In this document: positions 1-57,030 of the stretch, piece by piece
Numbering within the stretch: position 1 is the first letter of the stretch
Layout of the letters: each line of letters starts with the position of its first letter
Origin: an uncultured Eubacterium sp.
Lineage (GTDB): Bacteria; Bacillota; Clostridia; Oscillospirales; Acutalibacteraceae
Direction of reading: 5' to 3'
Length of the DNA stretch: 57,030 nt
NCBI GenBank assembly: GCA_905233545.1
Contig: CAJOEV010000006.1
Span: forward strand, 1 to 57,030
Translations under genes and position numbers: made by a program
Notes under the pieces: generated by a model
Database searches by the model: none
What the model was told of the DNA's origin: nothing
The model's input: the letters and a program-made list of their open reading frames with translations, nothing else

Positions 1-1
1 T

Positions 2-232
2 CCTGAGGGAGACTTAACGCTTGCAAATGCAGGGGTGGACGGAATAGCAAGAATGAAGTCAAACCAGCACACGATAGGAAATCAGTTTGTAATATCCGTA
101 GGCACAAAAAAGCTTATCGGAACAAATACAACAATCAATGTGAAATACAAGGCATATATGATATACACCGACGGCAGCAATCAGTTTGTTGTTTATTCGG
201 ACAATGTAACCGATTCAACTGTTATTGAATAG
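2..232 (+). CDS. 3' end of an unidentified gene
   Basis: An open frame runs in from the left edge and stops at 232, so only the last 76 residues are visible. The fragment is rich in Thr, Asn, Ser and Val with alternating polar/hydrophobic residues, as in a beta-rich extracellular or structural domain. No transmembrane segment, sorting signal or catalytic motif is visible. A GTG at 35 could start a short ORF but has no ribosome site, so continuation from upstream is more likely. I cannot name a family. Confidence 0.55.
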   Translation, partial: PEGDLTLANAGVDGIARMKSNQHTIGNQFVISVGTKKLIGTNTTINVKYKAYMIYTDGSNQFVVYSDNVTDSTVIE

Positions 233-308
233 CTATGACGCTCTTCGGGGTTATCATACAGCTGTTCAATACATGATATTCCGTTTTTAATGTGACTTGG
301 AGAAGAAA

Positions 309-929
309 ATGAAAAACAAAGATATTACATATGATATTCAGCTCTGTGACGACGGTGTTTACCGCTGGAGATATGATTTGAATCTTTTCAAAACCGTGCG
401 AATATTCTTTTTGCTCTGGAAGATACTGTTTTTCATAATAATTGCAATATTCTCTGTTGCACTGATTTGTGATGCAGTGAGGTTTGATGATTTCTATCCC
501 GACAGATTGATGTATAACCTGAGATTCTTTGGATATTTCATCATAGGAATGACGGTTATATCTGTCCTCGGATATCTGATTTATGCGATAATTATGGGCG
601 GAAAATACTGTGTTATTTTTGAGATGGACGAAAAGGGAATAAACCATAAACAGATTCCTGCCCAGGCTGAAAAAGCAAAGAAAATTGCAGGAGCGACTAT
701 GCTCGCGGGCGCTGCTTCGGGCAGGCTGAGCACCGTCGGAGTCGGAATGAGCGCTTCAAGAACAGAGATGTATACCGAATTTTCAAGAGTTAAAAAGATT
801 AAAGCATATCCATCGAAGAACTTGATTAAGGTCAATGAAAAGCTTTCTCATAATCAGGTTTACACAAAAAAAGAAGACTTTGAATTTGTAAAAGACTTCA
901 TTGTTTCGCACTGCGAAAACCTGAAATAA
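309..929 (+). CDS. Small two-TM membrane protein of unknown function
   Basis: 206 residues. I chose the ATG at 309 because GGAGAAG lies at 299-305 just upstream; an in-frame TTG at 297 would overlap that ribosome site. Two hydrophobic segments are visible at about residues 28-52 and 73-97. They are followed by a soluble half with a Gly/Ala-rich stretch (residues ~118-146) and a basic beta-strand-rich tail. This resembles small membrane-anchored PH-like proteins, but I do not recognise a named family. It stands alone and is followed by a good terminator. Function unknown. Confidence 0.75.
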   Translation: MKNKDITYDIQLCDDGVYRWRYDLNLFKTVRIFFLLWKILFFIIIAIFSVALICDAVRFDDFYPDRLMYNLRFFGYFIIGMTVISVLGYLIYAIIMGGKYCVIFEMDEKGINHKQIPAQAEKAKKIAGATMLAGAASGRLSTVGVGMSASRTEMYTEFSRVKKIKAYPSKNLIKVNEKLSHNQVYTKKEDFEFVKDFIVSHCENLK

Positions 930-934
930 AAAAG

Positions 935-965
935 TCCTCAGTGAGTTTTCACTGAGGATTCTTTT
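935..965. terminator. Bidirectional intrinsic terminator
   Basis: Perfect 10-bp stem (935-944 with 949-958, loop GTTT) flanked by an A-run on the left and a T-rich run on the right. It separates the convergent genes ending at 929 (+) and 965 (-) and can serve both. Confidence 0.88.
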
Positions 966-1888
966 TATCTGTATATTATATTGTTTTTATAACTTTCCTT
1001 GTATTTCAGAAGTTCTTCTTCGTCAACATATGCCGAGAGCGCTCCGACGGCGGTGACCGATTTTCCTCCCGTAATATTTCCGAGAAGCAGACATTCCGAA
1101 AGAGGATAATCATAGAACAAGCCATACATAAATCCCGATAAGAATGCATCACCTGCCCCTGTTGAATCAACATTTTTGAATTCGTCGATACTCTTAACAA
1201 AAACTGCTTTGTCGCCGTCGATGCCGAGACATCCGTCCTTGTCAACCTTAACAACAACCTTTTCAAAATACTTTTTGAGTTCTTTTGCCGCATCCTCGGG
1301 GGAGGAGGTGTTTGTTATTTTCATTGCTTCCTTCTGATTCGGCGTGTAGTAATCCGCAAGGGAAAGCAGTTTGCTGTATTTTTCAAAGCTCATCTCCTCG
1401 TCCCAGCCCATATCAAGAACAAGAATGGTGCCCTCGCTTTTGAGCTTTGCGTAAACTTCGTTGAAGCCCCCGGGCTGCATCATGGTTATTTTCGAGCCCT
1501 TTGCAAGTTGATAAAACGCTTCCTTTACATTGTCATTGGGGTCGATGCTTCCTTTGCCGTAAGAGATAAAGCTTCTGTCCTGAGGAAGAATAACCGCTGA
1601 GGTAATATTAAGCGGAATACCGTTTCCGCAATATAGATTTAAAGGCTGAACACCGTTTTTTTCAAACTGTTCCTTTGCAAAATTTGAAAAAATATCATTT
1701 CCCAGTTCGGTTGCAATTTTTGTTTCAATGCCGAGCCTTCCGAGATTAATCAGTGTTGCGGGCAATCCGCCACCAAGCTGAAGGCTGAAATCCTTGCAGA
1801 ATATTTCTTCGCCTACATCGGGAATTTTCGGCATTCCCTGGTATAATAAGTCAACATTTGTTGCGCCTGCGCCTGCTATAAATGCCAT
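965..1888 (-). CDS. PfkB-family carbohydrate kinase
   Basis: 307 residues, normal for the ribokinase/PfkB superfamily, which transfers the gamma-phosphate of ATP to a sugar or nucleoside hydroxyl. The N-terminal glycine-rich region (LGGGLPATLINLGRLG, ~residues 37-52) matches PfkB signature 1. DSTGAGDAFLSGF (~residues 241-253) is signature 2, with the catalytic Asp in GAGD. The start codon is 4 bases from the stop of the GH4 gene, so the two are co-transcribed with the XRE regulator. The kinase probably phosphorylates a sugar released by, or entering, that pathway. The substrate cannot be told from sequence; fructokinase, ribokinase-like and sugar-acid kinase roles are all possible. Confidence 0.9.
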   Translation of the reverse strand: MAFIAGAGATNVDLLYQGMPKIPDVGEEIFCKDFSLQLGGGLPATLINLGRLGIETKIATELGNDIFSNFAKEQFEKNGVQPLNLYCGNGIPLNITSAVILPQDRSFISYGKGSIDPNDNVKEAFYQLAKGSKITMMQPGGFNEVYAKLKSEGTILVLDMGWDEEMSFEKYSKLLSLADYYTPNQKEAMKITNTSSPEDAAKELKKYFEKVVVKVDKDGCLGIDGDKAVFVKSIDEFKNVDSTGAGDAFLSGFMYGLFYDYPLSECLLLGNITGGKSVTAVGALSAYVDEEELLKYKESYKNNIIYR

Positions 1889-1891
1889 TTT

Positions 1892-3256
1892 TTATCTCCA
1901 ATCGTCTGTGTATTCTTTGTTGAGTTCAAGATATTTGTCAATAAGCGTCGTCGCTATTGAATAAGAGTTAACAAGCGGATGAAGAGTCAACGCTTCAACA
2001 GCTGATTGAATTGATTTTTCTCTGATTGCCTTTGATGCAAGGCGCTCATAAATTTTAACTCTTCTGATTAGTTCCAGATTCTGCTCATCAACATTTTTCA
2101 TTTTGTGCGGAATAACGCCGTTGGGGGTTATATCGCAGGTTATTTCAACGATATCATCGTCCCTGAGTCCTTCAATTGCACCCTCGTTTGCCGTGCACAG
2201 TATCATGCTGTCGCTTTTACCGCTGTTTGCAATTTCAATGAATTTCAGAGCAACTCCCGCGTATCCGCCGTTGTCTTTTTCAAAAATATTGAAGCGCCAG
2301 GGATTCTTTCTCCTGATGCCCGTTTCGGCTGCCATATAGTTTTCTTCTCTCTTGCCGTACCAGTATTCAAATATTTCAAAAGCCTTGTCAAAATCCCTGT
2401 CGATATCAATTTTTGAAAGCTCAGCGGTCATATTTTTATTATATTCTGCTATCTGTTCTCCGCGTGTTTTTTCACTGTTAAGAATGTTTTCAAGCGCTTT
2501 TTCTCTATAGTAGAAATAGTACAGATATTCATTTAGAATTGAATGGCGTTCTTTTAGAAGCTTCTTTTCAAAATAGCGAAGGTCTGTGAGTTCATATGCT
2601 TTTTCGTTTTCGATAATATCATCAAGCATTTCTTTTCCGTTTATGGTAACTGAATTGAAATAGCTCAAATGATTAAGCCCGTATATTTCGCCCCTTGCGG
2701 CTGTTTCATCATCCGTATACAATAAAGCAAATGAACGAAGCATACCCGACGGAGCGTCGCATATGCCATATGTAAAATCATACCCCAAATCACGCAGTGT
2801 CTGGCTGACAACGCCCGCAGGGTTTGTAAAATTGAAAACCTTGCAATCTCTTTTTGCATATTTTTTAATCAGCTCACAGTATTCAACCAGCGCCTTAACG
2901 CTTCTCATAGCAAATGAAAAGCCGGCAGCTCCCGTTGTTTCCTGACCGAGAACACCGCAGGAGAGTGCAATTCTTTCATCGCGGACACGCATTTCGTCCC
3001 CGCCTTCGCGTATGGTCGTTATAACATAATCGGTATCGGTTATTGCCTCAACTGCGTTCGTTGTTATTTCGAAATCAAGATCGGGGCAGAGCATGAATGC
3101 AACGTGTTTTGCCATTTTGCCGTAGATGTTAAGCTTTGTTTCATCATTATCCATAAAAACAAGCTTGTCAATATTCAGTTCATCGGCACGCGCAGCAATG
3201 CTTTTTGCAAGAAACATTGAGCGCACTCCGCCGCCTCCGATAACAGTTAGTTTCAT
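1892..3256 (-). CDS. Family GH4 glycosidase (NAD+/Mn2+-dependent)
   Basis: 454 residues starting at ATG 3256 behind AAGGGTG. The frame is open further upstream, but that extension is a Lys-rich out-of-frame reading of the XRE gene tail. The N-terminus MKLTVIGGGGVRSMF is the dinucleotide-binding loop of GH4 enzymes, which cleave glycosides by NAD+-assisted oxidation/elimination with a divalent metal. GQETTGAAGFSFAMR, FNFTNPAG, the metal-ligand cysteine in GICDAPSGM and the histidine in GLNHLSYF are all present. The subfamily motif reads CDAP. From memory CDMP goes with 6-phospho-alpha-glucosidases and CNVP with 6-phospho-beta-glucosidases, so specificity is open. Operon: XRE regulator, GH4, PfkB kinase. 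No PTS genes are in view to supply a 6-phospho substrate. Confidence 0.9.
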   Translation of the reverse strand: MKLTVIGGGGVRSMFLAKSIAARADELNIDKLVFMDNDETKLNIYGKMAKHVAFMLCPDLDFEITTNAVEAITDTDYVITTIREGGDEMRVRDERIALSCGVLGQETTGAAGFSFAMRSVKALVEYCELIKKYAKRDCKVFNFTNPAGVVSQTLRDLGYDFTYGICDAPSGMLRSFALLYTDDETAARGEIYGLNHLSYFNSVTINGKEMLDDIIENEKAYELTDLRYFEKKLLKERHSILNEYLYYFYYREKALENILNSEKTRGEQIAEYNKNMTAELSKIDIDRDFDKAFEIFEYWYGKREENYMAAETGIRRKNPWRFNIFEKDNGGYAGVALKFIEIANSGKSDSMILCTANEGAIEGLRDDDIVEITCDITPNGVIPHKMKNVDEQNLELIRRVKIYERLASKAIREKSIQSAVEALTLHPLVNSYSIATTLIDKYLELNKEYTDDWR

Positions 3257-3266
3257 CTTTTCACCC

Positions 3267-3605
3267 TTATTTATTTGCCTTTTTCTTTTGCTTTTTTGCT
3301 TTTTCAAGAGCTTTCTTTTTTGCTTTTTCAATTGCTTTTCGGTCTTTTTCATAAGCCTTGAGCTTCTCATTTGTTTCCTTGCTTTTCGGTATCTGTCCGA
3401 TAAGTTCCGAAACGGTTATTCCATATATTTCGGAAAGAAAAACAAGCATAATAATATCGGGAAGTCCGTCACCGCGCTCCCATTTAGAAACGGATTTATT
3501 TGAATAGCCTATTGCATTTGCAAGCTCGCTCTGAGTCAATCCGTTAAGCTTTCTGTAAAGCGAAAGATTTTCGGCGATTATTTCATTCTGAGATTTCTCT
3601 GACAT
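3267..3605 (-). CDS. XRE-family transcriptional regulator
   Basis: 112 residues. Start chosen at ATG 3605 with AAAGG seven bases upstream; a GTG at 3614 overlaps that ribosome site. The helix-turn-helix is clear at about residues 9-60: SLYRKLNGLTQSELANAIGY, then SNKSVSKWERGDGLPD. The last third is a highly charged Lys/Ala/Glu tail, likely an extended helix of unknown role. The stop codon falls in the ribosome site of the GH4 gene, so translation of the two may be coupled. Two palindromes over its own promoter suggest autoregulation of the sugar operon. Confidence 0.92.
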   Translation of the reverse strand: MSEKSQNEIIAENLSLYRKLNGLTQSELANAIGYSNKSVSKWERGDGLPDIIMLVFLSEIYGITVSELIGQIPKSKETNEKLKAYEKDRKAIEKAKKKALEKAKKQKKKANK

Positions 3606-3635
3606 ATATTTCACCTTTTTATCGTTTATACCATT

Positions 3636-3664
3636 ATTCTACTATCAGTAGACTGCTTTGTCAA
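3636..3664 (-). promoter_or_regulatory. Sigma-A promoter of the XRE-GH4-PfkB operon
   Basis: Minus strand: TTGACA (3664-3659), 17-bp spacer, TAGAAT (3641-3636). It lies 31 bp upstream of the XRE start codon and is one of the best promoter matches in the window. Confidence 0.85.
3638..3652. promoter_or_regulatory. Candidate XRE operator 1
   Basis: TCTACTATCAGTAGA is a 15-bp palindrome (6-bp perfect arms) that overlaps the -10 box and part of the spacer, a position suited to repression. A related copy lies 34 bp upstream. Confidence 0.6.
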
Positions 3665-3671
3665 TATAAAA

Positions 3672-3686
3672 TCTACTAATAATAGA
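3672..3686. promoter_or_regulatory. Candidate XRE operator 2
   Basis: TCTACTAATAATAGA is an imperfect second copy of the 3638-3652 palindrome (12 of 15 positions identical). It sits just upstream of the -35 box. The centre-to-centre spacing of 34 bp is roughly three helical turns, so both could be bound on the same DNA face. Confidence 0.5.
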
Positions 3687-3761
3687 ACTAATTCCACTGA
3701 TAAGGGGTTTTCAGATTTGCAAAAGGGCTTTATAATTCGTGAAAAAGGGAGGCACAACACT

Positions 3762-4433
3762 ATGAAACGAACAAAACTTGCTGACAGAAAACTCCCCGAC
3801 TATACAAGGGGAGAAGAGATTTTCAATATGGTCAGCCACATTGTCGGAGGCTCCTTTGGAGTTATTGCTCTGGGACTGTGTATGGGATTTTCAATATTTC
3901 ACAACAATCCGTGGGGACTTGCAGGCGGAATAATATACGGTATTTCTATGATATATCTTTATACCATTTCAAGTGTATACCACGGACTGAAAAGTGAAAA
4001 AGCAAAAAAGGTTATGCAGGTACTTGACCACTGCACGATATTCGCGCTGATTTTCGGCTCGTATATGCCCCTTATGCTGACGGGAATAAGAGAATACTAT
4101 CCCGTATTATTCTGGATAACTTTTTCAATTCTTGTTATTGCAACAGCGGTTTGCGTAACCTTTACTGCAATTGATTTTCAGCGTTATGCAGTTATATCTA
4201 ATATCGGTTATTTCGGAATCGGCTGGACAGCGCTGTTACTTCTTTATCCAATGTATAAGATTTACGGGCTTGAAATTGTCATCTGGACGTTTTGCGGAGG
4301 ACTTGCCTACACGTTGGGAATAATCTTTTTCGCGCTTCAGAAAAAGCAAAAATATATGCACAGTATATTTCATCTTTTCATTCTACTTGGAACGGCGCTT
4401 CAATTTGTCGCAATCTTCAAGTTCTGTATATAA
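3762..4433 (+). CDS. Hemolysin III / TrhA-family membrane protein
   Basis: 223 residues from ATG 3762 behind AAAGGGAGG (3745-3753). An in-frame start at 3717 has no ribosome site. Seven hydrophobic segments are visible, with the family's conserved polar residues: EEIFNMVSHIVGG near residue 20, the S-x3-H of SSVYHGL, LDHCTIF, and the H-x3-H of MHSIFHLF in the last helix. These belong to the HlyIII/PAQR-like superfamily, whose conserved His/Asp residues form a metal-binding site. Despite the name, a hemolytic role is not implied, and the physiological role in Firmicutes is poorly known. It is monocistronic and divergent from the XRE operon. Confidence 0.9.
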   Translation: MKRTKLADRKLPDYTRGEEIFNMVSHIVGGSFGVIALGLCMGFSIFHNNPWGLAGGIIYGISMIYLYTISSVYHGLKSEKAKKVMQVLDHCTIFALIFGSYMPLMLTGIREYYPVLFWITFSILVIATAVCVTFTAIDFQRYAVISNIGYFGIGWTALLLLYPMYKIYGLEIVIWTFCGGLAYTLGIIFFALQKKQKYMHSIFHLFILLGTALQFVAIFKFCI

Positions 4434-4436
4434 AGT

Positions 4437-4470
4437 AAAACTGAGCACATTTCAAATGTGCTCAGTTTTT
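4437..4470. terminator. Bidirectional intrinsic terminator
   Basis: A long inverted repeat (4437-4452 with 4454-4469) with A-run and T-run flanks lies between convergent genes. The last codons of the minus-strand EamA gene (ending at 4452) fall within the stem. Confidence 0.88.
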
Positions 4471-5378
4471 GTTTTATTGATTATTGTTATTCCAAGTGCA
4501 ACACTTATTCCTGCGGCTAAATACTGCCATCTGAAAGGCTCGCCCAGAATAAGGGAGGAAAACATAACGCCCAGAACAGGTATGAGCGCATTGAAAATTG
4601 CAACTTTGCTTATAGGGTGATAAGCGAGGAGCATATTGTATATTTCAAAACAAAGTGCGCTGATAAGAATGAGCGCCGCCAATATTAATATACCTTTAAA
4701 TGTGAAATGCCACTTGCTTTTTATTCCGAGGGCAAAACCGAGTGCAATCATAATCAGCCCGCCGAAAAGCATACCGTATCCCGTTGCAGCGGTTATGTTG
4801 ACTTTTTCAGAAATCTTTCTTGTCATTATTCCCCCGAGTGCTGCAAAGCAGGCGTTTATAAGAATAAATCCATCGCCCTTAAAGGATATCCCCGAAAAGA
4901 GTTCATCAAGCGGAGCTATATTTATAAGAACTATTCCGAAAAGTCCGAAAACACATCCGATGATTTTCTTATAGCTTAATTTATCCTCTTTGAACATCAA
5001 CCCCGAAAGGATTATAAGCAAAAAGCCTCCCATTGAATCAAGTATTGTTCCGCGCGAACTCGGCAGGTTTGAGAGCCCCATATATGCAAACATATAGTGG
5101 AGGGCTGTGTTTACCAGTCCGAAGGACAATATCCTGCTCCATTTGTTTTTGCCTTTGATACTTAGATTGACACCGAGCGCTTTTCCGAAAATCAAAACAA
5201 GTATTCCTGCAAATAAAAACCTTATTCCTGCGAACAGAACACTGCTGCCCAAGTCATTTGTGATTTCAAATTCCCTGTATCCAAGCTTAATCAGCGGATA
5301 TGCAAGCGACCATCCGAAAGCGCAAAAGGCGGCAAAAAGCGGGCGGTATTTGTTTTCTTTTATAATTTTTGAATTCAT
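4452..5378 (-). CDS. EamA/DMT-family transporter
   Basis: 308 residues with about ten hydrophobic segments, arranged as two EamA repeats of the drug/metabolite transporter superfamily. The first repeat includes YPLIKLGYREF and NTALHYMFAYMGLSNLPSS; the second includes AYHPISKVAIFNALIPVLGV and the family-typical LGEPF. The start codon overlaps the stop of the SGNH gene (ATGA), so it is translationally coupled as the last member of the dlt-like operon. The family usually exports metabolites or drugs. A role in moving an acyl or amino-acyl donor or precursor for the neighbouring acylation genes is inference only. Confidence 0.9.
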   Translation of the reverse strand: MNSKIIKENKYRPLFAAFCAFGWSLAYPLIKLGYREFEITNDLGSSVLFAGIRFLFAGILVLIFGKALGVNLSIKGKNKWSRILSFGLVNTALHYMFAYMGLSNLPSSRGTILDSMGGFLLIILSGLMFKEDKLSYKKIIGCVFGLFGIVLINIAPLDELFSGISFKGDGFILINACFAALGGIMTRKISEKVNITAATGYGMLFGGLIMIALGFALGIKSKWHFTFKGILILAALILISALCFEIYNMLLAYHPISKVAIFNALIPVLGVMFSSLILGEPFRWQYLAAGISVALGITIINKTKTEHI

Positions 5379-6400
5379 TCTTCTGATTTATTAGAGGTGC
5401 TTCTGTATCTGTCGAACTTTTCCAAGTCCAGATTCCAGGAAGCACATTTTTCATGGTTTCTCATATCTTCAATTGAATAATTTCTCTGAATATAATCGCC
5501 GACAAAAAGCGTAACAGCCTTTGCGCCGTTGTAGTTGAGATGGTTTCCCTCATCTCTGAAACAGCTTGTCATACTGATTCCCATATCTTCATAATGAAGA
5601 TTCAAATCAATAAACGGAAGGTTTCTCTCACTTGCATATTTTTCAACGGCATTGTGCCTTGCATAATTCCATGTATTGATTGAAGGAAGGGCAAGAATCA
5701 TAACTTCGGCGCCCTGGGATTTGCAGTATTCAATCATCTCGTCGGTCTGCTCTTTATTGATATTTGATATATCATCAATCTCAGAGGTTTCAACCATATA
5801 ATCAGATTGTTTTAAAACGCAGGTTCTTGTGTTATATCTGTAGCCGTGGGAATTATATGGCGAATTTTCAATGTTGTTTTTTCCGCCCTGCCAGTAGTTG
5901 TGAAATCTGAAAATTGAAAAAACATTATCAATATTATGTGCGAAAAATTCAGGCTCCATATGGTCAAAGAAATCTGAGAGCCAGTCCTCTTTTTTCAGCT
6001 TTTCATTGTCAACCGTTTCACCGTCATAAAACATATCCGTTTCGATAATGACAAGCTTTGGTGACTGCTTTTCAAAAAGCATTTTAAGAATTTTCTGCGA
6101 CTCAGGAATGGTCTGGTGAATAGATGCACTGACAACACTCGTGTATCCGTATTCTCTGAACAGCTCAAGCGGTACGAATCCCGAATAAACATCGCTGTTT
6201 CCGATAGCAACAACCTCAATGGTGTTTTCTTCCTCGTTAATAAAGGAATAGGCGTCTTTTTTATTGTTATTGAATTTTAAAGCGGAGGTCTCTGTAAAAA
6301 CAGTAACCGAAAGCACCTGGAGAATAATGAAAAAAACCAGCACAAAAGCTAAGATTTTTACAATATCAACAGCCTTTTTCTTTAAAAACGCTTTATCCAT
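5375..6400 (-). CDS. Membrane-anchored SGNH-like protein (DltD/AlgJ-like role)
   Basis: 341 residues: a positively charged N-terminus, one transmembrane helix (~residues 14-34), then an extracellular domain. It shows a Ser-containing block at IGNSD (Ser69) and a D-x3-H pair at RDEGNHLNYNGA (Asp283, His287). That is the catalytic arrangement of SGNH hydrolases and O-acyltransferases. Placed directly after an MBOAT gene (2-base gap), it should do the extracellular step of cell-envelope acylation, as AlgJ/AlgX or DltD do. It does not look like a standard DltD sequence to me. Acceptor polymer unknown. Confidence 0.8.
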   Translation of the reverse strand: MDKAFLKKKAVDIVKILAFVLVFFIILQVLSVTVFTETSALKFNNNKKDAYSFINEEENTIEVVAIGNSDVYSGFVPLELFREYGYTSVVSASIHQTIPESQKILKMLFEKQSPKLVIIETDMFYDGETVDNEKLKKEDWLSDFFDHMEPEFFAHNIDNVFSIFRFHNYWQGGKNNIENSPYNSHGYRYNTRTCVLKQSDYMVETSEIDDISNINKEQTDEMIEYCKSQGAEVMILALPSINTWNYARHNAVEKYASERNLPFIDLNLHYEDMGISMTSCFRDEGNHLNYNGAKAVTLFVGDYIQRNYSIEDMRNHEKCASWNLDLEKFDRYRSTSNKSEE

Positions 6401-6402
6401 TT

Positions 6403-7983
6403 TTAAAAGTTAGCGTATATCAAATCAACTACGCCGTACCCCTCTCCGTAAGCACCGATAATGATGATTACAAATATTGCAGCAAGATATAAAACGAATT
6501 TCAAAGCAAACGGAAGTCTGTAAATTTTCTCGATTATATCAATTTTTCTCTCTTTAAGAATTCCGACAATCAGAATTGCGATAAAGCCGATTAAAATAAC
6601 TGCATAGTCATAGAAATTGATTTCAATGCTGTTTTCAGCACCGGGAATTAAAGCCGAGATATCACCCCATCTGAACAGGGAGGCGAACATATGAAAAGCG
6701 ACCTTAAGATTGTCAGCTCTGAAAATAAGCATACCGAAATTTACGATAATAAATGTTCTGAAAACTGCAAAATATCCGAAGCCCTTTGACTCGGTGTTTA
6801 TTTTAAGTTTATTGCAAAGCTTATCCGTCAGCGGTTTGAAGAATAAGCCGAGCATCATAAGAAAATAGTAGTATAAGCCGTAGACTATGTATTTCCAGCC
6901 CGAGCCGTGCCAGAAACCATTTGTAAACCATACGAAAAACAGCGCAATCGAGGTTGGAATAAGACTTGCATAATATTGGTTGAATTTTTCTTTTGTTTTA
7001 GCTGAAATGTTTTTAATTCCTTTTGAAAGTGAAACGGGATAGAAGATATAATCCCTGAGAAATGTTCCCAAAGAAATATGCCATCTCTGCCAGAATTCGT
7101 TGATTGATTTTGCAAAAAACGGCTGCTTGAAGTTTTCGGGAAGCTCAATTCCGAGCATTCTTCCGAGTCCGCACATAATATCCATAACGCCCGAGAATTC
7201 GCAGTAAAGCTGAAGAGTGTAGAAAAGAATTGCACAGGCAACGGGAAGTCCGCTGTAGCTTTCATAGTTGTCAAAAACACCGCTGACGAGCAAAACAGCT
7301 CTGTCGGCGATAACAACCTTTTTGAAAAGTCCCCAGCAGGTGCGAACATATCCTTTGCTGACATCTTCAAGATTGTTGTATTTACAGGTGCAAAGCTGTT
7401 TTCCGAGCTGTTCGTATCTCGCAATGGGACCTTCAACAACGGTGAGCATAAATGAAAGAAACAGCGAGATTTTCAGCGGATTTTTCTCTGCTTCAATTTT
7501 TCCGTAGTAAACATCTGCAATATAGCTGATTCCCTCAAGAACAAAAAAGGAAATTCCGAGAGGCTGAATGACCGAAAGCTCTTTGATATTCAGCGCGGGA
7601 ATGAGATTCAGCGTTCCGATAAAGAAGTTTATATATTTGCAAAAAAGCAATATTAAAACAACCAAAACTGCACCGAGGGCTAAAATACGGCGTTTGTATT
7701 GGTTGTATTTTGCTCTTATGGACTTTTTTTCTTCCTTTGATGAAGCTTGCTTTCTTTTGAGCTTCATTGTGTCGTTCATTTTTTGAATCAGGAGTCCAGA
7801 GCCCCATACTATCAGCGTTATAACAATAAACGGGATAATGTTGCCCTTTGAGGAAACGAAATAAAACGCATATGAGCCCAAAAGAAGAACAACCCATCTG
7901 ATTTTCTGCGGAACCATGCTGTAAAGCAATGCGGTAATTCCGAAAAACAGAAGGAAGAAGGAAAATGATGCGTAACTAATCAT
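6403..7983 (-). CDS. MBOAT O-acyltransferase (DltB/AlgI-like)
   Basis: 526 residues, about eleven membrane segments. The MBOAT core is clear: SINEFWQRWHISLGTFLRDY (~residues 293-312) and the catalytic-histidine motif FTNGFWHGSGW (His359). Such proteins move an activated acyl group from the cytoplasmic side across the membrane onto an extracellular acceptor or acyl shuttle. The carrier protein and AMP-ligase genes immediately upstream (2-base gaps) imply that the donor is a carrier-bound thioester, as in D-alanylation of teichoic acids. Confidence 0.92.
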   Translation of the reverse strand: MISYASFSFFLLFFGITALLYSMVPQKIRWVVLLLGSYAFYFVSSKGNIIPFIVITLIVWGSGLLIQKMNDTMKLKRKQASSKEEKKSIRAKYNQYKRRILALGAVLVVLILLFCKYINFFIGTLNLIPALNIKELSVIQPLGISFFVLEGISYIADVYYGKIEAEKNPLKISLFLSFMLTVVEGPIARYEQLGKQLCTCKYNNLEDVSKGYVRTCWGLFKKVVIADRAVLLVSGVFDNYESYSGLPVACAILFYTLQLYCEFSGVMDIMCGLGRMLGIELPENFKQPFFAKSINEFWQRWHISLGTFLRDYIFYPVSLSKGIKNISAKTKEKFNQYYASLIPTSIALFFVWFTNGFWHGSGWKYIVYGLYYYFLMMLGLFFKPLTDKLCNKLKINTESKGFGYFAVFRTFIIVNFGMLIFRADNLKVAFHMFASLFRWGDISALIPGAENSIEINFYDYAVILIGFIAILIVGILKERKIDIIEKIYRLPFALKFVLYLAAIFVIIIIGAYGEGYGVVDLIYANF

Positions 7984-7985
7984 TA

Positions 7986-8216
7986 TTAATCCTCGTCTTC
8001 AAGGCGTTCAATAAGATTTAAAATTGCAGCAGGAGTTGCAAAGTTTTCGGGAGTTATGTCCCTTGCAGAAATTTCAACATCAAACTCATCGCTGAGAGTT
8101 CCGACAAGGTTGATCATTGCAAGCGAATCAATGATATGCTCATCAATTAAAGCGGTGTTTTCGCTGATATCGGCAGAGGGCTTGATTCCTTTTAAAATTT
8201 CAATAATCTTATCCAT
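7986..8216 (-). CDS. Acyl/D-alanyl carrier protein (DltC-like)
   Basis: 76 residues, the normal size of a carrier protein. The phosphopantetheine attachment serine is Ser31 in HIIDSLAMINL. The protein is acidic and predicted helical. Between the ligase (2 bp) and the MBOAT gene (2 bp), it should carry the activated acyl or amino-acyl group as a thioester. Gene order ligase-carrier-MBOAT differs from the common dltA-B-C-D order. Confidence 0.92.
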   Translation of the reverse strand: MDKIIEILKGIKPSADISENTALIDEHIIDSLAMINLVGTLSDEFDVEISARDITPENFATPAAILNLIERLEDED

Positions 8217-8218
8217 AT

Positions 8219-9718
8219 TTATATCCTCTTTTCAAGTTCTTTTCTGTCTATCTTTCCGTTGGCATTACGGGGAAGGGCGGAGGTTTTGATAACTTCGTCG
8301 GGAATGAAATATACATTGAGCTTGGATTTTAGAAAATCAAGCATTTCGTTTTCGGAAAGCTTTGCAGCGCAATAGAATAAAACGATTTTGTCGTTTTCCT
8401 TGTTGAAAACGCAGGCACATTCCTTAATTCCGTCAACCGCGCTTGCGGCTGCCTCGATTTCGCCGAGCTCAATTCTGTAGCCCATTCGTTTAATCTGAAA
8501 ATCTTTTCTTCCTATATATATGATTTCGCCGAGCTCGTTAACTTTAACAAGATCGCCCGTTTTATAGCATGTTTCGGGATATGCGGTGTTCAAAGGATTC
8601 TGAACAAACATTTCGGCTGTTTTTTCGGGATTATTATAGTATCCCGAAGCAACAAACGAGCCGCGCACATAGAGTTCGCCCTCTTCACTGTCTTTTGCTT
8701 CTTCGCCGTTTTCTTTAACGATGAAAACGTTGCAGTTATCGCAGTGCTTTCCGATAGGAAGCGATTCGGTTGGCTCCAAATCGCGTTCACATACATAATA
8801 TGTGCAGATATCCGTTGTTTCGGTAGGACCGAAAAGATTTGCGAAAACGGTGTTTTCAGGCAGATGTTTTTTCCAGTAGTTCAGGAATTTTACCGGCATA
8901 ACCTCACCTGCAAACAAAACGGTTTTAAGATATTTCGGAACCTCAACATCAAAGAGCTTGAAGTTCGCTGCAATTCCGAATGCGCTCGGAACCCAGTAAA
9001 TCGTATTGATTTTGTTTGTGTTCAGAAATTCAACGAGCTTTATCGGGAACGAGAAGCAGATTTTCGGTATTATAACAAGTGTTGAACCTGCTCTGAGCGT
9101 TGAATATATATCAGTTACCGACATTGAAAAATAAAACGGTGTTTGATTTCCGAAAACCGTGTTTTCATCAATACTGAATGTGTTAACCGCCCATTTGCTG
9201 TAGGCTAAAACATTTTTATGGCTGATAACAGTACCCTTCGGGATTCCCGTTGAGCCTGAGGTGTAAAGAATGTAAAGCGGGTCAGTATCAATCTGAGCGC
9301 TTCTGATTTCATCGAGCTTTTCATTGTTGATTTCGGCGGTTTTTGCCTCATCAACAAGAAATGTTCTGAGCCTGAATTCTTTTGCATTTTCGCTGTTTGC
9401 ACTGTCGGTGATAACAGCAGCGGGGTTAAGCGTTGAGAAGATTTTATCAATTCTCTCCTTCGGCATTTCAGTGTCAATCACCGTGTAGATATTACCGCTG
9501 TAAACAATTCCCATCATAGCGCATATAACATCGGCGCTTTTGTTGATGTATACGGCAATCGGCTTGTTATTAACACCGAGCTCAAGCAGAGCAGAGCCGA
9601 TTTTTTTTGCGTTTGTTTCAAGCTGTGAATATGTAACGGCGCCGTTTTCGTCAACAAATGCCGTCTTATCCGGGAATTTTGCTGCCGAATTTTCGAGCAG
9701 CTCTAATATGTTTTTCAC
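8219..9718 (-). CDS. AMP-forming acyl/D-alanine ligase (DltA-like)
   Basis: 499 residues. The start is taken as GTG 9718 because GAGGTG lies at the right spacing; the open frame extends four codons further to 9730, over that ribosome site. It is an adenylate-forming enzyme with LYTSGSTGIPKGTV (A3 core), NLFGPTETT (A5), CYKTGDLV (A7), GYRIELGEIE (A8) and NANGKIDRKEL (A10). It activates a carboxylate with ATP and loads it on the carrier encoded next. Length and neighbours fit D-alanine-poly(phosphoribitol) ligase (DltA), but another amino or fatty acid cannot be excluded from sequence. Confidence 0.88.
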   Translation of the reverse strand: MKNILELLENSAAKFPDKTAFVDENGAVTYSQLETNAKKIGSALLELGVNNKPIAVYINKSADVICAMMGIVYSGNIYTVIDTEMPKERIDKIFSTLNPAAVITDSANSENAKEFRLRTFLVDEAKTAEINNEKLDEIRSAQIDTDPLYILYTSGSTGIPKGTVISHKNVLAYSKWAVNTFSIDENTVFGNQTPFYFSMSVTDIYSTLRAGSTLVIIPKICFSFPIKLVEFLNTNKINTIYWVPSAFGIAANFKLFDVEVPKYLKTVLFAGEVMPVKFLNYWKKHLPENTVFANLFGPTETTDICTYYVCERDLEPTESLPIGKHCDNCNVFIVKENGEEAKDSEEGELYVRGSFVASGYYNNPEKTAEMFVQNPLNTAYPETCYKTGDLVKVNELGEIIYIGRKDFQIKRMGYRIELGEIEAAASAVDGIKECACVFNKENDKIVLFYCAAKLSENEMLDFLKSKLNVYFIPDEVIKTSALPRNANGKIDRKELEKRI

Positions 9719-9772
9719 TTTGCACCTCACGGAGAAAAGATAGTTTTAAATTTTAATTATAATAGCCCAACC

Positions 9773-9781
9773 ATTATAACA
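9773..9781 (-). promoter_or_regulatory. Extended -10 promoter candidate for the dlt-like operon
   Basis: On the minus strand TGTTATAAT gives a perfect -10 hexamer (9778-9773) with the TG extension, 55 bp before the ligase start. No convincing -35 is seen. A second TATAAT-like box lies about 20 bp closer to the gene. Confidence 0.5.
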
Positions 9782-9928
9782 TATAAAGAGCAAAAGTACA
9801 CCCACAACATATTGAACGAATTGACGATAAAAGCCAAAACAAAACACATTTTGTAGAAAACAGCAGTATTTATTATCCCGATTTAACACAAAGTTTACAT
9901 AACGGTTTTATGCCGTATTTCAGCAAAA

Positions 9929-9965
9929 AAAACACGGAACAGCTAATAAAACCGTTCCGTGTTTT
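9929..9965 (-). terminator. Intrinsic terminator after the condensation-domain gene
   Basis: 12-bp perfect stem (9929-9940 with 9954-9965) with a 13-nt loop. Read on the minus strand it is followed by a run of eight T. It separates the condensation-domain operon from the dlt-like operon. Confidence 0.88.
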
Positions 9966-9972
9966 GCATTTT

Positions 9973-11259
9973 TTAGCCCTCAATAAGCAGATTAATTGAC
10001 TTTTCAAGCAAATCAAAGAAATGCTCAACAATTTTCTTATCCTCTTCGTTTCCGCGAACGCACATTGAAAGGGTTAATTCCTTTCTCATTGAGGTTGCGG
10101 AGAGAAGCGCATAGGGCTTATATTTAACAGCTCCGCTCATAAATCCGTCGGTCGGTTCGTTGCCCGAAAGAGCAAGTTTATCAACCTCTAAAATGCCGAT
10201 ATTACTCATTGCGAGAAGCGGATTTGCATAGCCGACTTTTATGATTTCCTCGCTTGCTGCGTGGGGCATAATTTTGTAGCCGAGTGAAAGAAGCGGAAGT
10301 CCGTGAAGCCCCATAAATCTGTCCTGTTTAAACTCGTTTGAGCTTTTTACAACGTAGTCAAGGGTTTCGAAAATATCCCTACCTCTGTGGGGGATTTTGC
10401 ACTGCATCCATGCAGTCTGATTCGTTATTCCCTGACCTGTGCTGTCCTTGATATGACGCCTTAAATCAATTGCGCAGGAGATTGAAATCCCCTCGCTTTC
10501 ATCAAAGCCTGCAAGTTCATATAAACTGTAGAAATATGCGCTTAAAATCATATCGTTTATTGTTGCGCCGTGCTTTTTACCAGATGTGCGAAGCTGATTG
10601 AAGGTTTCTGCTGAAAAGCGCCTCCTTGCAATAAACGAAGAGTCCTTAATATTGTCGGGAGTGAAGGGAAAACCGTGTTTGTCGGGGGTGTTGATGTTTC
10701 TGTAAAGGTTTTTCGCCATTCTGCGCTCACCTGCGGTGAAATCCTCGTAAACCGCTTCATAAGAGCGTGTTCCGGTTCTCAGCGCAATCGGGCTTATTCC
10801 ATTTTCAACGTAGTCGTTATAGTTCTGACAAAGCGATTTCATAAAGTATTTTAAATCGCCGCCATCCATACACATATGGTTTTCAACAACAAGCAAAACA
10901 GATTTGTTTTCGCCGTAGAAGAAAACGGCAACCTTCATCTGAATATGGCTTTCGGGCGGAATATACTGAACGAGAAAGCTGTTTATTTCTTCGTCAAGGT
11001 CCGCTTCGTCAACCTCTTTAACGGTTAAAATGTCGTTGATATGATAATCGCAGACCGTCCAGTAAGGATGGATGCGGTTATCGGTGAAAGAGGAATGAAG
11101 AACGGGCGCTTTTTCAAAGAAACAGGTTAAAACGGTTTTCAAAGCGTCGACGTTTATTCTGAAATCATAATGGAGTTCAACGTGAACCATTCTGTCGTTG
11201 TAATCGCGGAAGAGATAATGCATTTTATCCCAAAGCTCTGCATTTAGTTTTCTTACCAT
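9973..11259 (-). CDS. Condensation-domain/acyltransferase-like protein
   Basis: 428 residues. The hallmark is ENHMCMDGGDLKYF, with His128 and Asp132-Gly133 matching the HHxxxDG active site of the NRPS condensation/PapA5/alcohol-acyltransferase superfamily; the first His is Asn. NDMILSAYFYSL and the late SNIGILEV segment also fit the two-lobe fold. It is free-standing, with no adenylation or carrier domain attached. It overlaps the upstream membrane-protein gene by 7 bases, so the two are translationally coupled. It may acylate a lipid or cell-surface compound, possibly using the carrier protein of the adjacent dlt-like operon; that link is inference. Confidence 0.75.
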   Translation of the reverse strand: MVRKLNAELWDKMHYLFRDYNDRMVHVELHYDFRINVDALKTVLTCFFEKAPVLHSSFTDNRIHPYWTVCDYHINDILTVKEVDEADLDEEINSFLVQYIPPESHIQMKVAVFFYGENKSVLLVVENHMCMDGGDLKYFMKSLCQNYNDYVENGISPIALRTGTRSYEAVYEDFTAGERRMAKNLYRNINTPDKHGFPFTPDNIKDSSFIARRRFSAETFNQLRTSGKKHGATINDMILSAYFYSLYELAGFDESEGISISCAIDLRRHIKDSTGQGITNQTAWMQCKIPHRGRDIFETLDYVVKSSNEFKQDRFMGLHGLPLLSLGYKIMPHAASEEIIKVGYANPLLAMSNIGILEVDKLALSGNEPTDGFMSGAVKYKPYALLSATSMRKELTLSMCVRGNEEDKKIVEHFFDLLEKSINLLIEG

Positions 11260-12053
11260 ATGTCTTCCACCTCCATCTTATCTTTCTTGTTTTTACCTAT
11301 TGCCGCAATGATGATAATCAAATCAATTATGAGCGAAAGCGGAATGATAATCCATGCAATATTCCATGCAAGAATTCCGAGAACGCCGATAATTATAAAT
11401 ACGAAAACCGAAATAATCGGAATGTATAATATCCAGTGGAGAAGTGCAAGTCTTGCGTGGGTTGCGCTTGCAAAAATTCCGTCGCAGATAAAGGCGAGAA
11501 TCAAGCCCGCAATAACTATCAGCCAGCTGTGGAGCACGTCAGTCAGCGCAACGACGGTAAGGAACGCCGCAACCATAAATACTACGACTGCGCCAAACAG
11601 CAAAAGCCTTGCAAAAACGTGGAAAATTCTCTTCAGCGTAACAAGTTTACGCACACCGAGAAGAAGCAGATAATCCACCCAGAGAAGAATGCCGTCAACG
11701 ATGATTATCCAGGTGTAGCTCCACAGTTTTGTTAAAAAACTTATTCCGAGGAAAAGAACAACGATAAAGAGTATGTAAGCTATTGACCCTAAAACGTTTC
11801 CGATAACAGCACGCTTTGTTCTTTCAGCGGACGTTGCTTTATCGTAGTATTCCTTGTATTCAGCCTTTAAATCCTCGTGTTCGCTTATTATCAGGTCGCT
11901 GATAACCTTTTTATCGTGGATTCCGCCCGTTCCCTCAATATCAATAGCCCTCTGATTCATTTCTTCAAGAAGGTTTTTCTTGAATCTGAAAAGGAGCTTG
12001 CTGCCGTCTTCATCGGGCAGGGCGGTGTTTATGTAGTTAACAAATGCTTCCAT
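11253..12053 (-). CDS. Six-TM protein with a cytoplasmic helical N-domain
   Basis: 266 residues. Residues 1-78 are charged and helical, resembling the short helical domain in DUF1700/HAAS-type membrane proteins. About six transmembrane segments follow from residue ~84 and the tail is Lys/Glu-rich. A strong AAGGAGGG ribosome site precedes the ATG. It is the first gene of a two-gene operon with the condensation-domain protein, which it overlaps. Function unknown; it may anchor or regulate the acyltransferase-like partner, an inference from coupling alone. Confidence 0.75.
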   Translation of the reverse strand: MEAFVNYINTALPDEDGSKLLFRFKKNLLEEMNQRAIDIEGTGGIHDKKVISDLIISEHEDLKAEYKEYYDKATSAERTKRAVIGNVLGSIAYILFIVVLFLGISFLTKLWSYTWIIIVDGILLWVDYLLLLGVRKLVTLKRIFHVFARLLLFGAVVVFMVAAFLTVVALTDVLHSWLIVIAGLILAFICDGIFASATHARLALLHWILYIPIISVFVFIIIGVLGILAWNIAWIIIPLSLIIDLIIIIAAIGKNKKDKMEVEDIW

Positions 12054-12124
12054 AAGCCCTCCTTAATATGCTTTATTTAAAACGCGTTTTTTGTATGTCA
12101 AAAAGTCGCATTTTCTCAGCTGAC

Positions 12125-12153
12125 ATTATAACATATCACAAAAGGAATTTCAA
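12125..12153 (-). promoter_or_regulatory. Promoter of the membrane protein/condensation operon
   Basis: Minus strand: TTGAAA (12153-12148), 17-bp spacer, TATAAT (12130-12125) with a TG extension, 72 bp upstream of the start codon. Confidence 0.8.
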
Positions 12154-12236
12154 ATAGTTTACTATAAATTTACAAAACATAAAAATTATTATTAATTTTT
12201 AATTTAGGTCTTTTCAAATAACCTACTTTATGTTAT

Positions 12237-12242
12237 TATAAT
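12237..12242 (+). promoter_or_regulatory. Possible -10 box for the hydrogenase operon
   Basis: TATAAT lies 60 bp upstream of hndA in an AT-rich stretch. The -35 region is poor (TCAAAT or TTTTCA at imperfect spacing), so an activator may be needed. I saw no clear Rex-type palindrome. Confidence 0.4.
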
Positions 12243-12301
12243 ACACAGCTTTTGACATTTTTTTAACAAAGGCGTATGAATAATTAAGGAGGAACTAACT
12301 T

Positions 12302-12796
12302 ATGCAGAAAAAAATCAGTAAGATTCCTTTTAAAGGCACCCCTGAGCAGAAGGAAAAGCTCGATGCGATTATCGAAGCTAACAAGCATGATAAAAGCCGT
12401 CTTATGGCTGTTATGCAGGAAGCTCAGGAGATTTACGGATATCTTCCGATGGAAGTGCAGAATATGATTGCAGATGGAATGGACGTTCCGCTTGAAAAGA
12501 TTTTCGGCGTTGCATCATTCTATGCTCAGTTCTCACTTACACCAAAGGGAGAATATAATATTTCCGTATGTTTGGGAACTGCTTGCTATGTAAAGGGCGC
12601 TCAGAGCATTCTTGATGAACTTTCCGACGAGCTTGGCATCGATGTTGACGAGTGCACTGAGGACGGTAAGTTTTCACTCAATGCATGCCGCTGTATTGGC
12701 GCATGCGGACTCGGACCTGTTTTAACTGTTAACGATGAGGTTTACGGAAAGCTTAAGGCTCAAGATGTACCCGAAATTGTTGCAAAATACAGATAA
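12302..12796 (+). CDS. hndA: Hydrogenase subunit HndA (NuoE-like, [2Fe-2S])
   Basis: 164 residues behind AAGGAGG. Thioredoxin-like NuoE fold with a four-cysteine [2Fe-2S] site at Cys90, Cys95, Cys131 and Cys135 (CLGTACYVKG; CRCIGACGLGP). The N-terminal half has the helical region of NuoE (EAQEIYGYLP; KIFGVASFYAQFSL). In HndABCD/HydABC enzymes this subunit relays electrons between the flavin subunit and the [FeFe] subunit. It opens the operon and is separated from hndB-C-D by six non-structural genes, an unusual split. Confidence 0.93.
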   Translation: MQKKISKIPFKGTPEQKEKLDAIIEANKHDKSRLMAVMQEAQEIYGYLPMEVQNMIADGMDVPLEKIFGVASFYAQFSLTPKGEYNISVCLGTACYVKGAQSILDELSDELGIDVDECTEDGKFSLNACRCIGACGLGPVLTVNDEVYGKLKAQDVPEIVAKYR

Positions 12797-12822
12797 TTAA
12801 CAGATAACTAAGGAATTTACTT

Positions 12823-13167
12823 ATGAAAATCAGTGAAATGAAAGATTTGCTTGACGCAAAAGTGCTTTGCTGTGAGGACAACATCGACCGCGAGGTTTAT
12901 TCAGCTTGCGGATGCGACCTTATGAGCGACGTTCTTGCGTTTGTAAAGGATCAGGCTGTCCTAATGACCGGACTTGTTAATCCGCAGGTTATCCGTACTG
13001 CCGTAATGATGGATATGGTTTGCATAATTTTTGTCCGTTCAAAAACTCCGACCGAGGAAATGCTTCAGCTTGCAAGAGATAACGGAATCGTTATTATGCA
13101 GTGTGATAAAAGACTTTATGAGGCATGCGGAATAATCTATTCAAACGGTCTCGGTGATAAAAAATGA
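12823..13167 (+). CDS. DRTGG-type small protein 1 (hydrogenase operon)
   Basis: 114 residues. Begins MKISEMKDLLDAKVLCCEDN, then SACGCDLMSDVLAFV, MTGLVNPQVIRTAVMMDMVCIIFV and an LARDNGIVIMQ segment. This matches the DRTGG-like alpha/beta fold found next to clostridial hydrogenase genes and in some CBS/HprK-type proteins. The family's molecular role is not established. It overlaps the next gene by 4 bases (ATGA). A second member lies at 14843-15169. Confidence 0.82.
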   Translation: MKISEMKDLLDAKVLCCEDNIDREVYSACGCDLMSDVLAFVKDQAVLMTGLVNPQVIRTAVMMDMVCIIFVRSKTPTEEMLQLARDNGIVIMQCDKRLYEACGIIYSNGLGDKK

Positions 13168-13589
13168 GCGAAGAATTAGTATTCCATTTTGATGTTGACG
13201 GCGATGACTTCACATCTGCAGGTCAGGCATCTGTTCAGATTAAAAAGGATTTACGGCAGCTTGGCATTTCTCCCGAAATCATCCGCAGAGTTTCAATTGC
13301 GATGTATGAGGGTGAAATCAATATGGTTATTCATGCAAACGGAGGATGCGTTGACGTTAAGGTCTGTGAGGATTGCATTGAAATGATTCTTGCGGACAAG
13401 GGTCCCGGTATAAAGGACGTTGAACAGGCAATGCAGGAAGGCTTTTCTACAGCCTCCGACACAACCCGTTCACTGGGCTTTGGCGCAGGAATGGGACTTC
13501 CGAATATGAAGCGCTATACAGATTCAATGGAAATTGAATCCACCGTTGGCGTTGGAACAACGGTTAGAATGAAAGTTAATTTAGGATAG
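13164..13589 (+). CDS. RsbW-like GHKL ATPase (anti-sigma-factor type)
   Basis: 141 residues, the size of a free-standing RsbW/SpoIIAB-type HATPase with no dimerisation or sensor domain. The N-box is EGEINMVIHANGG (Asn53), the G1 box ADKGPGI (Asp78) and the G2 box LGFGAGMGLPNMKRY. Such proteins bind ATP and either phosphorylate a partner on Ser or sequester a sigma factor. No STAS anti-anti-sigma or sigma gene lies next to it. Its partners may be the DRTGG, Fe-S and PHP proteins encoded on either side. Confidence 0.88.
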   Translation: MSEELVFHFDVDGDDFTSAGQASVQIKKDLRQLGISPEIIRRVSIAMYEGEINMVIHANGGCVDVKVCEDCIEMILADKGPGIKDVEQAMQEGFSTASDTTRSLGFGAGMGLPNMKRYTDSMEIESTVGVGTTVRMKVNLG

Positions 13590-13595
13590 ATTATA

Positions 13596-14843
13596 ATGCA
13601 TTTATATGACCATTCGGTTTTGCTTGACGCAAGCAAATGCACAGGTTGTACAACCTGCCTTAAACACTGTCCTACCGAAGCAATAAGAATTAAAGACGGT
13701 CACGCGGTTATCAACGAAAAGCGCTGCATCGACTGCGGAGAGTGCATACGCAACTGTCCGCATCAGGCGAAGAAGGCGGTTTACGGAAAGCTGGAGGATA
13801 TGAAGCGTTTCAAGTATAAGATTGCGCTTCCCGCTCCTACTCTCTACGGTCAGTTTGATAATCTTGATGATGTTGACTATGTACTTGACGGATTGCTTCG
13901 CATAGGGTTTGACGATGTTTTTGAGGTTTCAAAGGCTGCGGAGCTTGTTTCGGCATATACCCGACTTTATCTTAAAACAGACGGAATCAAAAAGCCCGTT
14001 ATCAGCTCGGCTTGTCCCGTTGCAATAAGGCTTATCTCTCTGAGATTCCCGTCGCTGAGTGAAAATATTTTGCATATGCTTCCGCCCATGGAGGTTGCGG
14101 CAAGACTTGCAAGAGAAAAAGCTATGAAAAATCATCCCGAGCTTAAAAGCGAGGATATCGGCATTTGCTTTATTTCTCCCTGTCCTGCAAAGGTAAGCTA
14201 TGTTAAAAACGGTTTTGCTGACTACAAGAGTCAGGTTGATGTTGTTGTTTCAATCAGCGATATATACTTTATGCTGATAAGCGAAATGTCACAGGATAAC
14301 GAAATCAAATCGCTTTCGGAATCGGGCATTATCGGAATCAGCTGGGCAAGCTCAGGCGGTGAATCAACAGCCATATTCAATGAGGATTATCTTGCTGCTG
14401 ACGGAATTGAGAACATAATCCGTGTGCTCGACCAGATTGAAAACGGAAACATCCCTTCGCTTCAGTTCATTGAACTCAACGCATGCCCTGGCGGCTGCGT
14501 CGGCGGAGTTATGGCGATGGAGAATCCCTTTGTTGCAAAGGCAAGACTTCAGTCGCTGAGAAGATATCTTCCCGTTTCACAGAATTTCATTGATGACGAA
14601 AACTATATTCCCGATGATTATCTATTTAATAAACTGCCCGAATATCAGCCCATAACAAGACTTGCCGATAATATGGCACAGTCAATGAGGATGATGGCGG
14701 ATATTCAGCAGATAAAAAGCACTCTTCCCGGTATCGACTGCGGAGCCTGCGGTGCGCCTAACTGCAGAGCATTTGCAGAGGATATCGTAAAAAATAAAGC
14801 GTCCATAGATGGATGCATCATCAGAAAAGAGGCTCAGAAGTAA
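13596..14843 (+). CDS. HydA-like Fe-S protein, putative redox/H2 sensor
   Basis: 415 residues. Order: a two-cluster ferredoxin (Cys15, 18, 21, 25 and Cys44, 47, 50, 54), a shortened [FeFe]-hydrogenase large-subunit domain (~70-345), and a C-terminal four-Cys Fe-S motif (Cys382, 385, 390, 407). H-cluster-type cysteines are kept: SSACPVA (Cys140), SPCPAK (Cys196), and ELNACPGGCVGG (Cys297, Cys301). The first Cys of the usual TSCCP pair is Ala, the small-subunit region is absent and the PCxxK motif lacks the usual downstream Glu. This fits putative sensory group C/D [FeFe]-hydrogenases rather than a high-turnover enzyme. It lies between an RsbW-like ATPase and a DRTGG protein. Confidence 0.85.
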   Translation: MHLYDHSVLLDASKCTGCTTCLKHCPTEAIRIKDGHAVINEKRCIDCGECIRNCPHQAKKAVYGKLEDMKRFKYKIALPAPTLYGQFDNLDDVDYVLDGLLRIGFDDVFEVSKAAELVSAYTRLYLKTDGIKKPVISSACPVAIRLISLRFPSLSENILHMLPPMEVAARLAREKAMKNHPELKSEDIGICFISPCPAKVSYVKNGFADYKSQVDVVVSISDIYFMLISEMSQDNEIKSLSESGIIGISWASSGGESTAIFNEDYLAADGIENIIRVLDQIENGNIPSLQFIELNACPGGCVGGVMAMENPFVAKARLQSLRRYLPVSQNFIDDENYIPDDYLFNKLPEYQPITRLADNMAQSMRMMADIQQIKSTLPGIDCGACGAPNCRAFAEDIVKNKASIDGCIIRKEAQK

Positions 14844-15169
14844 TGACAGTTCAAGAACTTTGCACTTCCTGCGGATTTGAAACAATCTGCATGCCCGACG
14901 GACAAAGAAGTGTAAGCGGAGCATATATCGGCGATTTGCTCAGCTGGGTTATGGGCAGAGCTGAAGAAGATAACGCATGGATAACAATAATGAGCAATGT
15001 TAATGTTATCGCGGTTGCATCACTTTCGGATGTTGCCTGTGTTATTCTTGCCGAAGGAGTAAGCCTTGATGATACTCTTAAGGAAACTGCAGAACAAAAG
15101 GGCATAAATGTTCTTAGTTCAAAGCTTCCTGCCTATGAAACGGCTCAGCTGCTTTTCGGTAAGGTCTGA
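14843..15169 (+). CDS. DRTGG-type small protein 2 (hydrogenase operon)
   Basis: 108 residues. The start is ATG 14843, sharing one base with the preceding stop (TAATG); an upstream in-frame ATG would read back into the Fe-S gene. Same fold pattern as the first DRTGG gene: MTVQELCTSCGFETICMPD, YIGDLLSWVMGR, TIMSNVNVIAVASLSDVACVI, then EQKGINVLSS. It also overlaps the PHP gene by one base (TGATG). Tight coupling suggests fixed stoichiometry with the Fe-S and PHP proteins. Function not established. Confidence 0.8.
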   Translation: MTVQELCTSCGFETICMPDGQRSVSGAYIGDLLSWVMGRAEEDNAWITIMSNVNVIAVASLSDVACVILAEGVSLDDTLKETAEQKGINVLSSKLPAYETAQLLFGKV

Positions 15170-15900
15170 TGAATAAATATTATTATGATTTGCACATTCA
15201 TTCCTGCTTATCGCCGTGCGGAGGTGATGACAATACTCCGAACAATATCGCGGGAATGGCAACACTCTGCGGATTGAATATTCTTGCTTTAACAGACCAT
15301 AACACCTGCAAAAACTGTCCGGCATTTTTTGAGGCGGCAAAGAGATACGGTATTATTCCCGTTGCAGGAATGGAGCTTACAACCGCGGAGGATATACATG
15401 TTATTTGTCTTTTTGAAAACCTTGAAAATGCAATGGCTTTTGATGAGGAAATAGATAAAAGACGAATAAAAATTGAAAACCGAACTGATATTTTCGGCAA
15501 TCAGTTTATTCTTGACGGCGAGGACAATGTAATCGGCGAGGATAAGTACCTTCTTTCAAATGCAACAACAGTTTCACTTGAAGAGGTCCCCGAGCTTGTT
15601 AAAAGCTTCGACGGAATAGCATATCCTGCTCATATTGACCGCCCGTCAAACGGAGTGATTGAAATACTCGGAACATTTCCCGAAACGCCTAATTTTGATA
15701 TTGTTGAAATCAGCCGAAGGGAAAAGGTTGAAGAGTATGTTGAAAAATATTCACTTGAAGATAAAAAAGTGATTATCAGCTCCGACGCGCACTATCTTGA
15801 AAATATGCGCGACAAGGAAAACTATTTCGAACTTGATGACGAGCCGTATTCCTCGGCGCTTGTCAGACATAATTTGTTTGAATACTTAAAAACAAGGTGA
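15169..15900 (+). CDS. PHP-domain metal-dependent phosphoesterase
   Basis: 243 residues. PHP metal-ligand motifs occur in order: DLHIHSCLSPC (His9, His11), LTDHN (Asp43, His44), AGMELT (Glu), YPAHIDRPS (His) and SSDAH (Asp, His). The family hydrolyses phosphate esters (histidinol phosphate, nucleotides, small phosphorylated signals) with two or three metal ions. Its place between DRTGG and GHKL genes suggests that it acts on a phosphorylated partner or small signal in the same circuit, which is inference. Confidence 0.88.
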   Translation: MNKYYYDLHIHSCLSPCGGDDNTPNNIAGMATLCGLNILALTDHNTCKNCPAFFEAAKRYGIIPVAGMELTTAEDIHVICLFENLENAMAFDEEIDKRRIKIENRTDIFGNQFILDGEDNVIGEDKYLLSNATTVSLEEVPELVKSFDGIAYPAHIDRPSNGVIEILGTFPETPNFDIVEISRREKVEEYVEKYSLEDKKVIISSDAHYLENMRDKENYFELDDEPYSSALVRHNLFEYLKTR

Positions 15901-15904
15901 AAAA

Positions 15905-16459
15905 ATGAAGGAACTCTCACTTAACATTCTTGATGTTGCTGAAAATTCCGTAAAGGCGGGCGCAAGCCTTACACAGATTCTTATTGCTGAAGAGGGAAAT
16001 GAGTTAACCCTCCAGATAAAGGATGATGGCTGCGGAATGAGCGAAGAGGTTGTTAAATCGGTTGTTGACCCGTTTTACACGACAAGAACAACAAGAAAAG
16101 TCGGTCTCGGCGTTCCGCTTCTGAAGCTTGCGGCGGAGCAGACGGGAGGAAGCTTAACGATTGAATCTAAAACCGAAGAGGAATTCCCGAGTGAACACGG
16201 AACCTGCGTCACTGCGGTGTTCTTCAAAGACCACCTTGATTTTACACCGCTCGGCGATGTTATTTCATCAATAGTAACATTGATTCAGGGACATCCCGAT
16301 ACGGACTTTTATTTCAGCCACAGAATTGAAGACCACTGTGTTGAGCTTGATACAAGACAGCTCAGAGAGGTTTTGGGGGACACCCCGCTGAACACTTACG
16401 AGGTTATAAAATGGACCGAAGATTATCTGCATGAGCAGTATCAAGGTTTTAATTTATAA
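15905..16459 (+). CDS. Sensor-kinase-like GHKL ATPase without a kinase core
   Basis: 184 residues. The HATPase_c fold begins almost at residue 1: LNILDVAENSVKAGA is the N-box (Asn14), KDDGCGM the G1 box, VGLGVPLLK the G2 box, and GTCVTAVF ends the domain. There is no HisKA dimerisation helix or phospho-accepting His. A ~70-residue C-terminal region follows. It is closer to histidine-kinase ATPases (DPFYTTR) than to the RsbW-like protein at 13164-13589, so the operon carries two different GHKL types. Confidence 0.85.
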   Translation: MKELSLNILDVAENSVKAGASLTQILIAEEGNELTLQIKDDGCGMSEEVVKSVVDPFYTTRTTRKVGLGVPLLKLAAEQTGGSLTIESKTEEEFPSEHGTCVTAVFFKDHLDFTPLGDVISSIVTLIQGHPDTDFYFSHRIEDHCVELDTRQLREVLGDTPLNTYEVIKWTEDYLHEQYQGFNL

Positions 16460-16493
16460 ATATTAACACTAAACATAGGAAGGAAGAGAAGTT

Positions 16494-16877
16494 ATGAAAT
16501 CATTAGCTGAACTTCAGGCAATCAGAGAAAAAATGAAGGACAAGGTTGTTCTTCGCGAAGGCTCGGGCGATGTCAGAGTTGTTGTCGGTATGGCAACCTG
16601 CGGTATTGCAGCAGGCGCACGTCCTGTTTTGAGCACCTTTGTTGAAGAGGTTAACAGACTTGGTCTTTCGGACAAGGTAACCGTTTCTCAGACAGGATGC
16701 ATCGGCATCTGCCAGTTCGAGCCCGTTGTTGAGGTTTTCGAAGCAGGCAAGGAAAAGGTTACTTATGTAAAAATGACCCCCGAAAAGGCAAAAGAGGTTG
16801 TTGAAATCCACCTTCAGGGCGGCAGAGTTGTTGGTAAGTACACAATCTCAAATGATGAGTTGAATGATGAGTTATAA
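16494..16877 (+). CDS. hndB: Hydrogenase subunit HndB ([2Fe-2S] thioredoxin-like)
   Basis: 127 residues. VVGMATCGIAAGARPVL and VSQTGCIGICQFEPVVEV are the two halves of the thioredoxin-like [2Fe-2S] ferredoxin module. Only three cysteines sit in these motifs, as I recall for HndB-type subunits (GTCGIAAGAR). It resumes the structural hydrogenase genes after the six-gene insertion and is 17 bp upstream of hndC. Role: electron carrier within the soluble complex. Confidence 0.9.
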   Translation: MKSLAELQAIREKMKDKVVLREGSGDVRVVVGMATCGIAAGARPVLSTFVEEVNRLGLSDKVTVSQTGCIGICQFEPVVEVFEAGKEKVTYVKMTPEKAKEVVEIHLQGGRVVGKYTISNDELNDEL

Positions 16878-16894
16878 TATATGGAGGTAAAGTT

Positions 16895-18718
16895 ATGATT
16901 CGTTCACAAGTTCTTATCTGTGGCGGTACAGGCTGTACTTCCTCAGGAAGCAAGGCAGTTCAGGAAGAGTTCAAAAAAGAGCTTGAAATTGCCGGTTTAA
17001 CACACGAAATCAAACTTGTTCAGACCGGTTGCTTCGGTCTTTGTGCACTTGGTCCCGTTGTTATTGTTTATCCTGAAGGAACTTTCTACAGCCAGGTTCA
17101 CTCAGATGATGTTAAAGAAATCGTTCAGGAACATCTGTTAAAGGGAAGAATTGTTGACCGTCTTGTTTATGACGAGACATCAGCACCCAAGGATTCCCTT
17201 GTTGGCGGAACTGTTTCACTTAATGACACCGATTTCTACAGAGCTCAGCACCGTGTAGCTCTTCGTAATTGCGGCGTTATTGACCCCGAAAACATTGATG
17301 AATACATCGCTGTTGACGGTTATGCTGCTCTCGGTAAAGTTTTAACCGAAATGACACCCGAGGATGTTATCAAGTGCGTTTCGGATTCAGGACTCAGAGG
17401 CCGCGGAGGCGGCGGATTCCCGACAGGCTTTAAATGGTCACTTTGCGCACCTAACAAGGCTGACCAGAAATATGTTGTTTGTAATGCCGATGAGGGTGAC
17501 CCGGGTGCATTTATGGACAGGTCCGTTCTTGAAGGCGACCCCCATTGTATTATCGAAGCTATGGCTATCTGCGGTTATGCAGTAGGCGCAACAAAGGGAT
17601 TTGTTTATGTTCGTGCTGAATATCCCATCGCTGTTGCAAGACTTCAGAAGGCAATCGAACAGGCTCGTGAATACGGACTTTTAGGTAAAAATATCTTCGG
17701 TTCAGGCTTTGATTTCGACCTTGAAATCCGTCTCGGCGCAGGCGCATTCGTTTGCGGTGAGGAAACAGCTCTTATGACTTCAATCGAAGGTAACAGAGGT
17801 GAGCCAAAGCCAAGACCGCCATTCCCGGCAGTTAAAGGTCTTTTCGGCAAGCCGACTGTTGAAAATAACGTTGAAACATTTGCAAATGTTCCCCAGATTC
17901 TTCTCAAGGGTGCGGACTGGTTCGCATCAATGGGTACAGAGAAATCAAAGGGAACAAAGGTATTTGCTCTCGGCGGAAAGATTAAGCACACAGGTCTTGT
18001 TGAGGTTCCTATGGGAACAACTCTTCGCGAGATTATCTATGATATCGGCGGCGGTATTCCCAACGGCAAGAAATTCAAGGCTGCTCAGACAGGCGGACCT
18101 TCGGGCGGATGTATTCCCGCAAAGCTTATTGACACAGAGATTGACTATGACAACCTTCTTGCAATGGGCTGTATGATGGGCTCGGGCGGACTTATCGTTA
18201 TGGATGAGGATACCTGTATGGTTGACATCGCTAAGTTCTTCCTTGAATTCACAGTTGACGAGTCCTGCGGTAAGTGTACTCCCTGCCGTGTCGGAACAAA
18301 GCGTCTTTATGAAATCCTTGAGAAGATAACTCAGGGCAAGGGAACACTCGAAGACCTTGACAGACTTGAAGAGCTCTGCTACTACATCAAAGCAAACTCA
18401 GCCTGCGGTCTCGGTCAGACAGCTCCGAACCCCGTTCTTGCAACACTCAAATTCTTCAGAGATGAGTATATTGCTCACGTTGTTGATAAGAAGTGTCCTG
18501 CAGGCGTATGTAAAGACCTTCTTACATATGTTATTGATAAGGACAAGTGTATCGGCTGCGGAAGATGTGCAGGTAACTGTCCTGTTGACACAATTGTTAA
18601 AACTAAGTATATTGCTCCGGGCCATAAGCTTCCGTCTTACGAAATCATTCCTGATAAATGTATTAAGTGCGGAGCTTGTGCAGCAAACTGTAAGCCTCAG
18701 GCAATAAGCAAACACTAA
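16895..18718 (+). CDS. hndC: Hydrogenase flavin subunit HndC (NuoF-like)
   Basis: 607 residues, behind GGAGG. Order: an N-terminal [2Fe-2S] thioredoxin-like module (CGGTGCTSSG, GCFGLC), the NuoF core with NAD/FMN loops (GLRGRGGGGFPTGFKW, CNADEGDPGAFMDR, GAGAFVCGEETAL), the NuoF [4Fe-4S] motif CGKCTPCRVGT, and a C-terminal two-cluster ferredoxin (CIGCGRCAGNCP, CIKCGACAANCK). This is the NAD(P)-binding and probable electron-bifurcation site of trimeric/tetrameric hydrogenases. Full length with all expected motifs. Confidence 0.95.
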   Translation: MIRSQVLICGGTGCTSSGSKAVQEEFKKELEIAGLTHEIKLVQTGCFGLCALGPVVIVYPEGTFYSQVHSDDVKEIVQEHLLKGRIVDRLVYDETSAPKDSLVGGTVSLNDTDFYRAQHRVALRNCGVIDPENIDEYIAVDGYAALGKVLTEMTPEDVIKCVSDSGLRGRGGGGFPTGFKWSLCAPNKADQKYVVCNADEGDPGAFMDRSVLEGDPHCIIEAMAICGYAVGATKGFVYVRAEYPIAVARLQKAIEQAREYGLLGKNIFGSGFDFDLEIRLGAGAFVCGEETALMTSIEGNRGEPKPRPPFPAVKGLFGKPTVENNVETFANVPQILLKGADWFASMGTEKSKGTKVFALGGKIKHTGLVEVPMGTTLREIIYDIGGGIPNGKKFKAAQTGGPSGGCIPAKLIDTEIDYDNLLAMGCMMGSGGLIVMDEDTCMVDIAKFFLEFTVDESCGKCTPCRVGTKRLYEILEKITQGKGTLEDLDRLEELCYYIKANSACGLGQTAPNPVLATLKFFRDEYIAHVVDKKCPAGVCKDLLTYVIDKDKCIGCGRCAGNCPVDTIVKTKYIAPGHKLPSYEIIPDKCIKCGACAANCKPQAISKH

Positions 18719-18732
18719 GGAGGGACGTTATA

Positions 18733-20478
18733 ATGGCAGATATGGTTAATTTAAAAATCAACGGTGTGGCAGTTAGCGTTCCTAAGGGCTCAACAATTCT
18801 TGACGCAGCCCGCAAAATAGGAATTGAAATTCCTACACTGTGCTTTATGAAAGAACTCAACGAAATCGGCGCTTGCCGAATCTGTATCGTTGAGGCAAAC
18901 GAAGGAAGAGGCTTCCGCCAGGTAACAGCCTGCGTATATCCCGTTTCAGAGGGAATGGAAGTTTTAACCAATACGGCAAAGATTCAGGCTGCAAGAAAAA
19001 CCACTCTTGAGCTTATGCTTTCCGTTCACGAGATGAACTGCTTATCCTGCGTTCGTTCAACAAACTGCGAGCTTCAGAAGCTCTGCCACGAATACGGCGT
19101 TGATATGAATGCATTCGAGGGCGCAAAGCCTAAGTATGAAAAGGATACAAGCACAGCTCACCTCGTAAGAGATAATAATAAATGTATTCTTTGCAGAAGA
19201 TGCGTTGCTGCTTGTAAACAGCAGTTTGTTTCCGTTATCGGACCTAACGACAGAGGTTTTGATACTGCAATCGGTCAGCCGTTTAAGGTATCGCTCAACG
19301 AAACTCCCTGTATTTCCTGCGGTCAGTGTACCGTTGTTTGTCCGACAGCTGCATTAACTGAAAAGGATGATACAGACAAGGTTTGGGCTGCTCTTGCAGA
19401 CCCGACAAAGCATGTTGTTGTTCACACTGCTCCTTCAATCCGTGCAACAATTGGCGAATGTTTCGGTATGCCTATCGGAACAAATGTTGAGGGCAAGATG
19501 GTTGCAGCTCTCAGAAGACTTGGCTTCGACAGAGTATTCGACACCAACTTCGGTGCAGACCTCACAATCGTTGAAGAGGCAAATGAGCTTGTTGAGAGAA
19601 TCAAGGAAGGCGGAACTCTTCCGATGATTACTTCATGCTCACCCGGTTGGGTTAAGTTCTGTGAGTTCTATTATCCCGAGCTTATCGGTCATCTTTCAAG
19701 CTGTAAATCACCTCAGCAGATGAGCGGTGCAGTTATCAAGACATACTATGCAGAAAAGATGGGAATCGACCCGAAGGATATCTTCTGCGTATCAATTATG
19801 CCTTGTACTGCTAAGAAATTCGAAATCGGCAGAGAAGACCAGAGTGCTTCTGGATATCCCGATATCGATGTTGCATTAACAACAAGAGAAGCTGCAAGAA
19901 TGATGCAGAGACTCGGAATTAACTTTGAGAATCTTCCCGATGAAGAATTTGACTCTCCTCTCGGTGATGACACCGGTGCTGCTGTTATCTTCGGCGCAAC
20001 AGGCGGTGTTATGGAAGCTGCTGTTCGTACTGCAAATGCTTGGCTCAACGGCGCAACAGAGGCAATTGACCTTGAAGCAGTCAGAGGAACCAAGGGCATC
20101 AAAGAAGCAACTGTTGAGGTTGGCGGAACTCCGCTTAAGCTCTGCGTTGCATCGGGTGCTGCAAATGCTAAGATTGTTATGGACAAGCTCGCAGCAGGCA
20201 ACCCTGACGGATGGGGATTCATCGAGATTATGTGCTGCCCCGGCGGTTGTGTAAACGGCGGCGGACAGCCGATTCAGCCTCAGTCTGTAAGAGATACTGT
20301 TGACCTTAAAGCTCTTCGTGCTAAGGCTCTTTATGATCAGGATGCAGGAATGGCACTCAGAATGAGCCATGAATCTCCTGTTATCAAGACACTTTACAAA
20401 GATTGGTACGGCGATTTCGGAAGCGAAAAAGCTCACCATGCTCTTCACACTTCCTATGTTAAGAGAGAAAAATATTAA
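18733..20478 (+). CDS. hndD: [FeFe]-hydrogenase catalytic subunit HndD/HydA
   Basis: 581 residues, behind AAGGAGG. Order: a plant-type [2Fe-2S] domain (Cys37, 48, 51, 67), a His-Cys [4Fe-4S] motif (HEMNCLSC, Cys112), a two-cluster ferredoxin (Cys151-161, Cys193-203), the H-cluster domain, and a C-terminal small-subunit-like segment. Motifs: L1 TSCSPGW (Cys302), L2 SIMPCTAKKFE (Cys358), L3 MCCPGGCVNGGGQ (Cys502, Cys506). L1 has Ser303 where monomeric enzymes have a second Cys. It catalyses reversible proton reduction, coupled to NAD(P)H and probably ferredoxin through HndA-C. Last gene before a strong terminator. Confidence 0.95.
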   Translation: MADMVNLKINGVAVSVPKGSTILDAARKIGIEIPTLCFMKELNEIGACRICIVEANEGRGFRQVTACVYPVSEGMEVLTNTAKIQAARKTTLELMLSVHEMNCLSCVRSTNCELQKLCHEYGVDMNAFEGAKPKYEKDTSTAHLVRDNNKCILCRRCVAACKQQFVSVIGPNDRGFDTAIGQPFKVSLNETPCISCGQCTVVCPTAALTEKDDTDKVWAALADPTKHVVVHTAPSIRATIGECFGMPIGTNVEGKMVAALRRLGFDRVFDTNFGADLTIVEEANELVERIKEGGTLPMITSCSPGWVKFCEFYYPELIGHLSSCKSPQQMSGAVIKTYYAEKMGIDPKDIFCVSIMPCTAKKFEIGREDQSASGYPDIDVALTTREAARMMQRLGINFENLPDEEFDSPLGDDTGAAVIFGATGGVMEAAVRTANAWLNGATEAIDLEAVRGTKGIKEATVEVGGTPLKLCVASGAANAKIVMDKLAAGNPDGWGFIEIMCCPGGCVNGGGQPIQPQSVRDTVDLKALRAKALYDQDAGMALRMSHESPVIKTLYKDWYGDFGSEKAHHALHTSYVKREKY

Positions 20479-20490
20479 ATAAAACAAAAA

Positions 20491-20520
20491 ATCACCTGAG
20501 GAAACTCAGGTGATTTTTTT
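20491..20520. terminator. Bidirectional intrinsic terminator
   Basis: 10-bp perfect stem (20491-20500 with 20505-20514, GAAA tetraloop), A-run before and seven T after. Ends the hydrogenase operon and also faces the convergent ABC operon. A short tandem (AGGTGTT twice) follows at 20521. Confidence 0.92.
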
Positions 20521-20550
20521 AGGTGTTAGGTGTTAGGGAATATCCATTCG

Positions 20551-21819
20551 TTATTCGTATCTTAGTGCATCTATCGGGTTGAGTTTTGCCGCTTTGTTTG
20601 CGGGTGCATAACCGAAAATGAGACCAATCAGAAGTGAAAATCCGACTGCAATGAGTATGCTTGAAACATTCGGCATTGCCGAATAACCGAGCACCTTGCT
20701 CATTCCGAGTCCAAGCCCGATTCCGCCTCCTATCCCTATTATTCCGCCCACAAGGCAGATAACCATTGCCTCTGTTACAAACTGAAGTCTTATTGAGCCG
20801 TCGGTTGCACCGAGGGCTTTTCTTGTTCCTATTTCCTTTGTTCTTTCCGTTATTGAAACAAGCATAATATTCATAACGCCTATACCGCCGACAAGAAGAC
20901 TGATTGCCGCAATTGCTTCAATAGCAACGGAAATCGTTGAAATCATATCTGTGAGGGTTGAAATAACGCTTTCAAGAGAGGTTGTTTCAACCGTCCAGGT
21001 GTCGTTATTTGTGTAGAATGCTTCAAAAAAACTATTCGTTGTTTCAATGAAGGTCAGGGTATCGGTTTCAACGCTTGTCTTAACGGTTATTGATTGATAT
21101 CCTGTACCGCTGCCCGAAATAAGTCTTGCGGTTTCAATCGGGATATACATATCCGTTGTTTCGCTTTTTGTGCTGTCCTCATCTGTTGATGCGGTTTCAC
21201 TTTCGTATTCGTAAACGCCCGCTATATAAAAGGTATAGGGAACATCGTTAATTGTGATGGTGAAATCATTTCCTATTGCGTCTTTTGGCGAAAGGTTTAA
21301 AACATTTTCGGCAAAAGTGTCTGCGACAACGGCAATTTTTCTTTCACCGTCGGTGTTTTTAATAAATCTGCCATAGAGTGTTTTGAGTTCTTCCGCCTGT
21401 TCGTATTCAGCTTCAACGCCTGTTACATTAACGGAATTATCGTCATCATAGCTTCCCGTTCCTGCCGAACAGGTTTTTTCAACATATTTAACATCATCGG
21501 GGAATGCGGCTATATACTGCTCAATCATATCATCGGTTATGAGGTCGGAATCGGAGGGGTCCTCTTTCATAAACATTTTGATACGCTTGTCGCTGTTTTC
21601 CTCATCATCACTGCTTTTCTGAGTCAGAGTAACATTGATTGATGACGCGCCGAGGGATGTCATACTGTCGCTGACATATCCTGTAAGCGATGAGCCGACG
21701 GTGCTTATGGATATAACCGAGCCTATGCCGATAATGATTCCGAGCATGGTCAGAATTGACCTTAGCTTGTTTGTTTTAAGGCTTTCAAGAGCGAGGAGGA
21801 TGTTTTCAAATATTGCCAT
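20551..21819 (-). CDS. MacB-like ABC transporter permease (FtsX family)
   Basis: 422 residues. Start at ATG 21819, since GAGGAGG lies just upstream; the in-frame ATG at 21837 precedes that site. N-terminal amphipathic start and TM1 (SILTMLGIIIGIGSVISIS), a ~230-residue extracellular MacB_PCD domain, then an FtsX domain with three TM helices (GGIGVMNIMLVSITERTKEIGTRKA is the coupling region). It overlaps the ATPase gene by 14 bases. With the ATPase and adaptor it forms a MacAB-type tripartite system, which in Gram-positives exports peptides or drugs, or transmits envelope stress. Confidence 0.92.
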   Translation of the reverse strand: MAIFENILLALESLKTNKLRSILTMLGIIIGIGSVISISTVGSSLTGYVSDSMTSLGASSINVTLTQKSSDDEENSDKRIKMFMKEDPSDSDLITDDMIEQYIAAFPDDVKYVEKTCSAGTGSYDDDNSVNVTGVEAEYEQAEELKTLYGRFIKNTDGERKIAVVADTFAENVLNLSPKDAIGNDFTITINDVPYTFYIAGVYEYESETASTDEDSTKSETTDMYIPIETARLISGSGTGYQSITVKTSVETDTLTFIETTNSFFEAFYTNNDTWTVETTSLESVISTLTDMISTISVAIEAIAAISLLVGGIGVMNIMLVSITERTKEIGTRKALGATDGSIRLQFVTEAMVICLVGGIIGIGGGIGLGLGMSKVLGYSAMPNVSSILIAVGFSLLIGLIFGYAPANKAAKLNPIDALRYE

Positions 21820-22513
21820 TTTGAGTCCTCCTCTCATTTATAAAACTGCCGTCCTTTAAGGTGAGAATTCGGTCACATTGTTCTGCAAGTTCGGGGTTAT
21901 GAGTGATTAATACAATGGTTTTGCCCATCTTTTTGTTGAGCTTCTTGAATATCTCCATAACCTTTGATGATGTTGCAGTGTCAAGTGCGCCCGTTGGCTC
22001 GTCGGCAAGGATGATTGAAGGATTGTTTGCCATTGCTCTTGCAATTGCAACTCTCTGTTTCTGACCGCCCGAAAGCTCGTTTGGCTTGTGCTTCATTCTG
22101 TCGGTCATTCCAACCTCTGCCAGAAGTTGTTTTGCCCTTTCGTTGCGCTCTTTTTTGGTGTATCCCGCATAGAGCATTGGAAGCTCGACATTCTTAAGTG
22201 CGCTTTGTCTGCCGATTAAATTGAAGGTCTGAAAAACAAAGCCGACCTTTTTATTTCGTATTGACGAAAGCTCTTTATCATTTGCCGAGTTTATATCTGT
22301 TCCGTCGAGAATATATTTTCCCTCGGTGCTTTTATCAAGAGCCCCGATAATATTCATCAGCGTTGATTTACCGCTTCCCGACTCGCCGATTATTGCAAGG
22401 AATTCACCGTCATAAACTCTCAAGTCTATTCCGTGCAAAACCTCGAGTTCGTTAGGCTTGCCGATAAAATAGCTTTTCTTTATGCCCGTCATTTCGATTA
22501 TAGTCTTATCCAT
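21806..22513 (-). CDS. MacB/LolD-type ABC transporter ATPase
   Basis: 235 residues from ATG 22513 behind GGGAGG; the frame is open further upstream, but only as a shadow of the adaptor gene. Walker A GESGSGKST, Q-loop VFQTFNL, signature LSGGQKQRVAIARA, Walker B IILADEPTGALD and switch ITHNPELAE are all intact. It overlaps the adaptor gene by 8 bases and the permease by 14. It powers the export system encoded around it. Confidence 0.95.
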   Translation of the reverse strand: MDKTIIEMTGIKKSYFIGKPNELEVLHGIDLRVYDGEFLAIIGESGSGKSTLMNIIGALDKSTEGKYILDGTDINSANDKELSSIRNKKVGFVFQTFNLIGRQSALKNVELPMLYAGYTKKERNERAKQLLAEVGMTDRMKHKPNELSGGQKQRVAIARAMANNPSIILADEPTGALDTATSSKVMEIFKKLNKKMGKTIVLITHNPELAEQCDRILTLKDGSFINERRTQNGNI

Positions 22514-24455
22514 TGCTGCCTCCCGGGAATCCGCCCGAAGGGGGAGAAGGCATATCTGAGGAGCCTTTCGAACTGCTTGATGATGAACCTGAGCTGCTCG
22601 GAGGCGACGGCATATCTCCGCCACCCTGAGGCATATCTCCGCCGCCTCTTGAGCCGCCGAAGAGACTTGAAAACAGTCCGCCCGAGTTTTCATTGTTCTT
22701 TTCCGAATCGGAAACGGTTTCAATTCCCTCGCTTAAATCCGAATTTGAGCGTATAACATCGCCCTCGCTTAATTCGGCAGAAGTTATCTCGATATAGTAA
22801 TCATTGCTTGAGCCGGTGTTTACCGTAACCTTTTCAAAGGTCATATCTGTTCCGCTTCCGCCTGTTTTGAGGTAAACATATTTTGTATCGCCGTCAGTTC
22901 CGACTGCATCAATCGGAACCTGATAAACATTTGCACTTGAGCTTACAATAATATCAACCGAAGCGTTCATACCTATATATATTTCGTCCGTAATATCATT
23001 GATTGTAACTGTTGCACCAAATGAACCGTCGCTTGAAACGGGATTAATCTGTGTGAGCTCGGCGCTTAGTGCATCATCCTCTGCGTCGGTTGTAACTCTG
23101 CAGGTGAGCCCTGTCTCAACATTGTTGATGTCTGCTTCCTCAATGGTAATTGAAACCTCAAGATTTTTTAAATCCTGAATTGTTGCAACTGCACTATCCA
23201 TTCCTGCGGAAGAGCCCACTGTTGCATTGAGTGCAGTTACGGTTCCGTCCTGCTCAGTTTTAAGACTGCATTCGGAAAGCTGTGATTTCAGTTCATCGAG
23301 AGTATCGCTTGTTGAAGCGTTTTCAAGCTCCTCGGCAGCTCTTTCAAGCTGTTCCTTTGCCTGAGAAACTGCATCGCTGTACTGCGATTTTGTCTGCTTT
23401 GATTCGTTATAAGTGTTTTTTGCGGTTGTGTAGGCACTTTCAAGAGATGAATAATTGCAAATCTGTTTTGCGTTCTGAAGCGTCTTGGCTTTGCTTGCAA
23501 GTTTATACAGAGTGTTTGTTCCGCTTGTTTTTGTGAGAATAGTGCCAGTGAGGGTTTTAACATTTGATATTACCGCACTGCAGATTTCATCGGCAGTCTG
23601 AGTAACGGTTATGCTCTGTGAGGAAGAAGCTGATACAGCTGAATTATCCTGACTCATTTTATCCGACGAGTTGCTGCTGCTTTCTGTTGAATCGCTTATA
23701 TCATATTTTCCATTAGCGCATTTTCCGTAGTAGTTCTGCGCAGCTTTCATATATGCTTTTGCAGCTGATATGAGCTTTCTTTTGTTTGAAGATGAATTAT
23801 TTGATTTGTATGCTCTTACAGCAGAATTGTATTCGTTTAGCGTTTTAACATATTTTGCGCCTGCATTGTTGAAAGCTAAGAGCGCACTGTCGTATGCCGA
23901 ATGATATGATTTAAGACTGCTTACGGCTTTGTTATATGCGCTTTTTGCAGTGTTGTATGCGCTTTTTGCGTCGTTGTATGTAGATAAATAGTTGTTATAG
24001 GTTGTTTTTGCAGAGTTGTAGGATTTCTTTGCACTGTTGTATGACGACTGCGCCGAGGATTTGGTTTTGGCTAAATTCTTTTCCTCTTTTTCAATCTGGC
24101 TTTCAAGCTCGCTTGTGTCGAGCGTGCAAATAACGTCGCCCTTGCTTACGGTGTCACCAACGGAAACATTAATTGATTTAATCGTGTAGTTAAGTGAGGT
24201 TGTAACATTGGATGTGTTTGCACTTTGGATTGTTCCCTTTGCGGAAATGGTGTCTTCAAGTGTTCCCTTTGCAAGTGTTGTTGTTCTGATGAAGGAATAG
24301 CTCTGAGAATCACTGTTTTTGTTCTTTAAACCAAAGCCCGCAGCAACAATTGCGATTACTAAAACCAAAGCAATAATAATGCTGAGAACTTTATGCTTTT
24401 TTATAAAAGCTTTAAGTCTGCCTTTTTTCTTTTCTTTGCTTTTTTCTTTTTTCAT
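22506..24455 (-). CDS. MacA/HlyD-like membrane fusion (adaptor) protein
   Basis: 649 residues, longer than a typical MacA (~370-400). A Lys-rich cytoplasmic start, one TM helix (~residues 24-44), a biotinyl-lipoyl-like half (TISAKGTIQSANTS), then a long helical hairpin with many near-repeats of the type SAYNTAKSAYN (~110-200). The returning lipoyl half (AELTQINPVS) and beta-barrel follow. The C-terminal ~70 residues are low-complexity Gly/Ser/Pro with repeated GGDMP and SDMPSPPS motifs. First gene of the three-gene export operon, behind GGAGGG. It should sit on the outer face of the membrane. Confidence 0.88.
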   Translation of the reverse strand: MKKEKSKEKKKGRLKAFIKKHKVLSIIIALVLVIAIVAAGFGLKNKNSDSQSYSFIRTTTLAKGTLEDTISAKGTIQSANTSNVTTSLNYTIKSINVSVGDTVSKGDVICTLDTSELESQIEKEEKNLAKTKSSAQSSYNSAKKSYNSAKTTYNNYLSTYNDAKSAYNTAKSAYNKAVSSLKSYHSAYDSALLAFNNAGAKYVKTLNEYNSAVRAYKSNNSSSNKRKLISAAKAYMKAAQNYYGKCANGKYDISDSTESSSNSSDKMSQDNSAVSASSSQSITVTQTADEICSAVISNVKTLTGTILTKTSGTNTLYKLASKAKTLQNAKQICNYSSLESAYTTAKNTYNESKQTKSQYSDAVSQAKEQLERAAEELENASTSDTLDELKSQLSECSLKTEQDGTVTALNATVGSSAGMDSAVATIQDLKNLEVSITIEEADINNVETGLTCRVTTDAEDDALSAELTQINPVSSDGSFGATVTINDITDEIYIGMNASVDIIVSSSANVYQVPIDAVGTDGDTKYVYLKTGGSGTDMTFEKVTVNTGSSNDYYIEITSAELSEGDVIRSNSDLSEGIETVSDSEKNNENSGGLFSSLFGGSRGGGDMPQGGGDMPSPPSSSGSSSSSSKGSSDMPSPPSGGFPGGSNG

Positions 24456-24652
24456 TTAATAAACCCTCCATTGTCGTTTTACAAATTTAGAATAATGATT
24501 AATATTAAAAGAAAATTAAAAAACTGCTGTTTTTTTGCTCATTGTTTACTTTTTCGTCAAAACTTTAATATTGTAATAGTTATACTAATGTGTTAATATA
24601 TAACTTGAAGAATTATACCTTTTTATAGGGAGTTATAAAGGAGTGGTTTAAT

Positions 24653-26083
24653 ATGTATGATGTTGCAATTATCGGCTGCGGTATAACGGGTGCCTCCTGC
24701 GCTTATTATCTCAGCAGATACAACCTTAAAATTGCAATAATTGAAAAGCATAATGATGTTTGTATGGAAACTACAAGGGCAAACAGCGCTATTATTCACG
24801 CAGGTTATGACCCCGAGCCGAACACCCTTTGTGCAAAATACAATGTCAGAGGAAATGAGCTGGCAGGGGAGATTTGCAAAAAGCTTTCTGTTGCATATAA
24901 ACAGATTGGCTCTTTGGTTGTTGCTTTTTCCGATGAGGAAATGAAAACAGTCGAAAAGCTCTTTGAAAGAGGTAAGGCAAACGGAGTTCCAGGGGTCAGA
25001 ATTGTTGAGCAAAAGGAACTCAGAGAAATGGAGCCGTTCATTTCCGAGGAAGCTCTCGGCGCGCTCTATGCTCCCACAGCAGCAATTGTCAATCCCTGGG
25101 AATACGGCGTTGCAATGGCTGAAACGGCTGTTAGAAACGGCGCAGATTTGTTTTTAAACACCAATGTTGAAAACATAGAAAACGCTGACGGAGTGTGGAA
25201 GATAAAAACAAACGGCGGTGAGTTTGAAGCGAAATATGTTGTCAACGCAGCAGGCGTCTGGGCTGATGATATAACTTCTCTTGTTGCCAAGCCCGATTAC
25301 AAGATAAATCCGAGTGCAGGCGAATACTATCTTCTTGACAAGAGCGAGGGAAACCGTGCAAATCACGTTATTTTCCAATGTCCGAATGAAAACGGCAAGG
25401 GTGTTCTTGTTTCTCAGACTGTTCACGGAAATCTTATTGTAGGACCTAATGCGGTTGAATCGGCAAAGGATGATACCTCAACCAAAACTGCCTCGCTTGA
25501 TTTTGTCCGCGAAAAAGCGGTTAAATCCATTCCCTCAATTAATTTCAGGGAAAATATCCGCAATTTTACGGGTGTGCGTGCAAATGCGGATACAGGAGAT
25601 TTTGTTATTAAGTTTTCAGCTGAAAACTTCCTTGATTTAGCAGGAATCAAATCACCGGGACTTTCCGCTGCTCCCGCAATTGCAGAGGGCGCAGTTGAAA
25701 TGCTTGCTGAAAAGGGATTGGTGCTTGAAGAAAAATCAGATTTTATCGACAAAAGAGAGCATATTCGTTTCAAAGAGCTTTCAAACGAAGAAAAAAATAT
25801 GCTGATTAATGATAATCCCGCATACGGAAGAGTTGTCTGCCGCTGCGAAACAATAACAGAGGGTGAAATTCTGAGTGCGCTTGCTTCTCCGATTCCTCCT
25901 GTTTCACTCGACGGAATAAAACGCCGTGCAGGAACGGGAATGGGCAGATGTCAGGGCGGTTTCTGCGGACCGAAAATTGTTGAAATTATGTCAAACTTCA
26001 AGAATACTGATTATGAAAGCATTCTTCAGGATGACACCGGAAGCTATATTCTCACAGGCGAAACAAAGAGCAGGAGGGACTGA
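24653..26083 (+). CDS. GlpA-like FAD-dependent glycerol-3-phosphate dehydrogenase
   Basis: 476 residues behind AAAGGAG. The FAD Rossmann start is DVAIIGCGITGASCAYYLSR; the DAO fold extends to about residue 370 and includes RANSAIIHAGYD. The C-terminal BFD-like [2Fe-2S] domain has CRCETITEGEI and GMGRCQGGFCGP, the C-x-C...C-x4-C pattern of anaerobic GlpA. Likely reaction: oxidation of glycerol 3-phosphate to dihydroxyacetone phosphate, electrons passing to the next two proteins. L-2-hydroxyacid oxidation is the main alternative. No glycerol kinase or facilitator gene is adjacent. Confidence 0.82.
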   Translation: MYDVAIIGCGITGASCAYYLSRYNLKIAIIEKHNDVCMETTRANSAIIHAGYDPEPNTLCAKYNVRGNELAGEICKKLSVAYKQIGSLVVAFSDEEMKTVEKLFERGKANGVPGVRIVEQKELREMEPFISEEALGALYAPTAAIVNPWEYGVAMAETAVRNGADLFLNTNVENIENADGVWKIKTNGGEFEAKYVVNAAGVWADDITSLVAKPDYKINPSAGEYYLLDKSEGNRANHVIFQCPNENGKGVLVSQTVHGNLIVGPNAVESAKDDTSTKTASLDFVREKAVKSIPSINFRENIRNFTGVRANADTGDFVIKFSAENFLDLAGIKSPGLSAAPAIAEGAVEMLAEKGLVLEEKSDFIDKREHIRFKELSNEEKNMLINDNPAYGRVVCRCETITEGEILSALASPIPPVSLDGIKRRAGTGMGRCQGGFCGPKIVEIMSNFKNTDYESILQDDTGSYILTGETKSRRD

Positions 26084-26085
26084 AA

Positions 26086-27342
26086 ATGACATATGAATTA
26101 ATAGTTGTCGGCGGAGGTCCTGCAGGTCTTGCTGCTGCTCTTGCCGCAAGAGAAAAAGGGCTTACAAAGATTCTGATTATTGAAAGAGATAAAGAACTTG
26201 GCGGTATTTTAAACCAGTGTATTCATAACGGATTCGGACTTCATTATTTCAAAGAGGAGTTAACGGGACCCGAATATGCGGGCAGATTTATCAAAATGCT
26301 CAGCGGAACAGGCATTGAGGTTATGTGCGACACTATGGTATTGCAGGTAACCAAGGATAAGCAGGTTCACTGCATAAATCCCGAAAGAGGCTATCAGGTT
26401 TTGAATGCAGCTTCCATAGTTCTTGCAATGGGTTGCAGAGAGAGAACAAGAGGAGCAATATCAATTCCCGGAACACGCCCCGCAGGTGTTTTAACAGCGG
26501 GCGCTGCTCAGCGATATGTTAATATCGAAGGTCATATGGTCGGAAAGAGAGTTGTTATTTTAGGCTCAGGCGATATCGGACTCATTATGGCAAGAAGAAT
26601 GACTCTTGAGGGCGCAAAGGTACTTGCATGTGTTGAGGTTATGCCTTATTCAGGCGGACTTCAGAGAAATATTGTTCAGTGTCTTGAGGATTTTGATATT
26701 CCGCTCTATCTTTCCCATACCATTATAGATATAAGGGGTAAAAACAGGGTAGAGGGAGTAACCATTGCAAAAGTCGGTCCCGACAGAAAGCCTGTTAAGG
26801 GCAGTGAAATTGATTTTGACTGCGATACTGTTTTGCTTTCAGTAGGTCTTATTCCCGAAAACGAGCTTACAAGGAATGCTGAAATCGAGCTTGACCCGAA
26901 AACAAACGGCGTTGCTGTATGGGAGAATATGGAAACATCCGCTCCCGGTATTTTTGCAAGCGGAAATGTTGTTCATGTTCACGACCTTGTTGACTATGTA
27001 ACAGGTGAAAGCAAGCTTGCAGGTGTTGCCGCTGCCGAATATGTAAAGTTGGGTGAGCGTTCGCGCAAAAATGCAATAACCGTAAAAGAGGGCAAGGATG
27101 TCGGCTTCATTGTTCCGCTTTATATTCACCGCGAGGCAATGGATGCAGAGCTTTTCTTCAGAGTTCGCCGTATATTCGAAAAAAGCGTAATCACGGTTAA
27201 GGACGGAGACACTGTTTTAGCGCAACTCAAGCGTGCGCATATGGCTCCCGGAGAAATGGAAAGAGTTAAGCTTTCAAGAAGGCTACTTGACGCAGTTGAA
27301 GGCAACGAAATAACGGTTTATGCCGAGGAGGTAGACGAATGA
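26086..27342 (+). CDS. FAD/NAD(P)-dependent oxidoreductase (GlpB-like partner)
   Basis: 418 residues. Two dinucleotide-binding Rossmann motifs: ELIVVGGGPAGLAAALAA at the N-terminus (FAD) and VVILGSGDIGLIMARRM around residue 155 (NAD(P)H). An ATG-like C-terminal segment, APGIFASGNVVHVHDLVD, closes the FAD site. This is the pyridine-nucleotide disulfide oxidoreductase fold without a redox-active CxxxxC pair. The start is 3 bases after the GlpA-like stop, and it overlaps the DUF1667 gene by 4 bases. The three are probably one electron-transfer complex. Confidence 0.85.
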   Translation: MTYELIVVGGGPAGLAAALAAREKGLTKILIIERDKELGGILNQCIHNGFGLHYFKEELTGPEYAGRFIKMLSGTGIEVMCDTMVLQVTKDKQVHCINPERGYQVLNAASIVLAMGCRERTRGAISIPGTRPAGVLTAGAAQRYVNIEGHMVGKRVVILGSGDIGLIMARRMTLEGAKVLACVEVMPYSGGLQRNIVQCLEDFDIPLYLSHTIIDIRGKNRVEGVTIAKVGPDRKPVKGSEIDFDCDTVLLSVGLIPENELTRNAEIELDPKTNGVAVWENMETSAPGIFASGNVVHVHDLVDYVTGESKLAGVAAAEYVKLGERSRKNAITVKEGKDVGFIVPLYIHREAMDAELFFRVRRIFEKSVITVKDGDTVLAQLKRAHMAPGEMERVKLSRRLLDAVEGNEITVYAEEVDE

Positions 27343-27686
27343 GAGAGCTTATTTGCATAACCTGCCCGAGAGGCTGTCACTTAAAGGTTGACGAAGAAAA
27401 CGGCTTTGCTGTTTCGGGAAATGCTTGCCCGAGAGGCGAGGTATACGGCTATAACGAGGTAACAAATCCGAAAAGAGTTGTAACCTCAACCGTTCGAACA
27501 AACAGCAGCGAATACCCGAGATGCCCTGTTAAAACAAACGGTGCAATCCCGAAGGAAAAGATGTTTGAAGCAATGAAGCTTCTTGATGATATCATTCTTA
27601 AAACTCCGATTAACGAGGGCGACAAGGTGGTTGAAAACCTTTTTGATACAGGCATCGACTTTGTTGCGTGCAAGAAAGTTGATTAG
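27339..27686 (+). CDS. DUF1667 protein, probable Fe-S electron carrier
   Basis: 115 residues. It starts inside the previous gene (ATGA overlap). The N-terminus carries ICITCPRGCHLKV and, ~20 residues later, GNACPRGEV: four cysteines in C-x2-C-x3-C...C order that look like an iron-sulfur or metal site. C-terminal half compact and mixed alpha/beta. This family regularly follows GlpA-like and FAD-oxidoreductase genes in Firmicutes, so it is a likely third subunit. Biochemistry not known to me. Confidence 0.85.
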   Translation: MRELICITCPRGCHLKVDEENGFAVSGNACPRGEVYGYNEVTNPKRVVTSTVRTNSSEYPRCPVKTNGAIPKEKMFEAMKLLDDIILKTPINEGDKVVENLFDTGIDFVACKKVD

Positions 27687-27709
27687 GTTGCGCTTGGTCA
27701 ATTGAATAG

Positions 27710-27742
27710 TTTGGGAGGGTCTCCGTGCCCTCCCAAATTTTT
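27710..27742 (+). terminator. Intrinsic terminator of the GlpA-like operon
   Basis: 10-bp perfect stem (27710-27719 with 27728-27737) followed by a T-run, 24 bases after the DUF1667 stop. Confidence 0.85.
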
Positions 27743-27743
27743 G

Positions 27744-27780
27744 TCAATCATTGGGGTCTGACCCCAATGATTGATTTTTT
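27744..27780. repeat. Perfect 31-bp palindrome, GGGGTCTGACCCC core (copy 1)
   Basis: 15-bp arms (27744-27758 and 27760-27774) around a single T, ending in TTGATTTTTT. Directly follows another terminator, so a second terminator seems redundant. A near-identical copy lies at 32881. The GGGGTC(A/T)GACCCC core resembles REP-type repeats that I recall from other bacteria, but that link is from memory. Confidence 0.8.
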
Positions 27781-27792
27781 GTTTATATTGAA

Positions 27793-27822
27793 TTGGACAT
27801 ATAATTATACATATGATAAAAT
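27793..27822 (+). promoter_or_regulatory. Promoter candidate for the ECF sigma operon
   Basis: TTGGAC (27793-27798), 18-bp spacer, TAAAAT (27817-27822) with a TG three bases upstream. About 87 bp before the sigma-factor start. Confidence 0.45.
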
Positions 27823-27908
27823 AAAATTGAAACTTTTTGCGATATATTCCGAAAAATTGCTGACTAATGTATGAGAGCAGATTTTATCAACTAAAAGGAG
27901 GTGAAGCC

Positions 27909-28448
27909 GTGAGTAAAGCATATGCGGATAAAGTGCTTGAAGAAGCTTTTGAAAGCTTTGGCAAGGCGCTTGAAGAATTTTGCCGTGTTCGTCTGGGCGA
28001 AGCGGGGCAGAGTTCAAACGACTGTGTTCAGGAAGCGTTTTTAGTTTTCTATAAGCGCTTGCTCGGCGGCGAAACCTTCGAAAATCCACGGGCGTTTCTA
28101 TATAAAACGGCTAACATAATGGTACTTCGGGCAAGGGAGGAATACTTCAAAAACGCAAAAAGAAGCAAAAGCCTTGAGGAAGCGCAGGACATTCCTGTTT
28201 TTATTGAGGCTTTCAGCGAAAACGAGCTTGATTACGAAAGAATCAAAGAAATTCTTGTAACTCGGCTGAGCGAGGATGAGCAAAAGCTTTATAAAATGAA
28301 ATATGAGCAAAAAATGTCGCTTGCTGAAATCGGAAATGAGCTTTCAATTGCTCCCGCAGCGGCAGCTAATCGGCTTTCAAGACTGCGAACAAAGATTAAA
28401 GCAATGACAAAGCCCGTATTACAAGAAATTTTGAAAGGAGGCGGTTAA
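27909..28448 (+). CDS. ECF-type RNA polymerase sigma factor
   Basis: 179 residues from GTG 27909, chosen because AAAAGGAGGTGA sits just upstream; an ATG at 27867 precedes that site and has none. Region 2 covers DCVQEAFLVFYKRLL...ENPRAFLYKTANIMVLRAREEYFKN. Region 4 is LSEDEQKLYKMKYEQKMSLAEIG and LSIAPAAAANRLSRLRTKIK, a helix-turn-helix for -35 recognition. Followed without any gap by a one-TM protein gene, the usual place of an anti-sigma factor. Confidence 0.88.
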   Translation: MSKAYADKVLEEAFESFGKALEEFCRVRLGEAGQSSNDCVQEAFLVFYKRLLGGETFENPRAFLYKTANIMVLRAREEYFKNAKRSKSLEEAQDIPVFIEAFSENELDYERIKEILVTRLSEDEQKLYKMKYEQKMSLAEIGNELSIAPAAAANRLSRLRTKIKAMTKPVLQEILKGGG

Positions 28449-29114
28449 ATGAATATCTCGGTAAACGAAACAACTCTTAAAGAAATATATAACGATAAAA
28501 ACTATTACAGCGAAATATATAGTCTTTTAAACAGTGTTATCGATGAAGAGCTTGAAAAAGACGAGCCCGACTGCGATTTGATTGATGATTGCATAAGTAT
28601 TATTGACAGTATTCAGAAAAACGATAATCCCGCCTCTGCGCTTCACCTTGTTTTAACAAAGAAAGAGGTTATGCGCTATTGCAAGCAGCATTCAGAAAAT
28701 AAAACAGTTCAAAAAACAATTGCCGCTGCAGCTTTGCTTGTTATTATTGGCTCTTCCGTTGCGTTTGCATCCTCACCCGAACTTGTAAAAAGCGCTCAGA
28801 ACTTTTTTGACAGCGTTTCAAGCTTCCTGTTTGAAAAAGCGGATGAAACCGAAACCCAAAACGATGATGAAATCAGCTCCATTTATGCAACATTCCCCGA
28901 GGGTACTAAGTTTAAGGTTAAAAACGAAAACGAGATAAACCTTCAGAATGTTGTTATTACAGCAGTATACAGCAGCTCAGCCACAAAAGATATTCCGCTT
29001 TCGGATTGCAAAATCACAAAAACAGCGGAAAACAACGAAGAGGGGAATTACATTCTTGTTGTTATCTCCTATAACGGCTGTGCCTGCAGTGTTGTTTATG
29101 AAGTGGAGGAATAA
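28449..29114 (+). CDS. One-TM protein, putative anti-sigma factor
   Basis: 221 residues; its ATG follows the sigma stop directly and its GGAGG site lies in the sigma gene's end. Residues 1-85 are acidic and helical (cytoplasmic), one TM helix follows (TIAAAALLVIIGSSVAFA, ~91-108), and the rest is a ~110-residue extracellular domain. I see no zinc-binding HxxxCxxC anti-sigma motif, so the anti-sigma role rests on position and topology. The next gene encodes an exported leucine-rich protein. Confidence 0.7.
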   Translation: MNISVNETTLKEIYNDKNYYSEIYSLLNSVIDEELEKDEPDCDLIDDCISIIDSIQKNDNPASALHLVLTKKEVMRYCKQHSENKTVQKTIAAAALLVIIGSSVAFASSPELVKSAQNFFDSVSSFLFEKADETETQNDDEISSIYATFPEGTKFKVKNENEINLQNVVITAVYSSSATKDIPLSDCKITKTAENNEEGNYILVVISYNGCACSVVYEVEE

Positions 29115-29116
29115 GA

Positions 29117-32100
29117 ATGAAAAAGATAATAAGCTTAATTCTTGCATTACTACTGATTTTATCTGTTTGTCCTTTAACTGCGCTTGCGGAGGATATAACA
29201 AGTACAGACGGCGATTGGGAATATGAAATAATATATGAAAACAGGGGCAAAAAATACGCCGAAATAACAAAGTATAACGGAAGCGAAGACAGTGTTACAG
29301 TTCCGAACAATATTGACGGCATAAATATTGTCGGCATTGGCGGAGACAAAGGCATAAAGGCAGAAAATGTTACTTTATCGGAAGGAATTGAGTATATAGA
29401 TACACTTGCTTTTCACGAAGCAAAAAATTTAAAAATAATGCTTCCGTCAACTTTGAAATACATTGAAGGATTGGCGTTTTTGCGGGCTTCAATAGCTTCA
29501 GTAAATATGCCGGTCGGATTGGAAGGATTAGGGGAAACTGCGTTTTATGAAGCAAGCTTTCAAAACACGGATATAGTGTTACCTGAAAGTTTGCGCTATT
29601 TATCAGGAAATGCGTTTTATAACTCAAATATCACTTCAATTCATATCGGCAAAAACACAAAGTTTTCAACTCCGTACTACAAATATCCTTCGGGCGTTGT
29701 GGAATACGATGAGTTCCAGTATAAATCAACGGACGATATAAGATTTTCAAAAAGCCTTAAAAATATAGAGGTTGACGAAGATAATCCCTTCGTTGTTTCA
29801 TATGACAACGTTTTATATGAGCCTGATATGCGAACGCTTTTATACGTTGCAGGCAAAAGAGAAACATTTACGATTTCAGATAACATAGAGCAGATTGACG
29901 GCGGTGCATTTACAGACGCACAGATTAACCATCTTGTTATTGGAAATTCTGTTAAGGAATTACACGGATTCGGTAATTTAAAATTTGAAACTATTACTTT
30001 TAAAGAAGGATGCAAGATACAGAAAATTTGCACTCAGGCATTTTATAAATGCGAAATAGATGAAATAATCTTTCCGAGCAGTGTTATAGTTATTGAAAAG
30101 AATGCGTTTGAAAAAGCAAATATTAAAAAAGTTGGCTTTTCGGAAAATTCCCTTTTATCAAGCATAGGCGCAGGTGCGTTTTTAGACAGCACAATTGAAA
30201 GCATAGATTTGTCAAATTGCTCGCTTCTTACTCAGTTGGGCGTTTCTGCTTTTAATAACTGCAAAAGCCTTGAAGCAATTGATATGCAAAATTGCTTTAT
30301 TCAAAAAATTGAGGATAAGTGTTTTAAGGATTGCTGGGCATTAAAAGAGGTTGTTTTGTGTGATTTCACAAATCAATTGGGTTTTGACGCGTTTCTTAAT
30401 TGCAAAAATCTTGAAAAAATTAATCTTGAAAAAATTAATCACTGGTCGCAGGGTTGCTTCTCAGGCTGCCCGAAAATTGCAGATTACTATAATTATCAAT
30501 ACACTCATTATAACGAGGATTATGTTGGCAGCGGCGTTTATAATGATTTTGAATATTTTGAGTACAAGGATTATATTGAAGTTGATGATTATGTCGGCGA
30601 GGAAAAGGATATAGTAATTCCAAACGAAATAAACTCAAAGCCGGTTTTAATAATAAATAACGCAGGCTTTTCTCATCTTCAGGCAGACAGCGTGAAACTG
30701 CCGTCTTGTTTAAAACGAATTGAAATGTGGGCGTTTATGGGAAGTGATATTAAAACAATAACAATGCCCGAAAGCCTTGAATATATTGGATATGAAGCTT
30801 TTTTAGGTGCAAAAAATTTAGAAGAGGTTGTTTTAAACGAAGGGTTAAAATTCATTGGAAAACAAGCTTTTAGCGGAGCGTGTTTTGAAAAGCTTATAAT
30901 TCCTGATTCGGTTATTTTTTACGGAGAGGTTTCTGCAAGCACATATGACGATTTAAAAGAATTAACTATCGGAGCAAATCTGATAAATATTGATAATTTA
31001 AGAGTGCAGAATCTCAATCTTGAAAGCATAAATGTCAGTGAAAAAAATCCTGTTTTTTCAAGTGAGGAGGGCGTTTTATACAGCAAAGATAAAACAGAAC
31101 TGCTTGTTTATCCCGAATGTAAAAAGGATAAAATCTTTGAGATTCCGCTATTTGTAACAAATATTGCCAAAAACTCATTCCATAACATAAAATTCCTTGA
31201 AGAGATTGTTTTCACTAAAAACATTAAAAGTATTTCAGTCGATGCATTCGAGAACTGCCCGAAATTATTAACCGCAAGATTTGAAGATGTTGTTATGGAA
31301 AAATTAAACAGAACGTTTAATAAAGTTCCGACGATTAAAAATGTATACTTTTCGGAAAACGCGCAGATAAAAGAAATGTTTTCAACATTTGGCAGAACAT
31401 CAATAGAAAGCATTGAGCTGCCTTCAAGCGTCAGGTATATAGATTATGCCTTTTTGCGTTGTGCAGAACTGCGGGAAGTCACCTTTAACGAAGGTATTGA
31501 AATCATAGGAATTGGTGCGTTTTCAATGTGCCCAAAGCTTGAAAAGATAGTGCTTCCCAAAAGTGTTATTTCTGTTATGGATAGGGCGTTTTATGAGTGC
31601 ACCGGATTGAGTTATGTTAATCTTTCAAATGCAAGGGTACTGCACGCAAGGGCATTTGCAAACTGCACAAGTCTTGAAAACATTGATTTAACGGGAGTGC
31701 GATATGATAACAGTGAGAAAGAAGGAACCTTCCTCGGTTGCGATAACCTTAAAAAGTTCTATTTTACGAAAGAGGAAAAAGAGGCGTATATTGCAGAAAA
31801 CGAATTTCAGGGAAATGAAATCCTTGAAACCGTAGTTATCGGAAACTCAGTAACCGAAATTAAGGAAAAAGCGTTTGCCGATTGCAAAAATCTTGAAACG
31901 GCGCTTATCGCAAGCGGAGTTGAAACAATTGACGATACGGCGTTTGATAATTGCGAAAAGCTGACGATTCTCTGCGAGGTTAATTCGCCCGCAATGCTTT
32001 ATGCAAAGAAAAACGATATTTCATATCAAACCTTTGTTGTTGCGCCGATTCCCGACCAGATTTATACAGGAAAGGCGATAAAGCCTTCGCTAAAGGTTTC

Positions 32101-32872
32101 GCAGGGCTCAAATATGCTGACTGTTAACAAGGACTACAAGGCAACATACACCAACAATATCAATGTCGGAAAAGCAAGGGTTAGTGTTCTGGGGCTCGGG
32201 GACTACAGCATTTTCGGAACAACGGTTAATTTCAATATTATTAAATCAAATCATTCTCACACCTTTAAAACACATACCAATCCCGCGTCGCCCGGCAAAA
32301 ACGGTTCTGTTATCGTTAAATGCACAAGCTGTTCATATGTAAAAAGCAAAAAGAAGATATCCCGTCCTGCAAGCTATAAGCTTTCGGCAAGCTCGTTTGT
32401 TTATGACGGAAAAACACATTCGCCTACGGTTACGGTTAAGGATGCAAACGGAAAAGGAATAAGCAAAGAATATTTCAGCCTTTCTTATTCAAGCGGAAGA
32501 AAAAATGTAGGCATCCACTGGGTTAAGGTTAAGTTTAAAGGAAAATACAGCGGAACGAAAACAAAGTATTTTATAATAAAACCCAAGTCAACATGGTTAA
32601 AAGAGCTTTTCTCAGGTAAAGGCTCTTTTACCGCGTTTTGGAACAAGCAAATAACGCAGGTCAGCGGTTATCAGCTCCAATTAAGCACAAGCAGGAATTT
32701 TGATAAAAACAAAAAGACCGTTACTCTTTCAAATCCAAAAACGGTAAAAAAGACAGTTAAAAATCTTAAATCAAAGAAAAAATATTATGTTCGGATAAGA
32801 ACATATAAAAAGGTCGGAAAGAAAAAATTTTATTCCGCTTGGAGCAAGGCGAAAACGGTTAAGACGAAATAA
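29117..32872 (+). CDS. BspA-like leucine-rich repeat surface protein
   Basis: 1251 residues. Signal peptide at residues 1-24 (MKKIISLILALLLILSVCPL, cleavage after LAEA-like ALA). The bulk is a long run of LRR_5/BspA-type units of ~23 residues with the recurring pattern L..I.LP.S...I...AF..C..L. From about residue 975 come beta-sandwich units (IYTGKAIKPSLKV; FVYDGKTHSPTVTV) and a very basic fibronectin-III-like end (SKKKYYVRIRTYKKVGKKKF). No LPXTG signal is seen; the basic end may bind wall polymers. Such proteins mediate adhesion. Codons are AT-richer than in neighbouring metabolic genes. Co-directional with the sigma pair (2-base gap). Confidence 0.9.
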   Translation: MKKIISLILALLLILSVCPLTALAEDITSTDGDWEYEIIYENRGKKYAEITKYNGSEDSVTVPNNIDGINIVGIGGDKGIKAENVTLSEGIEYIDTLAFHEAKNLKIMLPSTLKYIEGLAFLRASIASVNMPVGLEGLGETAFYEASFQNTDIVLPESLRYLSGNAFYNSNITSIHIGKNTKFSTPYYKYPSGVVEYDEFQYKSTDDIRFSKSLKNIEVDEDNPFVVSYDNVLYEPDMRTLLYVAGKRETFTISDNIEQIDGGAFTDAQINHLVIGNSVKELHGFGNLKFETITFKEGCKIQKICTQAFYKCEIDEIIFPSSVIVIEKNAFEKANIKKVGFSENSLLSSIGAGAFLDSTIESIDLSNCSLLTQLGVSAFNNCKSLEAIDMQNCFIQKIEDKCFKDCWALKEVVLCDFTNQLGFDAFLNCKNLEKINLEKINHWSQGCFSGCPKIADYYNYQYTHYNEDYVGSGVYNDFEYFEYKDYIEVDDYVGEEKDIVIPNEINSKPVLIINNAGFSHLQADSVKLPSCLKRIEMWAFMGSDIKTITMPESLEYIGYEAFLGAKNLEEVVLNEGLKFIGKQAFSGACFEKLIIPDSVIFYGEVSASTYDDLKELTIGANLINIDNLRVQNLNLESINVSEKNPVFSSEEGVLYSKDKTELLVYPECKKDKIFEIPLFVTNIAKNSFHNIKFLEEIVFTKNIKSISVDAFENCPKLLTARFEDVVMEKLNRTFNKVPTIKNVYFSENAQIKEMFSTFGRTSIESIELPSSVRYIDYAFLRCAELREVTFNEGIEIIGIGAFSMCPKLEKIVLPKSVISVMDRAFYECTGLSYVNLSNARVLHARAFANCTSLENIDLTGVRYDNSEKEGTFLGCDNLKKFYFTKEEKEAYIAENEFQGNEILETVVIGNSVTEIKEKAFADCKNLETALIASGVETIDDTAFDNCEKLTILCEVNSPAMLYAKKNDISYQTFVVAPIPDQIYTGKAIKPSLKVSQGSNMLTVNKDYKATYTNNINVGKARVSVLGLGDYSIFGTTVNFNIIKSNHSHTFKTHTNPASPGKNGSVIVKCTSCSYVKSKKKISRPASYKLSASSFVYDGKTHSPTVTVKDANGKGISKEYFSLSYSSGRKNVGIHWVKVKFKGKYSGTKTKYFIIKPKSTWLKELFSGKGSFTAFWNKQITQVSGYQLQLSTSRNFDKNKKTVTLSNPKTVKKTVKNLKSKKKYYVRIRTYKKVGKKKFYSAWSKAKTVKTK

Positions 32873-32880
32873 TGCAAAAA

Positions 32881-32912
32881 TCAATCACTGGGGTCTGACC
32901 CCAATGATTTTT
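32881..32912. repeat. GGGGTCTGACCCC palindrome (copy 2), probable terminator
   Basis: Near-perfect palindrome centred at 32896 with arms 32883-32895/32897-32909 and one mismatch, followed by TTTTTT. It begins 8 bases after the leucine-rich gene stop and is placed as its terminator. Same sequence as copy 1 (27744) apart from one internal base and the ends. Confidence 0.8.
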
Positions 32913-32983
32913 TATGGCAAAGCTGTATTACTTTGATACAAATCAGGTTGATTTTGTTACTTGTAAATCCATTGAATAAGTTT

Positions 32984-33038
32984 CGAGTTCCGAGCCCCGA
33001 GTTCCGAGTTTTCGGTTTCTCGCTTTGCTCGGTCAATT
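32984..33038 (+). repeat. Dispersed intergenic repeat, member 1
   Basis: 32984-33010 is identical over 27 bases to 40059-40085 and is built of GAGTTCCGAG units. It is followed by GGTTTCTCGCTTTGCTCGGT (33015-33034), whose inverted near-copy lies at about 40119-40139. The gap 32873-33258 otherwise holds copy 2 of the palindrome, a terminator-like hairpin, about 100 bases with no gene-like content (33076-33175), and a metal-regulated promoter. Confidence 0.75.
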
Positions 33039-33048
33039 AAAATACCTT

Positions 33049-33075
33049 AAGCCTTCCCGAGAGGGAAGGCTTTTT
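33049..33075 (+). terminator. Orphan intrinsic terminator
   Basis: 10-bp perfect stem (33049-33058 with 33063-33072, GAGA loop) followed by a T-run, 177 bases beyond the previous gene. It may be a back-up terminator for the leucine-rich gene. Confidence 0.75.
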
Positions 33076-33175
33076 ATTGCTGTGCGCAGCACCAAAAATT
33101 TCACTCTCCACCCTCCAAATTCCACACTCAACTCCCTGAAACCTAAAACCTAACCACTAAAACCTCAAAAAACTC

Positions 33176-33203
33176 TTGACAATAGCATATAATATGTTAT
33201 AAT
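33176..33203 (+). promoter_or_regulatory. Promoter of the metal-export operon
   Basis: TTGACA (33176-33181), 16-bp spacer, TATAAT (33198-33203) with TG extension. Among the strongest promoter matches in the window, consistent with a gene kept off by a repressor. Confidence 0.85.
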
Positions 33204-33213
33204 ACATATAGAT

Positions 33214-33233
33214 ATATGAACAATCGTTCATAT
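33214..33233. promoter_or_regulatory. ArsR/SmtB-type metal-repressor operator
   Basis: ATATGAAC-AATC-GTTCATAT, a 20-bp dyad with 8-bp perfect arms, starts 11 bases after the -10 box, over the expected transcription start. Sequence and spacing resemble the known operators of Zn/Cd-sensing ArsR/SmtB repressors (CzrA, SmtB). No ArsR gene lies in the window. Confidence 0.75.
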
Positions 33234-33258
33234 GTAAGAATGAACAGAGGTAAAAGCG

Positions 33259-33477
33259 ATGAAAAAATCATATAAAATTGAAGTAGATTGTGCAAACTGC
33301 GCGAATAAAATGGAGATTGCGGCAAACAAGGTTGACGGCGTTAAAGAGGCAAGCGTCAATTTTATGGCGCTTAAAATGAATGTTGAATTTGAGGACGGCG
33401 CCGATGAAAAGGCGGTTATGAAAAAGGTTTTAAAAGCTTGCAGAAAGGTTGAGAGAGACTGTGAAATTGATTTCTGA
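33259..33477 (+). CDS. Heavy-metal-associated (HMA) domain protein
   Basis: 72 residues, a single ferredoxin-like HMA fold. The metal site is VDCANCANK (Cys11, Cys14), near the N-terminus as usual. It resembles stand-alone metallochaperones or a split-off N-terminal domain of P1B ATPases. The ATPase that follows starts without an HMA domain, so this protein may deliver the metal to it. RBS is AGAGGT. Confidence 0.9.
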   Translation: MKKSYKIEVDCANCANKMEIAANKVDGVKEASVNFMALKMNVEFEDGADEKAVMKKVLKACRKVERDCEIDF

Positions 33478-33478
33478 T

Positions 33479-35359
33479 ATGAGCAAAAAACAGAGAAAGG
33501 TTGCTATAAGACTGCTTGTTTCAGCGGTTTTGTTGATTACGTTTTCACTCCTCCCGATTGAAAATCAGTATTTAAGACTCGGACTCTTTTTAGTTCCTTA
33601 TCTTGTTATCGGATATGATATAATCAAAAAAGCTTTTCTCGGGATTTTTTCGGGTCAGGTTTTTGATGAAAACTTTCTGATGGCGATTGCAACCGTTGGC
33701 GCATTTGTGATTGCATTTTTTGATAATTCAAGCTATGCCGAGGCGGTTTGCGTTATGCTTTTCTATCAGCTCGGTGAGCTGTTTCAGAGCATTGCGGTCG
33801 GCAGAAGCAGAAAAAACATCAGCTCATTAATGGATATCCGCCCCGATTATGCCAATGTTGAAATCGACGGTGAGATTAAGACAGTTGACCCGTCGGAGGT
33901 TGAAACGGGAAGTGTTATTATTGTTGCATCGGGCGAAAAAATCCCGATTGACGGCGTTGTTATTGAGGGCGAAACCCTTGTTGACACAAGCTCACTTACG
34001 GGCGAAAGCGTTCCGCGAGAGGTTAAATCGGGCGATGAGGTAATAAGCGGATGCATTAACCTCAGCGGTGTTATAAGAATCAGAACAACTAAGGAATTTG
34101 GCGAATCAACTGTTTCAAAAATTCTTGATTTGGTTGAAAATTCAAGCTCCAAAAAGGCAAAAAGCGAACAGTTTATATCGAAATTTGCAAGAATATATAC
34201 TCCTGCTGTCTGCTTCGGCGCGCTTGCGCTTGCCCTTCTGCCTCCCATCATTTCAATGGGACTGGGTAAAAATGCTGAGTGGGGAATCTGGGTGTACAGA
34301 GCGCTCACCTTCCTTGTAATCAGCTGTCCGTGTGCTTTGGTAATCAGCATTCCGCTCAGCTTTTTTGCAGGTATCGGCGGAGCAAGCCGCGAGGGAATAT
34401 TAATAAAGGGCGCAAATTATCTTGAAACTCTTTCAAAAACAAAATACCTTGTTTTTGATAAAACAGGAACGCTTACCAAGGGCGTTTTCAAGGTTAACAA
34501 AATCGAATGCAAGGGCGATATTGAAGAAAGCGAGCTTCTTGCTTTTGCGGCGCTTGCCGAAAGCTATTCTTCCCACCCGATAAGCAAAAGCATTTTGGCT
34601 GCATATGAAAAGGATATTGATAAGAGCAGAATCAGCGACATTCAGGAAATAAGCGGTCACGGCGTAACTGCGAAAATTGACGGGCTTGACGTTGTTGCAG
34701 GAAATGCAAAGCTGATGGAAAAAATGAATATCCCGTTTGAAAAATGCACAGAGGCAGGAACGATTGTTTATGTTGCCCTCGGCGGAAAATACCAGGGATA
34801 TATTCTCATCTCGGATGTTGTTAAGGAAAACGCAAAAGAGGCTGTTTATTCGCTTAAAGATAGCGGAGTTAAAAAGGCAATTATGCTCACGGGCGATGTT
34901 GAACAGGCGGCAAATGGTGTTGCAAACGAGCTTGGAATTGATGAATATTATTCCTCGCTTCTCCCTGCCGATAAGGTTGAAAAGGTTGAAGAGCTTTTAT
35001 CTGCAAAAGAAAAGGGCGAAAGCCTTGCCTTTGTAGGCGACGGAATAAACGATGCCCCCGTTTTAACAAGGGCGGATATTGGAATTGCTATGGGTGCGCT
35101 CGGCTCGGATGCGGCAATCGAAGCGGCTGATGTTGTTCTTATGGACGATGATTTATTCAAGATTTCAAAGGCAATAAGAATTGCAAGAAAATGCTTAAGA
35201 ATTGTTTATGAAAACATCTGGTTTGCAATCGGAATAAAAATTCTCTGCCTCGTCCTCGGCGCACTCGGAATTGCAAATATGTGGCTTGCAATCTTTGCCG
35301 ACGTCGGCGTTATGGTGATTGCTGTTATCAACGCAATCAGAGCACTTAAAACAAAATAG
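33479..35359 (+). CDS. P1B-type heavy-metal ATPase (ZntA/CadA-like)
   Basis: 626 residues from ATG 33479, one base after the preceding stop; in-frame GTG 33461 and TTG 33449 inside the HMA gene are alternatives, and none has a strong ribosome site. Motifs: SSLTGESVP (actuator, TGE), SCPCALVIS (membrane metal site), FDKTGTLTKG (phosphorylated Asp), HPIS (the HP motif), VGDGINDAPVL, and a final-helix Asp in FADVGVMVI. CPC plus this last-helix Asp points to Zn2+/Cd2+/Pb2+ rather than Cu+. It exports metal from the cytoplasm. Its N-terminal HMA domain is encoded separately. Confidence 0.92.
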   Translation: MSKKQRKVAIRLLVSAVLLITFSLLPIENQYLRLGLFLVPYLVIGYDIIKKAFLGIFSGQVFDENFLMAIATVGAFVIAFFDNSSYAEAVCVMLFYQLGELFQSIAVGRSRKNISSLMDIRPDYANVEIDGEIKTVDPSEVETGSVIIVASGEKIPIDGVVIEGETLVDTSSLTGESVPREVKSGDEVISGCINLSGVIRIRTTKEFGESTVSKILDLVENSSSKKAKSEQFISKFARIYTPAVCFGALALALLPPIISMGLGKNAEWGIWVYRALTFLVISCPCALVISIPLSFFAGIGGASREGILIKGANYLETLSKTKYLVFDKTGTLTKGVFKVNKIECKGDIEESELLAFAALAESYSSHPISKSILAAYEKDIDKSRISDIQEISGHGVTAKIDGLDVVAGNAKLMEKMNIPFEKCTEAGTIVYVALGGKYQGYILISDVVKENAKEAVYSLKDSGVKKAIMLTGDVEQAANGVANELGIDEYYSSLLPADKVEKVEELLSAKEKGESLAFVGDGINDAPVLTRADIGIAMGALGSDAAIEAADVVLMDDDLFKISKAIRIARKCLRIVYENIWFAIGIKILCLVLGALGIANMWLAIFADVGVMVIAVINAIRALKTK

Positions 35360-35420
35360 TATTTGTCATATTATACAAAAACAACCTCTAAATGAGAAAA
35401 CAATTCTCTATTCAAACTGC

Positions 35421-35449
35421 TTGAAATTAAAGCGTTCATTATGTATAAT
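35421..35449 (+). promoter_or_regulatory. Promoter of the purine operon
   Basis: TTGAAA (35421-35426), 17-bp spacer, TATAAT (35444-35449). It predicts a transcript start near 35456, giving a leader of about 160 bases before purE. Confidence 0.8.
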
Positions 35450-35455
35450 CTTAGC

Positions 35456-35594
35456 GTAGTAATTTTTTGAAGCTAAGTCCACAGGGGACCAGAGAAAACT
35501 ATGATAGTGATTCAGACAGATTTTAAAATAAAAACTGATGTAAATATCAAGCGCATTATTCCGCGTTAGGAATAATGCGCTCTTTTATTATTTT
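35456..35594 (+). ncRNA. purE leader RNA, putative transcription attenuator
   Basis: The transcribed leader has a short hairpin (GTCC-ACAGG-GGAC, 35477-35489), an unpaired purine-rich stretch (AGAGAAAACTATGATAGTG), a weak AT stem (~35515-35538) and a strong terminator. A terminator between promoter and first gene normally means regulated read-through. I looked for the conserved strings of purine, PRPP/ykkC, ZTP and THF riboswitches and found none. The class is unrecognised. Confidence 0.55.
35551..35594 (+). terminator. Intrinsic terminator inside the purE leader
   Basis: 12-bp perfect stem (35551-35562 with 35569-35580, 6-nt loop), then TCTTTTATTATTTT. It lies 20 bases upstream of the purE start, between it and the only clear promoter. 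Confidence 0.88.
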
Positions 35595-35614
35595 GACTTG
35601 TTCAGGAGGTTGTT

Positions 35615-36109
35615 ATGAAAAAGATTGGTATTGTTATGGGCAGTGCAAGTGATATGCCCGTTGTAAAAAAAGCGGCTGATATGCTTGAGAGCTTCGGCGT
35701 TGAATTTGAAATACATATCTATTCAGCGCACAGAACTCCCGATGAAGCGGCGCAGTTTGCAATGAATGCGCGCGAAAACGGCTTTGGATGTATTATCGCG
35801 GCGGCTGGCATGGCGGCTCACCTTGCAGGTGCAATTGCGGCAAGAACAACGCTTCCCGTTATCGGAATTCCGTGCAAGTCCAAGGCGCTTGAGGGCGTTG
35901 ATGCTCTTTTGTCAACCGTTATGATGCCTCCGGGAATACCCGTTGCAACAGTGGGCGTTGACGGTGCGGCAAATGCAGCTCTGCTTGCAATTGAGATGCT
36001 TGCAATTGAAGATGAAGAGCTTGCAAGAAAATTGCAGGAAAAAAGAGAAAATGATACAAAAAAAGTTCTTGAAACAGATGCTGAAATATCAGCTCAGTAT
36101 AATAAATAA
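35615..36109 (+). CDS. purE: N5-CAIR mutase PurE (class I)
   Basis: 164 residues, normal for class I PurE, behind AGGAGG. The signature is intact: [15 protein letters not shown] (phosphate loop), [10 protein letters not shown] (catalytic His) and [15 protein letters not shown]. It interconverts N5-CAIR and CAIR in de novo IMP synthesis. No purK is in view, so either N5-CAIR synthetase is encoded elsewhere or the enzyme acts differently. First gene of the purine operon. Confidence 0.95.
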
Positions 36110-36128
36110 CAGCTTAGGAGGGTTTATT

Positions 36129-36839
36129 ATGGAAAAGAAAGAAATGCTCTATGAGGGCAAGGCAAAAAAGGTTTATGCAACCGAGGACGAAAATCTTGTT
36201 ATCGTTTCATACAAGGACGATGCAACTGCAAACGACGGTGAGAAAAAAGGAACAATTGCAGGCAAGGGCGTTATTAACAACAGAATGAGTAACTTCCTTA
36301 TGCAGCTTCTTGAAAAGAACGGTGTTCCTTCTCATTTTGTTGAGGAGATTAACGACACCGACACAGTTGTTAAAAAGGTTTCAATCGTTCCTCTTGAGGT
36401 TATTATCAGAAATATTTCGGCAGGTCATTTTGCATCCCGCTACGGCGTTGACGAGGGTATTGTTTTTGACGAGCCGACTATTGAATTCTCATATAAGAAC
36501 GACGACCTCCACGACCCGCTTCTCAATGCATATCATGCAATTGCCCTGAAGCTTGCAACAAGGGAAGAAATCGAGCTTATCAAATCAATGGCTTTCAAGG
36601 TTAACGACGTTTTAAAGGCATATTTCAAGGAGCTTGGCGTTACTCTTGTTGATTTCAAGCTTGAATTCGGCAAGACCGCTGACGGAACAATCGTTCTTGC
36701 AGACGAAATTTCTCCCGACACCTGCCGTTTCTGGGACAGCGAAACAGGAGAGAAGCTCGACAAGGACCGTTTCCGCAGAGATATGGGCGGAGTTGAAGAC
36801 GCGTATAACGAAATGATGAGAAGAGTTTTTGGAGAATAA
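36129..36839 (+). CDS. purC: SAICAR synthase PurC
   Basis: 236 residues from ATG 36129 behind AGGAGGG; the longer open frame back to 35943 is out-of-frame purE sequence. [15 protein letters not shown] (ATP-binding start), [30 protein letters not shown], and [16 protein letters not shown] are standard PurC motifs. It joins aspartate to CAIR. Separated from the next gene by a 125-base repeat-containing gap. Confidence 0.95.
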
Positions 36840-36950
36840 TTGAGAATTGAGAGTTGAGAATTGAGAATTTCGGTTACTCGCTGCGCTCATACAATTATAA
36901 TCGGAGCTTGCGATTCGACAATTCGGAACTCACAACTTGAAACTAATATA
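36840..36950 (+). repeat. Dispersed intergenic repeat, member 2 (purC-purF gap)
   Basis: Begins with GAGAATTGAGA/GAGAGTTGAGA units, continues with TCGGTTACTCGCTGCGCTC (compare GGTTTCTCGCTTTGCTCGG in member 1), and ends with AACTCACAACTTGAAACTAATATA just before the purF ribosome site. It looks inserted into an otherwise tightly packed operon. Confidence 0.65.
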
Positions 36951-36964
36951 TAGGAGAACAAACT

Positions 36965-38389
36965 ATGGGTGGATTTTTCGGTGCAGTCGGAAAGGAAAGT
37001 ATTATATCCGATGTGTTTTTCGGAACTGATTATCATTCACACCTCGGAACAAGACGAGGCGGTATTGCGGTATATAATGATGAAATAGGAATAAGAAGAA
37101 AAATACATAATATAACAAACTCTCCATTCCGCACTAAGTTTGAAAACATATATAATGAAATGGAAGGAACTTCCGCAATTGGATGTATCAGCGACTATGA
37201 TCCCCAGCCGCTTTTAATCCGTTCATCACTCGGGCTTTACGCTCTGTGTATGATTGGTATTATTACCAATGCTGATGAGCTTATCGGTAAGTATTTCAAA
37301 GATAACGGCGGTCAGTTTTGTGCAATGAACGGCGGCGGAGTTAATTCAACCGAGCTTTTATCGGCGCTGATAAACCAGAAGGAAGATTTTGTTGAGGGAA
37401 TCAAGTTTGCTCAGAGCGTTATTGAGGGAACGGCTTCAATTCTTCTTTTAACCAGCGAAGGAAAGATTATCGCGGCAAGGGACAAACTTGGCAGACTTCC
37501 CGTTACAATCGGAAAGCGCGAGGACGGTCACTGCGTTTCCTTTGAGGACTTTGCATATAAGAAGCTCGGATATGTTGATGAAAAAGAGCTTGGTCCCGGT
37601 GAAATTGTTGAGGTTACTGCACAAGGTGTTAAAACGCTTGCCCAACCCGGTAAGAAAATGAGAATATGCTCATTCCTATGGAGCTACTACGGCTATCCCA
37701 CTTCATCCTATGAGGGAGTTAATGTTGAGGTAATGCGCTGCAGAAACGGCGCAATAATGGCTGATAACGACAAAGCCGAAGGCAGCGATTCAAATATCGA
37801 TTATGTCGGCGGTGTTCCCGATTCGGGAACAGCTCACGCAATCGGTTATGCAAATAAAAGCGGTGTTCCTTTTGCAAGAGCTTTTATTAAATATACTCCT
37901 ACCTGGTCAAGAAGCTTTATGCCGACCAACCAGAAGGACAGAAACAGAATAGCAAAGATGAAGCTTATTCCCGTTGAGGATTTAATCAGGGACAAGAGTC
38001 TTCTCTTTGTTGACGATTCAATAGTTCGCGGAACTCAGATGAAGGAAACAGTTGATTTTCTCTATGAGCACGGTGCAAAGGAAGTTCACATCAGAAGCGC
38101 CTGCCCGCCGATTATGTTCGGATGTAAGTATCTCAATTTCTCGCGTGCAACAAGCGATATGGAGCTTATTGCAAGAAGAGTTATTATGGAGCTTGAGGGT
38201 GAAGAGGGCTTCGCTCATATCGATGAATATATTGATACCAAAACCGAAAGAGGCAAAAAGCTCAGAGATGAAATCTGTAAAAAGCTTCGTTTTGCTTCCC
38301 TTGAATTCCAGACTCTTGATGGAATCATAGAAGCTATCGGAATTGACAGAGACCAGCTTTGCACATATTGCTGGGACGGAAAGGAATAA
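36965..38389 (+). CDS. PurF homologue lacking the nucleophilic cysteine
   Basis: 474 residues behind AGGAGA. The N-terminus is MGGFFGAVGKES and continues FFGTDYHSHLGTRRGG, a class II (Ntn) glutamine-amidotransferase fold. Position 2, where PurF has its catalytic Cys, is Gly. The phosphoribosyltransferase half is intact: LLFVDDSIVRGTQMK binds PRPP. Cysteines like the [4Fe-4S] ligands of Bacillus PurF remain (CSFLW, MFGCKY, LCTYC). As written it should not hydrolyse glutamine itself; it may use free ammonia, take it from a partner, or have another role. I recall similar sequences (MGGFFG...) in other clostridia, so a sequencing error is unlikely. Set in the operon at the PurF position. Confidence 0.88.
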   Translation: MGGFFGAVGKESIISDVFFGTDYHSHLGTRRGGIAVYNDEIGIRRKIHNITNSPFRTKFENIYNEMEGTSAIGCISDYDPQPLLIRSSLGLYALCMIGIITNADELIGKYFKDNGGQFCAMNGGGVNSTELLSALINQKEDFVEGIKFAQSVIEGTASILLLTSEGKIIAARDKLGRLPVTIGKREDGHCVSFEDFAYKKLGYVDEKELGPGEIVEVTAQGVKTLAQPGKKMRICSFLWSYYGYPTSSYEGVNVEVMRCRNGAIMADNDKAEGSDSNIDYVGGVPDSGTAHAIGYANKSGVPFARAFIKYTPTWSRSFMPTNQKDRNRIAKMKLIPVEDLIRDKSLLFVDDSIVRGTQMKETVDFLYEHGAKEVHIRSACPPIMFGCKYLNFSRATSDMELIARRVIMELEGEEGFAHIDEYIDTKTERGKKLRDEICKKLRFASLEFQTLDGIIEAIGIDRDQLCTYCWDGKE

Positions 38390-38391
38390 TT

Positions 38392-39435
38392 ATGAATTTG
38401 GAATCAAGAAGCGAAAGCTACGCAAAAGCAGGTGTTGATATAACAGCGGGCTACAAGGCAGTTGAGCTTATGAAAGAACATATTGCAAAAACCGTAACTC
38501 CCGGAGTTATGAGTGGTATTGGCGGTTTCGGCGGTCTTTTTGAGCTTGATTTAACAGGAATTTCAAAGCCTGTTCTTGTTTCGGGAACTGACGGTGTCGG
38601 AACAAAGCTCAAGCTTGCATTTACTGCAAACAAGCACGATACAATCGGAATTGACTGCGTTGCAATGTGTGTTAACGATATAATCTGCTGCGGAGCAAAA
38701 CCGCTTTTCTTTCTTGATTATATTGCCTGCGGAAAAAACTTCCCCGAGAAGATTGCCGAGATTGTTAAGGGCGTATGTGACGGATGTGTTCAGTCGGGCG
38801 CTGCTCTTATCGGCGGAGAAACCGCAGAGATGCCGGGCTTCTATCCCGAAGATGAATACGACCTTGCAGGCTACTGCACGGGCGTTGTTGACAAGGATAA
38901 AATAATTGACAACACCAAGATGACTGAGGGCGATGTTGTTATCGCACTTCCGTCAAGCGGAGTTCATTCAAACGGCTTTTCACTTGTGAGAAAGGTTTTC
39001 GATGTTGAAAGCGATGAAGCTAAAAAGCCCCTTGAAGAACTCGGCAAAAAAAGTGTTCTTGAAACTCTTTTGACTCCTACAAAAATCTATGTTAAACCGA
39101 TTCTTGCGCTGCTTGAAGAAGTTGATGTCCGCGCTGTATCACATATAACGGGCGGCGGATTTTATGAAAATATTCCGAGAAGCATTCCCGACGGATTCGG
39201 CGTTGTTATCAGGGAACAGGATGTCAGAATTCTTCCGATATTTAATTTAATTGAAAAATGCGGAAATATCAGCCGACGCGATATGTTCAACACCTTTAAT
39301 ATGGGCGTTGGCATGAGCGTTATTGTTCCGAATAGTGAAGCCGAAAAGGCGCTTGGAATACTCAGAGCAAAAGGCGAGGACGCATATGTTCTCGGTAAGG
39401 TTGTTAAAAGCGACAAGAAAATTGTATTGGAATAA
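38392..39435 (+). CDS. purM: AIR synthetase PurM
   Basis: 347 residues from ATG 38392, three bases after the purF stop, with AAGGA upstream; an earlier in-frame ATG lies inside purF. ESYAKAGVDITAGYKAV, LVSGTDGVGTKLKLA, VNDIICCGAKPLFFLDY, LIGGETAEMPGFY and HITGGGFYENIPR are the PurM signatures. It cyclises FGAM to AIR with ATP. Complete. Confidence 0.96.
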   Translation: MNLESRSESYAKAGVDITAGYKAVELMKEHIAKTVTPGVMSGIGGFGGLFELDLTGISKPVLVSGTDGVGTKLKLAFTANKHDTIGIDCVAMCVNDIICCGAKPLFFLDYIACGKNFPEKIAEIVKGVCDGCVQSGAALIGGETAEMPGFYPEDEYDLAGYCTGVVDKDKIIDNTKMTEGDVVIALPSSGVHSNGFSLVRKVFDVESDEAKKPLEELGKKSVLETLLTPTKIYVKPILALLEEVDVRAVSHITGGGFYENIPRSIPDGFGVVIREQDVRILPIFNLIEKCGNISRRDMFNTFNMGVGMSVIVPNSEAEKALGILRAKGEDAYVLGKVVKSDKKIVLE

Positions 39436-39447
39436 TCGGGTGATATT

Positions 39448-40053
39448 ATGACAAAAACAAAAATCGGCGTTCTTGTTTCAGGCGGAGGAACAAATCTTCA
39501 GGCGCTTATTGATTTTCAGAAAAACGGCGGTTTAGTTCATGGAGAACTCAGCCTTGTTGTTTCGGATAATCCAAATGCATATGCGCTTGAAAGAGCAGAA
39601 AATGCAGGAATAAAAACTGCTGTGATATGCAAAAAGGATTATGAAAACCGTAACGGTTTTGAAGAAGCCGTAATCAATACTCTTGAAGAAAACGATATTG
39701 AGCTGATAATTCTTGCAGGCTTTATGACAATTCTAAGCGAAAGCTTCACAAGCCGTTATCCCGAAAGAATTATCAATGTTCACCCTTCCTTGATTCCGTC
39801 ATTCTGCGGAAAGGGCTTCTATGGACTAAAAGTGCATGAGGCAGCGCTGGGCTATGGAGTTAAGGTGACGGGTGCAACGGTGCATTTTGTTAATGAAATA
39901 CCCGATGGCGGAAGAATAATTCTTCAGAAAGCCGTTGAAATTCAGGATGGCGACACACCTGAAATTCTTCAGAAAAGAGTTATGGAGCAGGCTGAGTGGA
40001 AAATACTTCCCCAGGCGGCAGAAATAGTATCAGAGTGCATAATGCATAGTTAA
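39448..40053 (+). CDS. purN: GAR transformylase PurN
   Basis: 201 residues with GGTGAT as ribosome site. KIGVLVSGGGTNLQALID is the phosphate loop; INVHPSLIPSFCGKGFYG carries the catalytic His, with Asn two residues before; VTGATVHFVNEIPDGG carries the late catalytic Asp region. It transfers formyl from 10-formyl-THF to GAR. Complete. Confidence 0.95.
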   Translation: MTKTKIGVLVSGGGTNLQALIDFQKNGGLVHGELSLVVSDNPNAYALERAENAGIKTAVICKKDYENRNGFEEAVINTLEENDIELIILAGFMTILSESFTSRYPERIINVHPSLIPSFCGKGFYGLKVHEAALGYGVKVTGATVHFVNEIPDGGRIILQKAVEIQDGDTPEILQKRVMEQAEWKILPQAAEIVSECIMHS

Positions 40054-40054
40054 A

Positions 40055-40176
40055 GTTGCGAGTTCCGAGCCCCGAGTTCCGAGTTGTTGGGTCTTGCAGA
40101 CGGCTATTATAATAATTAACCGAACGAAGTGAGAAACCAACAACGTGCAACGCGAAACGCGAAATGTGCAACTAAT
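40055..40176 (+). repeat. Dispersed intergenic repeat, member 3 (purN-purO gap)
   Basis: Contains the 27-base block shared exactly with member 1 (40059-40085), then an inverted version of the TTTCTCGCTTTGCTCGG block (AACCGAACGAAGTGAGAAACC, split here for length: AACCGAACGAAG / TGAGAAACC), then GTGCAACGCGAAACGCGAAATGTGCAAC-type tandem units, ending in ACTAATATA before the purO ribosome site, as member 2 does. Confidence 0.7.
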
Positions 40177-40190
40177 ATAAGGAGACAGAT

Positions 40191-40910
40191 ATGAATATTT
40201 ACGAAATCAAAAAGATTAACGAAGCTGTTGAGGGCAATTCCTATGTCGGAAGAGGTATTGTCTGCGGAAAGAGCGAAAACGGCAAAAAGGCTGCAGTTGC
40301 TTGTTTCATTATGGGAAGAAGCGCCAACAGCCGAAACAGAGTTTTCACAATGAAGGACGGTGTTCTTTACACAGAACCCTTTGACGCTTCTAAGGTTGAG
40401 GACCCGAGCTTAATCATCTATGCGGCAATGAGAAAGTTTGAAAACAATCTTATTGCAACAAACGGTGACCAGACGGATACAATTTATGAAGCGCTCAAAG
40501 AAGGCAAGTCTTTTGAAACGGCGCTCGACACCCGTTGCTTTGAGCCCGACAAACCGAATTTTACTCCGAGAATCAGTTCAATGATAACCTTCGGTGAAAA
40601 TGATTTCAGCTATAAAATGAGCATTCTCAAAAGCATTGATGAAGAGGGAAGTGAATGTGCAAGATTTACCTTCTCTTATCCCTCAAAAGCAGGACTCGGA
40701 CATTTCATTCACACATATGTCTGTGACGGAAACCCGATTCCGACCTTCCAGGGTGAGCCCGAAAGAGTGTTCATTCCCGATGATATTGATGAATTTACCA
40801 ATGCGCTTTGGAATGCACTTGATGAAGATAATAAAATATCGCTCTATGTTTCCTATATTGATTTAGAAAACATGAGCGAGGAATACAGAATAATTAATAA
40901 AAACAACTAA
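40191..40910 (+). CDS. purO: IMP cyclohydrolase, archaeal PurO-like
   Basis: 239 residues behind AAGGAGA. NSYVGRGIVCGKS, FIMGRSANSRNR, TNGDQTDTIYEA and PNFTPRISSM are conserved blocks of the PurO family, a fold unrelated to the PurH cyclohydrolase. It closes FAICAR to IMP, the last step of the pathway. Together with the next gene it replaces bifunctional PurH. Confidence 0.88.
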   Translation: MNIYEIKKINEAVEGNSYVGRGIVCGKSENGKKAAVACFIMGRSANSRNRVFTMKDGVLYTEPFDASKVEDPSLIIYAAMRKFENNLIATNGDQTDTIYEALKEGKSFETALDTRCFEPDKPNFTPRISSMITFGENDFSYKMSILKSIDEEGSECARFTFSYPSKAGLGHFIHTYVCDGNPIPTFQGEPERVFIPDDIDEFTNALWNALDEDNKISLYVSYIDLENMSEEYRIINKNN

Positions 40911-40924
40911 AGCGAGGTGCCTTT

Positions 40925-42109
40925 ATGAAAGAATTTGAACTCAAATACGGATGCAATCCAAACCAGAAGCCTTCAAAAATCTATATGGAGGACGGCGGCG
41001 ATTTGCCGATTGAAATCCTTGCAGGAAAACCGGGATACATCAATTTTCTTGATGCATTCAATTCCTGGCAGCTTGTCAAAGAGCTTAAAGACGCTTTGGG
41101 AATGCCTGCAGCTGCATCATTCAAGCATGTAAGCCCGACATCTGCTGCAATTGGTCTGCCTCTTGATGAAAAGCTCAAGAAAGCCTGCTTTGTTGATGAT
41201 ATCGAAGGCGTTGACGAATCACCCCTTGCATGTGCATATGCAAGAGCAAGAGGAACCGACAGAATGTGTTCCTTCGGCGACTGGGTTGCACTTTCGGATG
41301 TCTGCGATGTAACAACCGCAAAGCTAATTCAGCGCGAGGTTTCCGACGGTGTTATTGCACCGGGATATGAGCCCGAGGCTCTTGAAATCCTTAAAACAAA
41401 GCGTAAGGGTAATTATAATATTGTTAAAATTGATCCGCTTTACGTTCCTGCAACCCAGGAAAAGAAGCAGGTTTTCGGAATAACCTTTGAGCAGGGAAGA
41501 AACGACTACAAAATTGACAAAAGCGTTCTTTCAAACATCGTAACTGCCAATAAGGAACTCCCCGAAGAGGCAGCTGCAGACCTTGTTATTGCGCTTATAA
41601 CTCTTAAATATACACAGTCAAATTCAGTTTGCTATGCTTATAAAGGACAGGCTATCGGTGTCGGCGCTGGTCAGCAGTCAAGAATTCACTGCACACGCCT
41701 TGCCGGAACAAAGGCGGACACATGGTTCCTACGCCAGAGTGACAAGGTATTAAACCTTCCGTTTAAAGAGGATATCAGCCGTCCCGAAAGAGATAATGCA
41801 ATCGACGGATATATCAACCAGAACGAAGAGGATGTCTGTTCCGACGGCGTATGGCAGAGATATTTTACCGTTCAGCCTGAGCCCTTCACAAAGGAAGAGC
41901 AAAGAGCATATCTTGATACTCTCGACGGTGTTGCACTCGGTTCGGATGCATTCTTCCCGTTTGACGACAACATTATGCGTGCAAGAGCAAGCGGTGTAAA
42001 ATATGTTGCAGAGCCGGGTGGCTCAATCCGCGACGGTGTTGTTATTGAACGCGCCGACAAGCTCGGTATGGTTATGGCATTCACGGGAATGCGTTTGTTC
42101 CATCACTAA
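40925..42109 (+). CDS. Stand-alone AICAR transformylase (PurH-type domain)
   Basis: 394 residues behind GAGGTG. It contains only the AICARFT domain: LKYGCNPNQKPSKIY, AASFKHVSPTSAA (catalytic Lys-His), QSNSVCYAY, GVGAGQQSRIHCTRLAG and AEPGGSIRD. The N-terminal MGS-like cyclohydrolase domain of PurH is absent, which matches the separate PurO upstream. It formylates AICAR with 10-formyl-THF. Confidence 0.92.
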   Translation: MKEFELKYGCNPNQKPSKIYMEDGGDLPIEILAGKPGYINFLDAFNSWQLVKELKDALGMPAAASFKHVSPTSAAIGLPLDEKLKKACFVDDIEGVDESPLACAYARARGTDRMCSFGDWVALSDVCDVTTAKLIQREVSDGVIAPGYEPEALEILKTKRKGNYNIVKIDPLYVPATQEKKQVFGITFEQGRNDYKIDKSVLSNIVTANKELPEEAAADLVIALITLKYTQSNSVCYAYKGQAIGVGAGQQSRIHCTRLAGTKADTWFLRQSDKVLNLPFKEDISRPERDNAIDGYINQNEEDVCSDGVWQRYFTVQPEPFTKEEQRAYLDTLDGVALGSDAFFPFDDNIMRARASGVKYVAEPGGSIRDGVVIERADKLGMVMAFTGMRLFHH

Positions 42110-42134
42110 GAATTAATTAAAGAGGTAGAATTTC

Positions 42135-43400
42135 TTGAAAATATTAGTTGTAGGCGGCGGCGGAAGAGAACACGCCGTAATTAAGAAGATAAAAGAAAAC
42201 AAAGATGTTGAAAAGATTTTTGCACTCCCCGGTAACGGCGGTATTGCCGCTGACGCCGAGTGCGTTAATATCGGTGCAACGGATATAGAGAAAATTGTTG
42301 ATTTTGCAAGTGAAAACGATATCGATTATGCAATTGTAACTCCCGATGACCCGCTTGTTTTAGGCTGTGTAAACGCGCTTGAAGAAAAGGGAATAAAATG
42401 TTTCGGTCCCCGTGCAGAAGCGGCTATTATTGAAGGAAGCAAGGCTTTTTCTAAGGAACTTATGAAGAAGTACGGTATTCCCACAGCAGCTTTTGAAACA
42501 TTCAACAATATGGATGAGGCGCTTTCATATGTTGAAACTTGCCCTATTCCAACCGTAATCAAGGCTGACGGACTTGCCCTTGGAAAAGGCGTTATTATTG
42601 CCGAAACAAATGAGCAGGCAAAGGATGCCGTTGTTTCGATGATGCAGGATAAAGCATTCGGAAAGAGCGGTGAAACCGTTGTTATTGAAGAATTCTTAAC
42701 AGGTCCGGAGGTTTCGGTTTTAGCATTTACGGACGGAAAAACAGTTAAGCCCATGGTATCATCGATGGACCATAAGAGAATCGGTGACGGCGATAAGGGA
42801 CTCAACACGGGCGGAATGGGAACAGTTGCTCCAAATCCCTACTATACGGATGAAATTGCAAAAAGATGTATGGATGAAATATTCCTTCCCACAATAGGTG
42901 CAATGAACAAAGAGGGAAGAACCTTTAAGGGATGTTTGTATTTCGGACTTATGATAACCGAAAACGGTCCCAAGGTTATTGAATATAACTGCCGTTTCGG
43001 CGACCCCGAAACCCAGGTTGTTCTTCCGCTTCTTGAAAGTGATTTGCTAACCATTATGCTTGCTACGACAAACGGCAATCTTGCTGACACCGAGGTTAAG
43101 TTTAAAAATGAAAATGCCTGCTGTGTTATTATGGCAAGCGACGGCTATCCTGTTAAATACGGAAAAGGTTTTGAAATAACCATTCCCGAGGATATCAGCG
43201 ACAAGGTTTTTGTTGCAGGCGCGAAGCTTGAAAACGGAAAACTCCTTACGAACGGAGGAAGAGTTCTCGGCGTAACCGAAATCAGAGGAACACTCAAAGA
43301 GGCAATTGATGCTTCGTATGAGGATGTTTCAAAAATCAGCTTTGAAAATGCTTATTACCGCAGGGATATAGGCAAAAAAGCACTATTAGCAGAGGTGTAA
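42135..43400 (+). CDS. purD: GAR synthetase PurD
   Basis: 421 residues. The start codon is TTG at 42135, fixed by the conserved N-terminus MKILVVGGGGREHAV and an AGAGGT site 8 bases upstream. ATP-grasp motifs: TVIKADGLALGKGV, MDHKRIGDGDKGLNTGGMG and VIEYNCRFGDPETQ. It ligates glycine to phosphoribosylamine. The rare TTG start may lower its translation relative to its neighbours. Confidence 0.95.
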   Translation: MKILVVGGGGREHAVIKKIKENKDVEKIFALPGNGGIAADAECVNIGATDIEKIVDFASENDIDYAIVTPDDPLVLGCVNALEEKGIKCFGPRAEAAIIEGSKAFSKELMKKYGIPTAAFETFNNMDEALSYVETCPIPTVIKADGLALGKGVIIAETNEQAKDAVVSMMQDKAFGKSGETVVIEEFLTGPEVSVLAFTDGKTVKPMVSSMDHKRIGDGDKGLNTGGMGTVAPNPYYTDEIAKRCMDEIFLPTIGAMNKEGRTFKGCLYFGLMITENGPKVIEYNCRFGDPETQVVLPLLESDLLTIMLATTNGNLADTEVKFKNENACCVIMASDGYPVKYGKGFEITIPEDISDKVFVAGAKLENGKLLTNGGRVLGVTEIRGTLKEAIDASYEDVSKISFENAYYRRDIGKKALLAEV

Positions 43401-43402
43401 TC

Positions 43403-46400
43403 ATGGTATACAGAATATTTGTTGAAAAGAGAAAGAACCTTGCAAACGAAGCTGCTTCGCTCCTTGCAGAAATCAGGGATTTTCTCAAAATCAATTCAAT
43501 AACCGACCTCAGAATTTTAAACAGATATGACGCGGAAAACATAAGCGAGGAGCTTTTTGAAACTGCTGTTAAAACCGTTTTCTCCGAGCCCCAGACGGAT
43601 GTTACATATAAATCCTTCGAGCTTGACGGAGATGCTGTTTTCGCTGTTGAATATCTTCCCGGTCAGTTTGACCAGAGAGCTGACTCTGCAGCTCAGTGCA
43701 TTCAGCTTATCTCATGCGGTGACAGACCGACTGTTCGCGCTGCTAAGGTTTATGTATTATACGGCGATTTGACAGAAAGCGAAATTCAGGCAATCAAGAA
43801 ATATGTTATCAACCCCGTTGATTCAAGAGAAGCTTCGCTCGAGCTTCCCGAAACTCTCAACATTCCCTATGATATACCCGAGAGTGTTGCAGTTATGGAA
43901 GGTTTCACCAAGCTTGATGAAAACGGACTTAAGAATCTTATTGACGAGCTTGGTCTTGCAATGGACTTGGATGATATAAAATTCTGTCAGCAGTATTTCA
44001 TATCCGAAAAGCGCAATCCGACAATAACCGAAATCAGAATGGCGGATACCTACTGGTCGGACCACTGCCGTCATACAACATTTTTAACAATTATCGACTC
44101 GGTTAAATTTGAGGATGAAATTGTTCAGAAGGCATATGAAGAGTACCTTGAAAAGAAAAAAGAGCTTGGCAAAACATCTCCGATTTGCCTTATGGATATA
44201 GCAACCCTTGCTGCAAAGGCACTCAAAGCCGACGGCAGATTAACAGGACTTGATGAATCGGACGAAATCAATGCCTGCACGGTGAAAATCAATGTAACCG
44301 TTGACGGCAAAGAAGAGCCCTGGCTTCTTCTTTTCAAAAACGAAACTCATAACCATCCCACAGAGGTCGAGCCTTTCGGCGGTGCTGCAACCTGTATCGG
44401 AGGTGCAATCCGCGACCCGCTTTCAGGAAGAGCGTATGTTTACGGCGCAATGCGTGTAACAGGTGCTGCAGACCCGCTCAAACCCGTTGAAGAAACAATC
44501 ACGGGCAAGCTTCCCCAGAGAAAAATTGTAACAGGAGCTGCAGCGGGCTATTCCTCATACGGAAATCAGATTGGACTTGCAACAGGCATTGTTGACGAGC
44601 TTTATCACGACGGATATGCAGCTAAAAGAATGGAAATCGGCGCAGTTGTTGCAGCCGCTCCCGAGGAGAATGTAAGACGCGAAAAGCCCGTAGCAGGCGA
44701 TGTTATTATTCTTCTCGGCGGTGCAACGGGACGCGACGGTATCGGCGGTGCAACAGGCTCATCAAAGGCACATACTGTTTCTTCCGTTGAAAAATGCGGT
44801 GCCGAAGTTCAGAAGGGTAATGCTCCCGAGGAGAGAAAACTCCAGCGTCTTTTCAGAAGAAAGGACGCCTGCAACCTTATTAAAAAGTGCAATGATTTCG
44901 GTGCAGGCGGTGTTTCGGTTGCTATCGGCGAGCTTGCAGACGGACTTGAAATTGAACTCGATAAGGTTCCAAAGAAATATGATGGACTTGACGGCACAGA
45001 GCTTGCAATAAGTGAATCCCAGGAGAGAATGGCTGTTGTTGTTGATAAAAACGACGCGGATAAATTTATCGCAATGGCTAAGGAGGAAAACCTCAGCGCA
45101 ACTCCCGTTGCTGTTGTAACCGAGGAACCTCGCCTTGTTATGAATTGGCACGGCAAGAAAATTGTTGATATTTCAAGAAACTTCCTCGATTCAAACGGAG
45201 CCGAAAAGCATATTGAAATTAATGCAGCAAAAGCTGAAAAATATACAAAAGAAATTCCAGACAGTTTCTCTGAGGGCTATAGATCACTTTTATCCGACCT
45301 CAATGTCTGCTCAAAGAGAGGACTTTCAGAGAGATTTGACTCAACCATCGGCGCAGGAACGGTTATTATGCCTTTCGGCGGAAAGAACCAGTTAACACCT
45401 GCCCAGGCAATGGTTCAGAAGGTCTCTGTGGAGAAAAAACACACGGATACATGTTCACTTATGGCTTGGGGTTATAACCCGTTTATAGCCGAACAGAGCC
45501 CCTATCACGGCGCATATCTTGCCGTTGTTGAAAGCGTATCGAAGCTTATTGCTTCGGGTGCTTCATTCAACCAGGTTTACTTAACTTTCCAGGAGTATTT
45601 CGAGCATCCTGGCAGCGATTCAAATCGTTGGGGCAAACCTCTTTCAGCGCTTCTCGGTGCATACAAAGCTCAGCTTGAGCTCGGCATAGGCTCAGTCGGA
45701 GGCAAGGACTCAATGAGCGGAAGCTTTGAGGACATTGATGTTCCGCCGACTCTTGTTTCCTTTGCGGTAACATGTGAAAAGATGAAGAACATTGTTTCGG
45801 GCGATTTCAAAAAAGCAGAAAGCAAGGCGGTTCTCATCGCTCCTGAATATGATGAAAACGGATTGCCGAAGGCAGAATCACTTATTTCTGTTTTTAACAA
45901 GGTAAACGGTCTTGTAAAAGAAGGCAAGGCACTTTCGATTTACACTCCGTCAATCGGAGGCGTTGCAGAAGCCATATTCAAAATGTGCATAGGCAACGGA
46001 TTCGGATTTGAGTTCATTGACGGGCTTTCAATGGAAGAACTCTTCGGATATAACTACGGTGCATTCATTGTTGAAACAGACGACGAAACACTCGGTAAGG
46101 TTATCGGAACGGTTAAAAACACAAAGGCAATCACATATAAGAGTGAAACGGCGGATATGTCCGAGCTTCTTTCGGCTTATGAGGACAAGCTTGAAAGTGT
46201 ATATCCAAGCAGAGCAAACGCAGATAAAACCGAAGCACCGATTATTTCATATGAAACTGAAAAGCGCTGTGCTCCGAGCATAAAATGCGCGAAGCCCCGT
46301 ATTCTGATTCCTGCATTCCCGGGAACAAACTGTGAATACGATACTGCAAAATCAGCAGCAGATGCAGGACTTGAGCCTGAAATCTTTGTTATCAACAATA

Positions 46401-47089
46401 TGACAAAGGACGGAATTCTCAAGAGCGTTGAAACATTTGCAAAGAAGGTTGATGAGTCCCAGATAGTATTCATTCCGGGCGGATTTTCGGGCGGTGACGA
46501 GCCGGACGGAAGCGGTAAGTTCATAACAGCATTTTTCAGAAATGCGGATGTAAAAGAAAGCGTAACCAACCTGCTTGATAACCGCGACGGTCTTATGGCG
46601 GGTATATGCAACGGTTTCCAGGCTCTGATAAAACTCGGCTTGGTTCCGTTTGGCAAAATCATTGATGTCGATGAAACCTGCCCGACATTAACATTCAACA
46701 CAATCGGACGTCACCAGTCGAGAATTGTTCACACCCGAGTTGCTTCAAACAAATCTCCCTGGCTTGCTCATACCAAGGTCGGCGAGATATATAACGTTCC
46801 CGTCTCACACGGTGAGGGAAGATTTATTGCAAGCGACGAGCTTCTTGCAAGCCTTATCGAAAACGGTCAGATTGCAACTCAGTATGCTGATCTCGACGGC
46901 AATCCGACTCTTGACATTGACTTCAATGTTAACGGTTCGTTCTATGCAATTGAAGGTATAACTTCTCCCGACGGACGAGTTCTCGGTAAGATGGGACACT
47001 CGGAGCGTATCGGCGAAGGCTTATACAAGAATGTACCCGGTGAATACGATATGAAGATTTTCAAATCAGCAGCCGAGTACTTCAAATAA
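43403..47089 (+). CDS. purL: FGAM synthase PurL, large single-chain form
   Basis: 1228 residues, two bases after purD. Order: an N-terminal PurS-like domain, a linker, duplicated AIR-synthetase-type domains (YWSDHCRHTTF; FKNETHNHPTEVEPFGGAAT; GGKDSMSGSF) and a C-terminal glutamine amidotransferase (ILIPAFPGTNCEYDT; AGICNGFQAL with the nucleophilic Cys; VSHGEGRF with the catalytic His). It converts FGAR to FGAM using glutamine. Bacillus uses three separate proteins (PurS/PurQ/PurL); the fused form is common in clostridia. Last gene of the operon. Confidence 0.95.
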   Translation: MVYRIFVEKRKNLANEAASLLAEIRDFLKINSITDLRILNRYDAENISEELFETAVKTVFSEPQTDVTYKSFELDGDAVFAVEYLPGQFDQRADSAAQCIQLISCGDRPTVRAAKVYVLYGDLTESEIQAIKKYVINPVDSREASLELPETLNIPYDIPESVAVMEGFTKLDENGLKNLIDELGLAMDLDDIKFCQQYFISEKRNPTITEIRMADTYWSDHCRHTTFLTIIDSVKFEDEIVQKAYEEYLEKKKELGKTSPICLMDIATLAAKALKADGRLTGLDESDEINACTVKINVTVDGKEEPWLLLFKNETHNHPTEVEPFGGAATCIGGAIRDPLSGRAYVYGAMRVTGAADPLKPVEETITGKLPQRKIVTGAAAGYSSYGNQIGLATGIVDELYHDGYAAKRMEIGAVVAAAPEENVRREKPVAGDVIILLGGATGRDGIGGATGSSKAHTVSSVEKCGAEVQKGNAPEERKLQRLFRRKDACNLIKKCNDFGAGGVSVAIGELADGLEIELDKVPKKYDGLDGTELAISESQERMAVVVDKNDADKFIAMAKEENLSATPVAVVTEEPRLVMNWHGKKIVDISRNFLDSNGAEKHIEINAAKAEKYTKEIPDSFSEGYRSLLSDLNVCSKRGLSERFDSTIGAGTVIMPFGGKNQLTPAQAMVQKVSVEKKHTDTCSLMAWGYNPFIAEQSPYHGAYLAVVESVSKLIASGASFNQVYLTFQEYFEHPGSDSNRWGKPLSALLGAYKAQLELGIGSVGGKDSMSGSFEDIDVPPTLVSFAVTCEKMKNIVSGDFKKAESKAVLIAPEYDENGLPKAESLISVFNKVNGLVKEGKALSIYTPSIGGVAEAIFKMCIGNGFGFEFIDGLSMEELFGYNYGAFIVETDDETLGKVIGTVKNTKAITYKSETADMSELLSAYEDKLESVYPSRANADKTEAPIISYETEKRCAPSIKCAKPRILIPAFPGTNCEYDTAKSAADAGLEPEIFVINNMTKDGILKSVETFAKKVDESQIVFIPGGFSGGDEPDGSGKFITAFFRNADVKESVTNLLDNRDGLMAGICNGFQALIKLGLVPFGKIIDVDETCPTLTFNTIGRHQSRIVHTRVASNKSPWLAHTKVGEIYNVPVSHGEGRFIASDELLASLIENGQIATQYADLDGNPTLDIDFNVNGSFYAIEGITSPDGRVLGKMGHSERIGEGLYKNVPGEYDMKIFKSAAEYFK

Positions 47090-47099
47090 ACAAAACAAA

Positions 47100-47137
47100 A
47101 AACAGCTGTCTTGCTAAATCAAGACAGCTGTTTTTCT
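47100..47137. terminator. Bidirectional intrinsic terminator
   Basis: 13-bp perfect stem (47101-47113 with 47120-47132, 6-nt loop), long A-run before and T-run after. Ends the purine operon and the convergent GH95-like gene. Confidence 0.92.
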
Positions 47138-47145
47138 TTGCTTAT

Positions 47146-49776
47146 TTATTTTGCAAGGGTTATTGTTTTTGTTTCACCCTCATTAAACTTAACCGTTTGT
47201 TCTTCACCGCCGTGAACGCTTATTTTTATTGTTTGTGCCTTATCGCTCGTAACGGTGATTTTTACATCTTTATCGGTCCATTCAAGGCTTACCTCGGCAT
47301 TTGTTCTTGCTCTTAAGCCTGTCAGGCTTCCCTCGCTCCATTCTTCGGGCATTGCGGGAAGTGCCTCAATTTCACCCGGATTTGAATAAAGAGCCATTTC
47401 GTCAATAATACCGACTGTACCGATTGAGGTGTCCGTACAGAAAACGCCCCAACCGCCGTGAGTATAGTGGTCGGTCATCAGTGAGGTGAAATAGAGATTA
47501 TCCGACATAAGCATATAAAGCGAATTATAAACCGAATCGGAGTTTTTGAGTCTTGCGCCAACGAGTGCTTTGTGTACCCAGCCGTGGGATGCTGTGTCAT
47601 CCTCACCCTGATTTTCCTTGTTTCTGTTTTCAATCGCCTGAAGGCATGCAGATGCAAGTTTTTGGTTATCCTGAGTTTCAAACGCAGGCCATGCGGGATA
47701 TAAATGACTGATGTGGCGGTGTTTATTGTTTTCCTTGTATTCATCCATTGCCCATTCGCAAAGCGCACCGCTTTCATCATATTTGTAATCGGGCATAAGT
47801 TCAATTAAGTCAGCCCATTTCTTTGAGCGTTTTTCCCAACCATCCTGTTTAAGAGCTTTTTCAACAGCAATTGTCATATTAAGTCCGTCCTTAGCAGCGG
47901 CAATATCCATTGTTGCATTGGCTGTTATCGGAGAATCATAGCCCTGGGGTGCGTTCTCGGGCGAATAAGAGGGGATAATAAGATATTTTTCGTCTTGCTC
48001 AAGACTTTTCTTGCCTTTTTTGTAACAAGCCTTTCCGTCCTTATCAGTGTAGTATTCAGGGGTGACAAGCTGTTCCCAGAAATTAGCCTGTTTTGTTAAA
48101 AGCGGGAGCAGAATATCTTTTTCAAAGTCAAGTTTTTTGCCGTCATATTCAATAGTTGTATTGCCGTAGCACTCCCAGTATTCATATATCGGAAGAAGCA
48201 TCCAGCTTGCGCCTGCATTCCAGTATTCAAACGGATAGGGCTTATAGTATTCAACCATCATCGCTCTGTCACCGTCGGTGTTAACGGGAACCTGAATGGC
48301 GTTTTCCATACCGTAAACCTTCTTGGCATTCTCTTCCCAGTCGGGAACCTGCTTAAGAACAAATTTTATGTAGCTTTCGCCTGCGGTTTTCATGTTTCCC
48401 GTGTTCATTCCCGATGACTGCAGATTAACATTTGCATCCATTGTGTAAATGCCTCTCCAAGCGGGATTCCATTCGCCCGTCCACATTCCGTAGAGTCTGG
48501 GGAAGGATGTTCCCGAACAGCAAATCTGAGCATATCTGCCCTGGTTGTATGCACGCTCGACCATTTCGGGTATAAGCTTTTTATTGTCCTGCTGAGCCTT
48601 TATCAGCTTCTCATTAACAAGCGTTTCGTTTTCTTTATCGCCGAGGTCAAATTTAACGGTGTTAAATAATGCTGACTGCTTTTTATGATGGGGCTTTAAC
48701 GCTTCTTCATAGCTGAAAGCGCCGTCTTTTGTATATTTTTCGGCAATCTTTGAAGTGTAGGCATTGAGTTCATCAAGAAGCTCATAGTTTTCTGCACTTT
48801 CAAAATCATCCATTTTGCCCATATTAAAGGTTCTGTCGGATTTTGTGATAAGATAAACAGCGTCAGCATCGCTGATTTTTACTGCAGGGTTTGCGTCCTT
48901 TGCAACATTTTCCGAATCGTTTGTTTCCTTTAAAACGATGCGCTCTTTAGTTCCGCCGACGGTGATAATCTTTGTGAAACCGCAGTAACCGCCCTCTCTG
49001 AGCTCACTGTTTTCGTAATCGGGATAATGTGCAATCTGAGCGATATAATCTGCATTTTCTTCAACAAGCTTCTTGTAGCGCATATTCTGGGTATCTCCGC
49101 CGAAACCCCTCATTGAATAGCAGTCATCAAGGGACATTGTCATGTTGATTTTCTCACCGTCGGAAGATTGTTCAATTTTTGTTATTGTAACATTGTCCTC
49201 ACGCGATGAGAATGTTGTTCTCTGCCAGGTTCCGTTTTTGTCGGTATAACGGACACCAACCTCCGCAGTTTCAAAATCAGTCCAGCGGATATAATCCTTG
49301 CAGTTATGCTTTTTACTATTGAATCTGAGAACAGGACCCGGATGGAAGGCGTAGAAATAAGTCGGCTCTCTGCCGTCAATATCCCAGCTGTCGTCGAAAT
49401 TAATAACAGACTGCCTTGCATCATCAAGTTGAGAAGTAACCTCATCGGGTGTTTGCCTCGGGTCATTTGAAGGCATAATGAAATTGATGTTCTGATATAT
49501 TATTGTATCGCCGTACGGTGAACCCGCAATAACGGCGCCGTTTTCACCGTTACCCGTAACCATACCCTCCTGCCAGCTGAGGCGCTCTTTATCAGTCTCG
49601 GCATAGGCAACAAGCTCGGTATATTCGGTTGCAAATGATTTTTTATGGTCGTTTTTAATCATTTCAATACTGCCTTTCTCAACTTTTTTCGGTGCCTTAG
49701 CAATGAAAACACCGCCTACAATAATTCCGATTACAACAATAACCGAAACCAAAGCCAATGCAATTTTCTTTTTCAT
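47146..49776 (-). CDS. GH95-like glycoside hydrolase, membrane-anchored
   Basis: 876 residues. N-terminal signal anchor (~residues 5-27), then an N-terminal beta domain, an (alpha/alpha)6 catalytic region and a C-terminal beta domain. RLSWQEGMVTGNGENGAV near the start, LYGMWTGEWNPAWRGIYTMDANVNL (given here in part), HRHISHLYPAWPAF and GWVHKALVGARL are in the order seen in GH95 alpha-L-fucosidases/galactosidases; LPAMPEEWSEGSLTGLRAR is a typical ending. The active-site neighbourhood differs from classic GH95, so it may be a divergent subgroup with another substrate. Likely acts outside the cell on host or plant glycans. Monocistronic. Confidence 0.78.
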   Translation of the reverse strand: MKKKIALALVSVIVVIGIIVGGVFIAKAPKKVEKGSIEMIKNDHKKSFATEYTELVAYAETDKERLSWQEGMVTGNGENGAVIAGSPYGDTIIYQNINFIMPSNDPRQTPDEVTSQLDDARQSVINFDDSWDIDGREPTYFYAFHPGPVLRFNSKKHNCKDYIRWTDFETAEVGVRYTDKNGTWQRTTFSSREDNVTITKIEQSSDGEKINMTMSLDDCYSMRGFGGDTQNMRYKKLVEENADYIAQIAHYPDYENSELREGGYCGFTKIITVGGTKERIVLKETNDSENVAKDANPAVKISDADAVYLITKSDRTFNMGKMDDFESAENYELLDELNAYTSKIAEKYTKDGAFSYEEALKPHHKKQSALFNTVKFDLGDKENETLVNEKLIKAQQDNKKLIPEMVERAYNQGRYAQICCSGTSFPRLYGMWTGEWNPAWRGIYTMDANVNLQSSGMNTGNMKTAGESYIKFVLKQVPDWEENAKKVYGMENAIQVPVNTDGDRAMMVEYYKPYPFEYWNAGASWMLLPIYEYWECYGNTTIEYDGKKLDFEKDILLPLLTKQANFWEQLVTPEYYTDKDGKACYKKGKKSLEQDEKYLIIPSYSPENAPQGYDSPITANATMDIAAAKDGLNMTIAVEKALKQDGWEKRSKKWADLIELMPDYKYDESGALCEWAMDEYKENNKHRHISHLYPAWPAFETQDNQKLASACLQAIENRNKENQGEDDTASHGWVHKALVGARLKNSDSVYNSLYMLMSDNLYFTSLMTDHYTHGGWGVFCTDTSIGTVGIIDEMALYSNPGEIEALPAMPEEWSEGSLTGLRARTNAEVSLEWTDKDVKITVTSDKAQTIKISVHGGEEQTVKFNEGETKTITLAK

Positions 49777-49821
49777 ATAATAACCTCTTAATTGTTTTTT
49801 TAGTTAAAATACTCCTGTCTA

Positions 49822-49850
49822 ATTATACAATAGTCATATTTAGAATTCAA
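49822..49850 (-). promoter_or_regulatory. Promoter of the GH95-like gene
   Basis: Minus strand: TTGAAT (49850-49845), 17-bp spacer, TATAAT (49827-49822), 46 bp before the start codon. Confidence 0.8.
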
Positions 49851-49935
49851 TTATTTTGTATCCTGATAAATGAAAAATAAATAAACAAACGGAGAGATTA
49901 TTCTCTTTTAACGAGGAACTGTGTATAATCAGACG

Positions 49936-50035
49936 GACGGCGAGATTCTCCTCTCAGCTATCGAAAGGTCCACCGGACCTTTCTCCCAATCGCGGCACTT
50001 TCTGCGCCGCTCTTGGAGTTCGTTTCGAATCTCGC
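49936..50035. repeat. Structured 100-bp element next to tRNA-Ser
   Basis: Terminal 9-bp inverted repeats GCGAGATTC (49940-49948) and GAATCTCGC (50027-50035) enclose a perfect hairpin GAAAGGTCC-ACC-GGACCTTTC (49963-49983) and a GC-rich hairpin (49992-50010). The left end shares 13 bases (GACGGCGAGATTC, 49936-49948) with the tRNA gene at 50093-50105, in the same orientation. A TATAAT box at 49924 and the bidirectional hairpin at 50053-50080 could make this a short plus-strand RNA. Otherwise it is a repeat element or a decayed integration end. The gap 49777-50329 also holds the GH95 promoter, the tRNA and the hisH leader. Confidence 0.6.
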
Positions 50036-50052
50036 TATTATGCTGAAAAAAC

Positions 50053-50088
50053 AACAGACAGCCCTAATGGACTGTCTGTTATTTTTGG
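50053..50088. terminator. Hairpin terminator beside tRNA-Ser
   Basis: 9-bp perfect stem AACAGACAG/CTGTCTGTT (50053-50061 with 50072-50080). On the minus strand it is followed by GTTGTTTTTTC and ends the tRNA transcript. On the plus strand ATTTTT follows, so it could also end an RNA from the structured element. Confidence 0.8.
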
Positions 50089-50174
50089 CGGAGACGGCGA
50101 GATTCGAACTCGCGGGGGATTGCTCCCTAACTGATTTCGAGTCAGCCCCGTTATGACCACTTCGATACGTCTCC
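50086..50174 (-). tRNA. tRNA-Ser (anticodon CGA)
   Basis: 89 nt including an encoded CCA (minus-strand 3' end at 50086). Acceptor stem GGAGACG/CGTCTCC with discriminator G, anticodon loop CTCGAAA giving anticodon CGA (reads UCG), T-arm GCGAG-TTCGAAT-CTCGC. The long variable arm (TAGGGAGCAATCCCCC) is typical of class II tRNAs such as serine. Confidence 0.95.
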
Positions 50175-50215
50175 GTATTTAATTTGCCCGATTATTGTAA
50201 CAGAATAAATTTTAT

Positions 50216-50244
50216 TTGTCAATTATAAATCTTTATGTTATTAT
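50216..50244 (+). promoter_or_regulatory. Promoter of hisHF
   Basis: TTGTCA (50216-50221), 17-bp spacer, TATTAT (50239-50244). Predicted transcript start near 50251. Converges with the tRNA-Ser promoter region. Confidence 0.6.
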
Positions 50245-50247
50245 ATT

Positions 50248-50304
50248 GGCAGAGCAAGATTAATCAGCCATTTTAAATCGGTTTTGGATTTTTCTTGCTC
50301 TGCC
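50248..50304 (+). promoter_or_regulatory. 12-bp dyad in the hisHF leader
   Basis: GGCAGAGCAAGA (50248-50259) and its exact complement (50293-50304) enclose 33 bases. No T-run follows, so it is not a terminator. The left arm starts just before the predicted transcript start, so it could be an operator-like DNA dyad or, in part, a 5' mRNA stem-loop. Confidence 0.55.
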
Positions 50305-50329
50305 TACCGTTAAAATTAGGAGTAAGTAA

Positions 50330-50938
50330 ATGATTGCGATAATTGATTATGGTGCGGGTAATCTTCAGAGCGTAAAAAAAGCGCTTGATTATCTTGGCTG
50401 TGAAAGTGTTGTAACTGCCGATAAAGAGGTTATTGAAAGCGCTTCACATATAATTCTTCCCGGCGTTGGCTCCTTTGGTGACGCAATGGATTCAATAAGA
50501 AGCAGGGGACTTGAAGAAATCATAAAAAATGCTGCTTCGGGTGAGAAAAAGTTTCTCGGAATCTGCCTCGGACTTCAGCTTCTGTTTGAAGAAAGCGAGG
50601 AAAGTCCCGGCGTAAAAGGTCTCGGAATATTCAAAGGCAGCATTGTAAAAATCCCCGAAAATCTCGGCTTAAAGGTCCCTCATATGGGATGGAATTCCGT
50701 TAACATTAAACAAAACTTCGGAATTTTTGAAGGAATAAAGGATGAAAGCTATTTCTATTTCGTTCACTCGTTCTATCTGAAAGACGCCGAAAGCGATATT
50801 GTTGCAGGAACTGCCGACTACGGTGTTAATATTCAGTGTGCCGTTCAGAAGGGTAAGGTGAGCGCCACCCAGTTCCACCCCGAAAAAAGCGGTAAAATCG
50901 GGTTGGAGCTTCTAAAAAACTTTGTTGCGGAGGTATAG
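50330..50938 (+). CDS. hisH: Imidazole glycerol phosphate synthase, glutaminase HisH
   Basis: 202 residues behind TTAGGAG. Class I amidotransferase: IIDYGAGNLQSVKKAL, ILPGVGSFGDAM, FLGICLGLQLLFE (nucleophilic Cys) and SATQFHPEKSG (catalytic His-Glu). It supplies ammonia to HisF. Only hisH and hisF are here; the rest of the histidine pathway must lie elsewhere. Confidence 0.96.
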   Translation: MIAIIDYGAGNLQSVKKALDYLGCESVVTADKEVIESASHIILPGVGSFGDAMDSIRSRGLEEIIKNAASGEKKFLGICLGLQLLFEESEESPGVKGLGIFKGSIVKIPENLGLKVPHMGWNSVNIKQNFGIFEGIKDESYFYFVHSFYLKDAESDIVAGTADYGVNIQCAVQKGKVSATQFHPEKSGKIGLELLKNFVAEV

Positions 50939-50941
50939 GAT

Positions 50942-51697
50942 ATGTATGCAAAAAGAATAATACCCTGCCTCGACGTTAAAAACGGCAGAGTTGTTAAGGG
51001 TGTTTCGTTTGTTGGTCTGAGAGATGCAGGCGACCCCGTTGAGTGTGCTGCGGCATATGACAGGCAGGGTGCCGATGAGCTCGTTTTGCTTGATATTATG
51101 GCAAGCCACGAGGGAAGAAGCACAATGATTGACATTGTTTCCCGCGTTGCTAATACGGTCTTTATTCCTTTTACTGTAGGCGGAGGAATAACCTCAACAG
51201 ATGATTTCAAAGAGCTTCTGAGAGCGGGTGCGGACAAAATATCCGTTAATTCAGCCGCAGTCAGAAATCCCGATTTAATAAATGATGCGGCGTATAAATT
51301 CGGCTCGCAATGTGTAGTTTGTGCAATCGATGCCAAAAGAAACGGTGCTTCATGGGAGGTTTATCTCAACGGCGGAAGAATACCTACGGGAATTGACGCT
51401 GTCAAATGGGCGAAAGAAGCATACAAAAGGGGAGCAGGGGAAATCCTTTTGACCTCAATGGACCAGGACGGTCAGAAAACAGGATATGATATCGAGTTGA
51501 CAAGGGCTGTCAGCGAAAGCGTAGGTATTCCTGTAATTGCATCGGGAGGAGCGGGAAAAGCCGAACATTTTCTTGATGTTTTAACCGATGGAAAAGCTGA
51601 TGCGGTTCTTGCAGCCAGCCTTTTCCACTTCAATGAACTTCCCGTCCCCGAACTGAAAAAATACTTAGACGAAAACAATATACCTGTAAGACTATAA
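50942..51697 (+). CDS. hisF: Imidazole glycerol phosphate synthase, cyclase HisF
   Basis: 251 residues, three bases after hisH, with GGAGG upstream. TIM barrel with [16 protein letters not shown] (catalytic Asp11), [35 protein letters not shown] (Asp), LTSMDQDG and VIASGGAGK phosphate loops. It converts PRFAR plus ammonia to imidazole glycerol phosphate and AICAR; the AICAR feeds the purine pathway encoded nearby. Complete. Confidence 0.96.
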
Positions 51698-51699
51698 CA

Positions 51700-51730
51700 A
51701 AAGGATGCTTCATCGAAGCATCCTTTAATT
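51700..51730. terminator. Terminator between hisF and the dehydratase gene
   Basis: 11-bp perfect stem (51700-51710 with 51716-51726, loop CATCG). The T-runs on both sides are short, so efficiency may be moderate. Lies between convergent genes. Confidence 0.75.
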
Positions 51731-51744
51731 ATATATTTGGCATT

Positions 51745-53637
51745 TTAATTGTTTGCAGGATGATAGTTCGGAACTATAGCCATAAGTTTTTCACGAACAT
51801 TTTCATCATCAATATCTTCAAGAGATTTCAGCATTTTTTCAAATTCATCGTCATTGATATCCATTGGCTGGGTGACATAGATTTTTTCATTTGCTGTTTT
51901 TTCTCTTGTTGCCATTTCGCTGTCCATAGCAAGCTCTTCATAAAGCTTTTCACCTGGACGCAGACCTGTTATTTCAATACCGATTTCATCCTCGGTGAAG
52001 CCTGACAGATGAATCAGATTTTTTGCAAGGTCCATAATTTTTACGGGTTCGCCCATATCAAGTACGAAAACCTCTCCGCCCTTTGCAAGACCGCCTGCCT
52101 GACAAACAAGCTGAGCTGCCTCGGGAATGGTCATAAAGTATCTTGTAATATCGGGGTGGGTAACCTTAACGGGACCGCCCTCCTCAATCTGCTTTTTAAA
52201 AATCGGAATAACCGAGCCGTGAGAGCCGAGAACATTACCGAAACGAACAGCAGCATATTCTGTGTTTTCACTTTTATCGTTCATATACTGAACAATGATT
52301 TCGGTTATTCTCTTTGTGCATCCCATAACATTTGTCGGGTTAACTGCTTTATCGGTTGAAAGAATAACCATCTTAGGAACCTTGAATTCATCAGCGATAA
52401 CTGCAACATTATATGTTCCGAAAACATTGTTTTTAACCGCTTCGCACGGACTGTCTTCCATAAGAGGAACATGCTTATGAGCTGCTGCATGGAAAACAAC
52501 ATCGGGATGAAATTCCTCGAAAATCTCCCTGAGCCTGTCCATATCGCGTACAGAGCCTATTCTTATGTTGATATCAATATTATCCCCGTATTTATCAATA
52601 AGCTCGTTCTGAAGCTCAAATGCGCAGTTTTCGTATATATCAAAAACGATAATGCTTTTCGGGTTATATCTTGCAACCTGCTTGCAGATTTCGGAACCGA
52701 TTGAACCGCCGCCGCCTGTTACAAGAACAGTCTTTCCGATGAGGTATCTGCAGACTTTTTTATCAAGCTTAACCTCATCGCGGGAGAGAAGGTCGGTTAT
52801 ATCAACATTACGGACTCTTCTTTTTCCGCCGTCTTCAAGCATATCCTCAACAGTCGGGCTGATTTTAACCTTTGCATCCGTCTGCATTGCAAGCGCAATT
52901 AACTCTTTTTGTCTTGCTGCAGATGCTGAAGGAAGACATATGATAATCTGGTCTATTTCATATTTCTTTGCAAGTTCGGGAATTTCATCACATTTTCCTG
53001 CAACCTTAACGCCGTTAATCTTCTTGTGACTTTTTGCAGGATTGTCATCAAGTGCAATAACGGGAACTCCGTTTTTAAAATCATCATTAGCGAGTGAATC
53101 AATAACAAAGTTACCCATAAAGCCTGCACCGACAATCATTATTCTGTCAATATCAGGATTTCTTTTGTCGGAAAGGTGTTTTAATCTTCTCAATGACCTG
53201 TATCCGATTCTCGGAGCTATTATCGAAACAAGAAAGAAAATGAATATGATTATATATCTCCAGAAAGGAAGATGTCCTTTATAATGAAGAATTCCTTCAA
53301 AAAATACCCTGTCAACAACAAACAGTATTATTGTATCAGCAATCGCAGCAGCGGTTCCTCTTACTATTTCATCAGTTCCGGCAAAGGACCAGACACTGCG
53401 GTATAAACCAAATAAATAATTAATAATTACGGCAAGAACACCTATAAGAATGAAATGCAGATATGAAAACGCAATTGAGTTATAGCCGCCGATGCTGAAG
53501 CTTTTAAAATTATCAACGCCTCCGATGATATTTGACACAGATATAAGGCAGAAATCAAGCACTCCAATGATAATAAGTCTCAAAACAATAGTAAACTGGT
53601 TATCCTTGTAAACAATGCTTTCGTTATTTTCGTTCAT
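51745..53637 (-). CDS. Membrane nucleotide-sugar 4,6-dehydratase (CapD/WbpM-like)
   Basis: 630 residues. Four N-terminal TM helices (~residues 15-145), a first Rossmann-like domain (MIVGAGFMGNFVIDSL), then the SDR catalytic domain from about residue 300 (VLVTGGGGSIGSEICKQV). The active-site segment is STDKAVNPTNVMGCTKR, with Met in place of the usual SDR Tyr, as in the PglF/WbpM UDP-GlcNAc 4,6-dehydratases. RFGNVLGSHGSVIP and GLRPGEKLYEEL complete the family. It makes a 4-keto-6-deoxy sugar nucleotide for capsule, glycoprotein or other surface glycans. No glycosyltransferases are adjacent. Confidence 0.92.
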   Translation of the reverse strand: MNENNESIVYKDNQFTIVLRLIIIGVLDFCLISVSNIIGGVDNFKSFSIGGYNSIAFSYLHFILIGVLAVIINYLFGLYRSVWSFAGTDEIVRGTAAAIADTIILFVVDRVFFEGILHYKGHLPFWRYIIIFIFFLVSIIAPRIGYRSLRRLKHLSDKRNPDIDRIMIVGAGFMGNFVIDSLANDDFKNGVPVIALDDNPAKSHKKINGVKVAGKCDEIPELAKKYEIDQIIICLPSASAARQKELIALAMQTDAKVKISPTVEDMLEDGGKRRVRNVDITDLLSRDEVKLDKKVCRYLIGKTVLVTGGGGSIGSEICKQVARYNPKSIIVFDIYENCAFELQNELIDKYGDNIDINIRIGSVRDMDRLREIFEEFHPDVVFHAAAHKHVPLMEDSPCEAVKNNVFGTYNVAVIADEFKVPKMVILSTDKAVNPTNVMGCTKRITEIIVQYMNDKSENTEYAAVRFGNVLGSHGSVIPIFKKQIEEGGPVKVTHPDITRYFMTIPEAAQLVCQAGGLAKGGEVFVLDMGEPVKIMDLAKNLIHLSGFTEDEIGIEITGLRPGEKLYEELAMDSEMATREKTANEKIYVTQPMDINDDEFEKMLKSLEDIDDENVREKLMAIVPNYHPANN

Positions 53638-53670
53638 AATAATTTTCCTTTAATAAGTTGTTAGGACAAT

Positions 53671-53699
53671 AGTATATTATAAATACTTACATTAATCAA
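53671..53699 (-). promoter_or_regulatory. Promoter of the dehydratase gene
   Basis: Minus strand: TTGATT (53699-53694), 17-bp spacer, TATACT (53676-53671), 34 bp before the start codon. Confidence 0.65.
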
Positions 53700-53704
53700 G
53701 CATT

Positions 53705-55111
53705 TTATTTGTTGCTTTCTTTTCCCTCATTATCAGTTTCTGTTTCAGTTTCCGTTTCCGTGCTTTGAATATCATTATTATCATTTATTTCATCGCTGTC
53801 TTTTTCGCCTTTTTTCTTTCTGACAGCTTTTGAAATTGCCTTTATTGCAAGAATGAACAATGATATAGCAGCTGTTAAACCGAGAATATAGGCGGGAATT
53901 ATGTAGTATTTAACATGATTCATAAGTTTATCAACATTTATTCCCAATCCCATAAACTTTTGTTTAAGAGTCTGCTCGGAAAGTTTAGTCGTGGGCTCAA
54001 ATGTGTCAAGAGGCGTGTCGGGGGTATGGGTGGTGACCTTTGAGCTTACTGATGAAACATTGAAATCAACCTGACGGTATATTTCATCATTAGCACAAAC
54101 AACAACTGTTGCAACGCCTTCTCCGGTTGCAGTTATAACACCGCCCTGAGAAATATCGATTATGTTTTCTTCATCGCAGAAATAGCCGACAACAGCCTTT
54201 GCATTTTGGGGCTCAATTGAATACTCAAGTTCAACACTGTCACCAATCTGTAAATCGGTTGTTGCGGTGTGGAGCTTCATATCCTTGGCAAGAACAACGG
54301 ATTTTTTGGTGGATTTTTTAGTGGTTGTTGTGGTAGTCGTTGTTGTTTTTTCTTTTTTGGTTGTTGAAGAGGTTTCTTTTTTAGTGGTTGTTTTCTTTTT
54401 CTTTGATGTTTTTTTCTTGGTGGTCTTCTTTTTTGTTGACCTCTTCTTTGTTGTTTTTTTCTTAGTAGTCTTCTTCTTTGTGGTCTTCTTTTTTGTTTTT
54501 TTCTTTTTCTTAGTGGTCTTTTTCTTAGCTTTTTTCTTTGTAGTTTTTTTAGATGCGTCAGACGCTACGGAAGCCCAGTTGGGATTGCCGTATCCCATTA
54601 TTGCCCTGCCGTTAATGTATGTGCACTCTCTTACCATTGAGCGGTTGTTTCCTTCGATGGTATAAACATCGCCACCCGAATATGATTTAACAATGCCGAC
54701 ATGCTGGGCAGAACCGTTTCCGCTCCAGTCAAAAAAGACAAGGTCGCCCTTTTTGGGGATGTAGCCCGAAGATTTAGTGTGGTATCTTCCCTTGTTTTTA
54801 AACCAGCTTATCATGGAATTGCAGTTTCCGCCGCTGGGAATAATGTTTGCATAAAGCTTTACTCCGTAGTTTTCGCCGGCTTTATTAAAGCACCATAAAA
54901 CAAAGGTTGTGCACCATGCACCCTGCCATCCGTACCATTCTCCGTATTTTGAATAGCTTCTTGTGCCCTTATAACCTACCTCGTTCTGAGCAATGGACAT
55001 AACTTCGCTTTTAAGCTGTGCCTCTGTTGCAGCAGAAACTGTTAACAATGTAGGAGTCAAAGCAATAATCAAAGCCAATATCACAGATAAAATTTTAATA
55101 CGCTTTTTCAT
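53705..55111 (-). CDS. CHAP-domain wall hydrolase with Lys/Thr linker
   Basis: 468 residues. Signal peptide (~1-27, ending VSAA). CHAP amidase/endopeptidase domain ~30-180 with nucleophile Cys67 in GAWCTTFVLWCF and His137 in AQHVGIV. A low-complexity linker of KKTTKKK-type units follows (~187-270), then a small Ig-like domain (residues ~275-365, with VITATGEGVATVVV as in Big_2), a stalk, one TM helix (~400-425), a basic stretch and an acidic Thr/Glu tail. It should cut peptidoglycan cross-links while tethered in the membrane, the cationic linker lying in the wall. No sortase motif. Monocistronic. Confidence 0.88.
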   Translation of the reverse strand: MKKRIKILSVILALIIALTPTLLTVSAATEAQLKSEVMSIAQNEVGYKGTRSYSKYGEWYGWQGAWCTTFVLWCFNKAGENYGVKLYANIIPSGGNCNSMISWFKNKGRYHTKSSGYIPKKGDLVFFDWSGNGSAQHVGIVKSYSGGDVYTIEGNNRSMVRECTYINGRAIMGYGNPNWASVASDASKKTTKKKAKKKTTKKKKKTKKKTTKKKTTKKKTTKKRSTKKKTTKKKTSKKKKTTTKKETSSTTKKEKTTTTTTTTTKKSTKKSVVLAKDMKLHTATTDLQIGDSVELEYSIEPQNAKAVVGYFCDEENIIDISQGGVITATGEGVATVVVCANDEIYRQVDFNVSSVSSKVTTHTPDTPLDTFEPTTKLSEQTLKQKFMGLGINVDKLMNHVKYYIIPAYILGLTAAISLFILAIKAISKAVRKKKGEKDSDEINDNNDIQSTETETETETDNEGKESNK

Positions 55112-55175
55112 AATTCGCCTCTCTGTCTGATATTACAAAATGATTTAAAAAGTTACAATATTATTACAATTACCC

Positions 55176-55203
55176 ATTATACACACTTATTTCAAAAAAT
55201 CAA
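55176..55203 (-). promoter_or_regulatory. Promoter of the CHAP-domain gene
   Basis: Minus strand: TTGATT (55203-55198), 16-bp spacer, TATAAT (55181-55176), 65 bp before the start codon. Confidence 0.65.
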
Positions 55204-55247
55204 GCATAAAAAGAAAATATATTATATATGAATTTTTAATAATATTC

Positions 55248-55277
55248 TTGAAATTATATGTGATTTTGTGCTATAAA
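55248..55277 (+). promoter_or_regulatory. Promoter of the serine-hydrolase gene
   Basis: TTGAAA (55248-55253), 18-bp spacer, TATAAA (55272-55277), 33 bp before the ATG. Confidence 0.65.
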
Positions 55278-55309
55278 AAGAATGTGTAAAAATAAATTGG
55301 GAGTTTGTT

Positions 55310-56893
55310 ATGCTTAAAAATGTAAACTTAGAGCATGTTAAGCCTGAAGATGTTAATGTTGACAGCAAGGCTATAACAGATTTTTTAAACGAAATAACTT
55401 CAAAGAAGCTCGGACTGCACAGCTTTACGGTTGTACGGCACGACAAGATTTGCGCTCAGGGATTCTTTGCGCCGTATTCAGCGGAGTATCCCCATGTTCT
55501 TTATTCAATGAGTAAGAGCTTGACCTCAACAGCAGTGGGCTTTGCAGTTGATGAGGGACTCATAGGACTTGATGACAAGGTTGTTGATTACTTCCCGGAG
55601 TACAGAACTATCAGAAGGGCATTTAATAAAGCGCTGACAGTCAGAATGCTTTTGACTATGAGATCTGATAAGCTTGTAACTGTGTTTGAAGAAAAAGGTC
55701 AGACAGATTGGATTCAGCTTTTCTTTGATGCGCCTTTTATGCTCCCAGCAAATACAAAATTCAACTACATTTCCGAAAACACTTTTATGCTTTCGGCTAT
55801 TGTTTCAAAGGTTACGGGAAAAAGCGTTCTTGATTATCTTGATGAAAAGATGTTCCGGCCTCTTGGAATTGAGAAGCCCTACTGGGAAGCCGACGGCAAG
55901 GGAAACAGCGCAGGCGGTTGGGGCTGCTACATGAAGAGCGAGGATTTGGCTAAATTCTTTCTGCCCTATATACACGAAGGCAAGTGGATAGACGGAACTC
56001 AGCTCATTCCCGAATACTGGGTTAAAGAAGCGCTCAGCAAGCAGACGGATTCCGTTCATGACGGGGCGCTGGATATTATCAACGGTTATGGTTTCCAGTT
56101 CTGGAAAAACAGAATTGCCAATTCATTCAGAGCCGACGGACTTTTCGGTCAGAGATGCTTTTTCTTCCCTGATTATGACGGTCTTGTTATTCTTAATTGC
56201 GGTGAAGCAGAGGACTACAAGGTTATGGATGTTTTCTGGAAGTATTTCCCGAATTGCTTTAAGAGCGAGGAATTAAACGAAAACAAGAAATCATGCGATA
56301 AGCTTGATAAAAAGATAAAATCTCTTTCAATGGAAAAGCTTGCGGTTAAACCCAGAATTACTGCGCTGGAAAAGGAAATTGAATGCAGAACCATCAGTTG
56401 CAAAACAAATGAGTACACCTCTGTTGTAACTGTTACAACAACCCAGATGCTTTTCAACAAGCCGGGTAATCTGAATATGATGAAATTCAGCTTTAAGGAC
56501 GATTCTCTTCTTTTCACATGGAAGGAAAAGGATTATGAAAACACGATTGAAGCAGGTATGAACGGTGAGCTGAAGATGAGCGAAATCCGTCTTGCAGACC
56601 TTCACTATCATGCGTTTTCACAGGCTGCATGGCAGGAGAACGGAAGCCTTAAGCTCTGGATAAGACCTGTTGAAAGTGCTCACGAAAGAAGATTTACATT
56701 TCGCTTTGATTCGCTCGGCGTTTCGGTTGAAAACGAGTCATATCCAACCTTCCCGGATTTAACGGTATATTATCTGAATTTCTCGGGTAATCCGATTAAA
56801 ACAGCTGCGGGAAAGAGGGGAGTCAAGAAAACTGTTGAAAATCTTGGACTTCCACTTGTTGAGCCCAATTTCAAAGGAACATTCATTGATTAA
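55310..56893 (+). CDS. Beta-lactamase-fold serine hydrolase (class C type)
   Basis: 527 residues behind GGGAG. The SxxK motif is YSMSKSLTS (Ser66, Lys69), the second motif is in FNYISENTF (Tyr-x-x-x-Asn-like), and GGWGCYMKSEDLAKFF is the usual block after it. Residues 1-320 form the penicillin-binding-protein-like fold; the last ~200 form a beta-rich domain of unknown role. There is no signal peptide or TM helix, so the protein looks cytoplasmic, unlike DD-peptidases. An esterase or peptidase on small substrates is likely. No resistance role is implied. Confidence 0.88.
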   Translation: MLKNVNLEHVKPEDVNVDSKAITDFLNEITSKKLGLHSFTVVRHDKICAQGFFAPYSAEYPHVLYSMSKSLTSTAVGFAVDEGLIGLDDKVVDYFPEYRTIRRAFNKALTVRMLLTMRSDKLVTVFEEKGQTDWIQLFFDAPFMLPANTKFNYISENTFMLSAIVSKVTGKSVLDYLDEKMFRPLGIEKPYWEADGKGNSAGGWGCYMKSEDLAKFFLPYIHEGKWIDGTQLIPEYWVKEALSKQTDSVHDGALDIINGYGFQFWKNRIANSFRADGLFGQRCFFFPDYDGLVILNCGEAEDYKVMDVFWKYFPNCFKSEELNENKKSCDKLDKKIKSLSMEKLAVKPRITALEKEIECRTISCKTNEYTSVVTVTTTQMLFNKPGNLNMMKFSFKDDSLLFTWKEKDYENTIEAGMNGELKMSEIRLADLHYHAFSQAAWQENGSLKLWIRPVESAHERRFTFRFDSLGVSVENESYPTFPDLTVYYLNFSGNPIKTAAGKRGVKKTVENLGLPLVEPNFKGTFID

Positions 56894-56906
56894 AACAATA
56901 AAAAAT

Positions 56907-56933
56907 CGGCTTTGAAGTCTTGCTTCAAAGCCG
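56907..56933. terminator. Hairpin after the serine hydrolase
   Basis: 11-bp perfect stem (56907-56917 with 56923-56933, loop TCTTG), preceded by an A-run but with no T-run on the plus strand. It would work best as a terminator for minus-strand transcription. The plus-strand gene may rely on the next hairpin. Confidence 0.6.
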
Positions 56934-57030
56934 TCAGACTGTCGAAAAAGTCCACTCGAAAGGGTGGGCTTTTGTTGTTTGAGGAGGGAAAATATGGTAT
57001 AATAACTATGGTGATGAAAGATGATGGAAA
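56934..57030 (+). mobile_element. Probable left end of an insertion sequence (cut by window edge)
   Basis: CAGACTGTCGAAAAAGTCCA starts just after the hairpin and resembles IS1182-type termini that I recall from gut clostridia. It is followed by a GU-containing stem (56946-56957 with 56962-56973, GAAA loop) with TTTTGTTGTTT, which blocks read-in transcription. A promoter follows (TTGTTT 56975-56980, 17 bp, TATAAT 56998-57003), then GGTGATG and possible start codons at 57014-57024. The transposase itself is outside the window, so this rests on the end structure and memory. Confidence 0.4.

Follow-up and report, generated by a model that had tools for sequence, protein, structure and literature searches.

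A conserved gene module around a putative group D sensory hydrogenase lies inside the hydrogenase operon of an uncultured Eubacterium

The window analysed here, a stretch of 57,030 nucleotides on contig CAJOEV010000006.1 of an uncultured Eubacterium sp., carries a hydrogenase operon that is interrupted: six open reading frames lie between hndA and hndB, with hndC and then the gene for the catalytic subunit HydA downstream of hndB. What are six such genes doing inside an enzyme operon? An earlier note on this DNA had described them as a tightly spaced set between hndA and hndB, and the observation is confirmed (Table 1). The six genes are real, all on the + strand, with overlaps of 1-4 bases and inner gaps of 4-6 bases. 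In order, there is a gap of 26 bases between hndA and D1, an overlap of 4 bases between D1 and G1, a gap of 6 bases between G1 and S, overlaps of 1 base between S and D2 and between D2 and P, and gaps of 4 bases between P and G2 and of 34 bases between G2 and hndB. The S/D2 overlap (TAATG) depends on placing the D2 start at ATG 14843, chosen for this overlap; the ORF list has an earlier in-frame ATG at 14813. Internal promoters were not used, the region holding 18 promoter-like sites against 14.2 expected. A Rex operator upstream of hndA was also dropped: it is a single match with three mismatches (12252-12269), and the window has 12 such matches against 7.6 expected, a number reached in 9 of 100 shuffles.

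Table 1. Features of the hydrogenase operon and of the genes inserted in it (positions in the window)
Feature	Position	Strand	Description
promoter-like site 5' of hndA	12213..12242	+	consensus match only: 10/12, spacer 18
hndA	12302..12796	+	NuoE-like 2Fe-2S thioredoxin-fold subunit, first operon gene; PF01257, 168.6 bits
D1	12823..13167	+	DRTGG-domain protein; PF07085, 24.9 bits, just below the cut-off of 25.2
G1	13164..13589	+	SpoIIAB/RsbW-type GHKL ATPase; PF13581; TIGR01925, 63.9 bits, below the cut-off of 135
S	13596..14843	+	HydS, a putative sensory [FeFe]-hydrogenase of group D (M2e); Fer4 x2, Fe_hyd_lg_C, FeS PF04060
D2	14843..15169	+	second DRTGG-domain protein; PF07085, 30.5 bits, above the cut-off of 25.2, scored on the ORF from 14813
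P	15169..15900	+	PHP metallo-phosphoesterase; PF02811
G2	15905..16459	+	GHKL ATPase, HydE-like (A. woodii sense), no HisKA domain; fold like that of MutL/topoVI
hndB	16494..16877	+	small thioredoxin-fold subunit, three conserved cysteines; PF01257, 26.4 bits
hndC	16895..18718	+	NuoF-like flavin/Fe-S subunit; PF01512, PF10589
hndD/HydA	18733..20478	+	group A [FeFe]-hydrogenase, catalytic subunit; NF040763, 842.9 bits (cut-off 765)
intrinsic-terminator-like hairpin 3' of HydA	20486..20519	.	15-pair stem, listed on the - strand; the + strand also has a T run

The central gene, S, had been called a HydA-like Fe-S protein. It is indeed hydrogenase-like, but by its residues it belongs rather with the putative sensory [FeFe]-hydrogenases of group D, of which TamHydS of Thermoanaerobacter mathranii is the model. 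Like TamHydS, it has two N-terminal [4Fe-4S] motifs, an H-domain and a C-terminal Cx2Cx4Cx16C motif (C382-x2-C385-x4-C390-x16-C407), the domain order by which group D is recognized, and no PAS domain was matched in a Pfam scan. All four H-cluster cysteines are kept (C140, C196, C297 and C301; all four in 178 of the 180 aligned rows), and A139 stands at the place of C299, whose replacement is a mark of the group. The proton-path residues E252, D265 and E289 correspond to E256, D269 and E293 in the window and occur jointly in 173/180 rows; E289 is also common to other hydrogenase groups. Two further substitutions, Ser for M353 and Leu for M497, are reported for TamHydS, where the portions of the papers available do not state them as group-defining (PMC8163306, PMC10407848, PMC13104023). 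Ser194 fits the former, but at the latter place S has Asn295. We used as a stand-in for TamHydS the S protein of locus L230, which matches 17/17 published TamHydS positions, that is, 17 residue numbers; the window's S is 48% identical to it, and the locus carries D1-G1-S-D2-P plus nuoE-G2-hndB-hndC-hydA. Maturation of an H-cluster in S is possible, since HydF and HydG are encoded in the same genome.

S does not stand alone. The cassette consists of a five-gene core, D1-G1-S-D2-P (DRTGG, SpoIIAB-like GHKL, HydS, DRTGG, PHP), plus G2. The five core genes are found in order around S in 37/40 loci of the order sample, 76/80 of the genome collection (the best 80 of the scan, mostly gut MAGs), 39/58 of the phylum sample and 15/16 of a further set. 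Because this order recurs in the order, collection and phylum samples, the arrangement is beyond chance, on the understanding that loci were chosen by their S match; the 40 and 58 neighbourhoods represent one or more per family, and the phylum set contains second copies from four genomes (G213, G346, G370 and G569). Of 197 genomes in the order sample, 96 have both S and G1, 1 has S only, 2 have G1 only, and 98 have neither. The presence sets cover S, HydA, G2 and G1, and not D1, D2 and P, with thresholds of 255 bits or more for S (chosen to exclude group C-like matches near 30% identity) and E-values of 1e-150 for HydA, 1e-18 for G2 and 1e-15 for G1. Natural fusions join D1 to G1 (the phylum loci L199, L210 and L235, L210 being confirmed by Pfam too), G1 to S, S to D2 (L191, confirmed by Pfam too, and L234), P to G2, and G2 to HndB.

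The two GHKL proteins had been thought to lack kinase cores, which holds for one of them. In an alignment of G1 to structure 1til, E49 matches E46 of SpoIIAB and N53 matches N50; G1 keeps the GHKL ATP motifs, and both residues are conserved at 1.00 (two decimals) in 175 sequences. E46 is the catalytic glutamate of SpoIIAB, and G1 is probably a Ser/Thr-type protein kinase. The SpoIIAB/RsbW anti-sigma kinases are its nearest relatives in sequence and structure, but the setting differs: a Pfam scan found no STAS antagonist, PP2C/SpoIIE or sigma factor gene within the cassette, and none was recognized, by recognition and not by family scan, among the recurring neighbours. G1 is therefore not filed as an anti-sigma factor, the cassette having neither STAS antagonist nor sigma factor. 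D1 and D2 each have a conserved serine (S35 and S34, respectively), and phmmer returned no solved relative of either up to an E-value of 0.1. P, predicted to be a phosphoesterase in the earlier note, has the PHP fold (AF2 pLDDT 96.4) and nine positions, H9, H11, D43, H44, E69, H77, H155, D206 and H208, conserved at 1.00 (two decimals) in 162 sequences, a full set of the metal-ligand positions of PHP enzymes. Its nearest folds are EndoQ, BAD_1165 and RNase AM, so that the predicted structure resembles nucleotide or nucleic-acid PHP enzymes more than phosphoprotein phosphatases.

G2 has another character. Only HATPase families match it in Pfam, the scan showing no HisKA phospho-acceptor domain, and its fold is nearest to MutL, topoVI and GyrB. 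Its usual place is inside the hydrogenase operon itself. The six genes do stand together, as had been noted, but as a five-gene module plus G2. The presence of HndB, the fourth subunit of the Hnd enzyme, tracks that of G2: HndB is found in 114/119 loci with S, in 14/14 with G2 but no S, and in 8/26 with neither. These counts cover 159 of 235 loci, those that have nuoE, hndC and a hydA-like ORF, with nuoE and hndC lying within 7 kb on the same strand; the other 76 were set aside. L197, formerly among 15 loci with G2 but no S, is counted on the S side, its S being split. Five of the seven loci with S but no G2 have a G2 fused to P (L184 and L240; L267-L269 by ORF length), and the five with G2 but no HndB include a G2-HndB fusion (L194). 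D2 remains next to G2-HndB in L301, L304, L305, L307, L310 (there on the other strand) and L311 (truncated immediately upstream of D2), loci in which no S is shown; L296, from the same comparison, is cut by a contig end. A genome of the same genus, G145, gives no match to S, G1 or G2 and has a four-gene operon, nuoE-hndB-hndC-hydA, in which HndB is 34% identical to that of the window and misses the three cysteines. The identities of NuoE, NuoF and HydA are 79%, 81% and 82%.

Is the module tied to hydrogenase? The earlier note had read the genes as a possible H2/redox-sensing Fe-S protein, accompanied by ATP-binding proteins and a phosphoesterase and linked to the enzyme, and this part is supported: HydA is present in 92 of the 97 S-bearing genomes of the order sample. 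Four of the other five have G2 (G074, G115, G137 and G179) and one (G010) has none. The survey also bounds the link. The module adjoins Rnf operons (L192 and L211) and selenocysteine formate-dehydrogenase operons, rnfC follows HydA in L186, L188, L199 and L235, and the orientation is divergent from the hydrogenase genes in L062, L072, L124, L138, L150 and L183. Since it adjoins Rnf and formate-dehydrogenase operons and occurs where no full-length HydA was found, the set is not hydrogenase-specific. Five genomes keep the module though HydA, HydF and HydG were not found, and S there has lost two diiron-site residues; in these five, scoring covered every HydG and HydA candidate, and every HydF candidate in G222 only, the HydF survey taking four candidates per genome. 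HydF is missing in 38/164 S-bearing genomes (a count that includes G280, with a weak S match), and HydG in 17 of 22 genomes checked, all 17 also without HydF. As 12 of these 17 have full-length HydA, absence of maturases is by itself uninformative, and we rejected the argument that a missing HydF proves S to function without an H-cluster; that claim rests on the five genomes in which all three proteins were not found. Two of the HydA-bearing genomes without HydF/HydG are G411, which is a single contig, and G145, which is of the same genus. In G221, left out of the five, no HydF was found, S has Glu for K199, and S-D2 adjoins an RnfC-like ORF in L280.

The sensor class and a GHKL neighbour are already known; literature searches yielded no description of the whole module. 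The available portions of the TamHydS papers (PMC8163306, PMC10407848, PMC13104023) place an AraC-type regulator on its other flank and give no DRTGG or PHP neighbour and no partner. A 2026 TamHydS study, in the part available, leaves the signalling route of group D open, the C-terminal cluster, an expected route, reportedly not being reduced by H2. HydE (Awo_c27000) of the Acetobacterium woodii hydA1-hydE operon, according to the section available, resembles a histidine-kinase ATPase and is not an enzyme subunit (PMC3315566); G2 is like it in operon position and kind, as judged by the published description. The enzyme subunits are those of Solidesulfovibrio fructosivorans HndABCD, whose HndB probably has no redox centre (2023, PMC10084766, as excerpted). 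The hfs and other group C HydS systems likewise pair a hydrogenase-type sensor with adjoining regulatory partners (PMC5707799, PMC11837493; HydDB C1-C3, PMC5037454; all as excerpted), and deletion of hfsB alters ethanol yield and hydrogenase activity in the excerpt of PMC5707799. HfsB has a PAS domain, whereas the outputs of the cassette are separate genes, and the Pfam scan found in the cassette neither a PAS domain on the sensor nor a serine phosphatase gene. Some of the surveyed loci also hold group C-like sensors, which bear HisKA-HATPase, sigma54-activator or MCP outputs, so the architecture of S is that of an input domain elsewhere.

How might these parts work together? We somewhat favour a relay of H2 or ferredoxin redox state, with G2 and HndB carrying the signal to NuoEF-type enzymes. 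The sequences themselves show that S belongs to group D, that gene order is conserved, that S and G1 co-occur, that fusions join the parts, that G1 and P retain their catalytic and metal residues, and that HndB is coupled with G2; the physical contacts, phosphorylation, partners, signal direction and effect on the enzymes are what we infer. S would read H2, or the reduction of a low-potential carrier, via its H-cluster and [4Fe-4S] clusters, change shape and act on G1. Bound to G1 and to S, respectively, D1 and D2 would be small ligand- or phosphate-bearing switch domains, and P might reset the signal or remove a nucleotide ligand. D2 and G2 would then act on HndB, the accessory subunit of the NuoEF-type enzyme, and so adjust how the bifurcating hydrogenase (in other lineages formate dehydrogenase or Rnf) works or is assembled.

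A role in maturation, which the earlier note had suggested for the set, may apply to G2. A whole assembly set, in which the MutL/GyrB-like ATPase G2 with D2 and HndB helps to build NuoEF-type complexes or load their cofactors while S and G1 report cluster supply and not H2, is unlikely: a hydrogenase-like sensor is an odd component for an assembly factor, and 39 of the 148 HydA-bearing genomes of the order sample have neither S nor G2, so that assembly of the enzyme apparently does not require them. Somewhat less likely again is control of transcription by partner switching. In this reading G1 would be a kinase of the anti-sigma type whose sigma factor or antagonist is encoded at another place, and the expression of hydrogenase and other fermentation genes would be set by the cassette. 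The closeness of G1 to SpoIIAB speaks for it, as does the finding, in the part of PMC5707799 available, that NADH-linked ADH activity rose and adhE expression increased when hfsB, which encodes a sensor with a PAS domain, was deleted; the lack of STAS, PP2C/SpoIIE and sigma genes in the cassette speaks against it, and the HndB-G2 coupling points to the enzyme rather than to a promoter. Tight operons can preserve gene order for some time through co-transcription alone, and the genes could in principle be unrelated passengers. We consider this very improbable, given an order kept throughout the phylum sample, a module retained beside Rnf or formate dehydrogenase or divergent from the hydrogenase genes, and joint loss together with HndB decay in G145.

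Returning to the relay, a set built around a slow "sensory" hydrogenase probably informs ferredoxin/NADH enzymes of hydrogen or redox conditions. A broader and more doubtful extension is that it forms a general redox-control module for such enzymes (Hnd hydrogenase, NuoEF-formate dehydrogenase, Rnf): the hydrogenase-derived sensor would drive two DRTGG switches together with the SpoIIAB-type kinase, and HndB would receive the signal from the MutL-like ATPase, its role thus being that of a docking site for regulation instead of electron transfer. At least two families (f58 and f38) would have a sensor that has lost the diiron site and reads Fe-S redox state alone, so that group D "sensory hydrogenases" would be redox sensors for which H2 is one input only. 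The fixed list of partners (G1, D1, D2, P, G2 and HndB), with pairings based on fusions, makes the question of group D signalling directly testable, and HndB gains a concrete functional hypothesis. This reading would bear on how the output of H2, ethanol and formate is controlled in many anaerobes.

The earlier note had described a six-gene sensing/modification cassette inside the hydrogenase operon, and this observation is confirmed: the genes run hndA (nuoE-like)-D1-G1-S-D2-P-G2-hndB-hndC-HydA, tightly spaced in one operon-like unit, where D1 and D2 are DRTGG proteins, G1 a SpoIIAB-like GHKL protein, S is HydS, P a PHP protein and G2 a HydE-like GHKL ATPase. The catalytic [FeFe]-hydrogenase, HydA, exceeds the threshold score for NF040763, the family named 'NADH-dependent [FeFe] hydrogenase, group A6'. 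The genome holds one S match at E 1e-20, two DRTGG matches, both inside the cassette, and both HydF and HydG.

The genes and their order are thus real, but six genes are only one arrangement of a five-gene module plus G2. Profile searches for D1, G1, D2 and P around S (same strand, in that order), at loci all selected by an S match, found D1-G1-S-D2-P in 37 of 40 loci of the window's order, 76 of the best 80 genome-collection loci, 39 of 58 phylum loci, and 15 of 16 loci from 15 HydF-lacking genomes and one control (L279). The order and collection sets together have seven exceptions, of which six are truncated at contig ends and one (L043) is D1-G1-S only; of the 19 incomplete phylum loci, six hold only G1-S or D1-G1-S (L206, L218, L222, L225, L231, L233), L237-L239 miss G1, and the remainder lack D1, P or both. 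By hand count, 40/80 collection loci share the window's arrangement, with the module flanked by hndA and G2, and in 23/80 it stands before an hndA-G2 pair. Therefore, the natural unit is five genes, G2 being usually a gene of the hydrogenase operon, like HydE of A. woodii in the accessible description. Window-type modules also occur in L078, L081 and L084, contigs labelled Coriobacteriales or Atopobiaceae, through either lateral transfer or mislabelled bins.

Gene fusions join D1 to G1 (L199, L210, L235), G1 to S (L229), S to D2 (L191, L234), P to G2 (L184, L240) and G2 to HndB (L194). They chain all six proteins and end on an enzyme subunit, HndB, evidence that is supportive rather than proof since the fused genes are also adjacent genes. 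In L216, an N-terminal CBS domain on G1 takes the place of the DRTGG domain fused to G1 in three loci, which hints that D1 may be a ligand-sensing domain.

In S, Fe_hyd_lg_C is accompanied by two Fer4 motifs and, at the C-terminus, an FeS domain. None of the four H-cluster cysteines varies in an alignment of 18 members, and in a wider set of 180 rows 178 have all four (exceptions: L197, a split ORF, and L241, a HydA row). The window S has Ala at the C299 place, Ser at the M353 place and, unlike TamHydS, the putative sensory group D hydrogenase of Thermoanaerobacter mathranii, Asn at the M497 place. The accessible parts of two papers give 17 usable TamHydS residue numbers; the S of L230, its stand-in, matches 17/17 and is 48% identical to the window S over 406 residues. 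TamHydS E252, E289 and D265 are reported in the text available (PMC10407848) as a group D proton path, E289 not being exclusive to it; they correspond to E256, E293 and D269 of the window S, and are jointly present in 173/180 rows. By its domain and cysteine pattern, the fit of L230 and these proton-path residues, S is a predicted group D enzyme. Group C-like S domains fused to outputs share loci with group D S genes (table); the HydDB text examined gives histidine kinase, chemotactic and phosphatase types, and no sigma54 type.

In five genomes, G222, G352, G400 and G422 (family f58) and G244 (f38, three contigs), no full-length HydA was found, matches ending by residue 236/581, and neither HydF (four candidates scored per genome; all in G222) nor HydG. 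Their S retains the cysteines, with K199 replaced by Q in f58 and by R in G244, and E256 by Q and D, respectively. K199 stands at the place of CpI K358, which we take to be the lysine holding a cyanide of the diiron site. TamHydS E252 variants have undetectable H2 oxidation in the published passages available. Our reading of these residues is that S would have lost the diiron site and turned into a pure Fe-S redox sensor in these five genomes. The lysine, replaced in all five, is present in 64/65 HydF-bearing genomes with an S sequence (exception G527, Glu; Fisher p 5e-7, inflated by kinship, with about two events). It is kept in 18/24 HydF-lacking genomes; as those tested mostly have HydA, the maturases may be absent from the assembly only. 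The sixth loss among HydF-lacking genomes is G221 (Glu), which is not counted with the five, and Gln also occurs in L039, from a genome with HydA. Full-length group A HydA was seen in G411 (single contig), G145, G207, G212, G286, G315 and G365, where HydF and HydG were not found, reflecting either an assembly gap or another maturation route.

Among 197 genomes of the window's order, S occurs in 97, G1 in 98, both in 96 and neither in 98. HydA is found in 92/97 S-bearing genomes. Four S-bearing genomes without HydA (G074, G115, G137, G179) have G2; the fifth, G010, has S, HydF and HydG, with HydA not found at E 1e-30 and G2 not found by genome search. The 148 HydA genomes divide into S with G2 (89), S only (3), G2 only (17) and neither (39). 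In L192, D1-G1-S-D2-P-G2-hndB precedes rnfC and rnfB; in L211 the module is followed by same-strand rnfC, four ORFs and rnfB; and rnfC follows HydA in L186, L188, L199 and L235. With TGA read as selenocysteine, an alpha chain of formate dehydrogenase (TIGR01591; 909 bits in L265, 908 in L266) comes after the module and nuoE-G2-hndB-hndC. The codon context is similar in L196, L273 and L274, and in L184 molybdopterin-enzyme domains stand where HydA would. Some of these genomes have HydA elsewhere. The module's ties thus extend beyond hydrogenase to Rnf and formate dehydrogenase operons. Minimal G1-S or D1-G1-S sets are immediately preceded by CheW-like genes in L206, L218 and L231 (family scoring covered L206 and L218), and GGDEF genes lie near L218 and L231, which suggests a link of minimal sets to chemotaxis or cyclic di-GMP.

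On the proposed output side, HndB, a small thioredoxin-fold subunit, was counted in 159 Hnd-type loci (L197, split S, taken with S): it is present in 114/119 with S, 14/14 with G2 but without S, and 8/26 without either. G145, a genome from the same genus as the window, has no genome-wide match to S, G1 or G2, and D1, D2 and P were not seen in its 20-kb hydrogenase locus. Its operon is nuoE-hndB-hndC-hydA; identity to the window is 79% for NuoE, 81% for NuoF and 82% for HydA, whereas that of HndB is 34%, with cysteines 36, 69 and 73 missing. Two of the three cysteines are lost in 4/14 loci with G2 but without S. In the order sample, the 93 genomes that carry G2 together with S all give it 216 bits or more, but 11 of the 18 that carry it without S give it less than 180. 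Against HndB as output, seven HndB genes with the three cysteines intact lie in loci without S or G2. A docking role would fit the probable absence of a redox centre in HndB, as stated in the accessible text (PMC10084766). Because six loci without visible S have D2 beside G2-HndB (on the opposite strand in one, at the start of a contig in another), and only S is missing from the module in L306, which has D1, G1, D2 and P, we read the set as an input part, D1-G1-S, and an output part, D2-G2-HndB.

Positions of features in the window, in examined loci (L) and in a genome (G)
Feature	Location	Position	Remark
Promoter-like site	window	upstream of operon run	consensus match only
Terminator-like hairpin	window	after HydA	
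Purine-synthesis-like gene block	window	35615-47089	downstream of operon; named from translations alone
G1 with N-terminal CBS domain	L216	8404-9255	
D1, G1, D2, P in tight order	L306	1903-3676	S gap between G1 and D2
Group C-like S fusion	L206	7134-9047	MCP output
Group C-like S fusion	L191	13943-16279	PAS-HisKA-HATPase output
Group C-like S fusion	L216	17206-19890	PAS-sigma54-activator-HTH output
Group C-like S fusion	L232	86-2458	sigma54-activator-HTH output
CheW-like gene	L206	11049-11507	
CheW-like gene	L218	606-1082	
CheW-like gene	L231	11584-12036	
Putative Rex (NADH-responsive repressor)	L198, L199, L208, L210, L216, L235	within 4.5 kb of S	same strand as S; named by eye
Group A HydA, full length	G411	C1:735418-737145	
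Group A HydA, full length	G411	C1:1564997-1566730	

As far as the accessible literature goes, group D biochemistry, the A. woodii HydE remark and, upstream of bifurcating hydrogenases in Thermoanaerobacter, a gene whose domain architecture is group D-like together with one for a histidine kinase (PMC3608648) were already known. In the open-licence full texts, as far as these could be searched, DRTGG and hydrogenase were named together in one paper, on a Desulfovibrio mutant library, and no description of the whole module was found; a 2010 clostridial survey cited in PMC8924675 could hold one. The earlier note's interpretation, a possible H2/redox sensor in a phosphorylation-based switch or a maturation machine, is partly supported: a conserved set with a group D sensor is borne out, but the phosphorylation relay is something we infer only, from the conserved gene set. 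In the best reading, a redox/H2 sensor relay would use G2 and HndB to act on NuoEF-type enzymes.
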